NCBI GenBank assembly: GCA_027605045.1
Contig: JAQFWX010000010.1
Coordinates: forward strand, 1,120,879-1,184,878
DNA: 64,000 nt
From: Phallus indusiatus
Lineage: Eukaryota; Basidiomycota; Agaricomycetes; Phallales; Phallaceae
Direction of reading: 5' to 3'
The number at the start of each line of letters is the position of its first letter. Within the stretch, counting starts at the first letter, position 1. The position numbers and the translations under genes are program-made. Below the pieces are notes generated by a model. That model made no database searches. It was given only the letters and a program-made list of their open reading frames with translations, and was not told the DNA's origin. Below are positions 1 through 64,000 of the stretch, piece after piece.

Positions 1-2545
1 CGCGGTAGTTGTTCTCTTGAGCTTGTCTGGCCAAGCTTGAATGGGTACCCGTTGATTTTACGGGTGTCTGACGTTGAGCTAGTATTGACTTATTATAGTC
101 CCATGCTTGCTCTATGTCGTTCGCGACTATGTACAGCCGTCGAATTGATGAGTTTTCGGCCAGGAATCCCCTCTTGGTGACTTCACTGCGAATTCTCTCA
201 TCAAGTCCTTCTAAGAACTTTCGTTTGAAGGTGTATCTGTCCGGTGGATGGACTAGACGTGCTGCGAATTTCAACAGTTCACTCATGTACCGGTGTACGC
301 TCCTTGCACCTTGCTTCGCGTGATCGAAGTTATGTGCAGACTGGTTCTTGCTTGTAGGTGACAAGAACATATTGTGCATCCTTCGGAACAGTCTTACCAA
401 GTCCCAACCCTTGGTTGAACGACCTCCTCGTTCTACGTGCTCCACAAACCATTCGTGTGCCTCTCCATCTAGTCGCATACCGACTACGGCTATATGTGCT
501 TCGACGTACGCTGCGCCGAGTAGGTTATTCAGCCTCAACCATCTGAGGATAGAGGTCACGAACTTCTCAAAGTCTTCAGGCTTTGATGATCCGCTATACA
601 TAACGGATAATGGCATCTTTGCACCCGCTTTCGCAAGTGGGGACGCTGATACTACTACATCCTTGCACTCCTCTAGTGCTTCTTGCACCATGACAATTAT
701 CCCCTCGTCTTCCCGAACTCTTCTAAACCTCTTTGTGGGTTTATGTCTATCTTCTCGGTCGTCAAATGGGGTTTCCCTCATTTCACATTCGAAGTATCCG
801 CGATCGTACGCTTCTTCTTCGTCGTCTGACGAGTCCTTGTCATCATAGTATTTGGGCATGAAGGGCCCAGCGTTACTCTCCGGTATATCTCGGAGGTCTT
901 CTCTCATTTGCTCGTACTGATCCCTGGCAGATGTTGCTCTTCTTCTGGGTACAACCGGTGCTCTGGTTGTCGGGGACGTTGCAGGAGCGTGTGCTTGACC
1001 GGCGTTTGTTGGTGGGCCAGGATGTACTGTTGACGGTCCTGGTTGCGCTGCAGTCTGAGCGGGCGCCGAGCGATTAGAGAGGTCTTGCTCAAAGATGATG
1101 CCAGGTCGTTGGCCAGCTTCCATTTCTCGGTTGCTTTTAGCCAGTTCAGTGCGTGCTGCTCGCACTTCCTGCAGGTCTTCCTGCATGTCGACATACGGTT
1201 CTTGCCTACTAACCTTCCCTTGTAACGCAGTTGTGCGTTTGTCTAATGCTTCGGAACGTTTTTCCCGTGCCAGTTGCGCTGCCTCAGCGGCCATCCTTTC
1301 CAGGTCTTTCGCTGACTCTTCCAGCTCTGCAGCTGAAGGATTACTCTTATCACGCGGTCCTTGACCCGCGTTGACTCGTCTGGTAGATTGATCTTCCAGG
1401 TAGTCACGAGTTGCCACGAACTCTGGTGGGGTACGTCGGCTGTTTCGACGTGATCTATCCAGCTCAGCTCGTCCTCTCTCTATCTCGGCGGCTGCGTCAT
1501 CTGCTGCTCGCGTGGGTCTGATGGGCGTGCTGGTCGCTGCTGGTTGTGCAGAAGGTAGGTCCTGTAACACTGAATGTAGTGTTTCCGCGTGTACCGCGTA
1601 CTGTTGTGTGGGTTGACGTGTTATACCGGGGGTCGGTGCTGCCGATGGAGCTCTGGGCGTCGCTGGCAATGCTGGCGTGTTTGCCATTGTCTTGACCGTC
1701 GCCTGCGCGTTGTCCATTACTGGGGCCAGTATTGTCGTGCTGGTTCTATTGTCGTCTCGTGCACGACCTTTCCCTTTCACCGTTGTCCACGGTTCTTCTT
1801 CATCGGGTATTACGGCTGCATCTAGTCGTACTAACATATCACCGACGTCTTGTCCCGGTGTATCACTGTTAGGGCGACTCAGGGCACACACCTAGAGGAG
1901 GGAAAACCTAAGATCTATTGGGGGGCAGCGACTAACTACTCACCTAGAGGAGGGAAAACCTAAGAGAACAAGCTTAGGTATCCCCCTCTAGGGAAAACGC
2001 ATATAAGTACAGGATATGAGGCGCCCGACTGATCCCCATGGGATCCGAGGAGATACAAACAGAAATCGAAAGAAATCGAAGAGATCGGGAAATCGAGAAA
2101 ACGGTGGAAATAGTGGAAACGACAAAATACGGGAAATGAAGGAAATCGAAGTGCGAGATGAAATCGAAAGAAATCGAAGAAATCGAATAATAGGACGAGG
2201 CGCTAGCGTACTGTAACAATCACCTCTTACGAGGTCATGGATCATCCTTTTTGCATCCTCAATCATCTTACGTGGTAGGACTACCTCGTCTTTTCCGAGG
2301 TTGGACTTATGAGATCTGGTCGATTTCACTGATTCACCTGATTCGCTCCGCGCTGGTGAAGCTTGTCTCGATCCTTGTCTCGATCCTTGTCTAGATCGAT
2401 TCGCGTGGTCCGCGACTAGTGTTTCAAACAATGCTGCATCTATCACAACAGTATCACCTGCTCGTGCAGATGTGGATGGACCGCCTTCGGTAGGTGGTGG
2501 TTCGCCTACGTTCTTTTTTGACTTCTTGTTGCTTTTAGGAGGCAT
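1..2545 (-). pseudogene. Gag (partial) of element 1, split by a solo LTR
   Basis: The minus-strand frame starts at the ATG at 2545 (MPPKSNKKSKK); a longer reading would need a GTG. It runs to 2224, is interrupted by the solo LTR 1867-2218, and continues in register from 1866 to position 1 without a stop. The N-terminal part is acidic and Ser/Arg-rich, and the middle (about 1000-1350) is a charged, probably coiled-coil stretch. The retrotransposon Gag core is at about 690-100, with blocks FEKFVTSILRWLRLNNLLG and HRYMSELLKF. The frame resembles the Gag of element C over the same region. No zinc knuckle or Pol is reached before the edge. Removing the LTR and one 5-bp duplication restores the frame, so this Gag was intact when the LTR landed. 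Confidence 0.8.
1867..2218 (-). repeat. Solo LTR, family alpha (352 bp), TSD ATCAC
   Basis: Starts TGTTAGGGCG and ends CTGTAACA. It is flanked by ATCAC at 1862-1866 and 2219-2223. It carries the CCTAGAGGAGGG/CCTAAG boxes and the AAGCTTGTTCT 11-mer (minus sense) shared with families beta and gamma. By comparison with element B, its sense strand is minus. It splits the Gag frame of element 1. Confidence 0.93.
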
Positions 2546-2622
2546 ATCCTCTCTCACTATAAACTAGCAAATACGATTGGCGTATTTTGGAAATTGTAAC
2601 GCCGTTTAGGTGTTAAAAAAGA

Positions 2623-2886
2623 TGTAACGTTTCGTTACAGTTTACGATTAGCCCGGTTCTTACGGACTCACAACAAACAGTATAAAGCTGTATATTTGCA
2701 AGTGCAGGTAAGAAAGGCTGCCGGCGCCTTTACCGTTACGCGGTATTTACTGGTGTGACGGCGCCTATGTACATTACATAATACTAGGTACTTGTGCAGA
2801 CGACGATCGTCTGCATGCAATTGTATATATATACTAATATGTACTATGGGTAATAGTAGTCCGCTGGTCATAGCGGAACCGTTACA
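2623..2886 (-). repeat. 5' LTR of element 1 (264 bp)
   Basis: On the plus strand it reads TGTAACGTTTCGTTAC... to ...GAACCGTTACA, so both ends are TG/CA with the short inverted repeat TGTAAC/GTTACA. It contains the palindrome GCAGACGACGATCGTCTGC (2798-2816 region) and the hairpin TCCGCT/AGCGGA near its right edge. Next to it is the leader segment shared with element C. The right boundary is set where the Helitron coding frame resumes. Confidence 0.75.
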
Positions 2887-3098
2887 GTGTTGACACATTG
2901 CGTTAACATTTTTTATTCGCATCCCGAATTGTTAAAGCCTTTGCCATCGCTAGTTGATTAATCGCATATGCAGCTGCTATCACGGCCGAAAAGTTGTAGC
3001 TTCTGGCTTGAGGTTTGGAGAAATACTTCACAATGTAAAATATTATGTCTTTGGTAATGCCAGCATTAAGCAACAATTTGATACCATGATTAGACCGG

Positions 3099-3493
3099 TG
3101 TCAGGGTACGCTACCACCGTCTCTCATTTTCCTTGATTATTACCATCGGCATCACTTCATTTCTATTTCATTTATTATTTCCGTGTTTTACTTTTACTTT
3201 CCGCTTCCTTGTTCTGTCTCTATTTCACTTTCTCTACTCGCACGCGTCGCGCGCTCGTACCCGGCGTGATGCCCGTGACATCACGTCGCTTAGGTTCGGC
3301 TTGGGCGCCTGGCACTTAGCTGTGCCAGGGCCGCACACCATGTCGTCGTTTTGTGTATATAGTAGCTGTACCTAGAGTGAGGGTCCCTAAGCTTGTTCTC
3401 TTAGGATCCCCTCCCTCTAGGTGAGTAGTTAGTACTTTCCCAATATATCTCTTAGGATCCCCTCCCTCTAGTCTGAGCTGAGTAGCCCTAACA
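3099..3493 (+). repeat. Solo LTR, family gamma (395 bp), TSD ACCGG
   Basis: Begins TGTCAGGGTACGCTACC and ends TAGCCCTAACA. It is flanked by ACCGG at 3094-3098 and 3494-3498. A TATATA at 3356-3361 is followed about 33 bp later by AAGCTTGTTCT (3389-3399), the predicted transcription start and self-primer. Boxes CCTAGAG..CCTAAG (3371-3391) and two inverted copies (3400-3421, 3451-3471) surround it. Sense strand is plus. It lies in the Helitron remnant. Confidence 0.93.
3356..3399 (+). promoter_or_regulatory. Predicted LTR core promoter and transcription start (family gamma)
   Basis: TATATA at 3356-3361 lies 33 bp upstream of the 11-mer AAGCTTGTTCT, which is kept in all three LTR families alpha, beta and gamma at 30-33 bp from a TATA-like box. 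In element B this 11-mer is complementary to the primer-binding site, so it should be the RNA 5' end. Inferred from spacing and conservation only. Confidence 0.55.
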
Positions 3494-3841
3494 ACCGGAA
3501 AATGAGCATGACCAACAAACACCATGCGTTCAACCATTTGAGTTTCCTTGCTGAATCCCATTCACCGTTTTCGTACACGCGCGTCTCTTCTGCCAACTTC
3601 CACAGTGCGCGTCATTTACACTTCAGGCGTTTTTTCTTGTCCAGACTCCAGTACTAAACATGTTGAAGTTGAACAGACGTGAACGTGGTTCACCCTCGCA
3701 GATGCAAACTCGAATTGTCGCACTTGTGCATCAAAATCTTCCTTCTGAGGATCCAACGGTCTTGAGAAAGCAGTCGCGATACTCTTCAAGTCTTTCAGTT
3801 GCTTCGCTGTTTCGTGATCACTGGAGACATAGGATAGTTTG

Positions 3842-4161
3842 TGTAACATTTCGTTACTTTTTATAGTGTACCGCGTACGGTACACAAGTTTTATCACGCT
3901 GTAGTTTCACACCACGAATAACAGACCAAGGGTGCTGTATTTTTTATGGTGTAAAACAAAATGCGCGTGCTGAATCAGCACGCGCGTAGCTACTACTAAT
4001 GTATAGTTATTACATAATGGCTTGCTGCGACGCGGCGAGCCAGAGGCGTTAAGCGCCTCTGTTATTAGAGTAAGTAATAGTAACTACTGCAGAGGGCTTC
4101 GCCCTCTGCATATGCCTAAGTGGCATATACTCAATCCACCGCATGCGGTGGATCCGTTACA
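3842..4161 (-). repeat. 3' LTR of element C (320 bp), hairpin-rich
   Basis: Plus-strand ends are TGTAACATTTCGTTAC and GGATCCGTTACA. It holds serial palindromes: an 11-bp stem GCGCGTGCTGA near 3962-3984, CAGAGGCG/CGCCTCTG near 4042-4062, GCAGAGGGC/GCCCTCTGC with loop TTC near 4089-4109, ATATGCC/GGCATAT near 4110-4128, and the perfect palindrome ATCCACCGCATGCGGTGGAT near 4134-4153. It is about 14 bp longer than the 5' LTR (insertion-free) in the region around 4025-4045. Confidence 0.9.
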
Positions 4162-4171
4162 TCCTCCCCTT
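4162..4171 (-). other. Polypurine tract of element C
   Basis: Minus strand AAGGGGAGGA sits directly against the 3' LTR start. This is the expected plus-strand primer position for an LTR retroelement. Confidence 0.8.
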
Positions 4172-5242
4172 GTAAGTTGTGACTTGGACTCCAAGTCATG
4201 GGATCGTGAAGAGGAGGCGTCTGACTGTAATCAGTCAGAGGGATTGCTGTAGTCAATCTCCATGCTCTCCGAGGCACTCGGATGCGGCGCGTCAAGGTCC
4301 TCAGGGGGCCTCAACAATTCCTCGTCCGTCATCTGAATTGGGACGGACGGGGAGTAGACCTTGTTAGGCGGGCCTGCCACGATACTGGCAGGTGATGCCG
4401 ACGCATGGACGGCGGGGGCGGACGACTGAGTCGTACGCGCCTTTTTTGTTGGACGATCCAGTCCACGGCGCACGCGATAGTCATGCGCGATGCGATTGAC
4501 ATCTTCTCCATTGGCGTATCGTTGGAGAAGGGGCGCGATCACCTCAGTGACGCGTCTTGTCGTCGCTCCATTGGCGTGCATGGAGCGAATCACCTCCTCT
4601 ATGGTGATGGAGGAGGGGAATTTGCACTCGAAGGAACGAGTGTAGCCTTCCATGAGCGTGGAAGGCAGGTGGGTGGAGGAATTACCCCTACCACCGAGAA
4701 CTTCTCCCCACACAGTAAGTGCGGGGTCGAGGAGGCACTCAGCCGCCTTCTCGAGGAACTTGGCACGTACTTCACGAGTACGTGTGACTCGTTTGAGCCA
4801 TGCGAACACCTCAACATCTTGAGGGTTTAATGATCCATCCGACATTAGTCGGATGTAGGGAGGGACCTGGTTAGGGTCCGCATTCCAAGTATTGATTAAA
4901 TACTTGATCTCGGGGTGGATGAGTTCTCCCGAGATAGACACCACCGAGGGACGGTTGGCGGCAGCCTCCATAGCTTCAAGCTTGGCGGTCTTCCTCGCCA
5001 GGCGGCGCTCCTTCATGGATCTGCGCCAGCGAGTCCATGTGTATGAAATACGCATGTGAACCCCTCTGTCGTCGGGGTACGTGAATACCGGGGGGTCGGT
5101 CCAAACCCGGGTTCCAATCTCAACGAACAATGGTTCGTCGAGGCTGCAGGTGTTATACCATGCAGTGGGGTTGGGGGTGCCAGGCACCAGAGAATGATCC
5201 CCACTAACAGTGGGGTCGAAGCCCTTGACGAAGAAGGGCCAT

Positions 5243-5638
5243 TGTTAGGGCTACTCAGCTCAGGCTAGAGGGAGGGGATCCTAAGACAATATATTGGAAG
5301 GGAAACTAACTACTCACCTAGAGGGAGGGGATCCTAAGAGAACAAGCTTAGGGACCCTCACTCTAGGTACAGCTACTATATACATAAAACGACGACGCGG
5401 CGTGCGGCCCTGACACAGCTAAGTGCCAGGCGCCCAAACCGAACCTAAGCGACGTGATGTCACGGGCATCACGCCGGGCACGAGCGCGCAACGCGCGCGA
5501 GTAGAGAAAGTGAAATAGAGACAGAACAAGGAAACGGAGAGTGGAGGTAAAATATGGAAATGATAAATAAGATAGAAACGAAATGATGCCGATGATAATA
5601 AATAAGAAAATGAGAGACGGCGGTAGCGTACCCTGACA
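5243..5638 (-). repeat. Solo LTR, family gamma (396 bp), TSD GCCAT
   Basis: Begins TGTTAGGGCTACTCAGCTC and ends GTACCCTGACA. Flanked by GCCAT at 5238-5242 and 5639-5643. Inserted in the third ORF of element C; the frame is in register across it. Confidence 0.93.
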
Positions 5639-6558
5639 GCCATGGGTCCCTATTGGAGTCCCATCCTGGCTTGGTCCGTGGATACGGACCAGAGGGTTTC
5701 CTTGGAGAAACCGGGGCAGCATCGCGAGAGCCCGATGCCTTGGTTGCATCAGCGTAGGTACGCTGAGGCTTGCGTTTGGTGGACGACGCGATGGAGGCGT
5801 CATCATCATAGTCGTTATCATTGACTATGTCTTCCATGTCGTCTGACGACGACATGTCATTGAAGATATCAGGCAAAGGGGCTACCTGGGATGGCTCAGG
5901 CGCTTTGTCGGCCTGGTCTCTCGACCGCTTCTTGGAGGTCAATGGGGAAATCGACGAGCCTGCCGTCGACGCTGAACGTTCAAGTTCAGCAATATGAGCT
6001 TTCAACTCGTAGATATGACGATTCGCATCGTCGAGGTGATCTGTCAAGGACTTGATGTCCTTTTCAGCTTCTTCTAGATGTTCGTCTAGATGATAGTACT
6101 CCCTTTTTATGAAGGGAAAGGCCTTGTAAACGGCCTGCTTGACCACGTCATGGTCAAGGATAATCGCCCCGCTGCCAGCGGGGCCTGCCAGATGACTGGC
6201 AAAGTCGTTGCACGCAGTGCAACTATCATTGTTATGATAGACGGATATACATCCGTCCATCGCGTCTAAGGTCCATTCGGACCTTTGCAGGGCCAGTTGA
6301 GCCTCTGCTTTTTTGAACCTACTAACAGGTTGCGGCGTAGGCGACCGCGAGCGGGATCGTTCGCGTTGCTGTCACGGTACGCTAGCGCCTCGCTCGATTA
6401 TTCGATCTTTTCGATTTCTTTCGGTTTCATTTCGCACTTCGATTTCCTTCACTTTCCGTATCTTACCGTTTCCACTATTTTTGTCGTTTTCTCGATTTCT
6501 CGATTTCTTCGATTTACTCCGATTTCTGTTTCTATCTCCTCGGATCCCATGGGGATCA

Positions 6559-6983
6559 TGTTAGGGCGACTCAGGGCACACACCTAGAGGGCAGGAAACC
6601 TAAGATCTATTGATGAACGACGACTAACTACTCACCTAGAGGGCAGGAAACCTAAGAGAACAAGCTTAGGGATCCCCCTCTAGGGCTACGCTACATATAC
6701 TACGTGGAAGCGCTCGGGGACAATAGATGAGTATCGCCGCGGGATCCGAGGCGATAAAAGAGAGTTCGAAGAGGTTCGGAGAATTCGATCGGAGTTCGAA
6801 TTCGAAGAGATCGAAAGGAATAGATAATAGAGAACGAGAGATGACAGAACTATAGTTCGGGTTCTCGGAACCCAAACTCGAAGTCTCGGAAAGGAATCGG
6901 AAGGGAGAAAGGAACATCGGAACACAAGGAAATGAAGAAATAACGACACGGAAGACATGAAGTGAAGCTAGCGTACCCTGACA
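6559..6983 (-). repeat. 3' LTR of element B (family beta, 425 bp)
   Basis: Plus-strand ends are TGTTAGGGCGACTCAGGG and GCTAGCGTACCCTGACA. Matches 12317-12741 base for base as far as I can check by eye. The Pol frame runs into it and ends at a stop at 6968-6970, inside the LTR. Confidence 0.95.
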
Positions 6984-9900
6984 CCACCCCCCCCTTCAAC
7001 AAGGCGTCGACCCGACGCCTGCAGATCGTCCCATTCATCCATTGGTCTGGGCCGGAACAACAAACCGTTAATTGAACGCGGTGCATGTGGGTGGTCTCGA
7101 TAGAAGTCGCGCAGAAGGTTCGGAGCGGCAAGATCTTTTTCTGGAATCCACTGATCATGCTCCGGGCCGTACCCCTCCCAGCGAACCTTGAACTCTAATC
7201 GATTCCGAACAATTCGACTGTCTAAAACCTCTTCCACCACATAATGTTCACCATCGTCTCGAAGTTCTGGAGGTGGGGGAGGTTTCGCACAACGACCCGG
7301 AATCGTATCAGTAGCTGCAGGACGGAGTTTGGAAACATGGAAAACAGGGTGCAGTCGAGACATCGACTTCGGAAGAACCAATCGATATGCTCGGGAACTG
7401 ACCTTTGCTGCAATCGGATAAGGACCCAGGAAGCGGTGCGCCAATTTAGCTGAAGGTCGAGTTGTTCGGATATCACTAGCATCTAAGAAGACCTTGTCAC
7501 CTGTTTTGTACTCTGGAGCTGGGACGTGCTTCCGATTATAATATTTCGCCATGTCGTCCTTTGCCTTCACAATCGCAGATCTGGCCTCTTCGAGAGCTGC
7601 AGCCATTCGATCCTTGAACTCGTTAACTGCTTCGATCTTCGATCCTGGAAGTCGGGGCTCGAATCCCATGCGTGGTTGTCGCCCTGTGTCGAGTTCAAAG
7701 GGTGTGGATTGCGTCGCGGCATGTATGTGGTTGTTGTAAGCGAACTCGGCCATAGGAAGGAGGCGGTCCCAGTTGTCCTGTCTTTCCGAAGTGAAAACAC
7801 GAAGGTACTGTTCGATTTCGGCATTAACACGCTCGGTCTGGCCATCGGTTTGTGGATGGTAGGCAGTAGACATTGCTAAGCGTATTCCGAGGGTTCTGGA
7901 GAGTTCCTTAGTGAATCGAGCTGCGAACTGAGGTCCTCGATCCGAAATGATCTTCTCGGGTAGGCCGTGAAGTTTCCAGACGTGTTGGAGATAGAGTGAA
8001 GCCAGCCCAGAAGCGTCCAGAGTTGTGAAGGTCGGAATAAAGTGTGCGCGCTTGGTGAGAGAGTCTACCACCGCTAGAATGGCATCGTAACCGTTCGATT
8101 CGGGAAGTTCCACGATGAAGTCGACCGAAATGAATTCCCAAGGTCGGTAAGGCGTTTCTGTGGGTTCTAACTCGCCGAATGGAGCTCGTCGCGCGAGTTT
8201 CGTGCGTTGACAGGGGTCACAGGCCTCGACATATCGTTGAACGTATCTGGAGATACCGGGCCACCAGAATGTTCGGGAGATCAGTTCGAGGGTCTTGAAA
8301 CGTCCAGGGTGTCCACCGATCTTCGAATCATGATGGCACTGAGTGATCTTACGACGCAGTTCCTCGTCGCTCGGAACATACACCTTTCCACGGTAATAAA
8401 TGACATCCTGATGTTCGGACCACTCACTAGTATGTGCAGAGCGGCCACCAAGAGTTCTAAGAGATTCTAATGCCTTCGAAACACCATCTTCATGCTTTCC
8501 TTCACGATTTGCCTTTCGGATTTGACGCAGGAAACCTTCCTCCTCCCCTTTAAGCTGGAATGTTTGCAAAGCATTGATTGCGAACATTTCGGGGCGAATT
8601 AAGGTGATGCCTTGGTTGTCCTGCTTACCAGACCCATGATCTGCACGTCTAGAAAGGCTGTCGGGTTTGCCCATAGATCTTCCCGGGACGTGTCGAAGCA
8701 TAAAATCGAATCTGGAGAGATAAACCGACCACCTAGCCTGTCTTCGGTTAAGATTCCGAGCTGTCATGAAGTATTCGAGGTTCTTGTGATCTGTTCGAAT
8801 ATCAATCGGATGACTCGAACCTTCGAGGAAATGTCGCCATTCTTCTAAAGAGCGGATGATCGCCAACATTTCCTTGTCGTGGATCTCGTAATTTCGTTCG
8901 ACGGGACTAAGCGACTTTGAGAAAAGGCAACTGGATGCCACTTGTTGTCCTCCGAAGATAGCTGAGAAAGCACAGCACCTGTAGCGAAATCAGAACTGTC
9001 AGCTTCGATGCGATAAGGTCTGGAAGGATCGGGAATTAGCAGAACTGGTGCAGATGTCATAGCGAGCTTAAGGGAATCAAATGCATCCTGGCAGATGTCT
9101 GTCCAGACAAACGGAACATCTTTCTTCGTCAGACCGAACATGGGATGAGCGATCCGGGCGAAATCCTTAATGAAGCGACGGTAGAAGTTAGCGAAACCAA
9201 GGAAGGACTGAACTTCAGTTACGTTCTTCGGGACAGGCCATTCACGAACTCCGGAAACCTTCGCTGGATCCATCTCAACAGTATTCTCAGAAATGACCAT
9301 TCCTAGGTACTCGATCTTCGTCTGACAGAACTCACACTTCTCCGCCTTGAGATACAACTTGTGTTCGCGTAGTCGTTCTAGGACACGACGAGTGATCAGA
9401 TCATGTTCCTCCCGAGTTTTCGTGTAAATGAGAATATCGTCGATGTACACAGCCACTGCGCCTTCCGAGATCAGATCCTCGAAGATTTCGTTCATCATCG
9501 TCTGGAACGTTGCTGGACTGTTAGTAAGACCGAAAAACATCACTAGAGGTTCGAAAAGTCCTCGATTCGTTCGGAAAGCGGCCTTCCACTCGTCCCCCTC
9601 CTTAATCCGAACATTGTTGTAACCCCATCGCACATCGAGTTTAGTGAAATACTTCGCGCCTTGTAATTTATTGACAAGTTCCGAGATCAGGGGGAGCGGG
9701 TAGCGATTTTTGATCGTCATGGCATTTAAAGCACGATAGTCCTGAATGAGCCGAAGCGAACCGTCCTTCTTCTTGATAAAAAACACGGGGGAGGCCATCG
9801 GAGACTTTGAAGGACGTATCCGACCCGACCGAAGGTTCTCTTCCAGGAACGCGTCTAATTCCTTCTGCTCATTAGGAGATAGTGGGTAGATCTTACAGAA

Positions 9901-10902
9901 CTTTGGTTCAGATCCTGCTAGAAGTTCTATGGGGTGATCCCACTTCTTCGGATCAGGAAGGGAATCGAAGGATTCCTTAGCAAAAACATCTTCAAAGTCA
10001 TGGAAGCGTTCTGGAACGATTTCTCGGAAGCCCTTCTTGACTGGAGCATCAGCGTTGTTGGCGTAGGCCTGCGCAAGGCGTTGAGATATAGTTTCGGTGG
10101 CTCCTATGGAGTGACCAGAGGGTTCATCCGAGGCTAAGGAAATGGCGAACAGACGATCGCCTTCCTCGGGTTTGAATTCTGTCTCGATGTCCACAAGATC
10201 TGGCATATCAGGATCTGTAGATTCAGTGTCGTCCAATTGGACTGCTTGAGAAGCTCGGACACGGCGTAGAAAACGCCTAGAACCTCTTCCGAGGGGTTCT
10301 GGAGGAGCACAAGATCGACATTGTGGACTGCAGCGGGTTAGCTCGACCTCTCCCGTGGTGTAATCGATGACAGGGTTATGAGCCTTGAACCAAGGTAACC
10401 CGAGAAGAACAGGATACTTGCCCAGCGCAGTGACAGCAAACAGAACTCGTTCCGAATGTGTTCGGTATCGCATGACAATGTCTACAACATGGGTGATGTG
10501 GCCTGCTTGATTCGCAGTTCCGTCAACATTGAAGACAGGGATCGGTCTCGGAAGTCGAATGGTGGGGAATCGATGCTTCTTAACAAAATCACGGTCAAGG
10601 AACATACCACTCGCACCAGTATCGAGCATGGCCTTCGTGGAGGTGATGTCCCCAGTGTCAGCACTCTGAAGTTCAACAGAGATCTCGAGCCTCTGCGTAC
10701 CAGCAGTTGCTGCTAACCGGAACTCGTGTGGAAGACGACTCCGAAGCTTTAGAGGAAGTCGATGGGGGATAGAAGGAGCAGAGGGAGGTTCGGGAGATGC
10801 ATCAGAATCAATAGAAGTCGAATCAGAATTTTCATTGCACTCGGTGTCTATGTACAATTTTTCGAATCTATTGGATACTGGCAGCGAAGGTGCATCCTTC
10901 AT
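6968..10902 (-). pseudogene. Pol of element B: protease, RT, RNase H, integrase, chromodomain; one frameshift
   Basis: The ATG at 10902-10900 overlaps the gag stop as ATGA. In order: aspartic protease LDTGASG near 10610; reverse transcriptase with YIDDILIY near 9450; RNase H start DSSDFATGAV near 8990; integrase zinc-binding HH-CC region near 8200-8340; catalytic core DFIVEL near 8120, SDRGPQF near 7940 and a Glu in TERVNAE near 7830; GPY/F-like region; and a chromodomain (EEVLDSRIV...FKVRWEGY) near 7130-7260. The frame breaks once at the AAAA run at 8922-8925 in RNase H, where the remainder continues in another frame. The C-terminus EGGGGVRVR is encoded by the polypurine tract and LTR. The chromodomain marks it as a chromovirus. 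Confidence 0.93.
6984..6998 (-). other. Polypurine tract of element B
   Basis: The minus strand has a G-rich run (AAGGGGGGGGTGG) directly before the 3' LTR. It is read as part of the Pol frame. Confidence 0.8.
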
Positions 10903-12166
10903 TCGCTGCCTTCGGGAAAATCCTCCGAGGTAGGGATCTCCAACGAGGGCTCCTCAATGACTGTAGGGGCATCGGAACGTGTGTGAGCCTCTTCAACATC
11001 CTTCCGGGCAAGGAGCTGTTGCACAAGACTATCGATCTCATCCGATTGTATAAAACGAACGTCGTAGGCACGGGGGCAGTCACGAACCATGTGGCCAACC
11101 TGTCCGCATCGGTAGCAACGTGCAGTCTCCGTTTGGACACGTCTACGAGCCGCGTCAACATCCATAGCATCATTCCGAGGTTGTGCAGCAGGAGCAAGAG
11201 GTGAAGGGGGAATGGGCCTACTCGGAACTGGAGCCGCTGCTGGAAATGCAGGTCTGGGGGGAGCGAATGGAGGTGGTGCGTACACTGGAGGGTTAGAGGC
11301 CCTCTGATAGACAGGGAATGGACTAGGACGCGTTCGAGGCATCGGAACCGTGGTCAAGGGGGCAGAAGCATTTGGAGTTGGAAGGACACGACGTCGAATG
11401 GCGTTGAAGGCATCATTATTGCGTCGAGCTTGATCGAAGAGTCGTGCAGCTTTAATCCAGCCTTCATGGTCATTCATAGCTGGATGATCCTGCATCGTTG
11501 CGACCTTGTCCTGAACTTCTTGATCGAGACCCTGTCGGAAATAGGAGGTGATGGCTAGGCCATCTCGATCGGTGAATCCAGCCTTGTTTATGATGATCCG
11601 GAAGGAGTCGATATAATCGTCAACGTTTCGACCTCCTTGTGCAAAACGTCGAGAAAGCAAGAGGTTGAGAGCGTCCTCTTGTTCGGTGAGTGGGAAGAAT
11701 TCAGACTCGAACTTGATCTTGAACTCGTTCCAGGTGGTGTAGGGGCGGGTTCCTGACTGGTACATGGCAAGCTGGGTTTCGGCGAAGACCCCCGCGCGTC
11801 CACTGTTCATATAGGACAACACCCATTGAATCTTGGCATCGAGGGAGGCGAAATCCGAACCACAGATGTTCATGTACAGAGCGACCGAGTTCCAGAAGGA
11901 CCGGCCATTTTGCGATCGCCGTCAAACGCAGTTGGAACGGCGGGACGAGTGTTCCGAGAGGATTTGGAATCACCCGTAGAGTTCGAAGCGGGAGCTTCAG
12001 GGTTAGGAGGACCAGTGGGAGGCGGGTCAGAAGGATTGGCAGCGGGAGCCAGAGACGCAAAGCGGTTATTGATGTGTTCGATCAGCTGGTCAAGCTTATC
12101 GGTCTGCAAGGCGATATTTTGCTCAAGGGTGAGCAGGCGAAGTTCAGAGGTCTGTTCGGACTCCAT
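10899..12166 (-). pseudogene. Gag of element B, about 422 aa, one frameshift
   Basis: The ATG is at 12166 (MESEQTSELRL); an upstream TTG is not needed. The N-terminus has a predicted coiled coil (LLTLEQNIALQTDKLDQLI), then a Pro-rich linker and PTAFDGD, followed by the retrotransposon Gag core (NICGSDFASLDAKIQWVLSY near 11810-11870). A CCHC knuckle CYRCGQVGHMVRDC lies near 11075-11115. The frame shifts at the TTTT run 11908-11911 (plus strand): upstream reads FDGDRK and downstream continues in the -1 frame as NGRSFWNSVALY. It ends with TGA at 10901-10899, overlapping the pol ATG. Confidence 0.9.
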
Positions 12167-12303
12167 GAGCAAAGTTGTCGACAGGCAGGGGAAGGAGGAG
12201 TCGAGTTATGGACAGGGACAAGGAAGTGCCGGAACACGTTGGACGATGACCGGAGGTGTTTTCCGAATGTAGCCGTCAATACAAAACGACTGGTCCGAGA
12301 TAG

Positions 12304-12314
12304 AAGCTTGTTCT
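12304..12314 (-). promoter_or_regulatory. Primer-binding site of element B, complementary to its own RNA 5' end
   Basis: Minus strand AGAACAAGCTT begins 2 nt after the 5' LTR. It is the exact reverse complement of AAGCTTGTTCT in the LTR (minus strand, plus coordinates 12425-12415), which starts 32 bp after a TATATG box. No tRNA-type TGG motif is present. This matches the 11-nt self-priming arrangement known for Tf1. Confidence 0.75.
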
Positions 12315-12316
12315 GC

Positions 12317-12741
12317 TGTTAGGGCGACTCAGGGCACACACCTAGAGGGCAGGAAACCTAAGATCTATTGATGAACGACGACTAACTACTCACCTAGAGG
12401 GCAGGAAACCTAAGAGAACAAGCTTAGGGATCCCCCTCTAGGGCTACGCTACATATACTACGTGGAAGCGCTCGGGGACAATAGATGAGTATCGCCGCGG
12501 GATCCGAGGCGATAAAAGAGAGTTCGAAGAGGTTCGGAGAATTCGATCGGAGTTCGAATTCGAAGAGATCGAAAGGAATAGATAATAGAGAACGAGAGAT
12601 GACAGAACTATAGTTCGGGTTCTCGGAACCCAAACTCGAAGTCTCGGAAAGGAATCGGAAGGGAGAAAGGAACATCGGAACACAAGGAAATGAAGAAATA
12701 ACGACACGGAAGACATGAAGTGAAGCTAGCGTACCCTGACA
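12317..12741 (-). repeat. 5' LTR of element B (family beta, 425 bp)
   Basis: Same sequence as 6559-6983. In sense orientation it has TATATG (plus 12457-12452), then AAGCTTGTTCT at 12425-12415, flanked by one CCTAGAGGGGG box and two inverted CTTAGGTTTCC...CCTCTAGG boxes. Confidence 0.95.
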
Positions 12742-14715
12742 GATCAGTCGGGCGCCTCGTACTTTGTATTTATATGCGTTTTCCCTAGAGGGGGATACCT
12801 AAGCTTGTTCTCTTAGGTTTTCCCTCCTCTAGGTGAGTAGTTAGTTGCTGCCCCGCAATAGATCTTAGGTTTTCCCTCCTCTAGGTGTGTGCCCTGAGTC
12901 GCCCTAACAGTTGCTTTCCCTTGCTGTCAGGCATGGGGGGTGTGAGGGAGAAAAGACCGTGAACGGACTTTTTGGGTTATATACTTGGGCGGCCTCATGG
13001 AGCGCCCAAGTGAAAATTACCTCACCGCGTAGCAGTGAAGTGCCAGTGGATCCCTGTGGGTGGGATCTTCAAGCAGATCCCCGAGTGGGATCTGGGCGCT
13101 TGTTGTTGGTCCGCGACTCTCCGTGATTGGATAGTCGTGGCAGCTGCCGAGGCTCACTTACGCCTCGTAATTGCAAGTACTCGTCTAGAGCTTGCAAGTC
13201 CTTACAGTTACTGTAAGGTTCCCAAGTGGTATCCCCAAGGGTCCACTGGACTAGGAACTCGAGATCTTTCTCGCGAGTTCCACTCCAGCGATGAGCTAGG
13301 AGTTCCTCGACGTGCCATTCAGCATCGTCTGGCTGTCCAAAATCATACGCCGTGAGTGTATCGCGGCGTGGAAATCTCTCATCGTCATTGGCGATGTGGG
13401 GTTTAATCAAATCCACGTGAAATACGGGATTTATGCGACGTTGCTTGAGCTCCTCAGAGAGCTCAAGTTTCACTGTGATATTGTCTTTAACGGACAATAT
13501 TTTGTATGGTCCCACATAACGCGGGATCAACTTCTTAACTCTCCCCTTGGGGAGGTTGAGATTCCTCATCGATAGATAGACGAGGTCACCCTCTTTGTAC
13601 TCTGGTGCATCGCGCCGTGAGTTGTTCGCGTAGTGAGCCTGTTTAACACGATTGGCTATGATAGCGTCATGCGCTATCATGAGATTCCACTTTGCCTGTT
13701 GAGCAAAGTGTTGAACACCTTTGAATTTGGTGTTCGTCTCAATTTTCCTTCCCAGATTGGGAAGGTAGCCGTAATTGAGTTCAAACGGCGCGAAACCAGT
13801 GGTTTCGCTGGTGCTGCTATTAATAGCAAACTCCACCATTGGGATCCTTTCGGCCCAATCTTTTTGATCATTCTGTATGACGGAACGAAGTATTTGACCA
13901 ATTGAGCGATTGGCTCGCTCGGTAGATCCATCCGTTTGCGGATGGAACGCCGTGGACATGAGCAATCGTGTCCCCATTAGGCGTTGCAGTTCCTGCCAGA
14001 ACTTGGCAGTGAATCGTGCATCCCTGTCACTCACGATTGAGTCAGGGACACCGTGGAGTCTTACGACTTCACTGAGGTATAACCAGGCTGTGCCCTTGGC
14101 GGTCAGCTTGGTGGTGGTTGGCATCAGACGAACCATTGAGGTCAGTCTGTCAATCATGACGAATAGGAAGTTATGGCCGTTTGAAACGGGTAATGGACCG
14201 ACGAAGTCCATTCCAACTGATTCCCAAGGTCTATTGGGAATCGGGAGTTGTTTTAACAGGCCACTGGGGTGATTATTCTCCCCTTTATTGGTCTGGCACG
14301 TTCCGCAGGATCTGCAGAACGTATCGATGTCTTCAATCATCGATTTCCACCAGTACGCTTGTCTAACATACTGAGACGTTTTGTAATGTCCGAAGTGCCC
14401 AACAATTTGGTGGGCCTCACTGATTATAATCTCAGTGATCCTCCTCCCCTTGTAAAATGTGTTATGGGGGACACATAATACATCGCGGAGGAACTGATTC
14501 TTGGTAAAGATCAGTTGGTTTTTAATTCCAAACGCCTTGTGAGCGTTTGGGTTGGCAAGGACCAGCTTAAATACTGGGTCCTTGTGATAACCTTGCTGTA
14601 TCAGCGAGGTAAATTCAGCAAAGCCCTCAATTTTGGCTTTAAGAAGCTTGCTGTCTTGCTCTGCACTTAGGGCAAGTATATCCTCATCGGATTGCGCTTC
14701 TGTAATATCAGAAGG

Positions 14716-15110
14716 TGTTAGGGCACGACCGTTCAGCGATTAGACTTAAGGATCGGACTGCTACTATAACCCAGTAACCCAGTCTATAATAGCGCAAGGA
14801 ACTACACATGCGCGCACAGTTGTATATATACATGATTACGCTATCTCTAACCAATAGCTATCAGGTGCATTATCTACCAATAGGAAGAGCGGTAGCCGAG
14901 GACATACGGATGACATAGAGAAAGAGGGAGATATGACAGAATGGAGCGAACGGAGAAACGGGGAGAGTTCGGAAGAATACGCGAGGGATAAATACGGACC
15001 GGTATACCGGGTACCGTATGACCGACGTAGAGCGCGTAGGCATCTAAGTAGGTTATACTATACTACGCTAATATACTAGAATGACCGTAAACCTGGGACG
15101 TACCCTGACA
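14716..15110 (-). repeat. Solo LTR, family delta (395 bp), TSD GAAGG
   Basis: Starts TGTTAGGGCACGACC and ends GGGACGTACCCTGACA. Flanked by GAAGG at 14711-14715 and 15111-15115. It shares only the outermost bases with families alpha to gamma and lacks their CCTAGAGG boxes and the AAGCTTGTTCT 11-mer. It lies between RNase H and integrase of element C; the frame is in register across it. Confidence 0.92.
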
Positions 15111-18100
15111 GAAGGCATAGTATTTGAGGGACCTTCTACTCGAGGTTCCTCTTGTACTCGTGAATGTGTAATAACGTTCACTCTCACTTCATCCCTTCTT
15201 TCGATGGGAAGATGATCCCCTTCGGGATCAAGTCTAACGTCAGCATTGACGTATACCTCCGGAGGGTGAACCTCATCTGGAGTGTCCTCTTCGTAATAAC
15301 GAGAGAGGCCATCGGCGACATTGTTAGTGACGCCCTTGACATGAATTGTCTCGTAATCAAAACGAGACAGGTATTCATACCACCGTGCTTGGCGCGGTGA
15401 CATGCGAGGCTGGGTCTTGAAGTGGACCATGGCCTCATTGTCCGTTACTAGGGTGAATCTTCGCCCTAGTAGTTTGTCTTCCCACTTGAGGAAGGCTTCA
15501 AGTACCGCGATGAGCTCATGCTCATGGGTGCGGTAATTGTACTGTGCAGGGGTGAATTTCTTTGAGAGAAACCCTGCTGGCCTACATGTCTGCCATGTAG
15601 GCCCTTGCCCATAATAGGCACCGACGCCACATTTAGAGCCGTCGGTTACGACCCAAATTGGATCTGGGTCGTCCACGTTAATAGGCTTCAAGATAGGAGC
15701 CTTTCGTGTGAGTGCTTTGATTGAATCAAAGCACTTGTTCAACAATGGCATCCATACGAACGGTCTGTTGTTGTACGTACACCCTGATAGTGGTGTAGTG
15801 TATGCGGCTACCCCTGGTAGGTATGCCGCAACGTATTGTACGAGGCCCAGAAATTTCTGGACATCGTTATATGTGCGTGGAGTTCTCCACTCATGTATTT
15901 TATCCATCTTCTCGTGATCGGGATGGATGCCATCATCGTCGATGATGTGACCTAAGCACTCCAGTCGCTTAGAGTACAAATCAACTTTACGACTACTTAA
16001 GTAAAGTTGTGCTTCTCGCAGGCGTGAGAAGGCATTCTCTAGATGCTGCTGATGCAGATCTATTGTGTTTGAATAGACGAACATGTCGTCTATGTATGCA
16101 TCCGTCGAACGACCGATGCAGTCCCTAAATATATGGGTCATCAGACGTTGAAACGTCAATGGGGCATTGCAGTCTCCTTGCTGCATGACATGGCTCTTGA
16201 AAGTGCCATAGATGGTGGCAAAGGTCGTCTTGTGGACGTCCTCTGGGACTATGCGTACTTGCTCGTACGCCTCAGTCAGATCAATTTTTGATCTGTATTT
16301 GTGTCTCGCCACGTTCTGGCGGATGGTTTCCTGATCAGGGAAGGGCGTTACGTCCTTCTCTGTGTTTTCGTTCTGCAGGCGCAGATCGAACACGGTCCGT
16401 AGTGCTAAGACCACGGCTCGTTTCTGCAGGCAAAGCATGGGGATTGCCTGTGTAGCTACAGTTGGTTCCCACCAACCTGCAGCTATGTATCGCTGAATCT
16501 TCTCAGCGAGTAGCGCTTTGAGCGCATCCGGGCACCTGGGAAGGTGGTACCGGATCTTCTTATTGGGTTCAATAAGAGGAATCTGATGATTCACTTCCCG
16601 AAACGGGGGAAGTCGGGAAGGGACAGGACCGAAAAGGTCACTGTACTTGTTCTTCCAGTACTCGATGAGTGCTGGGACATTCTCTTCCATCATCTCAGGG
16701 ACGGAGGAGCTGGAATGTTGGGTGCTGGCTAGCACCATCGTTCCTGTTTCAGGAGCATGTCCAATCACATGGTGATTGGTGTCAATCACCTCGCCGTCGC
16801 GGGTGATTGTACCTCTGCTGAAATCCAGGCAGATGTTGTAGCGTCTCAGGAATGGGACGCCAATGATTACATCATAGTGATCGATGTTGACGATGTTGAA
16901 GTACTCTTGGACATCGATACCTCCGAATTGGATTCGGGTGTATGTCCCATACTGGATGGACGACTTGCTGCCCTTAACGGCCAGCTGTAGCACGACAGGT
17001 TTGTTGAGCTTGAAGGTTCTTGCTCCGGTGGCAAGAGAGAAATGAGGGGACATGATCATCCCCTGGCATCCACTGTCGACTAGGCAGTGAGCCAATTGGC
17101 CATTGACTGGCCAGAAACCCTCAATGGGTTTCGATGCGTTTCTGTCTCGTGTTGGGGCACGAGAGCTCACTCTAGCCGTATGGTCATAGAGTGGTTCCTT
17201 GCTCGTAGCGAGCGAGGACTCATTGTCATCCAATGGCGATGACTTGTGGACTGCGAAGTGCAGTCTGCGCTCCTCATACTCGTCGCCAATTGTGAGGAGC
17301 ATGTATACACTGGGACCATTGTCATCATCGTCCCATTGGTATTGGATGCCCTCGTCATCCTCAACGGGGTCGTTGGTGGGCTCGTCTTGGGCCACCCCTT
17401 CCTCCACAGCTTGTTCAGCTGTGGGGTCTTCCACGTTCTCCTGCGGGGCATCATTCGATGTCTCGCCAGAGGTCTCTTCAACCTCTTTGATACGACCCAC
17501 ATTGGCTCGTACCTGTCTCAGTCTGGGGCATGCATTTCTGTAGTGTCCCACCTGTCCACAGTTGAAACATGTGGGAGGGGTTGTGCTAGTATGATTGTTC
17601 GTACTAGTTGGGGCAGTCCTAGTGGTCTGCGAGCTATGGTTCCTCGAGTTTGACGAGCTCGAGGGGCGGTTCCCCAGTGGGGAGTTACCATTTGTACGCG
17701 TCTCGTGAGGACGCGTGGAGGAACCGTGGTTCCTCTGGTTCAAGCGCATATTGTTGGGATGCGCTTGCCTTACCAAGTTGTTGTGGCTGCTACTGCTGCC
17801 ACTACCGCTACTACTGCCTCCGCTATTGCTACCTGCTGGGCGGGTAGTGCTTCCTTGAGACGCCGCTACCGAGCGGCGTTTCTTGAACGCCTCTTCTACT
17901 TGAATTGTCAGTAGAAGTAGTTCCTTAGCAGTCATCTGCTCAGGATTGCCGCCTCTGAACGCTACTTCAGTGGCGAGGCTGTGGTTCAGCCCATCAAGGA
18001 ACCTCCTCCTGAATGTGTAGTCATCAGGAGGGTGCGCTAGTCTGTTGGCTAGCGTGAGCAGCACGCTCATGTACTCGTGTACAGAGTGCGACCCCTGCCG

Positions 18101-18651
18101 TTCGCGTTCAAATTGAATCGCTACCTCACTTCTAGAGTGGGGTGGCAGGAAACGATCATATAGTCTCTGCAGTGCGGGGACTAGGGTCCACTCGTGGAGG
18201 GGGCGAACGCCTCTCTCTACGTTTTGAGTAAACCATTCTTGGGCCAGCCCTTCTAGGCACATGCCCAGAAAGGATATTTGCTCTGCTTGGCTGACTTCTC
18301 CAAGCAGGTGGTTTACGCGTAGCCAGCGTAACAGACCCGACACAAAGTTGTCAAAGTCTTCGGCTCTGGATGAGCCGCTATATGTGGGCGGGAGCCCTAT
18401 CTTCGCTCCTGCTTTTGCAAGGGGCGAATTGCCTGGCATCATATCCCTGTTTGCAATCAGGGCTTCTTGAACCATGGCTATGACGCCCTCAAGTACTGGG
18501 GCGTCGTCGCTGAAAGGATCAAATCTTTCAGCACATTCTTCATCGAACGGTGTGGTGCGGAGATCCTCGCCATACTGTGGTCGACAAGTGTATCCATCAT
18601 ATGTATCGATACGCGGTGCTTCTGCTGGATTTGCAGAAGGTTGCCTATGCC

Positions 18652-19214
18652 TAAGGCTCTCAACGGGTTAGAGGTTGCACAGGTTTAACCTGCAGGTACC
18701 TGTATCCGTACCCGCAGGTCACGGGTACCCGTCACACAGGTACCCGGCGCCTAATTGACCCGGGTCGGGTACAGGTAGCCATTTTCGAAACCACGGGTAC
18801 CCGTGCTAACCCGCCCTATAAGACATAGTGACAGGTGGGTGATTTTCGAGTGGTGTTTGTCGTGATTTTTTTATTTATTTTGGCTCTAGAGAGCTCAAAT
18901 CTTACTTAAAATGGAAATAAAAAAATATGCCAACGATATTTTTTAATTCTCTACAAGATAAGTTGGGCGCTTAAATAAGCGCCCATCTCGCTTAATAACT
19001 TAATCTAGTAACATCTAGTCACACGTGACATTACCTGCAGGTAACACACAGGTACCTGCAGATTACCTGTTGTCACAGGTTGACCTGCCTACCTGCAGGT
19101 TGTCACGTGACCCGCGGGTTGAAACCCGGGTCAGGTCGAGGATACCCAAATTTTTGACACTGACCCGCGGGTACGGGTACCCGTACCCGCGGATCCAACC
19201 CGTTGAGAGCCTTA
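18652..19214. mobile_element. hAT-type MITE (563 bp), TSD CCTATGCC
   Basis: The terminal inverted repeat TAAGGCTCTCAACGGGTT has its complement at the other end. The 8-bp duplication CCTATGCC is at 18644-18651 and 19215-19222. The arms are built of repeated ACGGGTACC/CAGGTACCTG-type words. The core (about 18858-18990) contains TTGGCTCTAGAGAGCTCAA and GATAAGTTGGGCGCTTAAATA, shared with the MITE at 21763. No ORF. It interrupts the Gag part of element C without shifting the frame. Confidence 0.9.
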
Positions 19215-20611
19215 CCTATGCCCACTGGGCTCGGCACTTTGCCTTGGCAGTTGTCTGCCAGGTGGTGGTGCTCTGTCGTCTGGACGACTAGAACTTGTGG
19301 CTGGATCTGGCGATGGGATCCTATCGCCAGTGATGGCATTATAGCCACCTTCAAACACATGAGCATGGCGGACCGCGTTCATACGCGCGTCCCTCGCGAT
19401 GCGGATTCTATCTTGTATGATCCGCAGTTGCTGCTCGTTGGGAGTGTCAGTCTCGAGGGAGCCTGCTACGGCTTCCTCGAGTGCATTAGTGGCCGCCTCC
19501 ACAGCCCATGCATGTGTACGGATTGCTCTGTCGGAGAGTAGCCCTGCTATCCTCTGGTATTCGAGGGCAGCTTGAGCGACCACTTCAGCATCCTCTCGTG
19601 GGGGTGCTCCATTTCGCGACTGGTGAACCAGTCGCGTGGCTATCTCGGTGTCGATATAGTCCCCAACCGCGTCAGACTCGTGAGGCGGTCGTCTTGTGAA
19701 ACGGTACATCCGTCTCACTGTTTCTCTGCCAGCCTCTATCTCGGGGCCGGGATTCCTAGGAGCTGTATATGCTGTAGTTCCTTGGGTAGGAGGTCTAACA
19801 GGACATGTACTCGGTCCTGGGGTGGCGTTCTGGGAACGTTGCCTGGTGCCTGTTGGTGCAGGCTCAGGAGATTGGGAATTGCCAGCTGTTGCTGGTGACG
19901 GACTGGCGTATGTCGGTCCCATCGGTGTAACAAACCTAGCTTGTGGGGCTGGGTTTGTGAATTGATATGCAAGGCGACTCGTCAGCCCTGCTGGTCTAGG
20001 ACGAGTAGATCCAGTACCTGATGCAGGCGGATCTACCGCTCTGCTTTTTCCTTTGTCAGAGCATGCTCGTGCAGGCTCTGCTTCAGGAGACAAGTCTGTC
20101 GTCCTGACCTGGTCCCTGTCAGTGCCCGTGGTAACAGGCTCTGGTTCAGGGTTTTCAACTCCTGCATTGACGTCCTCGATTAATCGAGCTAGTCTCTGCA
20201 GTTCTGACGGGGACATGTTCCCGTTCCTCACGCCATCGAGTAACGATGCGTGAACTGCGTTCATGGCCTCATCCCTTCGGATGGACCTATCACTCCTAAC
20301 GCTAAGTCTGGAGCGACCAGATGCTACGGACTTTACGTCCTCATCTTCTTCATCAGCAAGTTGGGGCTGATGTTCCATCGTCTGCGACGCAGGACGAGTG
20401 GGATTTTGGGTTGATGCATCCACTCTCTCCCATGTGGATGACTCTCCTTCGAGGGTTCCTTCCCTAGACGGGTCGGGATTTTCAGTTTGCACTGGCCCGG
20501 GTGGGTCAGGCTGATTGGAATCAGGTGTACCACGATCTGGTGCACTCTGACTCCTGGTAGTAGGAGCCATTGAATCCTCCTGCAATAGGAAGGGTTAATT
20601 TCGCTTGCTTA

Positions 20612-21476
20612 CAGCAGTTTGCAGACTCGTTTGCACTCCGACGAGTCGCGCGTTGGCTGCTCGAAAATAGGGTCAGAAAGACCGGGTTTTTTTGACTCAA
20701 CGGCTGATTGTAAACTAGGAGTGTATTAGTAGAAAATGACAATAAGAAGCATTTCGATTTTTTGAAAACGAAAAAATTTCATAAATGGATGATCTGAAAA
20801 AACCCGGTTTTCTGAGTTTCTAGGATTGAAGCGACTAGATGGGAAAATTTGGTAATTACTTCAAGTTCCCTGTGGCTCAGTGGTCAAGCTGGTGCCTATA
20901 TTTATTATTGTTGGCTGGTTGTGAGTTTGACTCAGAGGTCTTCAGAATTTTTTGGTGCACATTTTTTTAATGCACTACTAGTATATCAAAAAAATAAAAT
21001 TTGAAGTTCTTTTAAAATTATGTCTGTTGATTTAAATAGCACTTGAAATTATGCACAATATTATGGAAATTGACATATGTAATTTTTGTGAAAAAAATTT
21101 TGAACTCAGTACCACTGCAACCAAGGAAAGTTCAAAAAAATTCTGAAGACCTCTGAGTCGAACTCACAACCAGCCAACAATAATAAATATAGGCACCAGC
21201 TTGACCACTGAGCCACAGGGAACTTGAAGTAATTACCAAATTTTCCCATCTAGTCGCTTCAATCCTAGAAACTCAGAAAACCGGGTTTTTTCAGATCATC
21301 CATTTATGAAATTTTTTCGTTTTCAAAAAATCGAAATGCTTCTTATTGTCATTTTCTACTAATACACTCCTAGTTTACAATCAGCCATTGAGTCAAAAAA
21401 ACCCGGTCTTTCTGACCCTATTTTCGAGCAGCCAACGCGCGACTCGTCGGAGTGCAAACGAGTCTGCAAACTGCTG
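20612..21476. mobile_element. Foldback (long inverted repeat) element, 865 bp, TA target
   Basis: The two arms of about 350 bp are near-perfect reverse complements, from CAGCAGTTTGCAGACTCG at 20612 to its complement ending at 21476, around a spacer of about 150 bp. TA flanks both ends (20610-20611 and 21477-21478), as for Tc1/mariner MITEs. Each arm carries tRNA-like words: TGGCTCAGTGGTCAAGCTGG (A-box-like) and TTGTGAGTTTGACTC (loosely B-box-like). It sits in the leader between the 5' LTR and Gag of element C. No coding capacity. Confidence 0.8.
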
Positions 21477-21522
21477 TAATACAGCGGCAGGTTGTTTTTA
21501 ACGCCTTTGGTGTTAAAAAAGA

Positions 21523-22429
21523 TGTAACGTTTCGTTACTTTTTATAGTGTACCGCGTACAGTACACAAGTTTTATCACGCTGTAGTTTCACACCACGAAT
21601 AACAGACCAAGGGTGCTGTATTTTTTATGGTGTAAAACAAAATGCATGTGCTGAATCAGCACGCGCGTAGCTACTACTAATGTATAGTTATTACATAATG
21701 GCTCGCCGCGACGCGTTAAGCGCCTCTGTTATTAGAGTAAGTAATAGTAACTACTGCAGAGGTAGTGTGGCCACGGTTTGGTTTTCGGACCGAACCGAAC
21801 CGAACCGAACCGAACCGAAAAAAAGACCGAAATGAACCGATTTATCAGTTCGGTTCGGTTCGGTCTTTCAAACGGTTCGGTTCACGGTTCGGAAATTTTT
21901 GAAAAATTGCCGAACCGATAGGAACCATTTCGAACCGGTTCAGAAACCGAGTCACATATTGCTATATAACTGAGTCAAAATGGTGAATGTTGTCGTGATT
22001 TTTTTTTTATTTTGGCTCTAGAGAGCTCAAAAATTGCCCAAAATGGGAATAAAAAAATATGTCATAAATATTTTTCGAATATCTAGAAGATAAGTTGGGC
22101 GCTTAAATAGGCGCCCGTGTTACATAAGCAAAAAAAACTGTCCAAAATCATCTAAATTCGTTGAAATCTAGAAAATTTCAAGTACTATTGTGAACCGGTT
22201 CGAACCACTGAACCGAACCAATAAAAACCGAACCGAACCGAACCAATGTAAAACGGTTCAGTTCAGCAAAATTTCCCGAACCGAACCATCGGTTCGGTTT
22301 TCGGTTCGGCAAAAAGTGTCAAAAAACCGGACCGAACCGAACCGCGGCCACACTATGCAGAGGGCGAAGCCCTCTGCATATGCCTAAGTGGCATATACTC
22401 AATCCACCGCATGCGGTGGATCCATTACA
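21523..22429 (-). repeat. 5' LTR of element C, split by a hAT MITE
   Basis: Plus-strand ends are TGTAACGTTTCGTTACTTTTT and GGATCCATTACA. Without the MITE and its duplication it is 306 bp. It matches the 3' LTR with scattered changes. The hairpin GCAGAGGGC/GCCCTCTGC has loop GAA here and TTC in the 3' LTR, so it is inverted. The adjoining leader 21493-21522 is outside the LTR. Confidence 0.9.
21763..22355. mobile_element. hAT-type MITE (593 bp) with GAACC repeats, TSD TGCAGAGG
   Basis: Ends TAGTGTGGCCACGG and CCGCGGCCACACTA. The 8-bp duplication TGCAGAGG is at 21755-21762 and 22356-22363. The arms are tandem CCGAA/GAACC words, and the core is shared with the MITE at 18652. It landed in the stem of one LTR hairpin of element C. 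No ORF. Confidence 0.92.
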
Positions 22430-22809
22430 GTTTGCTTGACATGCAAACCATCAAGCAGACTTTGAACAGAGACCAAGTTTGCTTAGAGTTTCCTACTGTT
22501 TCAAACTTTGCACAAACTCTCAATTTGATCAGAGTTTACTTGGGTAAGCAGATTTTATACAAATTTTCTGATAAATCTTGATTGAATGTTATGTGGATGT
22601 TATGCAGATGCTGAACAAGCAATCTGCTCAAGGTTTTCACATAATTTGCATCAAAATCTATTCATAAGATGCTTAGCCAAGCAAACTTCTATCAAACCCA
22701 AAGTCTTCACAAAGTTTGATTTATCCAGAAAACCTTGAGTAGACTGGGTCTCTGCTTGGAGTTTGCTTAATAGTTTGCATGTCAAGCAAACTTTCCTATG
22801 TCTCCAGTG

Positions 22810-24746
22810 GATGAAGGTATGACTCGTCTAAGCCTTCAACATGGGAATGTATATTAGCAGAAATAAATTCTTCCATTTTTCTTCGAAACATCGGGTCACT
22901 GGAGACATAGGAAAGTTTACTTAATATGCAAACCACCAAGCAGACTTTGAACAGAGACCAAGTTTGCTTGGAGTTTCCTACTGTTCCAAACTTTGAACAA
23001 ACTCTCAATTTGTTCAGAGTTTACTTGTATAAGTAGATTTTATACAAATTTTCTGACAAACCTTAATTGAATGTTATGTGGATGTCATGCAGATGCTGAA
23101 CAAGCAATCTGCTCAAGGTTTCCATATAATTTGCATCATAATCTATTCATAGGATGCTTAGCCAAGCAAACCTCTTTCAAACTTGAAGTTTTCACAAAGT
23201 TTGATCTGTCCAGGAGGCTTTAAGCAAACTGGGTCTCTGCTTAGAGTTTGTTTGATGGTTTGCATGTCAAGCAAACTTTCCTATGTCTCCAGTGGGTCTT
23301 GCAACAGCGCTATCATTTGTTTACCGGTAGGTGATCCGTGTAACCAAATAATCAGATGAGCGTGCAACGATCCACGTCCTTGTGCTTCAATAGATCCCAT
23401 ATATGCTTCCGTGATCCCGAATACTCCCATTTCTCGTTTCAATTGGGCTGTGTTGGATATTTTGATACCTAGTAAAATCTCAAAGAAGTATTTCATCATC
23501 AAGAAAAATGCTTTCGTTGCCACAACAGGATTTTCCGCTGCATTCCTGGTCATATGTTCGGGAGATGGTTCTGAACCATTATTGAGGTTATCCATGTCTA
23601 CAGGCTCCCCCAAGAATATCTGAACGAGGGGATCTTTCATATCAGAAAAGTTGATCGTCATCCAAAGGGATGGAGGGCCCTTCATCATCGTCATCCCGTA
23701 TATTCTCGACCTGAGTTTTTGCCGGTTCTCGTCTGTGCCTCTAACACTGCGCCGAGTAGCCATGATCAACTGCCTGAGTTTCTTGATCTTCTTATCTGTC
23801 ACGATTTCACCCCTGCTCTCTTTGTCGGTAGCCACCAATAAATCTTTGGCACTGATTTGTTTGAATAAATGTTCGTATTTCGCAAAGTCTTGCTTTGAGA
23901 CCTATGGTCAATCGTCAATACTTTTTGTATGAGGTGGAGTGTATTCTCACCTGTAAACCTGCTGCTTGACAAACCTCCCGCTTTTGCAACACGTTGAAGA
24001 CTTGGCTCATAAACGTCATGTTTTTGGCAAAACGTCCGTCGTGGTACCGTAACGCCCATGCTGCGTGTTCTGCATAAGATACTGTCCTAGTACGACTGGT
24101 TTCAAAACCACCGGCCCCATATGGAAAAAGGTATGGAAACGCTCCTAACAGATGATTAGGGTTTTCTTCTGTTCCAGCGAAAATATTTCCTCCCTGGTCA
24201 CGGCGTGGATATTCGTTAACATAATGTGTTCCTCTCTGATATAGATATGGTGGTTCGTCACTGTCTTTGCTCAACGAATTGTTAACACCATGGAAAAATA
24301 ATTCTTCTGGATGTAGATCGGTTCCATTAACGTCCACAACTGCAGATTCATGTAGCGGAATGATATCAGGATCTGTTAAGGTGACATAATGCGTAAGCTA
24401 TCCGACTATTCCCATGCCAAAGAAACCAATGCACTCACCGACATCATTCCCTGCTTCATTCTCCAATGACATTTCATTCTCTAATATTTCCAGATCCTCT
24501 GTTTGAGCAATGTTCAAATCGGCTTCCATTGAAAGAGAATCAAAATCGGAAACATAAGTCTCGTGTTCTTTTTCAGCCATTGAAACATCGTTCAGAACGC
24601 GAATGTTGTCCGATATGGATTCTGGGATATCATCTTCGGGTATTGATACAAGCACACTCTCATCTATTGATATACTGGAATAGAAAGGATTGTTCTCTTT
24701 CAACCAAAGTAGTGCTGCCCTAATCCGACCCCGACGCAGTTGAAAA
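22810..24746 (-). pseudogene. Helitron Rep-domain segment
   Basis: Minus-strand continuation of the Helitron gene. The start of this piece (24703 downward) reads WLKENNPFYSSISIDE, then an in-frame TAG at about 24400. Next are DLHPEELFFHGVNN and PYLFPYGAGGFE (about 24100-24330), a GT-AG intron at 23902-23950, and the Helitron_like_N block ending MGVFGITEAYMGSIEAQGRG / LHAHLIIWLHG (about 23330-23440). That block holds the HUH-type His-rich motif of the Rep nuclease. MITE copy 2 (22899-23294) splits it, and the frame resumes as FRRKMEEFI. The gene continues beyond MITE copy 1 at 3818. The nonsense codon and insertions make it non-functional. Confidence 0.85.
22899..23294. mobile_element. CACTG-ended MITE copy 2 (396 bp), TSD GGT
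   Basis: CACTGGAGACATAGGAAAG at one end and its complement at the other; GGT at 22896-22898 and 23295-23297. Same family as 3819-22809 and 30183-30580. Interior repeats GTTTGCTT/AAGCAAAC words. No ORF. Confidence 0.93.
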
Positions 24747-24751
24747 AGACC

Positions 24752-25146
24752 TGTTAGGGCTACTCAGCTCACACTAGAGGGAGGGGATCCTAAGTACTAT
24801 ATTGGACAATAACTATACTACTCACCTAGAGGGAGGGGATCCTAAGAGAACAAGCTTAGGGACCCTCACTCTAAATACAGCTACTATATACATAAAACGA
24901 TGACGCGGCGTGCGGCCCTGACACAGCTAAGTGCCAGGCGCCCAAGCCGAACCTAAGCGACATGATGTCACGGGCATCACGCCGGGTACGAGCGCGCGAC
25001 GCGCGCGAGTAGAGAAGGTGAAATAGAGACAGAACCAAGAAATGGAAAGTAAAAGTAAAATACGGAAATGATAAATGGAATAGAAATGAAATGATGCTGA
25101 TGATAATAAATAGGAAAATGAGAGACAGTGGTAGTGTACCCTGACA
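24752..25146 (-). repeat. Solo LTR, family gamma (395 bp), TSD AGACC
   Basis: Begins TGTTAGGGCTACTCAGCTC and ends GTACCCTGACA; AGACC at 24747-24751 and 25147-25151. It splits the Helitron gene; the frame passes from RTLKGL to FQLRRGRIR in register. Confidence 0.93.
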
Positions 25147-26099
25147 AGACCCTTCAATGTCCTTTCGGGAAATCGGTTACGCCTTACGAGTGTGATGGAG
25201 ATGAGAGATGCCAACACATCTGGTTTCCGAGGGAGCAACTGTCCTGTCGTTAACTCTGCCATTCGATGAGGTGCTAATCTATATGTCGAAACGTTGCCGC
25301 GCAGCTTTTCACTGACAAATCTGCTCCGTCCTGCCGATGTCGTCTTGGGATAAAGTTTGTAAACGTATACAGCTGGATAGAAGACTGATATAAGGAGACG
25401 TTCGGGCACCATTAATACCTCTAGCTGAAATGGAACTTCACCGATCCACATATTGTTTGCGAGACTAAACCTCGGGATTTTCTGCACTTGCAACTCCTGA
25501 ATGCATTGTTGACAAACGGTAGCACTCCATGAAGGGCCCAACAAGGTCAATCCGCATTGCTCTAAGAGCAATCCTTCAACGAGTTTGTGACCGGCATGAG
25601 GCGTAGTCGGCCTTAATAGGTCTTGGTTAGGAATTTCATTGATGGGTATTTGTTTCGTATCGACAATGGTAAATGATCCAGCGCAACAAGAGCATATGAC
25701 AGGTTTAACCTGACTCATTGAAGTGGCATCGATGAACCATCATAAAATGTCCTGGCGTACTTCGTCTCCCACATCGACCAAGAAGTCGTCTGACGATGCG
25801 ATAAATTCGAAACTTCGGTGTCATTCGATAATGGATTCCTCTAGTCTCCTCTTTCTCTCTGCCAACTTTTTCAAGCACATCATGTCCTCCCTCTCCTCTC
25901 GTATCTTCCTTCTTTCTTCAACAAGTGCCCTACCCCGTGATTCCAAGTCTGTTTGGATTTCCTCATCCAACCTTCTTAAGTGCTCAAAAAAATTCGCCCA
26001 TGTTCTGACGGACTTGAGAGACCAATATATACTAGGATTCAATGACTTCACATCTTGAAAGGTCAGATGACGCCAAGGTTCTGAATTTTGGGATTTCAT
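25147..26099 (-). pseudogene. Helitron gene, N-terminal segment
   Basis: Minus-strand coding region from about 26099. A charged, probably coiled-coil stretch (RLDEEIQTDLESRG, EERRKIREERED) is followed by ASSDDFLVDVGDEVRQDIL and then SQVKPVICSCC (a CxCC zinc-like cluster near 25690), CxxC (VCQQCIQEL near 25500) and FSLANNMWIGEVP near 25450. This order matches the Cys-rich N-terminal part of fungal Helitron proteins. Two in-frame TGA codons lie near 25745 and 25820, so it is decayed. The true start is uncertain. Confidence 0.7.
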
Positions 26100-26275
26100 C
26101 AGCTGTGTTGGTAGACGAGTGTGTTCTCAAAATTTTTCACAACTATGTCTTTGGCTGAGAATTTGGCTTGATCACTTTTTATAATCAGGTACAATAATAG
26201 CTCTGGTTATAAATTAACTCTTTCTGTGCAATTAGCTCCTCTTTATTTTCTAATTTTCGTCTACACGATATCCAC

Positions 26276-27176
26276 ATGATGGACCGCCCGTTCGACTGCG
26301 TCGTGTCTGACATGCGTGTCAACTATGGACATCCCGAAAATTTCAGCATCGTCAATGACTGGGAAAAGTAAAAGATGTTCTATCAAACATGAAAGTGGGC
26401 TAACTGGTAATCTTCCAGGTTACGATGGGATATTCGCAATGGTTATGTTGACTTGGTCTATGAGCATAACAGTTTCAAACGAGGCATCATTAAAGTCTCT
26501 GGTTGGGTGGAAAATAGCAGTCTCCTCAGCATCGACATCGAGAAACCTTTTTACTCCCGCTTGGGAAATGCAACACTTACAGACATTCAAAACTGCAATA
26601 ACAAAGGGTTTATGACAATGTTAGCAAACAAGATTGAAGATCTTTCTCATTTAACTGGGAAATCAGTCGACAATACCATCCAATCTGGTGACGATCTGGT
26701 AATACATCATCCTTTGTACAAACGTGTTCCTGCATACAGTAAAAATACTTTTTTATATCTCGTATGTTAACTATTAATCATTCTCCAATTGTAATCTAAA
26801 ACTTGGCAGATATACTTCAAAGGTGTCAACACATTGACAAGAACGCAGCATGTTGTGCTACTGTAAAAACAGGCAATATTAATGGTATGTGTAAACCTTT
26901 TCCTAAGCCTTCTGTTCTCTCAACTTCGCAGACACTGTCGTCACATGTTGGAATGACAATGAGTACCCAAAATTGGTGTACAACAGCTCAGGTAGAGAAT
27001 ACGAACCAAATCCCGCTTTTGTTTGGTTTAACACCGACCACCTTCTTCACACTTGTGAAGTTGATATCACCTTGAAGAACAACTATGTTTCCAGTTACTT
27101 CTCCATCAACGGTTTTGTCTCAAATGATAAAATCGAATTGTATGCTTTTGACAAATTTTGGGAGTTATTATATTAA
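26276..27176 (+). CDS. Hypothetical protein, 243 aa, four exons
   Basis: Exons are 26276-26367, 26419-26738, 26810-26884 and 26932-27176. All introns are GT-AG (51, 71 and 47 bp), and the exons sum to 244 codons in one frame. It starts MMDRPFDCVVSDMRVN. I recognise no domain. Visible features are a block VSGWVENSSLLSIDIE, several Cys residues in the third quarter (RCQHIDKNAACCAT, VVTCWND) and no signal peptide or membrane span. It lies head-to-head with the N-terminus of the Helitron gene, 177 bp apart, so it could be a neighbour or a captured gene. The clean splice sites argue for a real gene. Confidence 0.65.
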
Positions 27177-27454
27177 CTCATGATGTACATACACAAACTC
27201 ATACGACATATTGCACGTGAGAAAACATTGTGTATATAGATGGGAATTATTATATTAACTGATAGTGGAGGCTGACGAACTCATATGACTTTTTGCTTGT
27301 GAGAATATGACATGTTATGGGTGGGAAAAAAAGGGACAGCGTTGGATCCCTGACATAGTTAAGCCAATAGTTGCTCCACATAGATTAAAGAAAAAAAATT
27401 TTTAATTGTGTAGGTGTTAATTACATCGCAAACTTCATTGCTATTGTACGAATA

Positions 27455-29388
27455 CTAGTTACGCAACCTTTTCGATGGTGAGCCTTGTTTGTCAGGTGTC
27501 AAAGGTCCATCAAAGATGGAACGCCTTTTGAGAGGGCTCTCCGGTGCTTTCTGAAGGATACTAATATCCACCACCTCTGCGGAAAAAGAGTTGACATCTT
27601 CCTTATCAAACAAGTGGTTCACGAGATGGAATTGAACTTGAACGACTGATCCTTTCATGGTCTTGGGAACGTCAGGGGGTTGAACAAATTGATCGTTTTG
27701 GTCCCACACAAACAAGGGTTGCATAGCATACTGGTCCCTAATCGTAGAGTAGGTGTCCGACTGTCCTTGTGTCAACTCGAAAGCGCTCTCATCGAGTGGA
27801 GAATCCATGATTTCTTTGGATGAGACGTCGGCTGGTTCTTCTGAGATATAACGGACTTTGTCCTTGTCATTGCCACCTCTCTTTTTGTCCTAAAACGTAC
27901 TTAATTCCCTCTGTATCAACATATACTTTATTACTCACGCATGCTTTGAAAACTGAGGATGTGAAGTTCAACCTGGTTATGGCTTTCGTGCAGTCTTGGT
28001 CAAAGATGTGAACCGGTGGTTTCTTCCACAGTTTTTTGACGTGGTAGTTGACGAATGCAATGGCCTGCTTATATACTTCGGAATACTCGGGTTTAACAGG
28101 CTCCCCACCTACAAATCTGTACTTGGCACCGGTCAATGAGTAGACCCCATTATAGTTGCCCAATGCTCCTACGAACAATCTATAAAAATTGGTTATATAA
28201 TTGTCAAGATCGGTGTTCCGGACAAATCCCGGATATTTCCGGACTACTACGAAACACGTAACTAGAATACGGAGGAGTACGGAGAGAGGGACTTGGCTTC
28301 AGCTTATATGCTGCGCCCACTCGCCCAGCTTACGATATCCCTCAATTTCAGAGAACGAGGAAGTACGTAGCTAGTACGTATGAGTACGACGTCAAGAACG
28401 TAACGTCGAACTCTGAGTCTACACCGTCAGATGACGGCTAGAACTCTGAGTACGAGATAGTACGCAACAAGTACGCACTGGAGCTCGCGAGTACGGAGTA
28501 AGAACTGAGGCAGAACTAGAGACGGAAAGTAACTAATATTCAGACTGCCTTTTCCTAGTCAAAAACTAGGATTTAAATACAAAAGAGTACGGACAAAAAT
28601 GGAAATGTCAACGAGTATGGAACAAAGGGATTTAACATGAAAGAAGCAGGCGGAGATGTGAATCAGATGAATAGGACTTCTCGTCCCTTGTGGTGATGTG
28701 ATATGAAAAAGGCTACCTTCACCAGGTACGAAATGAAGTACGGAGTTAAGTACAGAGATCGGTAATAGTAAACCACCGTAATAAAGTGGGAAGTTTATCG
28801 GAGTCCCGGGTTTGGATTCCAGGTCACGCGGGATGTGACAATAATGTGTAAATGCTGAGATAAATGTTTGGTTTACCTGTATGACATGACATGAAAAACT
28901 CCAACAATGTCCAAAGGGCGATTATTTCTCATATCATACAGGATATGAGAGCTTTCACCGCGAGGTTTAACCCATTGGACTGCGTCTGTTTGGAGGACCG
29001 GATCACCAACAAAACCTGCATACATTTGGGTTCGAGCGAATAGCTTTTCTTCCACTGATAGATAAACATTCCCGGATGGAGAGGATCCTACAGTAGACGC
29101 ATTTTCGGTGGCAATAATAGAGCCTTCAGTGTCCTTGCTCGCATCACCATTTGCATTGGTAGAACCTACAATTGTAGTCATAAAAACTTCTCATAACTTA
29201 CTGTTATCTCCTTCATTCGTAACTGGTTTCTCAACGGCACTGCTCGTGTCACCGTTTGAGTTGGTAGAACCTAAAAGTGTAGTCAATGTTTATTCATATG
29301 GAAAACCTTCTCATAACTTACTGTTGTCCCCAAGATTTGTAACTGATTTCTCAGCAGCACTCTTCTCACTTTGTCGAGTATAAGGCAT
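27455..29388 (-). CDS. Hypothetical protein, 366 aa, five exons, with a duplicated exon
   Basis: Exons on the minus strand are 29388-29322, 29270-29202, 29165-28877, 28179-27939 and 27889-27455, totalling 1101 nt in one frame. It starts MPYTRQSEKS. The N-terminal part is Ser/Asn-rich: exon 2 repeats the start of exon 3 (SSTNSNGD vs SSTNANGD) with similar introns, so a short exon-intron unit was duplicated. The middle has LFVGALGNYNGVYSLTGAKY and the C-terminal third has VQVQFHLVNHLF and a basic tail SPSKRLRN. I cannot name the family; the C-terminal beta-rich stretch could be nucleic-acid binding, which is a guess. A solo LTR sits in intron 3 and need not disturb the protein. Confidence 0.7.
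28202..28840. repeat. Solo LTR, family epsilon (639 bp), TSD ATAAT, inside an intron
   Basis: Begins TGTCAAGATCGGTG and ends GGGATGTGACA; ATAAT at 28197-28201 and 28841-28845. Rich in GTACG-type words. Unrelated to the other LTRs here. It lies within intron 3 (28180-28876) of the gene at 27455-29388. Confidence 0.85.
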
Positions 29389-29437
29389 GGAACTGGCACA
29401 AAAAGCTGGGGTTCGCCTGCAAAACCAGGTAGGGGAC

Positions 29438-29830
29438 TGTTAGGGCTACTCAGCTCACACTAGAGGGAGGGGATCCTAAGGTAAATATATTGGGGGAGAA
29501 CTAACTACTCACCTAGAGGGAGGGGATCCTAAGAGAACAAGCTTAGGGACCCTCACTCTAGGGACTGCGACTATATACATGAAAAACGATAGCGCGGCAT
29601 GCGGCCCTGACACAGCTAAGTGCCAGACGCCCAAACCGAACATAAGCGACGTGACGCCGTAGGCGTCACGCCGGGTACGAGCGCGCGCAAGTAGAGAAAG
29701 TGGAATAGAGACAGAGGGAGCAAACGGAGGGTGGAGATAATATATGGGAAATATAAATAAAGTAGAGGGGAATATATACCGATGATAATAAATGAGGAAA
29801 AATGAGGGGACGCGGTAGCGTACCCTGACA
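29438..29830 (-). repeat. Solo LTR, family gamma (393 bp), TSD GGGAC
   Basis: Begins TGTTAGGGCTACTCAGCTC and ends GTACCCTGACA; GGGAC at 29433-29437 and 29831-29835. It is 50 bp upstream of the start codon at 29388, same strand, so it could influence that promoter. Confidence 0.93.
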
Positions 29831-30182
29831 GGGACAATCCCACTTAATATCTGAATCAGATGTGAATTTTCGGATTTTTACTAAGCATAATGCCTCCCGT
29901 GAAGTCCGAATCAGAGATAACGTGAATGTCTGCAAAATTGAGAGAAATATTAGGGCTGGGGGTCAATGGCCGGGTCGAATCGTAAATAATGGTAAAGCGA
30001 AAAAAAAGACTCATTCGCGGCTTACATTTTTTCGTGTTCATCATGGATGCTCCCTCAGCTTTGACCCATATTGCACGAGACAGTGATAATGCGAGTACGA
30101 TCCTGCAGGAGCTATGTCTGCCAGACGTGGTTCTTTTACACAAGTTATCTCCAAGCTGTCGGAAACATACAAGTGTTTTCTT

Positions 30183-30580
30183 CACTGGAGACATAGGAAA
30201 GTTTGCTTAACATGCAAACCATTAAGCAAACTCTAAGCAGAGACCTAGTTTGTCTAAAGTTTTCTGGATGGATCAAACTTTGTGAAAACTTTGAGTTTGA
30301 TAGAAGTTTGCTTGGCTAAGCATCCTATGAATAGATTTTGATGCAAATTATATGGAAACCTTGAGCAGATTGCTTGTTCAGTATCTGCATAACATCCACA
30401 TAACATTTAATTAAGGTTTGTCAGAAAATTTGTATAAAATCTACTTACACAAGTAAACTCTGAACAAATTGAGAGTTTGTACAAAGTTTGAAACAGTGGA
30501 AAACCCCAAGCAAACTAGGTCTCTGCTTGAAGTTTGCTTAATGGTTTGTATGTCAAGCAAACTTTCCTATGTCTCCAGTG
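30183..30580. mobile_element. CACTG-ended MITE copy 3 (398 bp), TSD CTT
   Basis: Ends CACTGGAGACATAGGAAAG and its complement; CTT at 30180-30182 and 30581-30583. It is the intact reference for copies 1 and 2. Inserted in the gene at 30043; the frame is in register across it. Confidence 0.93.
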
Positions 30581-31004
30581 CTTAGGCCAAAATCTATCTC
30601 TACAGAAAACCTTAGAGAACTTTTTTGCAGGCGAGGAAGAATACAATACCTTCTTGTATCTGCAAAAAGCGACGGACTTTTATATATCAGGGTCCCAAGC
30701 TCTTCAATTTTTTTTGAATGTCTCTTGGCCTACTTCGGATCTGGACCTGTACTGTTGGCCAAAATCAATGCAAACGATAATACACTTCTTGGGGTTGATC
30801 GGCTACAAAAACATTCAATTGGGTGTGGCACGGGCTTCTTCTTATTACACAGAAGGGGAAATAGAAAGCGTGCATGTACTCGCAAAGTCAGTCGGCGACT
30901 CCGTTAAACGAATTGAGGTTGTCACGGCTACACACAGCCCGTTGAATACGATTCTAAACTTCCATTCAAGTGAGTTACATTATTTCACGACATGGATGTA
31001 TACT

Positions 31005-32198
31005 CACTGGAGGCATTGTAGGGTTTAGCCAAAAAAAGGATCCTCAGAAAATTATAGTTCGAGGTATAGACTATTGATGATTTACCAAACTGCACAATTA
31101 TATTATAACTAATACTCAGATTAAAGGATTCTGGCTTGCAAAATCATCAGTATGCTGTTATTATTATCTTAGCTAAATTCTATAATTATTTTTACTTATA
31201 TAACACTATGAATAACTTTCTCTATTCAGTCAAACAGTATACAAACTAAAACATATATTATTATTAACCATAGTGGAAAATTATATATTCAAGTTGATAT
31301 GATTACTTGTCAATATAGTATTTTATTAAAATTTTGAGGGAGTGGGAAATATTGAGTTTCTGTGTAATTCAAACTTAAGGTCACAATTTGTGACATTAGA
31401 GTTTTCTCAAGATTTTCCAGGAATCCATGTATTATTAAGGTTTTCCCAGGAAAACTCTAATATTACAAAGAGTATTCTCATGCTTAAAATTAAGCTTTTC
31501 CCATGCATCCAAATTATAATAGAAATATATTCTCATAATAAATATAAACAATATTTTCAGAACATTTTTCAATATAGATGATGATAAATATAAGTTTCAC
31601 TCTGTTTATTATTTTACTGAATGGATAACATTGATCATAAGCTTATATGACAAAGAATTATTACATAATTCAACCAAGACAATTATAGCAGTATACTGAC
31701 AATTTTTCAAATCAGAATTCTGTCACGGTACGCTAGCGCCTTTTCCGATTATTCGATTCCTTCGATTTCTTTCGATTTCATTTCGTGTTACGATTTCCTT
31801 CATTTCCCGTACTTTGCCGTTTCCATTAGTTCCATCGTTTTCTCGATTTTTCGATCTCTTCGATTTTCCTCGATTTCTATCTGTATCTCCTCAGATCCCA
31901 TGGGGATCAGTCGAGCGCTTCGTATCCTGTACTTATATGCGTTTTCCCTAGAGGGGGATACCTAAGCTTGTTCTCTTAGGTTTTCCCTCCTCTAGGTGAG
32001 TAGTTAGTCGATGCCCCTCAATAGATCTTAGGTTTTCCCTCCTCTAGGTGTGTGCCCTGAGTCGCCCTAACAAATTCCTTAATCTGAGTATTAGTTATAA
32101 TATGATTGTGCAATTTGGTAAATCATCAATAGACTATACCTTGAACTATAATTTTCTTACAATCCTTTTTTTGGCTAAACCCTACAATGTCTCCAGTG
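31005..32198. mobile_element. Second CACTG-ended element family, 1194 bp with a nested solo LTR; TSD ACT
   Basis: Ends CACTGGAGGCATTGTAGGG and its complement (one base differs), with inverted repeats of about 125 bp. ACT is at 31002-31004 and 32199-32201. Without the LTR it is about 837 bp, very AT-rich and without coding capacity. It shares the terminal CACTGGAG(A/G)CAT with the smaller MITE, so the same transposase may move both. Confidence 0.9.
31721..32072 (+). repeat. Solo LTR, family alpha (352 bp), TSD AATTC
   Basis: Begins TGTCACGGTACGCTAGCG and ends GTCGCCCTAACA; AATTC at 31716-31720 and 32073-32077. TATATG at 31934 lies 30 bp before AAGCTTGTTCT at 31964. Inserted in the second CACTG element. 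Confidence 0.93.
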
Positions 32199-32243
32199 AC
32201 TCACCGCTTTAAAAGCCGCTGTAATGAATTTCGTTACGCAGGG

Positions 32244-32657
32244 TCATGCTGTCTCCTTGTTTCCAATCAGTACTCTACAACAACGGGTATCTGTTTTGTG
32301 CAGATCAGGTGTGGATAAATGAATCTTGGAGAAGTACTCAATGAGAGGTTTCAACATGGAAAGTATGGTTTCGAAAGATAGAGTGCTCCCAGAACTGTCT
32401 CTCCATACCAGGACGATCGGCGATAAACATACTTTGGTCATCAAATTGGAACACATTGTTCCCTTAGTTTCCAACATGCCATCATCATCATCTTCGCAGG
32501 TCTTCGGAAATAGTTGGGGAATGGTGATGGAATCAGACACTTCTTCCACCCCCAGGACTTCGATTACAATGAAGGTAGCCAAACACGTATTGTACCGGAA
32601 AGTGTCCAAAGGTGGCAACGTAACTTGTTCACCTGAGATTAAAAAATGGTTGGACAC
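32244..32657 (-). other. Open reading frame, possible gene remnant
   Basis: A 137-codon minus-strand frame with a GTG as its first possible start, a short acidic run (CEDDDDG) and no recognised domain. It overlaps the end of the plus-strand gene at 30043-32318 and is cut upstream by the MITE at 32679. It may be a terminal exon or chance. Confidence 0.25.
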
Positions 32658-32678
32658 AGTTCAGTCCGCGGAATATTA

Positions 32679-33064
32679 GGGGATTTCAGAGTAGGCCGTT
32701 TAAGTGCCGTTTTTCTGTCCGTTTTGGTATGTCGGGAGTACTTCGGAAATACCACTTATCCCGTTTCAACTCTGAACGCCCCACTGTCCGTTTCTTGTAA
32801 AAATCGTTTTGTCCATCGTTTCACAGTGTTCCTCTTCGATTCTTCGGATTTTTTTTACATAATTCATTAGATAAATATTTAAACAAATTATTATCAAAAA
32901 TTAAGCCCTGACCGATAGTGGCCGGACAGTGAAACGACTGCCGTTTCACTCAAAAAGTTAAACGGCTCCAGAGGCGTTTAACTTTTTGGCCGTTTCAACA
33001 GCCATTTCACTGATTTTGAAACGGACAGAAAAACGGCACTTAAACGGCCTACTCTGAAATCCCC
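32679..33064. mobile_element. MITE, 386 bp, TA target
   Basis: Inverted repeats of about 47 bp starting GGGGATTTCAGAGTAGGCC, flanked by TA at 32677-32678 and 33065-33066. The interior repeats AAACGG/CCGTTT words. No ORF. The TA target suggests the Tc1/mariner group, but the ends are atypical. Confidence 0.8.
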
Positions 33065-33066
33065 TA

Positions 33067-33480
33067 ATTGCAAAGGTGAGCTGAGTTTCGGTTGAAATCG
33101 AAAATTTGGTTACTCAACTATTAATAGCGAGGAATTGCTGGATGCTATAACAAAGCATTTTGCTTGCTTGTAACTCAACATATCGTTGTAACGTATGTGC
33201 CCGATGATGGTCGATATACGTTGGGATTGGATACTTAGAAACATGTTCGGTGTTTTATAAATGTTATATAACGCTTCTGACATAAGCTAAAATGATAAAT
33301 CATAATACGTTGACCAGTTTGCAAGGGTTTCTGCGTCCCCAGGCGCCTCTAGTAGGTATCATTAGTCGGGCTAGCTATGCCCAGTGGTGCCTGATGTCGG
33401 CTATTGGGACATTTACTAGAAGCGGAGCTACTGAAAAGTAGAGAATGGTAATGGTCAACTCGCAATAGAATGACGACCCT
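33067..33480. other. No gene seen
   Basis: No long frame, repeat or inverted repeat was found in this stretch between the MITE and the dehydrogenase remnant. Confidence 0.5.
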
Positions 33481-33499
33481 TTCTCAGAATGGTGAAACT

Positions 33500-35080
33500 A
33501 TGGTTTACAGATGTGATCTTCCATCAATTAAACTTCCACCGTCAACTGTGATATAATCTCCAGTAACATGAGCAGATGCAGGGCTAACTAGGAACAAAGC
33601 TAATTTAAAGTAAGCATAATGAACCTTTCATTTCCTTAAATCACAACTTACCAACTCCTGCCATGTCTCTCGCATCCCCTAATCGACCTAAGAACAAGTT
33701 GGGTCAGGTATCGTAAGATATGTTTAGCAACACACCCATTGGCTGATATTTAGCCGCGCTGTCGCCTTGTTGCTTCAAACCCCATGCGGTCATTTTGGAC
33801 GGAAAGACGCTGGAATCCAAGTATTCATACCCATAGCTTTTCATTTCTGTCTGTAAACTTACCCAGGACATATGGCGTTGACTCTGTAAGACTATCAGTA
33901 AAGAAGGCGTTGGTGAATTAGATATCCCAGACTCAACGTGATAAACCGAGGTGCGAGGGTCGTAGCTAAATTCTTGGTGAGATGGTTTACTTTATGAAAC
34001 AATATTCAGTTTATCAGGAACAACAAATACCAAATACCAAATACCTGCAGCTTTGCTGGTATTGTCTATGAAGATGATATGTTGTTAGAATTCGTCATAT
34101 ACAGGACGCGACCTACAGCTCCACAATCCGTTGTCTTTAGCAGCTAGACTGCTTCCTAAAGCTCTCGTTTCGAATGCGGCTATTGAAGAGATATTGATTA
34201 CCCTTCCGGGATCACGATTTGTTGAATCCTTTGCCAAAAGATTCGTAAGCCTGTTTTTCTTTCAGCAGATTCACTAAACGACAATAATAAAAATATACCC
34301 CTGGGTCACTAATTGCGCTCGGCTCAGCCTGACGTCGTATGAAAACGGAAAACGCACTGTAAAAAATGGTTTTAACATTCAATGCCAATATCTTATCCCA
34401 GCCTTGTTGCTCAGGAAAGCTGTTTTTGTCAATCATTGAACCGTTTGAACAACCGGACTAGTAGCGAACATACTTGTCATACGGGGCTCCCCAAGAAGCA
34501 CCCGAATTATTCACCAAAATGTGAATCTTCTGCTCCTTCTTTTTGATTTCTTCAGTTACCTTGTCACATCCGGCCTTTGACTAAACAAATAAACCTCAGC
34601 GGGACACAGATAGTAGCGTTATCTACGGCCCAACTTACCCCGAGGTCGCCAACGATGTAATGACAACTCCCGGGGCCCTTCTTGTTTAGGACATCACAAA
34701 CCTACGGAGCGCTCCCGCGTGCCATTAGTTTCTATATGAACGAGATAATTCGTTCAGTGCGCACGTTTTTGAGCTGAGCTTCCTTTGGAGATACGATATA
34801 AACTTTGGCACCATTCTGTACAAACGCCGAGGCAATCATGGTACCAATACCAGAGCCACCTCCTGTAACAACAGCTGCACAGGCCAAAAGGATTGCCAAG
34901 TATATTCAGAAATCGACATATTGATTGGATATATTGAGCTCTTCTTACCTATTTTTCCTTTGACATTGAATAACGACGGAATTGTAACATCTACTCAACA
35001 TTTCGTCAAATAATTCAAGGGATTAAGCAGCTCAAAGTACCTGGGATGTCCATGGAGAAAGATGCTAAGCTAGAATCATG
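33500..35080 (-). pseudogene. Short-chain dehydrogenase/reductase (SDR), decayed
   Basis: Minus-strand pieces in the right order for an NAD(P)-dependent SDR. VTIPSLFNVKGK (near 34960) is followed by a short intron and the dinucleotide-binding motif TGGGSGIG (near 34860). Next come NNSG (near 34515), VINISSIAAFE (near 34185), and the C-terminal ITVDGGSLIDGR (near 33520). Intron-like gaps separate some blocks. Stops occur within several blocks, and the catalytic YxxxK is not readable after LWS near 34130. An active enzyme would be about 280-300 aa; this copy looks inactive, though mis-called exons could account for part of the damage. Confidence 0.65.
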
Positions 35081-35271
35081 ATCCGGTTCGGCATTTATGA
35101 AGCCGGGATTTAATCCCCGGTGATGAGGCAATTCCAATTACGTGAGAATGAGCAGTCAGCGTTTCTAACTTAACTATGTGGCCTACACCCTTGGTTACTA
35201 TGCACCCGCCTTCATGCTCTTGGGTAAAAGTTGATTTTAGAAGACTATTCATTCGTGTGTGTTGACGAAAG

Positions 35272-36929
35272 ATGAAAATTGCCTTTCTTCATCCAGATCT
35301 AGACATCGGTGGTTCACATTTCGGCGACAATTGTTAAGCAATCCGTCCTGCCTTTTCTGGTACTTGTTTCGTGTCGTAAGGCGGGGACGAATGATTGATA
35401 ATGAACGCTGTTTTGGACCTTCAAAAGCAAGAACGCACAGTTCATATTTATACACCCCACCACGACCCTGATCACTGTTTCGAGGAAACAAGAGACGGTG
35501 TGTGTGTTTCTTTGACCTATGGGAACTCGCCATGGATTAATCAATGTACACCAGGTACATTGAAAGTTCATTATGTTGTTTCTCATCTTCCGCGTTCATT
35601 ATGCGGCGAGGGCCATCTTGTGTTTGCCCATCTACGTCAATCACATCTGACCTTCCACCTTCTACGCTCTAAATCACATCCCAAGAAACCGTGTTTAGCA
35701 GAAGATTATGATATTTTCTTTATCGACCAGCTATAAACGCCATTCCTATCTTAAGAAACATTACCGGAAAACGCGTAGTGTTTTATGATCACTTTCTGGA
35801 TAAGCTCCTTTCGGAAGGGCTTTTTATGGTGAACGCCCCAAGGAACAGAACTTGCTCTTTTACAGCTTTATATCATCTCCCATTGTATCACTTAGAAGAT
35901 TATACTAATCATAAGTCTCATAAACTTCAGGTTGGGCGTGCTGCGGAGCGGTGACTGAGCGGGTCTTTGGAGGGGAGGCCGACATTCTCTTGGTCAACTC
36001 CAGGTTCACCACTCGCGTTTTCAAAGAGCACATACCCAATCTGCAAAAAGAACCGCGTGTTTACTATCCTTGTATCCATTGAAGCATATGAAAAACCTTT
36101 ACCTGCACCTTTGAAATCAACATTCCCCGATTCTTTTCAACAAGGTCGCTCGCTGGTTGGAGATGTATTTTCGTGCGTCAGACTGTACTTTTCTTATTTC
36201 GCAATCTCATGTCATAACCTAATAATTCGCGTCCAACGGTGGTATCACTTAATCGGTTCGAAAAGAAGAAGAACGCGATCTTGGCGATTCAAGCCTTTGC
36301 CTCTGGGGCGGTTCGAGGAGCGCGTCTTCAAGGACTGCGGTTGGTTGCTGCGGGTTTGTATTGTAACTTGTCAAATATAATCTTTTAACTTAATAACCCC
36401 ATAGGTGGTTTTGACCCAAGGTTCAAGGATAACGTACAACTGCTGAAGATTATGGTCGGCGCGTGCTAAAAAACCAACTTAGGCTATTGAATCATATCGG
36501 CCTCTGTCTTTGAATTCATCAAGGGCACAGAAACAACACTACGAAACGCGTCGAGTTCATTCCAAGACCATCTCAACATCGTTATTTCAGCGGAACTACC
36601 TGCTCAAATCACCGAACACACGCCCATTGTTGTATACCTATGAACGAACAGTTCGGTATCATTCCTGTAGAAGCGATGCTATCTCGACTACCAGTTTTAA
36701 CATGAGACTGTGTCGGTTCTCTCGAAAGCGCGTTAGATCCGAGGATATCACTAGGTACGAGAGCACGGGATGGCTCAGACCCCCAGAACCGGAAGCATGG
36801 ACCGATACCCTCTTGGCCATTCTGAGGATGCCCGAGGTAGGAAGAATTTTACTGGGAGAATGCGCCAGGCGAGCTGTAGAGATGTTTGCATTATCTATTA
36901 TGGCCGAGAACCTTGAAAAGAGGCGATAA
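35272..36929 (+). pseudogene. ALG2: ALG2-type alpha-1,3/1,6-mannosyltransferase, decayed copy
   Basis: ALG2 adds the second and third mannoses to the lipid-linked N-glycan precursor at the ER. Blocks in order: MKIAFLHPDLDIGG (35272); HIYTPHHDPDHCFEETRDG (35440-35500); GT-AG intron; LPRSLCGEGHLVFAHLRQ (about 35590); FFIDQL; ITGKRVVFY (about 35760); SRFTTRVFKEHIPNLQKE (about 36000); LNRFEKKKNAILAIQAFA (about 36255, the GT4 sugar-nucleotide region); GFDPRFKDN (about 36412); STGWLRPPEPEAW (about 36760) and the C-terminus near 36929. The AER part of the N-terminal GGAER motif is missing, and frameshifts or stops occur near 35390, 35730, 36465 and 36640. A working copy should exist elsewhere because the gene is essential in yeast. 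Confidence 0.8.
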
Positions 36930-38420
36930 ACCTTGGTCCTGTCGATTCGTGGCAGCGGCAGGACAGCTTTATCTATTTGCTTTATTTATCGCAATTGTAG
37001 CTATCCTTGTTATCGTAATATACTGCTGGGTTTCGTGTTAGTTTCAATGAAGGCGACACCGCCTTGTTCGGTTAGATTATGATAAAAGCTGTAGAGATTG
37101 AAATAAACAACGTGGGAACAGCCTGTCCACAGGCCATGAACGTAACCACCGCTTCCGGTGGTGATGGCTTCAGATACATCCTTTTTGTTTGGGGGTCCTG
37201 AAATCGTCTTTTTTATTGAAGTTTCCGAGCTGAAGACGTTTAAAGCAAATTCAAAAGTTAGAGCTTACTAGAGTGAGGATTATGTCAAGGCGCGTGGCCC
37301 GGACATGGCGCCTCAACAAACAACCGCTTGCGAGTAGACTAATCTTGCTATAACCACCATTACATCTTTTGCGCGAACAGCCGATTTTACCTGCACATAT
37401 TGAGGCGGCAAGTTATAACAAGTTACAGCACTAACATCATGCGATGATGTTCCACCTTCCCTCACATTGCCACCGCATCTGTATTCGCATCCAGAAAGAA
37501 AGCTATTACGGCCCTGGTATTACCGACCGTTTGCGCGCTCACAAGCCCAGCAAATGCATGAGCTCGAATGCTATTCGAAACTGGCCAGCTAGATTGACGC
37601 GGATGAGTTGAAGACTCGTTCCTTGAAAAACGCCGCTGCGGACTCGGATGCAAGAGATTTGGCGTCCGAGATGGCCCTACTAATTCCTCACAATTTGTCT
37701 GCTTCTTTGCAACGTCAAATCAACCTATACAGGGGTATCTATGAAGTGTCGTAACAACGGAACAATTGTCCGTGCTATGCAGTAAGCCAATGAACCTTCG
37801 ATGAAGTCTCAACAAACGTTGAAAGAAGTAGGGCACTCATCTTAAATTCGAGTTGGCATCTGACAACATTGTTGATCAAGGCGATAAAATGAATTTGCCT
37901 GAGCGTATCAAAGCAATCAGGTGGCGTGCTTTATTGATGGAGTTTTTGCAATGGCGTTAAGGAGAGATTCTATGTGATGAGGTGAGGTAAACTTTCAACT
38001 TTCGGTTTCAGCCAGAGCCAGAAGAGTTCTCCGCGTTTCAATCGTGAAACGTTTACCCCCTGCTCGAGATCTCTAATCACATTTTCTATTTACCTTCATC
38101 TTATTTTACCCAGTTGTTTTTTTTTCGTTCGATGTTACATAGATCCGCCTCATCTTCATCCTTTTCTTCACAGAATATCATGGGGAGATTTAGGACATTG
38201 GTTGTACCTGACAAGTTGGGCCGGGCCCGGGGTATTACCCTGCTTCTTCCGAGCTTCGCTTCATCGATCTGATTGCGATAGAAGTTCGAGATCTTTTATC
38301 AAAGAAGCCACGAATAATTAATGACATCCAGGCCTTATTCTCATGTGATGACGGTGAAAATGTACTTTTAAAACCCCTCCAGTTGTGAATTTCTGCCCTA
38401 ACGCTTCTCGCAGTTATATG
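36930..38420. other. About 1.5 kb without a recognised gene
   Basis: Only short frames. One plus-strand stretch near 37590-37755 reads IDADELKTRSLKNAAAD and continues openly for about 50 codons before a stop, but I cannot identify it. Nothing else stands out. Confidence 0.4.
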
Positions 38421-38429
38421 AAATATGTA

Positions 38430-39640
38430 TCCCTTGACGGTAGTGTTACAGGTCGTAGCAGAGCTTCCCCTATTTCTTCAGCTCGTATTTAGTACAGGTA
38501 AGTGTTTAATATTTATTTTCCGAAGTCCGTATATAAACAATAAGCTGTGTTAGCCGCCACCACGACTCTCGTTATCTGGAATGTTTTCTTGACCCTTGAC
38601 GAGGAAGTAAGTCTCTCATATTTCATGCAAGTTGCTATAATCTGAACGTTGTGCCAGGTAGAGTTTATCTGGCCGTTCGTGATTCTTATCATTTGACCTA
38701 AGAATGGTGTCCTTAAATATTTTCAGATCCAACTTTACTTTTGTGAAGGGCTTATTTTTTGTAGTCAGGTATTTCGCGCTTGTCCTCTTTTGGTATGTGT
38801 TTTTCATTTAGTTTTAGTCTGAGCAATACTTATCCGTGTCTCGAAGTGGAACTTCCCTCAGCTTCTTCGGAAACTTACAGGCCAATTCGTGCCTGAGAGC
38901 TATACAATTTATTACCATCAGTGGTTCTATGGTCACGGCGTGTTCAAATATGTTGCTCATACAAAGAGGTATGTTCATTGTGGCTCAAGTATGGGAAACA
39001 ATCAAAATAATTTTAAGCATATGCATTCTACGGTTGTTCAAAACGCATACTTTGGACCCTTTGTTCAGGCCTTGCATTGAGTGAATCTTTGGTAATCGTG
39101 ACTTTGAGTTTGGCTCTACCCCAAGTCCGGGCAGAAAAGGACAGTCTTCCCTCACCAATACCCGAACTTTTTGGACGTTGCATTTTCGAATCATATCCTC
39201 GAATGTTTTCCTATGCGTGGTAGGTATGGGTTCGTTAAAAGTGAATCTCACTCATATCAAATGCTCTCAAAGGTTCTGCAAGGTTGTATTCGAAGCTGTC
39301 GCCTTCACTTTCATTCTTGTTAGGTTTGCCAGCCGTCAAATTACAGCTTGGAAAATTGGGGTTTCGAGCCCAAGACTATACAATGTTTTGATCAGAGATG
39401 GAACATGGGCATTTGTAATTTTGTTTAGTGAGCACGTTGGAGATTCTATTGTATCTCATTTCTAAATTACGAATTACAGTTTTTTTCTTGTCGGCTGGTG
39501 TTCTCATGCATGCTAAAAACGTAGCAGGCCTATCACTCACTTTGTGAGTCTTTATGTGCTCTTTGATATATTTTTCACCGATCAAGTGACTCTAGATGGT
39601 CTTATGCCCTTTCCAGTATTTGTGTAAGTAAAAGGACATC
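38430..39640 (+). pseudogene. DUF6533-type seven-TM protein, probably decayed
   Basis: Plus-strand exon-like blocks match the order of Agaricomycete DUF6533 membrane proteins: LVIWNVFLTLDEE (about 38566-38605), VEFIW (about 38658), FVKGLFFVVRYFALVLFW (about 38740), AIQFITISGSMVTACSNM (about 38895), FEAVAFTFILVRFASRQI (about 39283) and LIRDGTWAFVILF (about 39390). These are the TM1-2 motif, the GLF..RYFAL motif and the late IRDGTWAF helix. Introns separate the blocks (for example GTAAGT at 38606 and an AG before the VEFIW block). I could not join all the blocks without stops, so the copy may be broken, or some introns may be missed. Function of the family is unknown; it is predicted to sit in a membrane. 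Confidence 0.6.
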
Positions 39641-40159
39641 ATAGTTTATTTCACTACGCTAAACCACTGCTCACACCAGTCTACCCGTTTGATATTGAAC
39701 TTACACCACGCAGCGAAAAAGAAACAATCTAGTTCTCTTTCGTTGAGTAGCCCTCAGTAAGCAGTGCCGCGTAGGCTCGTGATTGGGTAGCAAAGCGTCA
39801 ATACAGAATGGAATCAATGAAGTTTTACTTATCGAATAAAGGTTTTTGTACTAATTAACTATTGTTCTCCATGTATTCTTCCGCCCTGAGGCGGGTGTAG
39901 TTTAATATTTATGTCGGTACGAGCATGCGATATTACATTATCTTAAGGACAAGATAAACTGAGAAGTATAGATGATGAGAGAGAATTACGTGGCCTACAT
40001 GAGGGTTCGTATTCAGCAGTGCTAGCACCAGCGTGCGTAATTTTGCTTCATATACAAGCGCCGGAACCTTTTTTCCTGATCTGAGGCGGTGGCAGGCTAA
40101 TATTTCGCAGGACTTTTGTACTTTTTCCACAACATCCTTTTGCAATCATCTTCATTCCT
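39641..40159. other. Intergenic, upstream of the DUF6535 gene
   Basis: No coding region or repeat recognised. It should contain the promoter of the gene starting at 40160. Confidence 0.4.
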
Positions 40160-43100
40160 ATGTCAGAATCAATCAGCTTAAACGATGTAAACAGGGACAC
40201 TTCAAGGATCAAAGTGAAGGTAGCAAAAGCTCAAACGGATGGGCCCAGTGATGAACAGGAAAAGTTGCGCCGGCTCGCTGAACCCATAAACCTTGCAGCG
40301 ACTTCATCGAACAGTAAGGGAAGCGAGGAGTGGCCTGCCGCTGTACCATTGAAGGGAAAACAGTCCGATGAAACGATAGAGAATTTAGTGTCACTCTTTC
40401 GAGATTTTTTAGGTGAGTTTCTTGTTTTTTTCATATATATATTAACTCACTACGTATATTTCAGAGGCTGCGCCTTCCAGAGCAGTATTTAATTCTACTG
40501 GTCCTGATACACAACGCAACAATGCCACGGTTGCCACCAGGCACAAAAGGTTTTTTGGATTGGCCAAAAGTTCACCCCCAGAAACTGGCTGTGAGTGCCG
40601 GAATTCAGTTGTATAATTATCATGCTTTAACGGTATATTAGTAAATAATAAATATGATTATGAACAGAAATATCCACGGGATAAATTTGGAGAGGAGATC
40701 GCCGACAACGGTCGTGTCTGGTTGACTTACCTTGATGAAGCTGAATCGTTTGATCGTGAGAGAGTAGAAGGGTGGAAAGAGACTGCAGATGTTCTCCTGA
40801 TTTTTGTAGGCGAATGCGGTTTGTATTCATGCCCTTGAAACTTACTATCAAACCAGGCTGGTCTCTTTTCCGGAGTTGTCACAACATTTGTCTCCCAAGC
40901 CTCCCAGAGCCTTCAGCAAGATAATACACGAGTCACCGCTTCATTAGTATTCGAAGCAGTCCAGATACTACGCGCACAATTTAGTGGAATGCCGATAAGG
41001 GATGTACCTAATTCAACAATAACCCCTACTTCGCTATTCACACCATCAACAAACGCATTTTTGGTGAACGGTTTGTGGTTTACCAGTTTGGCGATCACAC
41101 TATCAACAGCACTGTTCGCCGTTCTCGCCAAACAATGGCTGTACTATTATCTGTCTTCTATAACTGGAACTCCCCGCCAAAAAGCAATGGCCAGGCAGCT
41201 GCGTTTCTATGGTTTCGAATTGTGGAAAGTCGGTGCTATTGTCGACCTCCTTCCGATTCTTCTCCACCTTGCCGTCGGTATCTTCCTTACGGGGATTATC
41301 ATACTATTATTTCCACTAGACATTCGTGTCGCCTGGACGATTCTCGCTATCACCGGTATCACGTATATGTTGTACTTCATTTCTGTGATATTACCAATTC
41401 GGTATCCGGAATGTCCGTATACAACCTCGTTGACGATTTACGCTGGAATTTTCTTCTTTGTTCTACGAGAAAGTCTTCCTTGGATTAAAGCGATTTCTCT
41501 GAAGGGGGTTCAGGTTGTTTGGCGAATAATAATAAAATCTCAGAACGCTTGGAGAACAATGTACGTCCAGGCTGCTCGGGAAAGGATAAGCTTCAACAAG
41601 CTTCAACGTACTATTCGGCGCCACCTTTATCCCGCTCAGGTCCTCCTCCGACATAAATTGCTGTTAATTTCAAAGTTGGCTCATCAAATTGTCAAACGTC
41701 TTGAAAGACTCCGGCCCATTGTATATGGTGGAACGTTTCCCAAATTTACAAATTGGAGAGAAGAGAACATAAAGACAGCCGTTAGAAACGCGACTTCCCT
41801 GGATTTTGAGGCAATTGATTGGCTTTACACGACCTCCCAGAACAGAAGCGTTCATCGAATGATTGCACGGTGTGCCGCTGTTCATCCGATAATCAGCAGA
41901 CGATTAAAAAGGGATATCTGCCGAACTCTCCGGGTGACTTTGGAAGTCAGTGAAACGAATCTTGTGGATTTGCATTATGGCTTGTATCTGGATCTCTTTG
42001 TTTTTAGGAGCTACCATTGGGATCTACTCCGGTCTATCCCTGGCGCGGTAGGAACACAGCTGGAAGAAGCCGAGTTTCGAAGATATTCTCGAATTGCGAA
42101 GAATGTAGCACGTTTTCAATATGAATATGACCAAATTATAGTGAATATCATCCAGGACGGTCTCCTGCTTCCACTGGGTATGTGGTCTTGTCTTTTCGAA
42201 GGAGCGGAAAACGGTCCCACGCTGGTTACACATATACTCACCCAAATTGAAATTCTATTTAATTGGGAGTTACAATTCACCTACAAAGACCTGCCTAGTT
42301 GGAAGCTAGTACGGTTCGACAATAAAGAACTGGAATGGTGGAAATTTGATTACCTGTTTCGTTATTTCATTGGACATGAAAAGCCAGACTATTCTTCACA
42401 AGAAGGATCTTATAAAACGCGCTATCTCCTCCTTATGGCCATTTACCATAACCTTACCTCCGACAATCCGCTCATTACCGACAAAGAACAGAGACAGAAG
42501 TCCTTGCAAAATCTGTTTGAAAGCTTCGGGGTTTGGCTTGATTTCTCCAATCACTATGACTATTTCGAGTACTTTAACTTCTTCAAAGAAGTTTTCTGCG
42601 TGGACTCATTCTGGTGTGAGTCTATGACGGATGGGGCCAGGCATGAAGCGGCGTACTGTCTGGACGAGTTACTCGAGTCAACCCTGATGATCACTGACAT
42701 GGCCAACCGCTTTCGTTTTACCAACCGCGATTACCTCTCCCTCGTATACCAATGGCATTCACGAGATCTCGACTCACGCCTCTCGATGTCCACACTTCCC
42801 CTGCTCGCCCTATTACTTCTGCCACAGAACCGTCCACATCTGTCCACAATCCTCTCGGACGATCCGAGCGCGGTATCCCACTTCTCAAAATGTCTTCAAA
42901 ACTTGAGCAGGTATATTGATCGTTACCACGGCTTCGTGAAAACACACATATATTCAGCCTTAATGGATCTTCTCAAGTCGGTGAACCACCAATCGCCCCT
43001 GTTCACCATTCTTTATAACTCGTCCGTACTCGTGCATGTATGGACATTCATGGTGGTATACGAGTTGGATACAGAGAAGTATTCTCTTCTTGCGAAATCG

Positions 43101-43580
43101 AAGCTGGACAAGCATAAGCTGATCGAGCTATTTGCCGCTATGAATGAACAGGCACAATCCGTCACCATCCTGAGTGATCACCAAAGTGCCAGCCGCATCA
43201 CCGGTCTCAGACCTTTCACACCTAGAGGGAGTCCCATCACTTGCCTGGAGCCCGAATCACCGATACAGCCTATCAGCGATCTGGGTTTGAGCTCCGGAGC
43301 ACATCCCGTCATCTGGAAGTCTCCAAAGATGAAACCCAAACTACCAATGCAATGGGAGTTTAACAGTAGGGACGGGGCTCGTAAAGCATTCCAAACATCT
43401 GTGCATAAGTTTGGACAACTCATAGGTGTACTCCAGCCACAACTTGCTACTACCGATCAATCCGCACCTGTGAATGAAATGTTGGACATAGATCACAGTA
43501 CTGAAGAACGTGCACAGGTGCCTAACCCGAATGAGGTATTTTTTTGCGAGTTTTATCATCCTTCAAAGTCCTCCATCTAA
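40160..43580 (+). CDS. DUF6535 domain membrane protein, 1088 aa
   Basis: Exons are 40160-40412, 40465-40590, 40642-40805 and 40857-43580. Introns are 51-52 bp GT-AG, and the total is 1089 codons. The N-terminal 125 aa are hydrophilic. DUF6535 begins near YDYEQKYPRDKFGEE and contains LIFAGLFSGVVTTFV, then TM segments at about residues 254-274 (SLAITLSTALFAVLAKQW), 310-335 (LLHLAVGIFLTGIIILLF) and 339-361. The last 700 aa are soluble and alpha-helical looking, with no known domain. The DUF6535 family is expanded in Agaricomycetes and its function is unknown. The ATG is the first in the frame. An acceptor at 40641 rather than 40667 avoids a stop and preserves the DYE-KYP motif. This is the best-preserved large host gene here. 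Confidence 0.88.
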
Positions 43581-44325
43581 GACACGTACGTAGCCAAAGA
43601 CCTTTCACACTGTGGCTATTCGGGCTAAAAAAGCGTTCGGGTCTATCTGGCCAAAGACTTCCGCCGAATAGTGCAAAGTAGCGGTAGATCGTAACAATGA
43701 GGAAATATAAAGGGCGCCTTTATATTTAATGCGAATAAAGAATTGTTTTAGCACTGTGTGTATAAGTATCTAAATGAGAGCAAATGAGCTAGGGCTGGAA
43801 ATGAGTTGTTCATAAAACATAAGGTATAAGGATGATACATATATGCATATACCATTCTTCGAGAGCAATGATCTGAAGAGTTTAAGATGGATTTGACAAC
43901 CGGGTCAGTACCATAAACAGCAATGTTGTGGCAGCCATAAGGCTGTAAATTTATCTGTACAAATATAAATATTAATTGGTAACCGGTACCTTGAGCTAGT
44001 GCTTGCCGCTAATACATCCTTCAATGGTGGTGCCACTGGCCATCGGGCGGCTCAGCAGTGACAGTAGCCCAAGCAGAAGCAAGGGTATTACCACAAGCAG
44101 TAGCGACTTAAACAGCCAACTTCGCGAATATCATCTTTTTTTGAATAGAGGGGATTTTCTTTATCTCAGTGAAGAAGTTAGAGAGAATAACATGAGAACA
44201 GGTTTTATACTAGAAAAGAGCCTAGTACATATGTATCAGCAAAAAGCGCGTAGCATCGGTGGCTCGAAACAGCGTGACAGTCTCGACGAGATTGTTACGA
44301 AGTCTTGCCCCACCGTTTTTCAGTA
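43581..44325. other. No gene recognised
   Basis: The only long plus-strand frame, 44003-44461, runs into the MITE at 44326 and has no recognisable domain. The rest is probably the 3' region of the DUF6535 gene. Confidence 0.4.
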
Positions 44326-44800
44326 CAGTAGAACCTCTAATAATTCATACCCCTCCGTGGACACCCCAAACTATGCACTATCAGAGGTTATGACTTCCTC
44401 AAATTCGGCAACTTCCGAAATCCAATCGGGTAGTTTGTACTTTAGACGCCTATTAAGGTAACATACACTTTAACCGTACGTGGACTCGTTACATGAGCAA
44501 CAAATCACTCGCCGCAACTTGCCAATAGGCCAATTTCAACATTAAAGTCATGATGGATGTTTTTTTGATCTAAAAATAGTTGATTTTGGTCAAATTCATC
44601 ACCCTACAACCCAAAACAAGGCATAATTCGCATGTCCACCCTATGCCGTTTTTTGGCCGGGGGGGTATGAATTAAGAGGTATTGGAGGAACTATGAACTT
44701 TTGGTCCGAATCCCCGCCTACCAACTCGGGAGACGGCAATTTCTATGACCTATTAGAGGCTATGAATTATGAGACGTATGCGTTATTAGAGGTTCTACTG
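44326..44800. mobile_element. Pogo/Fot1-like MITE, 475 bp, TA target
   Basis: Inverted repeats CAGTAGAACCTCTAATAA and its complement, flanked by TA at 44324-44325 and 44801-44802. A CAGTAGAACCTCTA end is typical of pogo/Tigger-like Tc1-mariner elements. No ORF. Confidence 0.88.
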
Positions 44801-44869
44801 TATGATGCTTGATAAGTAGTATTATCGTAAAACATACAGCTTCGAATGTGGTTGATTTCTTATTCTCGT

Positions 44870-45200
44870 TTTTCAGATTAGTTTCATCAGAATCTCTCTC
44901 AATAACGAGACGGACTCGGATGAAATTCGAGAAACCATTGAGCTTTCAAGTTTCCGATTAGGCATAGGAACGTTTGTCTATTGTACCTCAGCAGTAAGCT
45001 TATTCAATTTGAATACTAATAATGCTAAAGGAAATAAACAGATGCCTTAAGCTTATAAAGAGTGATGCACTGTTGAAAACTGTCCGATAAGTACTTCACT
45101 ATGAATTTCGTCACCTGGAGCGTATACATGATGCTCTTTTCACACTTCGGGAAATGAAATACTCTCACCTACACCCTACGAATTTTGCGGTCCTGGTTCG
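44870..45200 (+). pseudogene. Fragment of a DUF3669-type gene
   Basis: Close copy of the start of the gene at 58576-59688: exon text around NNETDSDEIRETIELSSFR is nearly the same as at 58660-58740, followed by an intron and NRCLKLIK, then EFRHLERIHDAL and a frameshifted remainder that stops matching near 45200. A partial duplication; not functional. Confidence 0.75.
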
Positions 45201-45283
45201 GGACTTTGGGCTCTCACAGTAGGCCCCGGACGCGTGACGTTTCACGGCGACGTCACCACTGGCAGCGGTGCTAAAAAGGAGGC

Positions 45284-47280
45284 TTGTCACTCCTTCTCGT
45301 CCCAAACCACTCTATTCTGCTTTTCAACCAACAAACTTGCCTAACTCAAAACTGCGATTGTGTTTACAACTTCAATGTGGATCCTCCCAGTATGTCCTAT
45401 CGTTTATTCCTTTGTTTATTCCGCACTGACCTTTCAAGCCTTGTTTCCATCTCCAGAAGACAAGCTGAGCGAAGTTGGTCTTCTTGTAAAGGTTAGTCAC
45501 TTAGTCTATTGTTGCAAGGGCATGCCCTATACTTATCATGTCCCCCTGTAGATGTGTCTGGATTTGGCACACAAGGGGTCAAGACTATGAAAGAGCTCCC
45601 CGGCGGAGCTGCTGAGCGAGTCCCTTAACTTTCTTCCGCATCTACACCGCACTTATCCACCTTCTCTCCAGAGCTTTTGCTTTTGCCCTCGGATTCATGA
45701 ACCTCCAGAGCCAGCAACGCAAGGGTCTTAGCTCGTTCCACTTCCCGGTTCCACGGCCTTAAGGACCTGACACTGACTTTGTCATTCGACGTCAAGTTTT
45801 TCGCCCTTTCTGAACACGGTCCCGACGAGTACGAGAGAAACTCGTACTATAACGGCATCACTGGGGATAGCAACCACCCAGAACCGTGTACCGTTCTGAC
45901 TTCCTTACCACTCCATTCACTGGCGGATATGCCCATATACCCGTGGGCCACCAGGAGAGGAGGGAAAAGGAAGTCTCGGTCCCGTCGTCACCTGGATCGG
46001 CATCATTCCCGGTTATCTCCCCCAATACCGCTCATGATGTCTCCTCGCACTTCTGCTTAGAAACAGTTGGGGGCGTTGCTGTAGAATGGCGTGAGGCTAT
46101 CCCACAGAAGCTGACAAACCCACCCCTTATGCGCCATGTCGGCAGCAGCAATCCTACCCACTATGTCCGTCGCTTCCTTACTCTTCGTCTCTTGTCACTG
46201 AAGAAATGTAGGCTTCGGAGGAGGATTCGCAAGGCACATTTACCCTGTAGTTTCATGAGAACAAGGACAAAGGATGGTAACCCCAGCAACAACACATATG
46301 AAGTTAGTAACTGCCATGTCTTGCGCAAGAACACTACCATCACCTATGATAACAAGGACGGAGTAATCAAGGACCACCACGTTCGGGTTTGTGGGATGCA
46401 TCGATTCCAGCGTGACCTCGACGAGATCACGGAGGCCATTTCTGCTCATGGCATTCTCGCCGACGCTTGGGCTTGCGACATCGCCAAACTACAGGCGAAA
46501 AGAGAGATTGCGATTCGCGAGAGAGATTCGGCGGCTTCAGCGCAAACTGGAAGACGAACACGAAACCATCGTAGAGCCCCAGACCCTCCATAGTGAGGTG
46601 GTAACCTATCATTGGTCTAACATCAAACTGCACCGCAGCATTAGATACATTCAATACGCTCCAGCTACCGAACCTAATGATCCGTGCAGTACACAATATA
46701 CGTTAAATTGGGCTGGTGGATGCAAAGATCAAACCCGAGCTCGAAACGTCGTCGATCTCGTTGCGTTTTTCTTCTTTTGACTTGTCTTTATCTTGGTCTC
46801 TAAGCAACCCTTTATTCTCAGAATCCAAATACTCTCGTCAAGAAATTACAAATATGCTTTATCCTGTGGGTGGCTCAACCACACTCAAGTTTCCTGAGGG
46901 AGGAAAGCTCCAAATCATAGGTTGTGCCACGGAAGACAACCAAGCTCGACAGAGAAGGCCAGCGCTGTCTCATGGTTGGAAAGACGGTAACACCACTGAT
47001 CTCCATTGTCAAATACTACTACGCCGGCCTGGTTTCATTCACTCGGAATGAAGTTGGCATTGAATCCGTCGAGCTTGGCATATACAACTCTGGCAACAAG
47101 GCCATCATCGATGTGTTTTCCGCTAAAGGAGACTCGGGCTCTCTCATCTGACTATGATGAAGAACGCTCGGATTGTTGGTCGATTCCATTCTGGACAGAA
47201 CAAAAGTGGCTCGACTAGCAACCATTGTTACATACCGCACGTGTTGGAACTTGAAGACGAAAAGGCGGTGAAACGAGGCA
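45284..47280 (+). pseudogene. Decayed tandem copy of the trypsin-like protein gene
   Basis: Follows the same order as the intact gene 47753-49907, offset by about 2.4-2.6 kb. Matching blocks are the region of the upstream ORF (45290-45500), SYYNGITGDSNHPE (about 45840), VEWREAIPQKL (about 46082), NCHVLRKNT with the putative catalytic His (about 46310), HGILADAWACDI (about 46450), RNEVGIESVELGIYNSGN (about 47045) and AKGDSGSLI (about 47135), directly followed by a stop. Several frameshifts and missing stretches separate the blocks. Confidence 0.85.
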
Positions 47281-47752
47281 TAATAATAAATATGTCAGCA
47301 CAATTGGAGTGAGCTTTCAGAGCTACTTTTGTACATTGTTTCACCAATTACCGAAATTTGAGAAAGAACCAGCTGTTAAACCCTAGGCTCGGCCAGACCC
47401 TTTCACACTCCGACTCAAGCTCCGCAGCTTTCCGGGCTTGTGCCGAACCTACTTATGTAAGAGGTTCACTGACTTGCGCCGAACCCAGCCGACAGGGTGG
47501 TTCTGAAAAAACTAAATTTAGAACTCTGCTACATAGTCTGAATTTCTATGCTGAGTACCAGCAAGAGCTTTTGAAAAAACAAAACACCAAAACGGCCCTA
47601 AAAAAAAGGTCTCTAGAACAACCCCTATTGGCATGACGTCAAAGGGGATTCATTTCTTTGCCATCTTTCCTTGCTACTCATTCTGCGTCTTCAGCGCCGC
47701 CACCTAGTACGAAACTTGTGCTTAGGTCAATACTAGAGTTTACAGTTTAGTC

Positions 47753-48148
47753 ATGGATGCTACAAGTTTGTCTTATCCCATTATTCCTTCATTTATTCCA
47801 TACTTATCTTTCCAAGCTTTTCCATTCACGGAGGACGAGTTGGATAATGCCGGTCTTCTTGGTGGAGGCGAGTCATTTGGCTTATTGTTGCGAGGGCATT
47901 TGAGCTCGCTATCAGTCACTAAAAATTTCATGTCATACTTACCACCTACCCCTTTTAATTTAGGAGTATCTGGCTTTGCCGCGTTCGCGGTGAAGACAAT
48001 GAAAGAGCACCCGGACCTGCTCAGCAAGTCCTTTGCCTTCTTTTCGCATTTATACCGCACTTACCTCCTTCCGTTCAGAGCTCTCGCTTTTCACTCTCCA
48101 ATGCATGAATTGGCAATACAAAGTCTCCAGTTTGCCACCCTTGCCTAG
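47753..48148 (+). CDS. 131-aa ORF just upstream of the trypsin-like gene
   Basis: ATG at 47753 (MDATSLSYPIIPS) to a TAG at 48146, two bases before the ATG of the next ORF. A related stretch is found upstream of the dead copy (45290-45590), so the segment was duplicated with the gene. It has a hydrophobic middle (GVSGFAAFAV) and no known domain. It may be an upstream ORF, an N-terminal exon joined by an unseen intron, or a separate small gene. Confidence 0.45.
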   Translation: MDATSLSYPIIPSFIPYLSFQAFPFTEDELDNAGLLGGGESFGLLLRGHLSSLSVTKNFMSYLPPTPFNLGVSGFAAFAVKTMKEHPDLLSKSFAFFSHLYRTYLLPFRALAFHSPMHELAIQSLQFATLA

Positions 48149-48149
48149 C

Positions 48150-49907
48150 ATGTCGTCCAGTCTTTCCACCCTCAGCAAAACAACCTCTGAGTACGCTCCC
48201 GAAGTATATGAGAGGACGTCGTATTACAACGGGATTACTGGAGACAGCGATCATCCGGAACTCATCTACCGTTCTGACTTCCGTACCACACCATTTCCTA
48301 AGCCCACTGGCAGATACGGCCATATTCCCGTCAAGTCAGTCCGTGGCGTCTTTGATACCACTCTGAACGATGTCTGGGACACTGTCGGTCCCCAGATACG
48401 TGATATTATCAAAGCTCAGAACATTCCGTGGTCATCCATCGATCCTGCGCGGTTTTTTACACATGGATCGCTGGAAGATGTTGAAGCCAAAGGGAGTCTC
48501 GGTCCTGTTGTAATCTGGATAGGCGTTATTCCTGGATCTACATCGGCTGATACCGCGCACAATGTTTCGCAACAAATACTGACGGTTTTGCTGGAGAACG
48601 GAGTGAAGGATGTGGTGGTGGAATGGCGTGAGGCAGTGCCACAGAGGCTAGCAGGGTTCGAGCCGCTTATGCGTAGTGTCGGTAGCGCCGATCCCACCCA
48701 CCATGTCCGTCGGTTCCTTACTCCTCTTCATGGCGTACCCCTTTCCACCGAAGAAAAGGAGGAGGTAGATTCGCAAGGCACACTTACCCTGTGGTTCCAC
48801 GAAAACAAGGACAAGGACGGTAACCCCAGCAACAAGGTCTATGGAGTCAGTTGCTGTCACGTCTTGCGCAAGAACACCGCTGTCAACTATGAGAACAAAA
48901 ACGGCGCAGTCAGGGGCCACCATGTTCAAGTTTGCGGGATGTGCCGATTCCAACGCGGCCTTGACGAGATCACGAAGGCTGTTTCTGCTCACGGCATTCT
49001 CGCTGACAGGTGGGCTTGTGACATCGTCAAATTACGGGCGAAGCAGCAAAAAGACCCGGAGACTACAAAAGAGATGCGGTGGCTCCAACGCAAATTGGAA
49101 GATGAACATGAAACTATCGTTGAACTGGAGGCTCTCCACGACGAAGTGACCCATCATTGGTCCGACATCAACCTGCATCGTAGTATTGGATACATCCAAT
49201 ACGCTCCAGCCGTTGGGGTTGATGAAGGAGGCGGCACACAATATACGTTGGATTGGGCTGCGTTCTTGGCTGCAGAGGCGAAAGTCAGACCTGAGTTTGA
49301 GGGAAACGTCGTTGATCTCGGTGTGCCTTTGTTTTCTTTCCCCTTGTCTTTACCTTCGTCCCTAACAAAAAGGAAACCTCCTTATTTAGGATCCAAATAC
49401 TCTCTTCTAGAGATTGCAAATATGTTTTATCCTGTGCGTGGTTCAACCATACTCAAGTTTCCCGAGGGTAGAAAGCTCCGAATTGTGGGCTGTGTTACAA
49501 AGGAAGACCTCGCCGTTCCAACCGAGTTCGACAACGAAAGCCAGCGCTGTCTAATGGTCGGCAAAGACGGCAACACCACCGATCTCACCGTCGGATGCTA
49601 CGCCGGCTTGGTTTCATTCACTCGGAATGAAGTTGGCATCGAATCCGTCGAGCTTGGCATCTACAACTCTGGCAACAATAACATCATCGATGTGTTCTCC
49701 GCTAAAGGAGACTCGGGCTCTCTCGTTTGGCACATGATAAAGAACGGTCACGGTGAAGCTCGAATTGTTGGTCAACTCCATTCTGGACGGAATAAAGGCG
49801 GTTCGACTAGCAATCATATTACGTACTGTACACCTGGGTGGTTTCTCTTGCAGGAGATCAAAAAGAAGTTCAAGTATGCTGACTTTTACCGTACCACCTG
49901 GTCTTAG
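48150..49907 (+). CDS. Trypsin-like serine peptidase-fold protein, 585 aa
   Basis: I chose the ATG at 48150; the frame is open further upstream only through a TTG at 48033. The candidate catalytic His is in VSCCHVLRKN (residue 237), and the Ser is in AKGDSGSLVW (residue 522), the classical GDSG motif. The Asp is uncertain; ADRWACDIVKL (about residue 290) is one candidate. N-terminal conserved block: ERTSYYNGITGDSDHPELIY. A coiled-coil insert (RWLQRKLEDEHETIVELEAL) lies between His and Ser. No signal peptide, so probably intracellular. Single exon. It resembles a recurrent Agaricomycete family of unknown role. The upstream neighbour is its dead tandem copy. Confidence 0.75.
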   Translation: MSSSLSTLSKTTSEYAPEVYERTSYYNGITGDSDHPELIYRSDFRTTPFPKPTGRYGHIPVKSVRGVFDTTLNDVWDTVGPQIRDIIKAQNIPWSSIDPARFFTHGSLEDVEAKGSLGPVVIWIGVIPGSTSADTAHNVSQQILTVLLENGVKDVVVEWREAVPQRLAGFEPLMRSVGSADPTHHVRRFLTPLHGVPLSTEEKEEVDSQGTLTLWFHENKDKDGNPSNKVYGVSCCHVLRKNTAVNYENKNGAVRGHHVQVCGMCRFQRGLDEITKAVSAHGILADRWACDIVKLRAKQQKDPETTKEMRWLQRKLEDEHETIVELEALHDEVTHHWSDINLHRSIGYIQYAPAVGVDEGGGTQYTLDWAAFLAAEAKVRPEFEGNVVDLGVPLFSFPLSLPSSLTKRKPPYLGSKYSLLEIANMFYPVRGSTILKFPEGRKLRIVGCVTKEDLAVPTEFDNESQRCLMVGKDGNTTDLTVGCYAGLVSFTRNEVGIESVELGIYNSGNNNIIDVFSAKGDSGSLVWHMIKNGHGEARIVGQLHSGRNKGGSTSNHITYCTPGWFLLQEIKKKFKYADFYRTTWS

Positions 49908-51012
49908 GGGGGGTCAACTTGAGAAAGAAGGGCAGCATTGGCTGGCTATTCAAGAAATGGTTCACTCGTCTCTTTCTTCACTTCTCCATACCACACATGC
50001 ATAGTTGACGAACGTCGAAGCCTGTAAATTGATAAGCGAGCAGTTCTACAGCATCATTTTTTTGCGACCCTGGTACCTTTAGCTTTGAGCGGCGAGCTCA
50101 TTAGGGTTGGATGGCACCTGTTACCATCGTAGCTGGCGCTTTCGTCGACATAGTTTGAACAATCAGTTCCATATATGAGTATATCGAGGTATATTGAAAA
50201 GGTAAAGGCGCTGTGAAAACATCGCGCAAGTTGTTGAAAAATATGCGTCTCATCTTCATTATTTTTAGTTTGTTGTGAATATTAGTAGGTAACCGACTTG
50301 CGTCATACATTAATAATATTTTAGGCGGTGTGTTTAATAAATAGGGACTCCCTTCTTTTGTAGCTAAGCGAAAGAAATTGAAACTATATAAAGTGGCATT
50401 ACAACAAATTTTATATCAGACTGGTGTGAAAAAGTGTCAATGCGACTGCGCCAGAATGACCGTGCCAATTCAAACATAACAGTATTATCTTTAATGTCTA
50501 TATTATGTGCTAAAGGGTTCGTGCCCATTGTTGGAAGGTAATGTATCAATGTCGTATTCCGCAATATTACCGATTGACTGACCGGTTCTCTTGATCCATC
50601 AAATAGGTCGCATTATACGCTTTGGTAACTAATATGCAAATAAAAGAACCGGAGTTTACCCAATGCGTCGTGTGTCATCGATGAATAAATGTTCGCAACA
50701 CTGTCCATTCCTCTCCAAGTCCGTTCAAACGCATAGAATAAAAGAGATACCGAGTTTGAAACTTTCGACACCTGCGCCAACGATAGTCTGAGAGGTACCA
50801 TCATACCGAGAACATTGAGAAGACTTTGTCGCATGCAATGAACCTCGGACCCGGACCTCCTGCATTTGCATTGACAGGGTATTCATTTAAGGTCGTTATA
50901 GCTATTTCTACGAATGAGGCGTTAAATTTCGTATTTAAATCGTAATCAAGGCAAAGTGTAATGCATGATCAAATCTTTGGGGTGATTTAAATCAATAATT
51001 ATGTGACCGATT
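49908..51012. other. No gene recognised
   Basis: Short minus-strand frames at 50364-50564 and 50613-50834 resemble neither neighbour. One has a weakly hydrophobic pattern, but I cannot assign it. Confidence 0.4.
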
Positions 51013-53720
51013 TCATTGGGCACTTTCGGCGGTCGTATCGATGCGTTCAATGACTCTTTCTACATCATTCGTGACCTCAGGTCCACCCGTTTCTGTTTTC
51101 GGAGTTCCGGGATCGTCTAGAGACTTGTCCGGAATCTTTTCAAAGCAATCAGGTTTCAGTGTTCTGAGATTGAGAAAACAGAACGTACGCCAAGTCGGAC
51201 GAGAAAACCAGCTATTGCTGAAGCGGCGATAAACCAAAACGCTCGTCTCAACGCAATACCGTAAGATTCTCTTGCTAACAGTTGAATATCAGACGGTAGT
51301 GAAACAACTATCTCCGAAGAATGTCGGATACGGCTAATGATCTAGCATATATAATTGGTAAGGCTGGAGAAAATCTTTGACACAGTGTACACACGTGCCT
51401 CGCTTGAGTCTGGCCCAGTTATGCGTCGTGTTAGTTCACGATTTAGGACATATTGGAAAATAGCTGATGGAACAGCGACACCGACGACTTGTCCTGTCAA
51501 AGAGTAAATGATTGATTCGGTTTTAGGGTATACTAGGTTAAGTCACCTATGCATCTCCAAAGTTGCGCGAAACCCGTGGCGACAGCCATAATAGAAGCTA
51601 TTTGATGAAATGGTGAGACAACATACACGCCGTGACAAGGCTGTTTAAAGACTTACGATCGATATGCGCTAGTAGCGCGATAAGTGTGGTTTGTATTACA
51701 GCGGCGTGTCCGAATCCCAAAGGAACCTAATCAATATATATTTATATCAAAATGAATGTTTGAAGAATTATTGACTCACGATACTGAGCCATTGATTCAG
51801 CGGACCCGAATTTTGGTCAAGAACGGACATCAGCACCTATTAAGAACATCAAATCGAACGTCAGATAATGATCATCACGTTTCGCAGCTTCCTTACAGAA
51901 CCGATGATAGGTCCTAGGCCGCATATCATGTCTAAAAGCTTGTAGCAGCTCGTCATCGACATAATCGCCCTAAAAAGATAAACGTCCGATGACATGTAGC
52001 CATAATGTATTGGTTAACTTACCCTGCGACCAACGATCCCGCCGCCATGGCTACACTATTTGGAAGCAGATGCGTTCCTTAAAATTTTGTGTCAATGTGG
52101 ATCTCAATTATGGGATGAAAACGTTCTCACCAGCGGTAGCTGCGGAGGTCAACATAACGGACTCGAAATACACAGGAAAGAAATATAAAGAAGCAAACGT
52201 GGCAACGGACACCTAGACGGAGAACCCTTATTCACAACCTGGATGGGTTGAAGCGGACTGATCGGACTCAACTAGTTGATTGCTCATACCGACAAGAACA
52301 GGAACTTTCATTTTGAGCAAGGCCGGCGCAAGAATGGGCTCTGGTGCGACTCGGAGTTCCACAATGATGAAGACGATGAATGTAAGTACCGCGCAAACGA
52401 GGGTTACGATGACTTTGGGTGAATTAAAAGGTAGATCATCATTGTACTTGAAACTCAACAACAAAAGAAAAGAGCCTATCTAATATCCATTGGAAATTAG
52501 AAATTCATGTCTGTATAAATTTGATGGACGGTTACCGATAATAGTAATAGAATGCTGCCGCCATAGTCTATTCTTTTGAATGTTTCCTTGATGCTTTTGC
52601 TTCGTCCCTGTGTCATTCATCAACGATGAATTCGGGAAGTTACATGCCACTTACAGGTGTGAAATAGTTCAAGTTATATCCGGTCAGGAGATATGAGATA
52701 ATATAGAGGGGTATCTGCATAAGGAATGCCCATCTCCAACCGAACCTGACCGCATTCAAATTCGAGCTATTCTGTATTGTTTCTGATGGGCGCTCACTTA
52801 TCGCTGATGTACCCTCCCAGTGGACCACCTAAGCCTTGCCCCACCTAATGAAATTGGGTGACTAACAAAGCAAAACAGAGAGGAATGTACTTGCCCCGTT
52901 GAATATATTCGCAATCCCTTGCGTCAAACTTCGGTCTCGTAACTTATACATATCGCTCGTTATAACATATCCAATAATGAAGCTACCACCACCACCTATT
53001 CCTCCTAGCTAGAATGAAGTACTTATCAACAATCGCGTTGTAAAGCGTCACCTAACGACTTACGAAACGTGAAGCAATCAACATAGGCATACTTGAAGAC
53101 AGTCCACAACACAACGTTCCTATACCGGCGAAAACGATGGCAGTTTGAGCGGCCGTCCGGCGTCCCAAGGTATCGCATAATCTTCCGTAAAGGGGAGCGA
53201 ATGTGCATGCTGCCAAAAGGAAACTGTTTGCATAACAAGATAAGTCATGAAAGACCGCTGAGTACTGAGCGAAGGAAGTGAACGCACGCGGTACCGATCC
53301 AACTTGCTTGGTTTGCGGCTTGATACTCCGAAGAAATGGAAGAAACCACTGTTTTTGGTATAAAGAGTTTGATGAAAGTATGTATAGTGTCATTGTACCA
53401 CGTACATGTAGCAACAAGAGTCACTGAAGGGTTTATCAGTTGTGTCAATGATCAAGCTTCCCCATGAAACTTACTGTTAAGAGACTACAGTGAGATGAAC
53501 GTTTATAAGAGCTTATTTTCCATTCGATAAGAAGAATTTGCGATACCGAAAGAAACGTTCCAAGCCATATTCCTGCCAAAATGTATCTCCTCGTCGAAGG
53601 GGCTATATCCAGTGGGCTGAGTTCTGAGTCTTCTGGTTTACGTACTGGTTCGTAGGATCGATCGTTAGAGCTTTTTGGACAAAGTGGAGTCCTTTCGTTA
53701 ATGATGCTGGGTGTTGACAT
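51013..53720 (-). CDS. MFS transporter, DHA2/vacuolar basic amino acid type
   Basis: A multi-exon membrane transporter that would move small solutes or drugs in exchange for protons. ATG at 53720 (MSTPSIINERTPL) with a hydrophilic N-terminus; TM1 begins RRYILAGIWLGTFLS. Next come SSEYQAANQASWIGTA and, after an intron, LYGRLCDTLGRRTAAQTA (about 53120-53190), the MFS motif A (G-x-L-x-D-x-x-GRR). Then GIGTLCCGLSSSMPMLIASR, GWRWAFLMQIPLYIISYLL (about 52690-52750) after a GLGGPLGG stretch, and VTLVCAVLTFIVFIIVEL (about 52360). The C-terminal part contains IRHSSEIVVSLPSDIQLL (about 51290) and the tail to 51013. At least eight short introns. I see no certain lesion, but exon edges between 51500 and 52300 are not all settled. 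Confidence 0.8.
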
Positions 53721-56005
53721 GACGGTTGGTGTAAAGGATGGAATGAAACCGTTGTAACGTTAGCTAGCTACATACTACTTAATTAAAGGTTCCGGATCGG
53801 ATGTAAATTCGGAAATTTGAAACCAATTTTTGATTGAATAAGGGAAGATTCCCTGATCCGCCCAGGGAATCTGCGTGACAATATTCGCAAACTTCGAAGG
53901 GACGCGTTGATTTTATATTTGTCAAGATTGCTTGAGCTCCACCTGGAAACTCAATATCAATCCTCGACATAGCGAATTTCAAGGGAGCTGAGAATGGAGT
54001 TGAGTTATATTTCATGGACGAACGACCTGACCCAAAATAACTTGAACTGGAGCAGGCGGTTTCATACCATCACGGCTTTTTGATGTCTTCATGTCTTCAC
54101 CATTCATTGACTGAATAGCAATACAGATGTTTCCTTGTGACGCCATAGCGTGCCAATAGGATTTTTGACATCAGGGAAAGTCGGACATTTCGCATGTCAA
54201 AGCTGTCATAAAAGTTGAGATAAGAACGAGGCAGCTGCCACTGAGACGGTCAAAAGTACTCTCGTACTCTCCCCAAGTCCGTCAAGGTCGGTCAATGTGG
54301 TTTTCTTCGGGGGCCGGCCATACTCGGCTTTCAAAATGACAGATCGGTGGCTTGATGTCGTATACGCGTGACACTATACAGTCACAATGCGAACCGTTTC
54401 TTTTACCGAATGCCATCTGCTTTTTTGAACTCCAATCGGGCTAATGATGTGCTTGTCCTTCAAAGCCGCAGCGCAAGTTGCAACCAACTTTGTCGAATTG
54501 TCTGACAGTGTTTTATGTTGTACGTAAGAAAGAGTCACTGCGAGCGGTGTACACCTGTTCATCTCTATTTCGATGCGGAATCTTTCGATTGGGTTCTGCG
54601 GCTTTTCGTGAGTTAGGATTTCGATGGGAAAAGGAATATCTACGGGTTACTTAAAACTGAGTAGAGGATGAATGAACACAATGTCAATAGACGTGACTTT
54701 TGAGTTGAAATATAAGTTCATATTAGCTACTAGGTCTGGGTCGCGATGTAATGTCTTTTGAATAAGAGCGAGCATTGAATATTGCTTGAGTACTAGTACT
54801 AATGAGTGACCTCAGTAATGCAGCAGTCCACGGCGGTACTAGGTAGTGGTAAGAAGAAAACCTCGATTGGTCCGGTTATCCCCGATGTTACACTGGTGTG
54901 ATGCGAGTGACACGACTTCGGACTCTTTTCTCAACATTGCTTGTGAACTAGATCTTTCTGCTTTAGCTAGTCTAACCGTGCGACATTGAATGGCGATTAA
55001 GATTGCAACACGTCAAAAGTTGTTTCGAGGGTCCACAAGGAAGCAGAGCAGTGAGACCGTCCAAGTCCAGACCCTTTTCAGGACTGAATATCATATTGCG
55101 TATGTATGTCGTTCAGCAACTGGAATTTAGATCACTTGGTTTGTCACGTCGCAGTGAACTATTATCATGCACATGATTGAGGCTCAAAAGATCAGGTGTA
55201 ACGTTATTGTCAACAACCGATACCGTCGGATCCATGTCATCCAAGACTAGGGACTCAAAAAACAGTAACATGAGAGGTAAGTGCGGTTAATATTCTTTCC
55301 AAAAACATACTTCTGAAACTCCTCGCATCGGACTTCAGCCAGACTGGTTCTTAACCCAGTGATTCAAAGTGTACCCACTTCTAGCTACTATGAATTTTCG
55401 ATCATCGGTCAGACTCTCCGTGGCTCTATCCCCAATAATCTCAAACGTAGAATTTGTTTGAATGTTTCAAGTCATGTCACAGGTGCACTGCGAAGTTCGA
55501 ACCGTGTGCTATCTTTGTAAAGGCACCCTGCGTAATTAATTTGGCTTAAACACATATCCTGAATAATTTCAGAAAGTGCGGATAAGGTTTGTATTTAACT
55601 TTATATCGGTGTCCGCAAATTCCAAAGTTGGTCAGTGGATCAGCCGGGACAAATAATTGTCGACTGGTATCAAAGTTGTCTCACGCCAAACCGGAACTTT
55701 ACTAATATGCACAAGGCTATTAACCAGACGCAACGCAAATGCATATGATCCACTGAAATTATGCGAGAAAAATGCCGGATTCCATGTGGCATTCCGTTCA
55801 AATTGGGTATGTAAGAATGTGAAAGTCGAAAGTAATATCGATATGAAGTGATCTGACCATACGAAACATGTTTCTGGTATGTTGTTTCAGGCTTCAGCCA
55901 AATAAGTCCCTTATATTATAGTAGTCCAGGTAAATTCAGTTGTGCGGTTAGCCAGACCTCAGCTTTTCCCAAAGCTGCTAGCATCAGTACTATTGTTCTT
56001 TCACA
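53721..56005. other. About 2.3 kb without a recognised gene
   Basis: Only short frames on both strands, without motifs. It includes the promoter regions of the MFS gene (leftward) and the P450 gene (rightward), which are divergent. Confidence 0.45.
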
Positions 56006-58163
56006 ATGTCTTTGACCATTATCGACATTGCCATTACTTCCATTACCCTCACCGTGTCTTTTTTCTTATATTATACTGCAATTCGCGTTCCGAAAGGTCA
56101 GTATACAATTATACGGTTGCTTCACTTATGACTTACCGCGTCTTGACCCCTGTTTATAGGCCTACAGCTACCACCAGGCCCCACAAGGCATCCTATTTGG
56201 GGCAACTTACGAGATATTCCAGCGGGAAAAACACTAGAGTACTTAGTGTACGAAAAATGGGCCAAGAAATATGGTACCGAAAACAGTCGTATAATTCTAA
56301 TTTCTTTTTTTGGTTGATTCGTTTGTTTAGGCGACCTTGTGTATCTGAATGTTTTAGGCCAGTCGGTTCTCATCATTAATTCAGCCGAAATGGAACGGGA
56401 ATTATTCACAAGAAGGAGCGCGATATACTCTGGTAGACTCAAAACAATGATGATTCACGACTTGTAAGATAAATATTTCCTAAACTCGCCAAAGTCGTTG
56501 ATTATTAATCTATATAGAACAATCTTTGGCAAGTCTACGGTTGTAATGATGGACTATGGTGAACAGTGGACCCGACATCGCGCACTACTTCATAGCGTAT
56601 TGTCGGCTAAAAGCCTCGTCTCGTACCATCCGATGTTAGAAACGAGTGCTAGGTCTCAATTTTTCATCTTTTTGATGTATTAGATTCATCTAACTTGATT
56701 CACGTTGATTGCTGAACAGATCCTTGGCACAACGTCTTATCGCTGAGCCAGTGAATGACTTGAAAGCCATCCGACAAATGCTTGGAGGGTTTATCCTGCA
56801 GGTATGATCTATGTCATAGTGAATTTTACAATGGCCGACAAGTTCTCTAAGTTTACTTATGGCATTGACGTTTTACCTAAAAACGACCCATATGTAAACC
56901 TCGCAGAGCATGTCACCGAACTCCTCACTAAGATTGTAATTCCTGGAGTATACAAAGTGGACAACTTCCCAATCAGTAAGCGATGATATTCCTCAATTAA
57001 TATTCGATATTTGACTTGTGAACAGTGAAATACCTTCCCTCGTGGCTGCCTGGTTTACAATTCCCGAAGGTAGCCGATCAAATAAATAAGGATTTCCAAA
57101 AAATGCTAGATTTCCCATATGAATACGCGGAAACAGCTTTCGTGAATAATTTTATCCTCGTCTCATTTTCGTCTTGATGAAAAAAACCGATAGAAACAAG
57201 GAAATTACCAACCTTCGTTTGTATCAAAGTGCTTAGAGAATCTCAGCAATGATTCTAGCCCCCCGGAGGACGCTAAAGACTTGATCCGGCAAGTAGCAGT
57301 GGCCATATACTCAGCAGGAATTGACACGGTAAATAATACACAACACATCGTTGACTGAAGTTTAATCAATTGTACGCATTGCAGATGGAGGCCCAGGTCC
57401 GCCTATTTATATTAGCAATGGCACTTCACCCAGATGTTCAGAAAAAGGCACAAGAAGAGCTGGATAATATAGTTGGGAGAGATAGCCTACCCTCTTTTAA
57501 CGATCTCCCAAATCTTCCTTATTTCAATGCACTTTGCAGTGAATCGTTACGCTGGCATCCTGCTTCTCCGACCCATGTACCACACATGTTGAGGCAGGAC
57601 GACGTGATTAATGGGTATTTCATACCTAAAGGAACCTATTGCTTTGCGAATAGTTGGTAAAGTCTACGCTTTATTTAAGAAAAAACTATGTTTTCCTTAC
57701 AATCTTTCCAGGTATCTCCTTCGCTCCGAGAAAGCGTACGGACATGATGCACACATATTCAGGCCTGAAAGGTTTTTGGACGGAAGTGCAAAGGCGAAAC
57801 CAGATGCGGCATTTGGATATGGGAGACGGTATGAAAACTACAGCGAAACCAACGTTATGCATGTCTCTGAAACTTTACCAGAGTGTGTCCTGGTAAAGCA
57901 TTGGCGGAATTCTCCTTCTCCATCACAGCTGCAACTATTCTGCATGTCATGAATATTTCCACACTCGAGAATGAACCGTTGACTGGCATCATTGCAAATC
58001 ACGAATTCACCTCAGGCGTCATTGGGTAAGTACTAGTCGTGTGTGCTTTTTGTGAGATTATATACATACTTTTCTTTCTCCTAGACGTCCGCGAATTTTC
58101 AAATGTCGGCTCGACGCGCGGCCGAATGCTCAAAATCTTTTGAGCCAGTTTCTATCACGATGA
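56006..58163 (+). CDS. Cytochrome P450 monooxygenase
   Basis: Haem monooxygenase, probably ER-anchored. ATG at 56006 (MSLTIIDIAITSITLTVSFF is a membrane anchor). After an intron comes the Pro-rich hinge LPPGPTRHPIWGNLRDIP (about 56165-56215). Then GDLVYLNVLGQSVLIINS, the C-helix GEQWTRHRALLHSV (about 56560; W/H-R), the I-helix AVAIYSAGIDT (about 57300-57330, AGxDT), the K-helix ESLRW (ExxR, about 57541), FRPERFLDG (PERF, about 57760) and the haem loop FGYGRRVCPGKALA, which is split by an intron between RR and V (about 57810-57905). The last exon, from about 58085, gives GRPRIFKCRL and a TGA at 58161. About ten short introns; all diagnostic motifs are present, so probably functional. Basidiomycete P450s of this type often act on lipids, terpenoids or aromatics, but the substrate is unknown. 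Confidence 0.88.
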
Positions 58164-58575
58164 GAAACACTAGGTTACCGCTGCAATCATGATGTAGATT
58201 TTGATCTTCAATTAAAGTAATTTTTTTGTGGTACGATCCCCTTGGCATAGAAGTCACGCGTACACCCCGCGTATGTCGTGCACATGGGCGCGTTCAAAGA
58301 TTTCAAATTTCAGCTCCTTTTACTGTTTCATGCCAAGAACATTGAAGTTGCTTTCAAACGACGTGAATTGGTTCCAGCAAAAAATATGATTATCCGGTTC
58401 TTTGTTCCAAAGGATGTCCTGAAAAGAATTGGTCGAGCGATGTGATTGAACAGGAAATACAGGAGCCTCAACATGATGATTGCGCCAACGCCGCTGCCAA
58501 GCAGAGAGAAACTTAGGGTCCGTGACCGTGACCGTCACGACGAAATGCTCCTCCCAATTCCTTTTTCCCATTGTA

Positions 58576-59688
58576 ATGCTCAATAAGTATGTACCCCCAT
58601 TAACGCACATATTCCGGCGTGGTTGATCGCCTGTCCTCTTCCAGTCTATTGTCATCCGAATCTCTTATAAATAACGAGACGGACTCAGATGAAATTCGCG
58701 AAACCATCGAGCTTTTTAGACTGGGTAGCGGAACGTTTGCCACGATATATTGTAGCTCAGCAGTAAGTTTGATTGACGAGAATGTTAGATAAGAAATGGC
58801 GTTCTAATATAAGGCAACGAACAGACACCTCAAGTTTATAAAAAATGCCGTAGAGTGGAAGGCTGTACAACACTCTATGACGAGTTTCGTCACTTAAGTC
58901 GTATACATGATGCTCTTTCTGCCTCGGGGAATGAAATACTTTCACCTGCGCCGTATGAGTTCTGCGGTCCTGAATCAGATCTCTGGTCCGATTCAACTTT
59001 CAGACTTCCCGATGATGATCGTCTCAAGACCTGTGCGTATTCAATGAGTCGGGTGTACCCACTTCCAACGACTCTGAAGCAAAAGATTATCGCCTTATTT
59101 TGTCCCGAGCATCTCCGACGGTCTAAAACTGACAAGCTTCTCCTACGTCAAGGACACCACGTTGCCCGACTTTTACTTGGACGCGCAGAAACAGATATAG
59201 GACGGACCGCACCGCGTCTTTTTTTCGATACCTACAATTTCCCATTAACTCGGGCTCGGGCAGAAAGATTGGGTATTGACACAACACATCTTGCCAAAGA
59301 GATGGGCCGTCTATTAGCGCAGCTTCATATGGTAGCCAAATGTGACGCTCGCGACATCGAGATTGTCCTAGGCGCAAACATCACCAACACTCTGAACAAG
59401 CACCGAGAGACTCGAGTATGGATTATAGATTTCAACCAAGTCCGCGATTTCAACTTTTTGGAAAGCGGTATTTCTGGTCTGGTCAATGCGTTCTTTGAGA
59501 ATGACGCGTACTTTCCTCGTGCTCGGGTTTCTGACTCCGACGCGTCTCAGCCTTCGCTCTATCCACCCTTCGCAGATGCATATTTGACCGAATGCGGCAA
59601 GATTGGGGATAGTGCAAGTGAGCTTGGCCAGCTGTTTTTGAAAACTTTGGAAGCAGAGCAGATTCGTCGGGATTCTCGGGTTACGTAG
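58576..59688 (+). CDS. DUF3669 domain protein, possible frameshift
   Basis: Tentative exons: 58576-58586, 58645-58762 and from about 58815 to 59688. Exon 2 reads LLSSESLINNETDSDEIRET and GSGTFATIYCSS. The last exon holds the DUF3669 body: YEFCGPESDLW, YSMSRVYPLPTTLKQKII, FPLTRARAERLGIDTTHLAK, LAQLHMVAKCDARDIEIVLG and WIIDFNQVRDF. LHMVAKCDARDIEIVLG and DFN recall the kinase-like fold suggested for this family. The frame through KFIKNAVEW does not run into LYDEFRHLSRIHDAL without a 1-nt shift near 58865, so the gene may be broken or carries an unrecognised splice. A partial copy lies at 44870-45200. Confidence 0.7.
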
Positions 59689-60980
59689 GGATACACCGAG
59701 CTCTTCGGAGGTGGGCATAAGTTTAATCATATTCAAGCTGTTTTGAAGTGCGAGCTTCCCACATCAATACAACGATATATGGAGGCTTAACCAACTAATC
59801 ATTTGCATGGTATGTTATATATGGTTACGTGTTTCCATCATTCGTTTGACCGCTCATTGGTTTGTATCCAGATCGATTCTGGGCAGCGGGGATAAAGCCG
59901 CCGGTGCTAGTGGAACAACCGCAACCAATAGCTTTGCAATCAGAGCCAACATCGGTTGTGCCAGTGCCCATATCACGGACGATCACGTCGTGTCGGATAG
60001 TGTTACCTCGATCATTAGGAACTAACTTTACAGGTGCGATGATGCATGCGGGGTACTAGGAATCCTCACAACGAGTCTGGTTCTGATATGTACTAATAGC
60101 CTTGAATGATTGATCCGCTCATATCAAGAAAGTGATTCTAGTCGACGCCACCTCCCCCAATGGCAGAATCGTCTGCCGACATGACATTAGATTCACTCTC
60201 ACTGTAAAGATCAAACGAGTTACGGCCCGCCCTCATTGACTTGTGCGCCTTTTGAACCGGAGCCTCTGTTTCACCGAGAAAATTGATTCATTTTCATTAT
60301 TTTCGAGCTTAATAAGGACATGAACAAACCGAAAGCTGATGATTTAGACAACGGGTTATAAGAGGGCTTCGGTCCTCTAATGGTTCTAATCTATGCATCT
60401 TCATACTCAATACGACAATAGATGGCGGCACAGCCAGGAGAACGCCGGATCTCAAATATTTTTTATATCAATTAAATACTGTGACCAGTGTCACCATAAC
60501 AAGGACAAAGAAATCCAAATTAGCACGTCCAATGATCTATTTATATCAGCATATGATCATGAATTATGATTCAAATCCACAAGCATTCATGTGAGCTCAA
60601 TTCTGAATTGCAAAAGATTTTACTTTCTTATTGTGTACTATATTTAAGTCCTGTGATCTCGGAAATGAGCCTTCATTTCGCAATTGTCACGGTAATTGAA
60701 AGTATTACATGAAGAGACTGTTTGTCAGGATCTTCCTTTTGCTCCGTCATTTGCGAAAGAGATTTATATGACAATTTATGCGACAGTTTCACGCGGAAGG
60801 CTTGACTCAGTCGAATTGCCTCATAGTCTCAGACCGCCTTTGGCACTTTTGGAATTGATCAAACATTGCCACCTCTCCGAAATTAATTCGCATTCCTACT
60901 GAGATAAAAAAACTAACCCTTGTCAACGTCCGCAAACTTCTTACTTTTCGTCCGCCACCATCTAATACTGTAAACGTCAG
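59689..60980. other. No gene recognised
   Basis: Two small overlapping frames at 59807-60059 have no motif. The rest is AT-rich intergenic DNA including the promoter region of the next gene. Confidence 0.45.
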
Positions 60981-62591
60981 ATGTCGATTCTGCAGACGAA
61001 CAGTTCGCTCTTAAACTCATTTTATCCTGATATTTGGGCGATTGTTTTCGACGAGTTATATTCGAGTTCGGCCAGTGGCGAGGATGAGAATACTTGGTCA
61101 AGATGGTCTGAACCCACGCCTTCAACCGCCTTGATACCTCTATCTTTGACATGCAAAGCTTTACGTCAGAGTATACTCCCTTGGCTATTTCGTGATACCC
61201 GTTGTACCTCGCCTAGAATTATTCCTAAACACCTGTGGAAATACGTTCGGTAATGTCATCTTCGGCTCTTTTAAGATTGACCGACTCATTTTCCGTTTCT
61301 TCTAGAATATTACGACTAAACGATCGATGGCAGACTGGCAGTAAATATTGCGAGTGGCGAAGCGAAGTACATGAGGCAATACCGCGTTTCCCATACCTCC
61401 GCACTGTTTATCTGAAGCTTGTGGGAGTTTCGCCTGCCCTATTCCATTCTCTATCAAAATCGCTTACACTGACTACCATAATACTGGACGCCTACCCCTA
61501 TCTAACTGAGGATAACTGTCGCCCTCTGCCTCCCTTTCCTGCCCTTCGACAGTTTGTGTATGTCAAGCCATTTCGGAGCTACCCATCTGTTTCTTCTGAC
61601 TGCCGGGGGTTCTTATCGCATCTAATACAATCGTCGTTCTGCTCCTTCATACATCTAGATATCCCGATCTCTGCTTTGCCGGCCGATGTTCCGAACGAAA
61701 AGGCGACTTCTTCTTTGGAAGCTTTAAAATTAAGGGGCAAATTCTCACAGAATCAGCCGATTTACCACGCCATCCAAGCATGCCCCTCGCTTCGTGAATT
61801 GGAAGTAGATGTCATACCAGACTCCTCTAGTCATCCATATGCGTTCACGGTCTTTCCTCTACACGGGACGACAATTTCAGATAGTCAGATTTCAGACAGC
61901 CTGCGAAATCTTCGTCGACTTACCATCACACATCCTGACCCATCTGACCGTATTTTTTCCAATCTGCCTCATGAACTCGAATATCTATCTATACCCGGTG
62001 TCAAACTCCAGAACAAAGGCTCTGACATTCTTCCAAACAAAGACATGCTGATACACGTGTTGTCGCAATGCTCCACCCGCCATCTAAAAGAACTCCAGTT
62101 TTCTGTGGTGGAAGATCTTCCTGCAGAACTCTTTTTCGTAATCCAGGACCGGTTCCGGGAATTGAAAATCTTGGAGGTCAGACAGCGGTATTATCTACCA
62201 CGAATCAGGAAGATGACAAGTGGCGGAGACCTGAACTCGGTATGTAGCCAATTCTCGTAAACGAATGATTTATCAGCCGCTGACAGATTGTGTCCTTGTT
62301 AAGAATTTAAACTCCTTAGTCGAAGCCATTGACGGTTTTCGAGATCTCGTGGAACTGCGGCTTAACTTTTATATCGAGTGGAGCCTATTTGAGATGGACC
62401 TTATGATCCAAATGCTAGAACGGAGGTCTCAGTCGCTTGTCAACGTTTGGTTTCGTAAACCACGCTATGAAAGGAGCACATCCGGACCGTGGCACAAGTA
62501 TGTCATTGATCGCCCTCGAAATTTAGAAAAGGAAAAAACTGTTCTCGGGTACGGTATGGAAAGGATCCGGCGCCCTGTAGCCTCCCTGTAG
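60981..62591 (+). CDS. F-box/LRR-type protein, 496 aa
   Basis: Exons are 60981-61249, 61306-62239 and 62304-62591, 497 codons in one frame. It starts MSILQTNSSLLNSFYPDIW. The first 80 aa have the F-box-like pattern of Agaricomycetes (FYPDIWAIVFDEL, then LIPLSLTCKALRQSILPWLFR). The rest contains irregular leucine-rich repeats: LRTVYLKLVGVSPALFHSL, LEALKLRG, LRELEVDV, LRNLRRLTI, LEYLSIPGV, LKELQFSVV. Such proteins are usually SCF ubiquitin-ligase substrate receptors. The last acceptor (AAG at 62303) keeps the frame with NLNSLVEAIDGF. Confidence 0.75.
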
Positions 62592-63514
62592 CAGTACTAT
62601 TTTAAACGTAAATGTAGCCTCCCCCGGCTGTTATGTCCTATTGTATCTGAGGCGATGTATGCGTGGGGATTTGTGCCGGACTCACATGCTCCCATAGCTT
62701 GAAGCTCATCGTTTCCTGGCTCCTGATAGCAGAAAAGTCTGTGCTTAGTTGGATTAGTATGAAGGTTCCGTTGAATAATACTATTAAACGCATATTTAGG
62801 GGTTTTCCGGGTGCTGAAGGAGTGTTCTTTCCGCCGACTGTTGAATGTGAGAGTGAGAATGGCAAAATAACCCTGCAACGGATTCAAATGGGGTATGTAT
62901 ATGCGCCATTATCGAGTCTAAAAATCATCACAGCCCGAGAAAGGAGGTTAAGCTCACCGAGATATTGTCAAACCCCGACAAAATATCGAAGGGCCTGAAA
63001 GTGTCTGAATTGTTCAAAGAATTCTGTGTTCCCTGACACTTTGAAGGTCAACAGTGGCCGAAAAATCATGTGCCGCCACAGCTACTATACTAATCGAACT
63101 ATGTTTAAAGCACCGTTCCTTTCGAAACTACGCCAAAAAAAATGGTATAGAAACACTCTTATTTTATTTGCGCGACACTTTGAGTCAGTATATCATATGT
63201 ATCAGCAGAGTCAGTACCGTTCAAGAATCAGAAGGCGACGACAAGCCCGGGGCTATACAGCGGGAAGTTAGATACGTAGGTTTCAGATTATGTCGTACAG
63301 AACAACTTGTGGAGCAAGATTAAGGTAAGTTAACACACTCAATTTATGTTGAACATGCGTATACAATAAATAAACATCAAGTCAAAGATTGGTTACATTG
63401 GGCATGAGAATAATTGGGGCTCATTGATACACTCAGAAATACGGTGCAGTGAAGATCTGAAGGGGATAGCATTTATAAACCCAGGCATTTCAAAATTCCT
63501 GTCCCCCTGCTTCA
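62592..63514. other. No gene recognised
   Basis: A frame at 62663-62998 has stretches such as GFPGAEGVFF but no family match that I can make. Possibly a remnant of a neighbouring F-box family gene. Confidence 0.35.
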
Positions 63515-63780
63515 TCACAATAGCCCATCTCTGCACTGACAACAAATATCCGTAAGTACTAAGGATATCGTAGAGATGGAGACTTGGAAAAACTTACGTT
63601 TCTAATGCAAAGTTGGGTTTCTCCAGGGCTTAGGCTCCTACTGGAGCATACGTCCTGACAAAACTGCTTATTTGAAGGGGAAGAGGACCTTTTGGGTAAA
63701 TTGCTGGTACTTGGCAGAGCAGATACAGCACAGAAGGTCAAGGCGATAGAAACAAGTAAGGAGACACGAGGAAACAACAT
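63515..63780 (-). CDS. Small secreted Cys protein, 67 aa, CX3C-X12-CX3C
   Basis: Exons are 63780-63598 and 63535-63515, with a 62-bp GT-AG intron; 68 codons. The ATG at 63780 starts a clear signal peptide (MLFPRVSLLVSIALTFCAVS, cleavage after about ALP). A KR dibasic site (NLPKR) follows, suitable for Kex2 processing. The mature end has exactly four Cys: FCQDVC, twelve residues, then LCIRNC. Two CX3C motifs are the signature of the alpha-hairpinin fold seen in small antimicrobial and inhibitor peptides. If the intron is not spliced at this acceptor, the last Cys is lost. The role could be effector, antimicrobial or signalling; unknown. Confidence 0.65.
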
Positions 63781-63900
63781 GAAGAATAGATTTAAAAGGA
63801 GAAGTAAGTTAAAGTTGAAAACTTAGTTTTAAGGCCTGTTTTATACCAAAACCAATTCGAATCCGGGAATCACTGCCTATCACTCCTCAGACTTACAGAA

Positions 63901-63901
<1 letters not shown>

Positions 63902-63932
<31 letters not shown>
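63902..63932. repeat. (AC)n microsatellite
   Basis: About fifteen and a half AC units, uninterrupted. Confidence 0.95.
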
Positions 63933-63935
<3 letters not shown>

Positions 63936-64000
63936 CTACCAAGGCTGCCTGCGGTGACGCTAACGACGACAGGGTAGTCATACCTGTGAGTGCTTGTTAC

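Follow-up and report, generated by a model that had tools for sequence, protein, structure and literature searches.

Element B, a 6183-bp retrotransposon in the window (the whole 64,000-nucleotide stretch of Phallus indusiatus DNA that was analysed), is very probably a member of a chromodomain Ty3/gypsy family that primes its reverse transcription in the manner of Tf1. Judged from its sequence, this is most likely a new family of Tf1/sushi-type self-primers, and one of its copies in the host genome (assembly of 206 contigs, 67.2 Mb) appears to hold a natural compensatory pair of primer and primer site. For reverse transcription, Tf1 uses the first 11 nt of its own RNA as primer, which is also the primer length proposed for element B, a likeness in described features.

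The proposed 11-nt primer and its complementary site

On the minus strand, the putative primer-binding site AGAACAAGCTT (12304-12314) lies 2 nt past the 5′ LTR, behind the spacer GC (12315-12316), and is the exact complement of AAGCTTGTTCT (12415-12425), an LTR 11-mer that we propose as the self-primer, i.e., as the first 11 nt of the RNA and the start of R. On the plus strand, the two are read as AAGCTTGTTCT at 12304 and AGAACAAGCTT at 12415, and the 3′ LTR holds its own copy of the primer 11-mer (6657-6667). The pairing ends sharply on both sides, with C facing C at primer position +12 and T facing C at primer position -1. A TATATG box (12452-12457, minus strand) starts exactly 32 nt before A1, the first base of the 11-mer, and R would begin at LTR base 317. 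The polarity fits the copying of U5 and R, with the 3′ end of the primer pairing beside the LTR. The original prediction had described an exact complement 2 nt from the LTR, its partner 32 nt after a TATATG and a match of exactly 11 nt that stops on both sides, and all of these were located as claimed. By chance, a complement of any 11-mer starting 0–5 nt after the LTR was counted in 7 of 20,000 dinucleotide-preserving shuffles of the LTR.

Structure and coding frames of element B

Element B occupies positions 6559-12741 and is read from 12741 to 6559. Its 5′ LTR (12317-12741, minus strand), TGTCAGGG...CCCTAACA, is identical to its 3′ LTR (6559-6983, minus strand) over 425 bp, and a target-site duplication, GATCA, is found on the left (6554-6558) and on the right (12742-12746). 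The LTR termini TGTCAGGG and CCCTAACA form an 8-bp inverted repeat with one mismatch. A putative polypurine tract, GAAGGGGGGGGTGG (6984-6997, minus strand), adjoins the 3′ LTR and was assigned by this position.

Four open frames on the minus strand cover the coding region. The first (11870-12205) is the likely start of Gag and is without a Pfam match, and its reading goes on in another frame (10899-11921), which matches Retrotrans_gag and zf-CCHC. The first Pol frame (8845-10953) includes the protease, reverse transcriptase and the start of RNase H, and the second (6968-8989) includes RNase H, integrase, SH3_Tf2-1 and a chromodomain. The domain order according to Pfam is Gag-protease-reverse transcriptase-RNase H-integrase with the chromodomain at the integrase end, the weak protease match being below the curated cut-off; by these predicted domains, element B is a Ty3/gypsy chromovirus. 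The Gag and RNase H readings are each split over two frames, with frame changes within 11870-11921 and 8845-8989. Among the four closest other copies (97–99% identical), two are found in 1328-aa frames and one in a 740-aa frame, and the remaining copy ends at 702 aa, as B does. The Gag and Pol frames overlap at 10899-10953 with Pol at -1 (11921 - 10953 = 968, remainder 2 mod 3, calculated by hand).

The best 120 of 4286 relatives of the first Pol frame were 45–68% identical to it and covered 60–96% of the query. The named hosts among these 120 were agaricomycetes, such as Lyophyllum, Mycena, Moniliophthora, Psilocybe, Pleurotus and Trametes, with the exception of one relative labelled as a bacterial metagenome bin. 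Names of relatives such as 'tf2 155 kda protein type 1-like' are annotations. A profile scan of viral contigs, for which the query was aligned with 12 of the 120 best relatives, found no relative.

Distribution of the 11-mer pair and the LTR lineages

The spaced pair of 11-mers was found at 167 places in the genome, vs. none for a reversed-pattern control. Thirteen of the 15 places that were fetched (L031-L045) are real junctions between an LTR end and a primer site, and the other two (L036 and L045) are artefacts in which an LTR adjoins another LTR; the number 167 is thus an upper bound for the real elements. A junction pattern with at most 2 mismatches matched 339 places, vs. 3 for its reversed control. 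One hundred of these 339 matches were listed, all with perfect flanks, and they comprised 96 exact sites, one site with a single change (the copy C23, described below) and 3 unrelated flanks.

The LTRs form three lineages that share the same 11-mer and whose U3 regions are hardly alignable with each other. Over U3 (up to position -31), the identity was 0.58 between lineages 1 and 2, 0.56 between lineages 1 and 3 and 0.55 between lineages 2 and 3, vs. best shuffles of 0.54, 0.56 and 0.55, respectively, which places lineages 1 and 2 slightly above chance; over R-U5, the corresponding identities were 0.87, 0.78 and 0.76 (the representatives of lineages 2 and 3 in this comparison are variant copies whose 11-mer is one base off the common form). 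The Pol proteins linked by position to the lineage-2 locus L034 and the lineage-3 locus L044 are ~82 and ~79% identical to that of B, respectively. The TATA box is found at -32 in lineage 1, at -30 in lineage 2 and at -33 in lineage 3. It stands at the distance of its own lineage in 94 of 96 distinct contexts; in one of the other two it is at -29, and the last is without it.

In the window, element B interrupts an LTR of lineage 2 (6370-6558 and 12742-12909). Joined without B, the two parts of this LTR measure 355 bp and agree with the LTR at 31720-32072 in 313 of 355 aligned positions. This host LTR has a target duplication of its own, GTTGC (6365-6369 and 12910-12914). Six further lineage-2 or lineage-3 LTRs with the same 11-mer are present in the window (1867-2218, 31720-32072, 3099-3493, 5242-5639, 24752-25146 and 29438-29831).

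A second chromodomain Ty3/gypsy element in the window, element C, is likewise read on the minus strand; its coding sequence lies at 13069-18667 and its LTR pieces at ~2594-4161 and 21496-22429, and both LTRs are apparently interrupted by insertions. Between the 60 nt around the inner boundary of its 5′ LTR and the LTR pieces examined, no complement of at least 9 nt was found; because this boundary is eroded, the contrast with element B is weak. A 345-bp inverted repeat (20609-20953/21135-21479), with arms that are 99.4% identical and ~180 bp apart, apparently lies just inside the 5′ LTR of element C. Elsewhere in the window, a stretch of ~1.2 kb is duplicated with 75% identity (46081-47235 and 48618-49826), and the frame at 48003-49907 gave no Pfam match.

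Comparison with tRNA primers and other roles of the 11-mer

Most LTR elements use tRNA primers, which speaks for the alternative that a cellular tRNA or tRNA fragment primes element B and that the match in the LTR is incidental. The comparison took in 40 of the 63 listed tRNA loci, which are the best-scored part of 3116 candidates; one locus was read from each of 40 E-value groups, and ARAGORN called 30 of them as tRNAs and did not call the other 10, which leaves this alternative some room. The primer site, however, begins with AGA, where pairing with CCA would call for TGG. At best, 9–10 of 18 nt agreed with a tRNA 3′ end (40 tRNAs, offsets 0–14; a figure without a shuffle control). Over the 60 nt that follow the LTR, the longest perfect run was 7 nt in lineage 1, 9 nt in lineage 2 and 8 nt in lineage 3, whereas 200 shuffles of the lineage-1 stretch averaged 8.2 nt and reached 11 nt at most. 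That a tRNA serves as the primer is hence highly improbable. The original prediction that a tRNA-type primer site is absent agrees with this comparison, in which none of the 40 tRNAs gave a convincing match.

The complementarity might instead serve dimerisation, packaging or a DNA-level signal. Such a role would suit the AAGCTT, which is itself a palindrome, and an 11-mer that is almost frozen, beyond the needs of pairing alone. The complement nevertheless occupies the exact position where a primer site must lie, has the right polarity and stands where no tRNA-type site was seen, and we give this alternative next to no probability.

Co-variation of primer and site

The two 11-mers were compared inside this one genome in 41 copies for which both partners were read, consisting of 39 distinct sequences plus the copies C23 and C140. 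Identical sequences were counted once, and copies with a short flank or an odd R-U5 were dropped. For the 39 sequences, the script was restricted to primers that fit (A/G)(A/G)GCTTGTTCT and to sites with no more than one change. Both partners had the common form in 37 of the 41 copies, both were changed with pairing kept in one, the primer was changed with a G-U pair kept in two, and the site was changed and unpaired in one; this tally is from a non-random sample, given that C23, C153 and C140 were fetched because the search showed a variant in them.

The double change is that of C23, which has the primer GAGCTTGTTCT in both LTRs and the site AGAACAAGCTC, with position 1 included in the change. 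This copy is young: its LTRs are identical over 352 bp and it is flanked by the target duplication GAAGA. A search for the primer that begins with GAG found three places in all, namely C23, C34, whose LTR is identical to that of C23 and is without a readable site, and C153, where GAGCTTGTTCT is present in the 5′ LTR (the only LTR read), the site is unchanged and a G-U pair is kept. In the copy C2:503, A2 is changed to G, giving the primer AGGCTTGTTCT in both LTRs, and the site is unchanged, which results in a G-U pair. The LTRs of C2:503 have 1 difference in 397 bp, outside the 11-mer, and its target duplication is ATCGA. This copy looks like the intermediate state that would be expected if the LTR changes first.

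In the copy C140, the site is AGAACAAGCCT and the primer has the common form, so that one pair is broken. Its LTR is split by another insertion with a 5-bp repeat, GTGAG, on both sides (found by eye), and was read across this insertion; it is 87–88% identical to two lineage-2 LTRs of L034, and the copy is old. An LTR without an attached site at L021 (2222) reads AAGCTTGTTTT, in which the change of C10 to T would keep a G-U pair. Where both partners were read, the primer changes are solely A to G at positions 1 and 2.

Searches with exclusion patterns, which require the perfect flanks CCCTAACAGT and CTACNNNNNGAC and do not extend to lineage 1 or to the form of lineage 2 that has an additional base (C23 included), found no single-letter site variant at positions 1–9 and one, C140, at positions 10–11; chance matches to the reversed patterns numbered 10, 9, 9 and 0. 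Looser scripts, which accepted any 11-mer after NCCT or at most 3 changes, yielded no further primer or site variant among the loci given.

The covarying change that the original prediction had proposed to look for in other copies was thus found once, in C23. The expectation that the two 11-mers change together stands for this copy and fails for C2:503, C153 and C140, which are changed on one side, the first two with a G-U pair kept and C140 unpaired. These one-sided changes are weak evidence against the expectation, because mutation can follow insertion. Among the papers listed in searches of an open-licence library, no title or opening of an abstract pointed to a natural compensatory pair of primer and primer site.

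The start of the RNA bears on a further alternative, by which the 11-mer is the self-primer and the RNA starts further upstream, the primer being freed from an internal position or supplied by a second RNA. An imperfect inverted repeat around the 11-mer (CCTAGAGG...CTAAG / CTTAGG...CCTCTAGG) could place the 11-mer near the loop of such a longer RNA. Against this, the TATA box is 30–33 nt upstream of the 11-mer in all three lineages, a longer RNA that was copied should extend the complementarity beyond A1, where it stops, and position 1 itself is co-changed in C23. A start further upstream is therefore very unlikely, although less so than a tRNA primer. The arms of the inverted repeat in U3 do not co-vary between lineages when compared by eye, and a co-varying hairpin around the 11-mer was rejected.

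Folding of the leader RNA

The 11-bp primer helix is present in the minimum-energy fold of each leader, one per lineage. It is followed by CU:AG and by UAGG:CCUA at the LTR end in lineages 2 and 3, and by CU:AG alone in lineage 1, for which the assumption that a helix adjoins the primer in every lineage did not hold. The 3′-flank pairing GUGAGUAG:CUACUCGC had p values of 0.020–0.036 in 4 of 6 lineage-3 copies, 0.15 in the other 2 and 0.23–0.92 in all 6 copies from lineages 1 and 2. For the 5′-flank pairing, p values were 0.34–0.67 in 12 of 12 copies, none being better than most shuffles; the p values for both flanks are uncorrected for repeated tests and come from related copies. An extra-stable 5′ leader of element B was also rejected (z = -0.92, with 35 of 200 shuffles as stable).

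Proposed mechanism

The geometry of the two 11-mers, their polarity, the TATA distance in three lineages, the tRNA comparison and one double change support the original prediction of Tf1-like self-priming at the level of sequence. In the proposed mechanism, the RNA of element B would start at A1 (12425), and its first 11 nt would anneal to the primer site adjoining the inner end of the LTR. After cleavage by RNase H behind nt 11, reverse transcriptase would extend the resulting 3′ end through the spacer into U5-R. The primer may then stay attached and be copied during plus-strand synthesis, by which the primer site of the new copy would be rewritten from the RNA 5′ end. The self-primer of Tf1 is reportedly not removed, and in retroviruses primer sites are rewritten from the primer.

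Rewriting of the site from the RNA 5′ end would account for a complementarity of exactly 11 nt with a sharp stop at A1, and for a change that is present in both LTRs and the site of one natural variant (C23). It would also account for an order of steps in which both LTRs are changed first, as in C2:503, and the site then follows, as in C23.

Relation to known self-priming elements

Self-priming was first shown for Tf1 and has been implicated in elements from fungi to vertebrates, according to one account (PMC4600332). It is described as common among Tf1/sushi elements, a group known from fungi, vertebrates and some non-seed plants (PMC10085805, PMC6317226, PMC4600332). Outside fission yeast, Tf1/sushi elements are described as having Pol in the -1 frame relative to Gag, with a programmed -1 frameshift (PMC10085805). 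In element B, the site complements the predicted start of the element's own RNA rather than a tRNA, and Pol is at -1 relative to Gag, as a frame relation only. The founders of Tf1/sushi, Tf1 and Tf2 of Schizosaccharomyces pombe, are like B in that their site complements the inferred RNA 5′ end and in that they have a chromodomain integrase. Self-priming of Tf1 is described as requiring three duplexes (PMC10085805); such a three-duplex fold is not clearly present in the family of element B.

For Tj1 of Schizosaccharomyces japonicus, as for B, the self-primer was inferred from the LTR complement of the primer site, and Tj1 is reported to transpose (PMC4600332). Basidiomycete chromovirus clades are described as including marY1 (PMC2864245), which has been grouped with Tf1/Sushi-related clades (PMC6317226). 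Like B, marY1 and the other members of these clades are basidiomycete chromoviruses, and the marY1 clade is perhaps the nearest to B, as judged by host only.

R-U5 repeats and conservation of the 11-mer

Directly after the 11-mer of element B, R-U5 contains the 21-nt direct repeat CTTAGGTTTCCTGCCCTCTAG (12394-12414, minus strand), and an identical second repeat follows at 12342-12362 (minus strand); across this region (12342-12414 in element B), a very variable stretch separates the two repeats. The repeats are identical within the copy in 34 of 35 distinct two-repeat sequences, and their sequence differs between lineages. Forms with a single repeat (2) or three repeats (1) also occur and retain the primer site, which brings the distinct R-U5 sequences to 38. 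This pattern suggests slippage or template switching in reverse transcription.

Pairing alone would not require the 11-mer to be as conserved as it is, given that the primer and its site could drift together. If pairing were the sole constraint, double changes should be more frequent than was seen. As a tentative and rather unlikely explanation, the 11-mer may be a shared primer currency, such that RNA from one lineage could serve as the primer for another in trans. Priming in trans, combined with rewriting of the site in each round, would keep the 11-mer frozen and would favour those changes that still pair with an unchanged site.

The occurrence of one putative primer sequence across three lineages provides a large natural series in this genome, in which the double change of C23 agrees with the prediction of a site that is rewritten from the RNA 5′ end. 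With this series, the rewriting of primer sites and the cause of the frozen 11-mer become directly testable.
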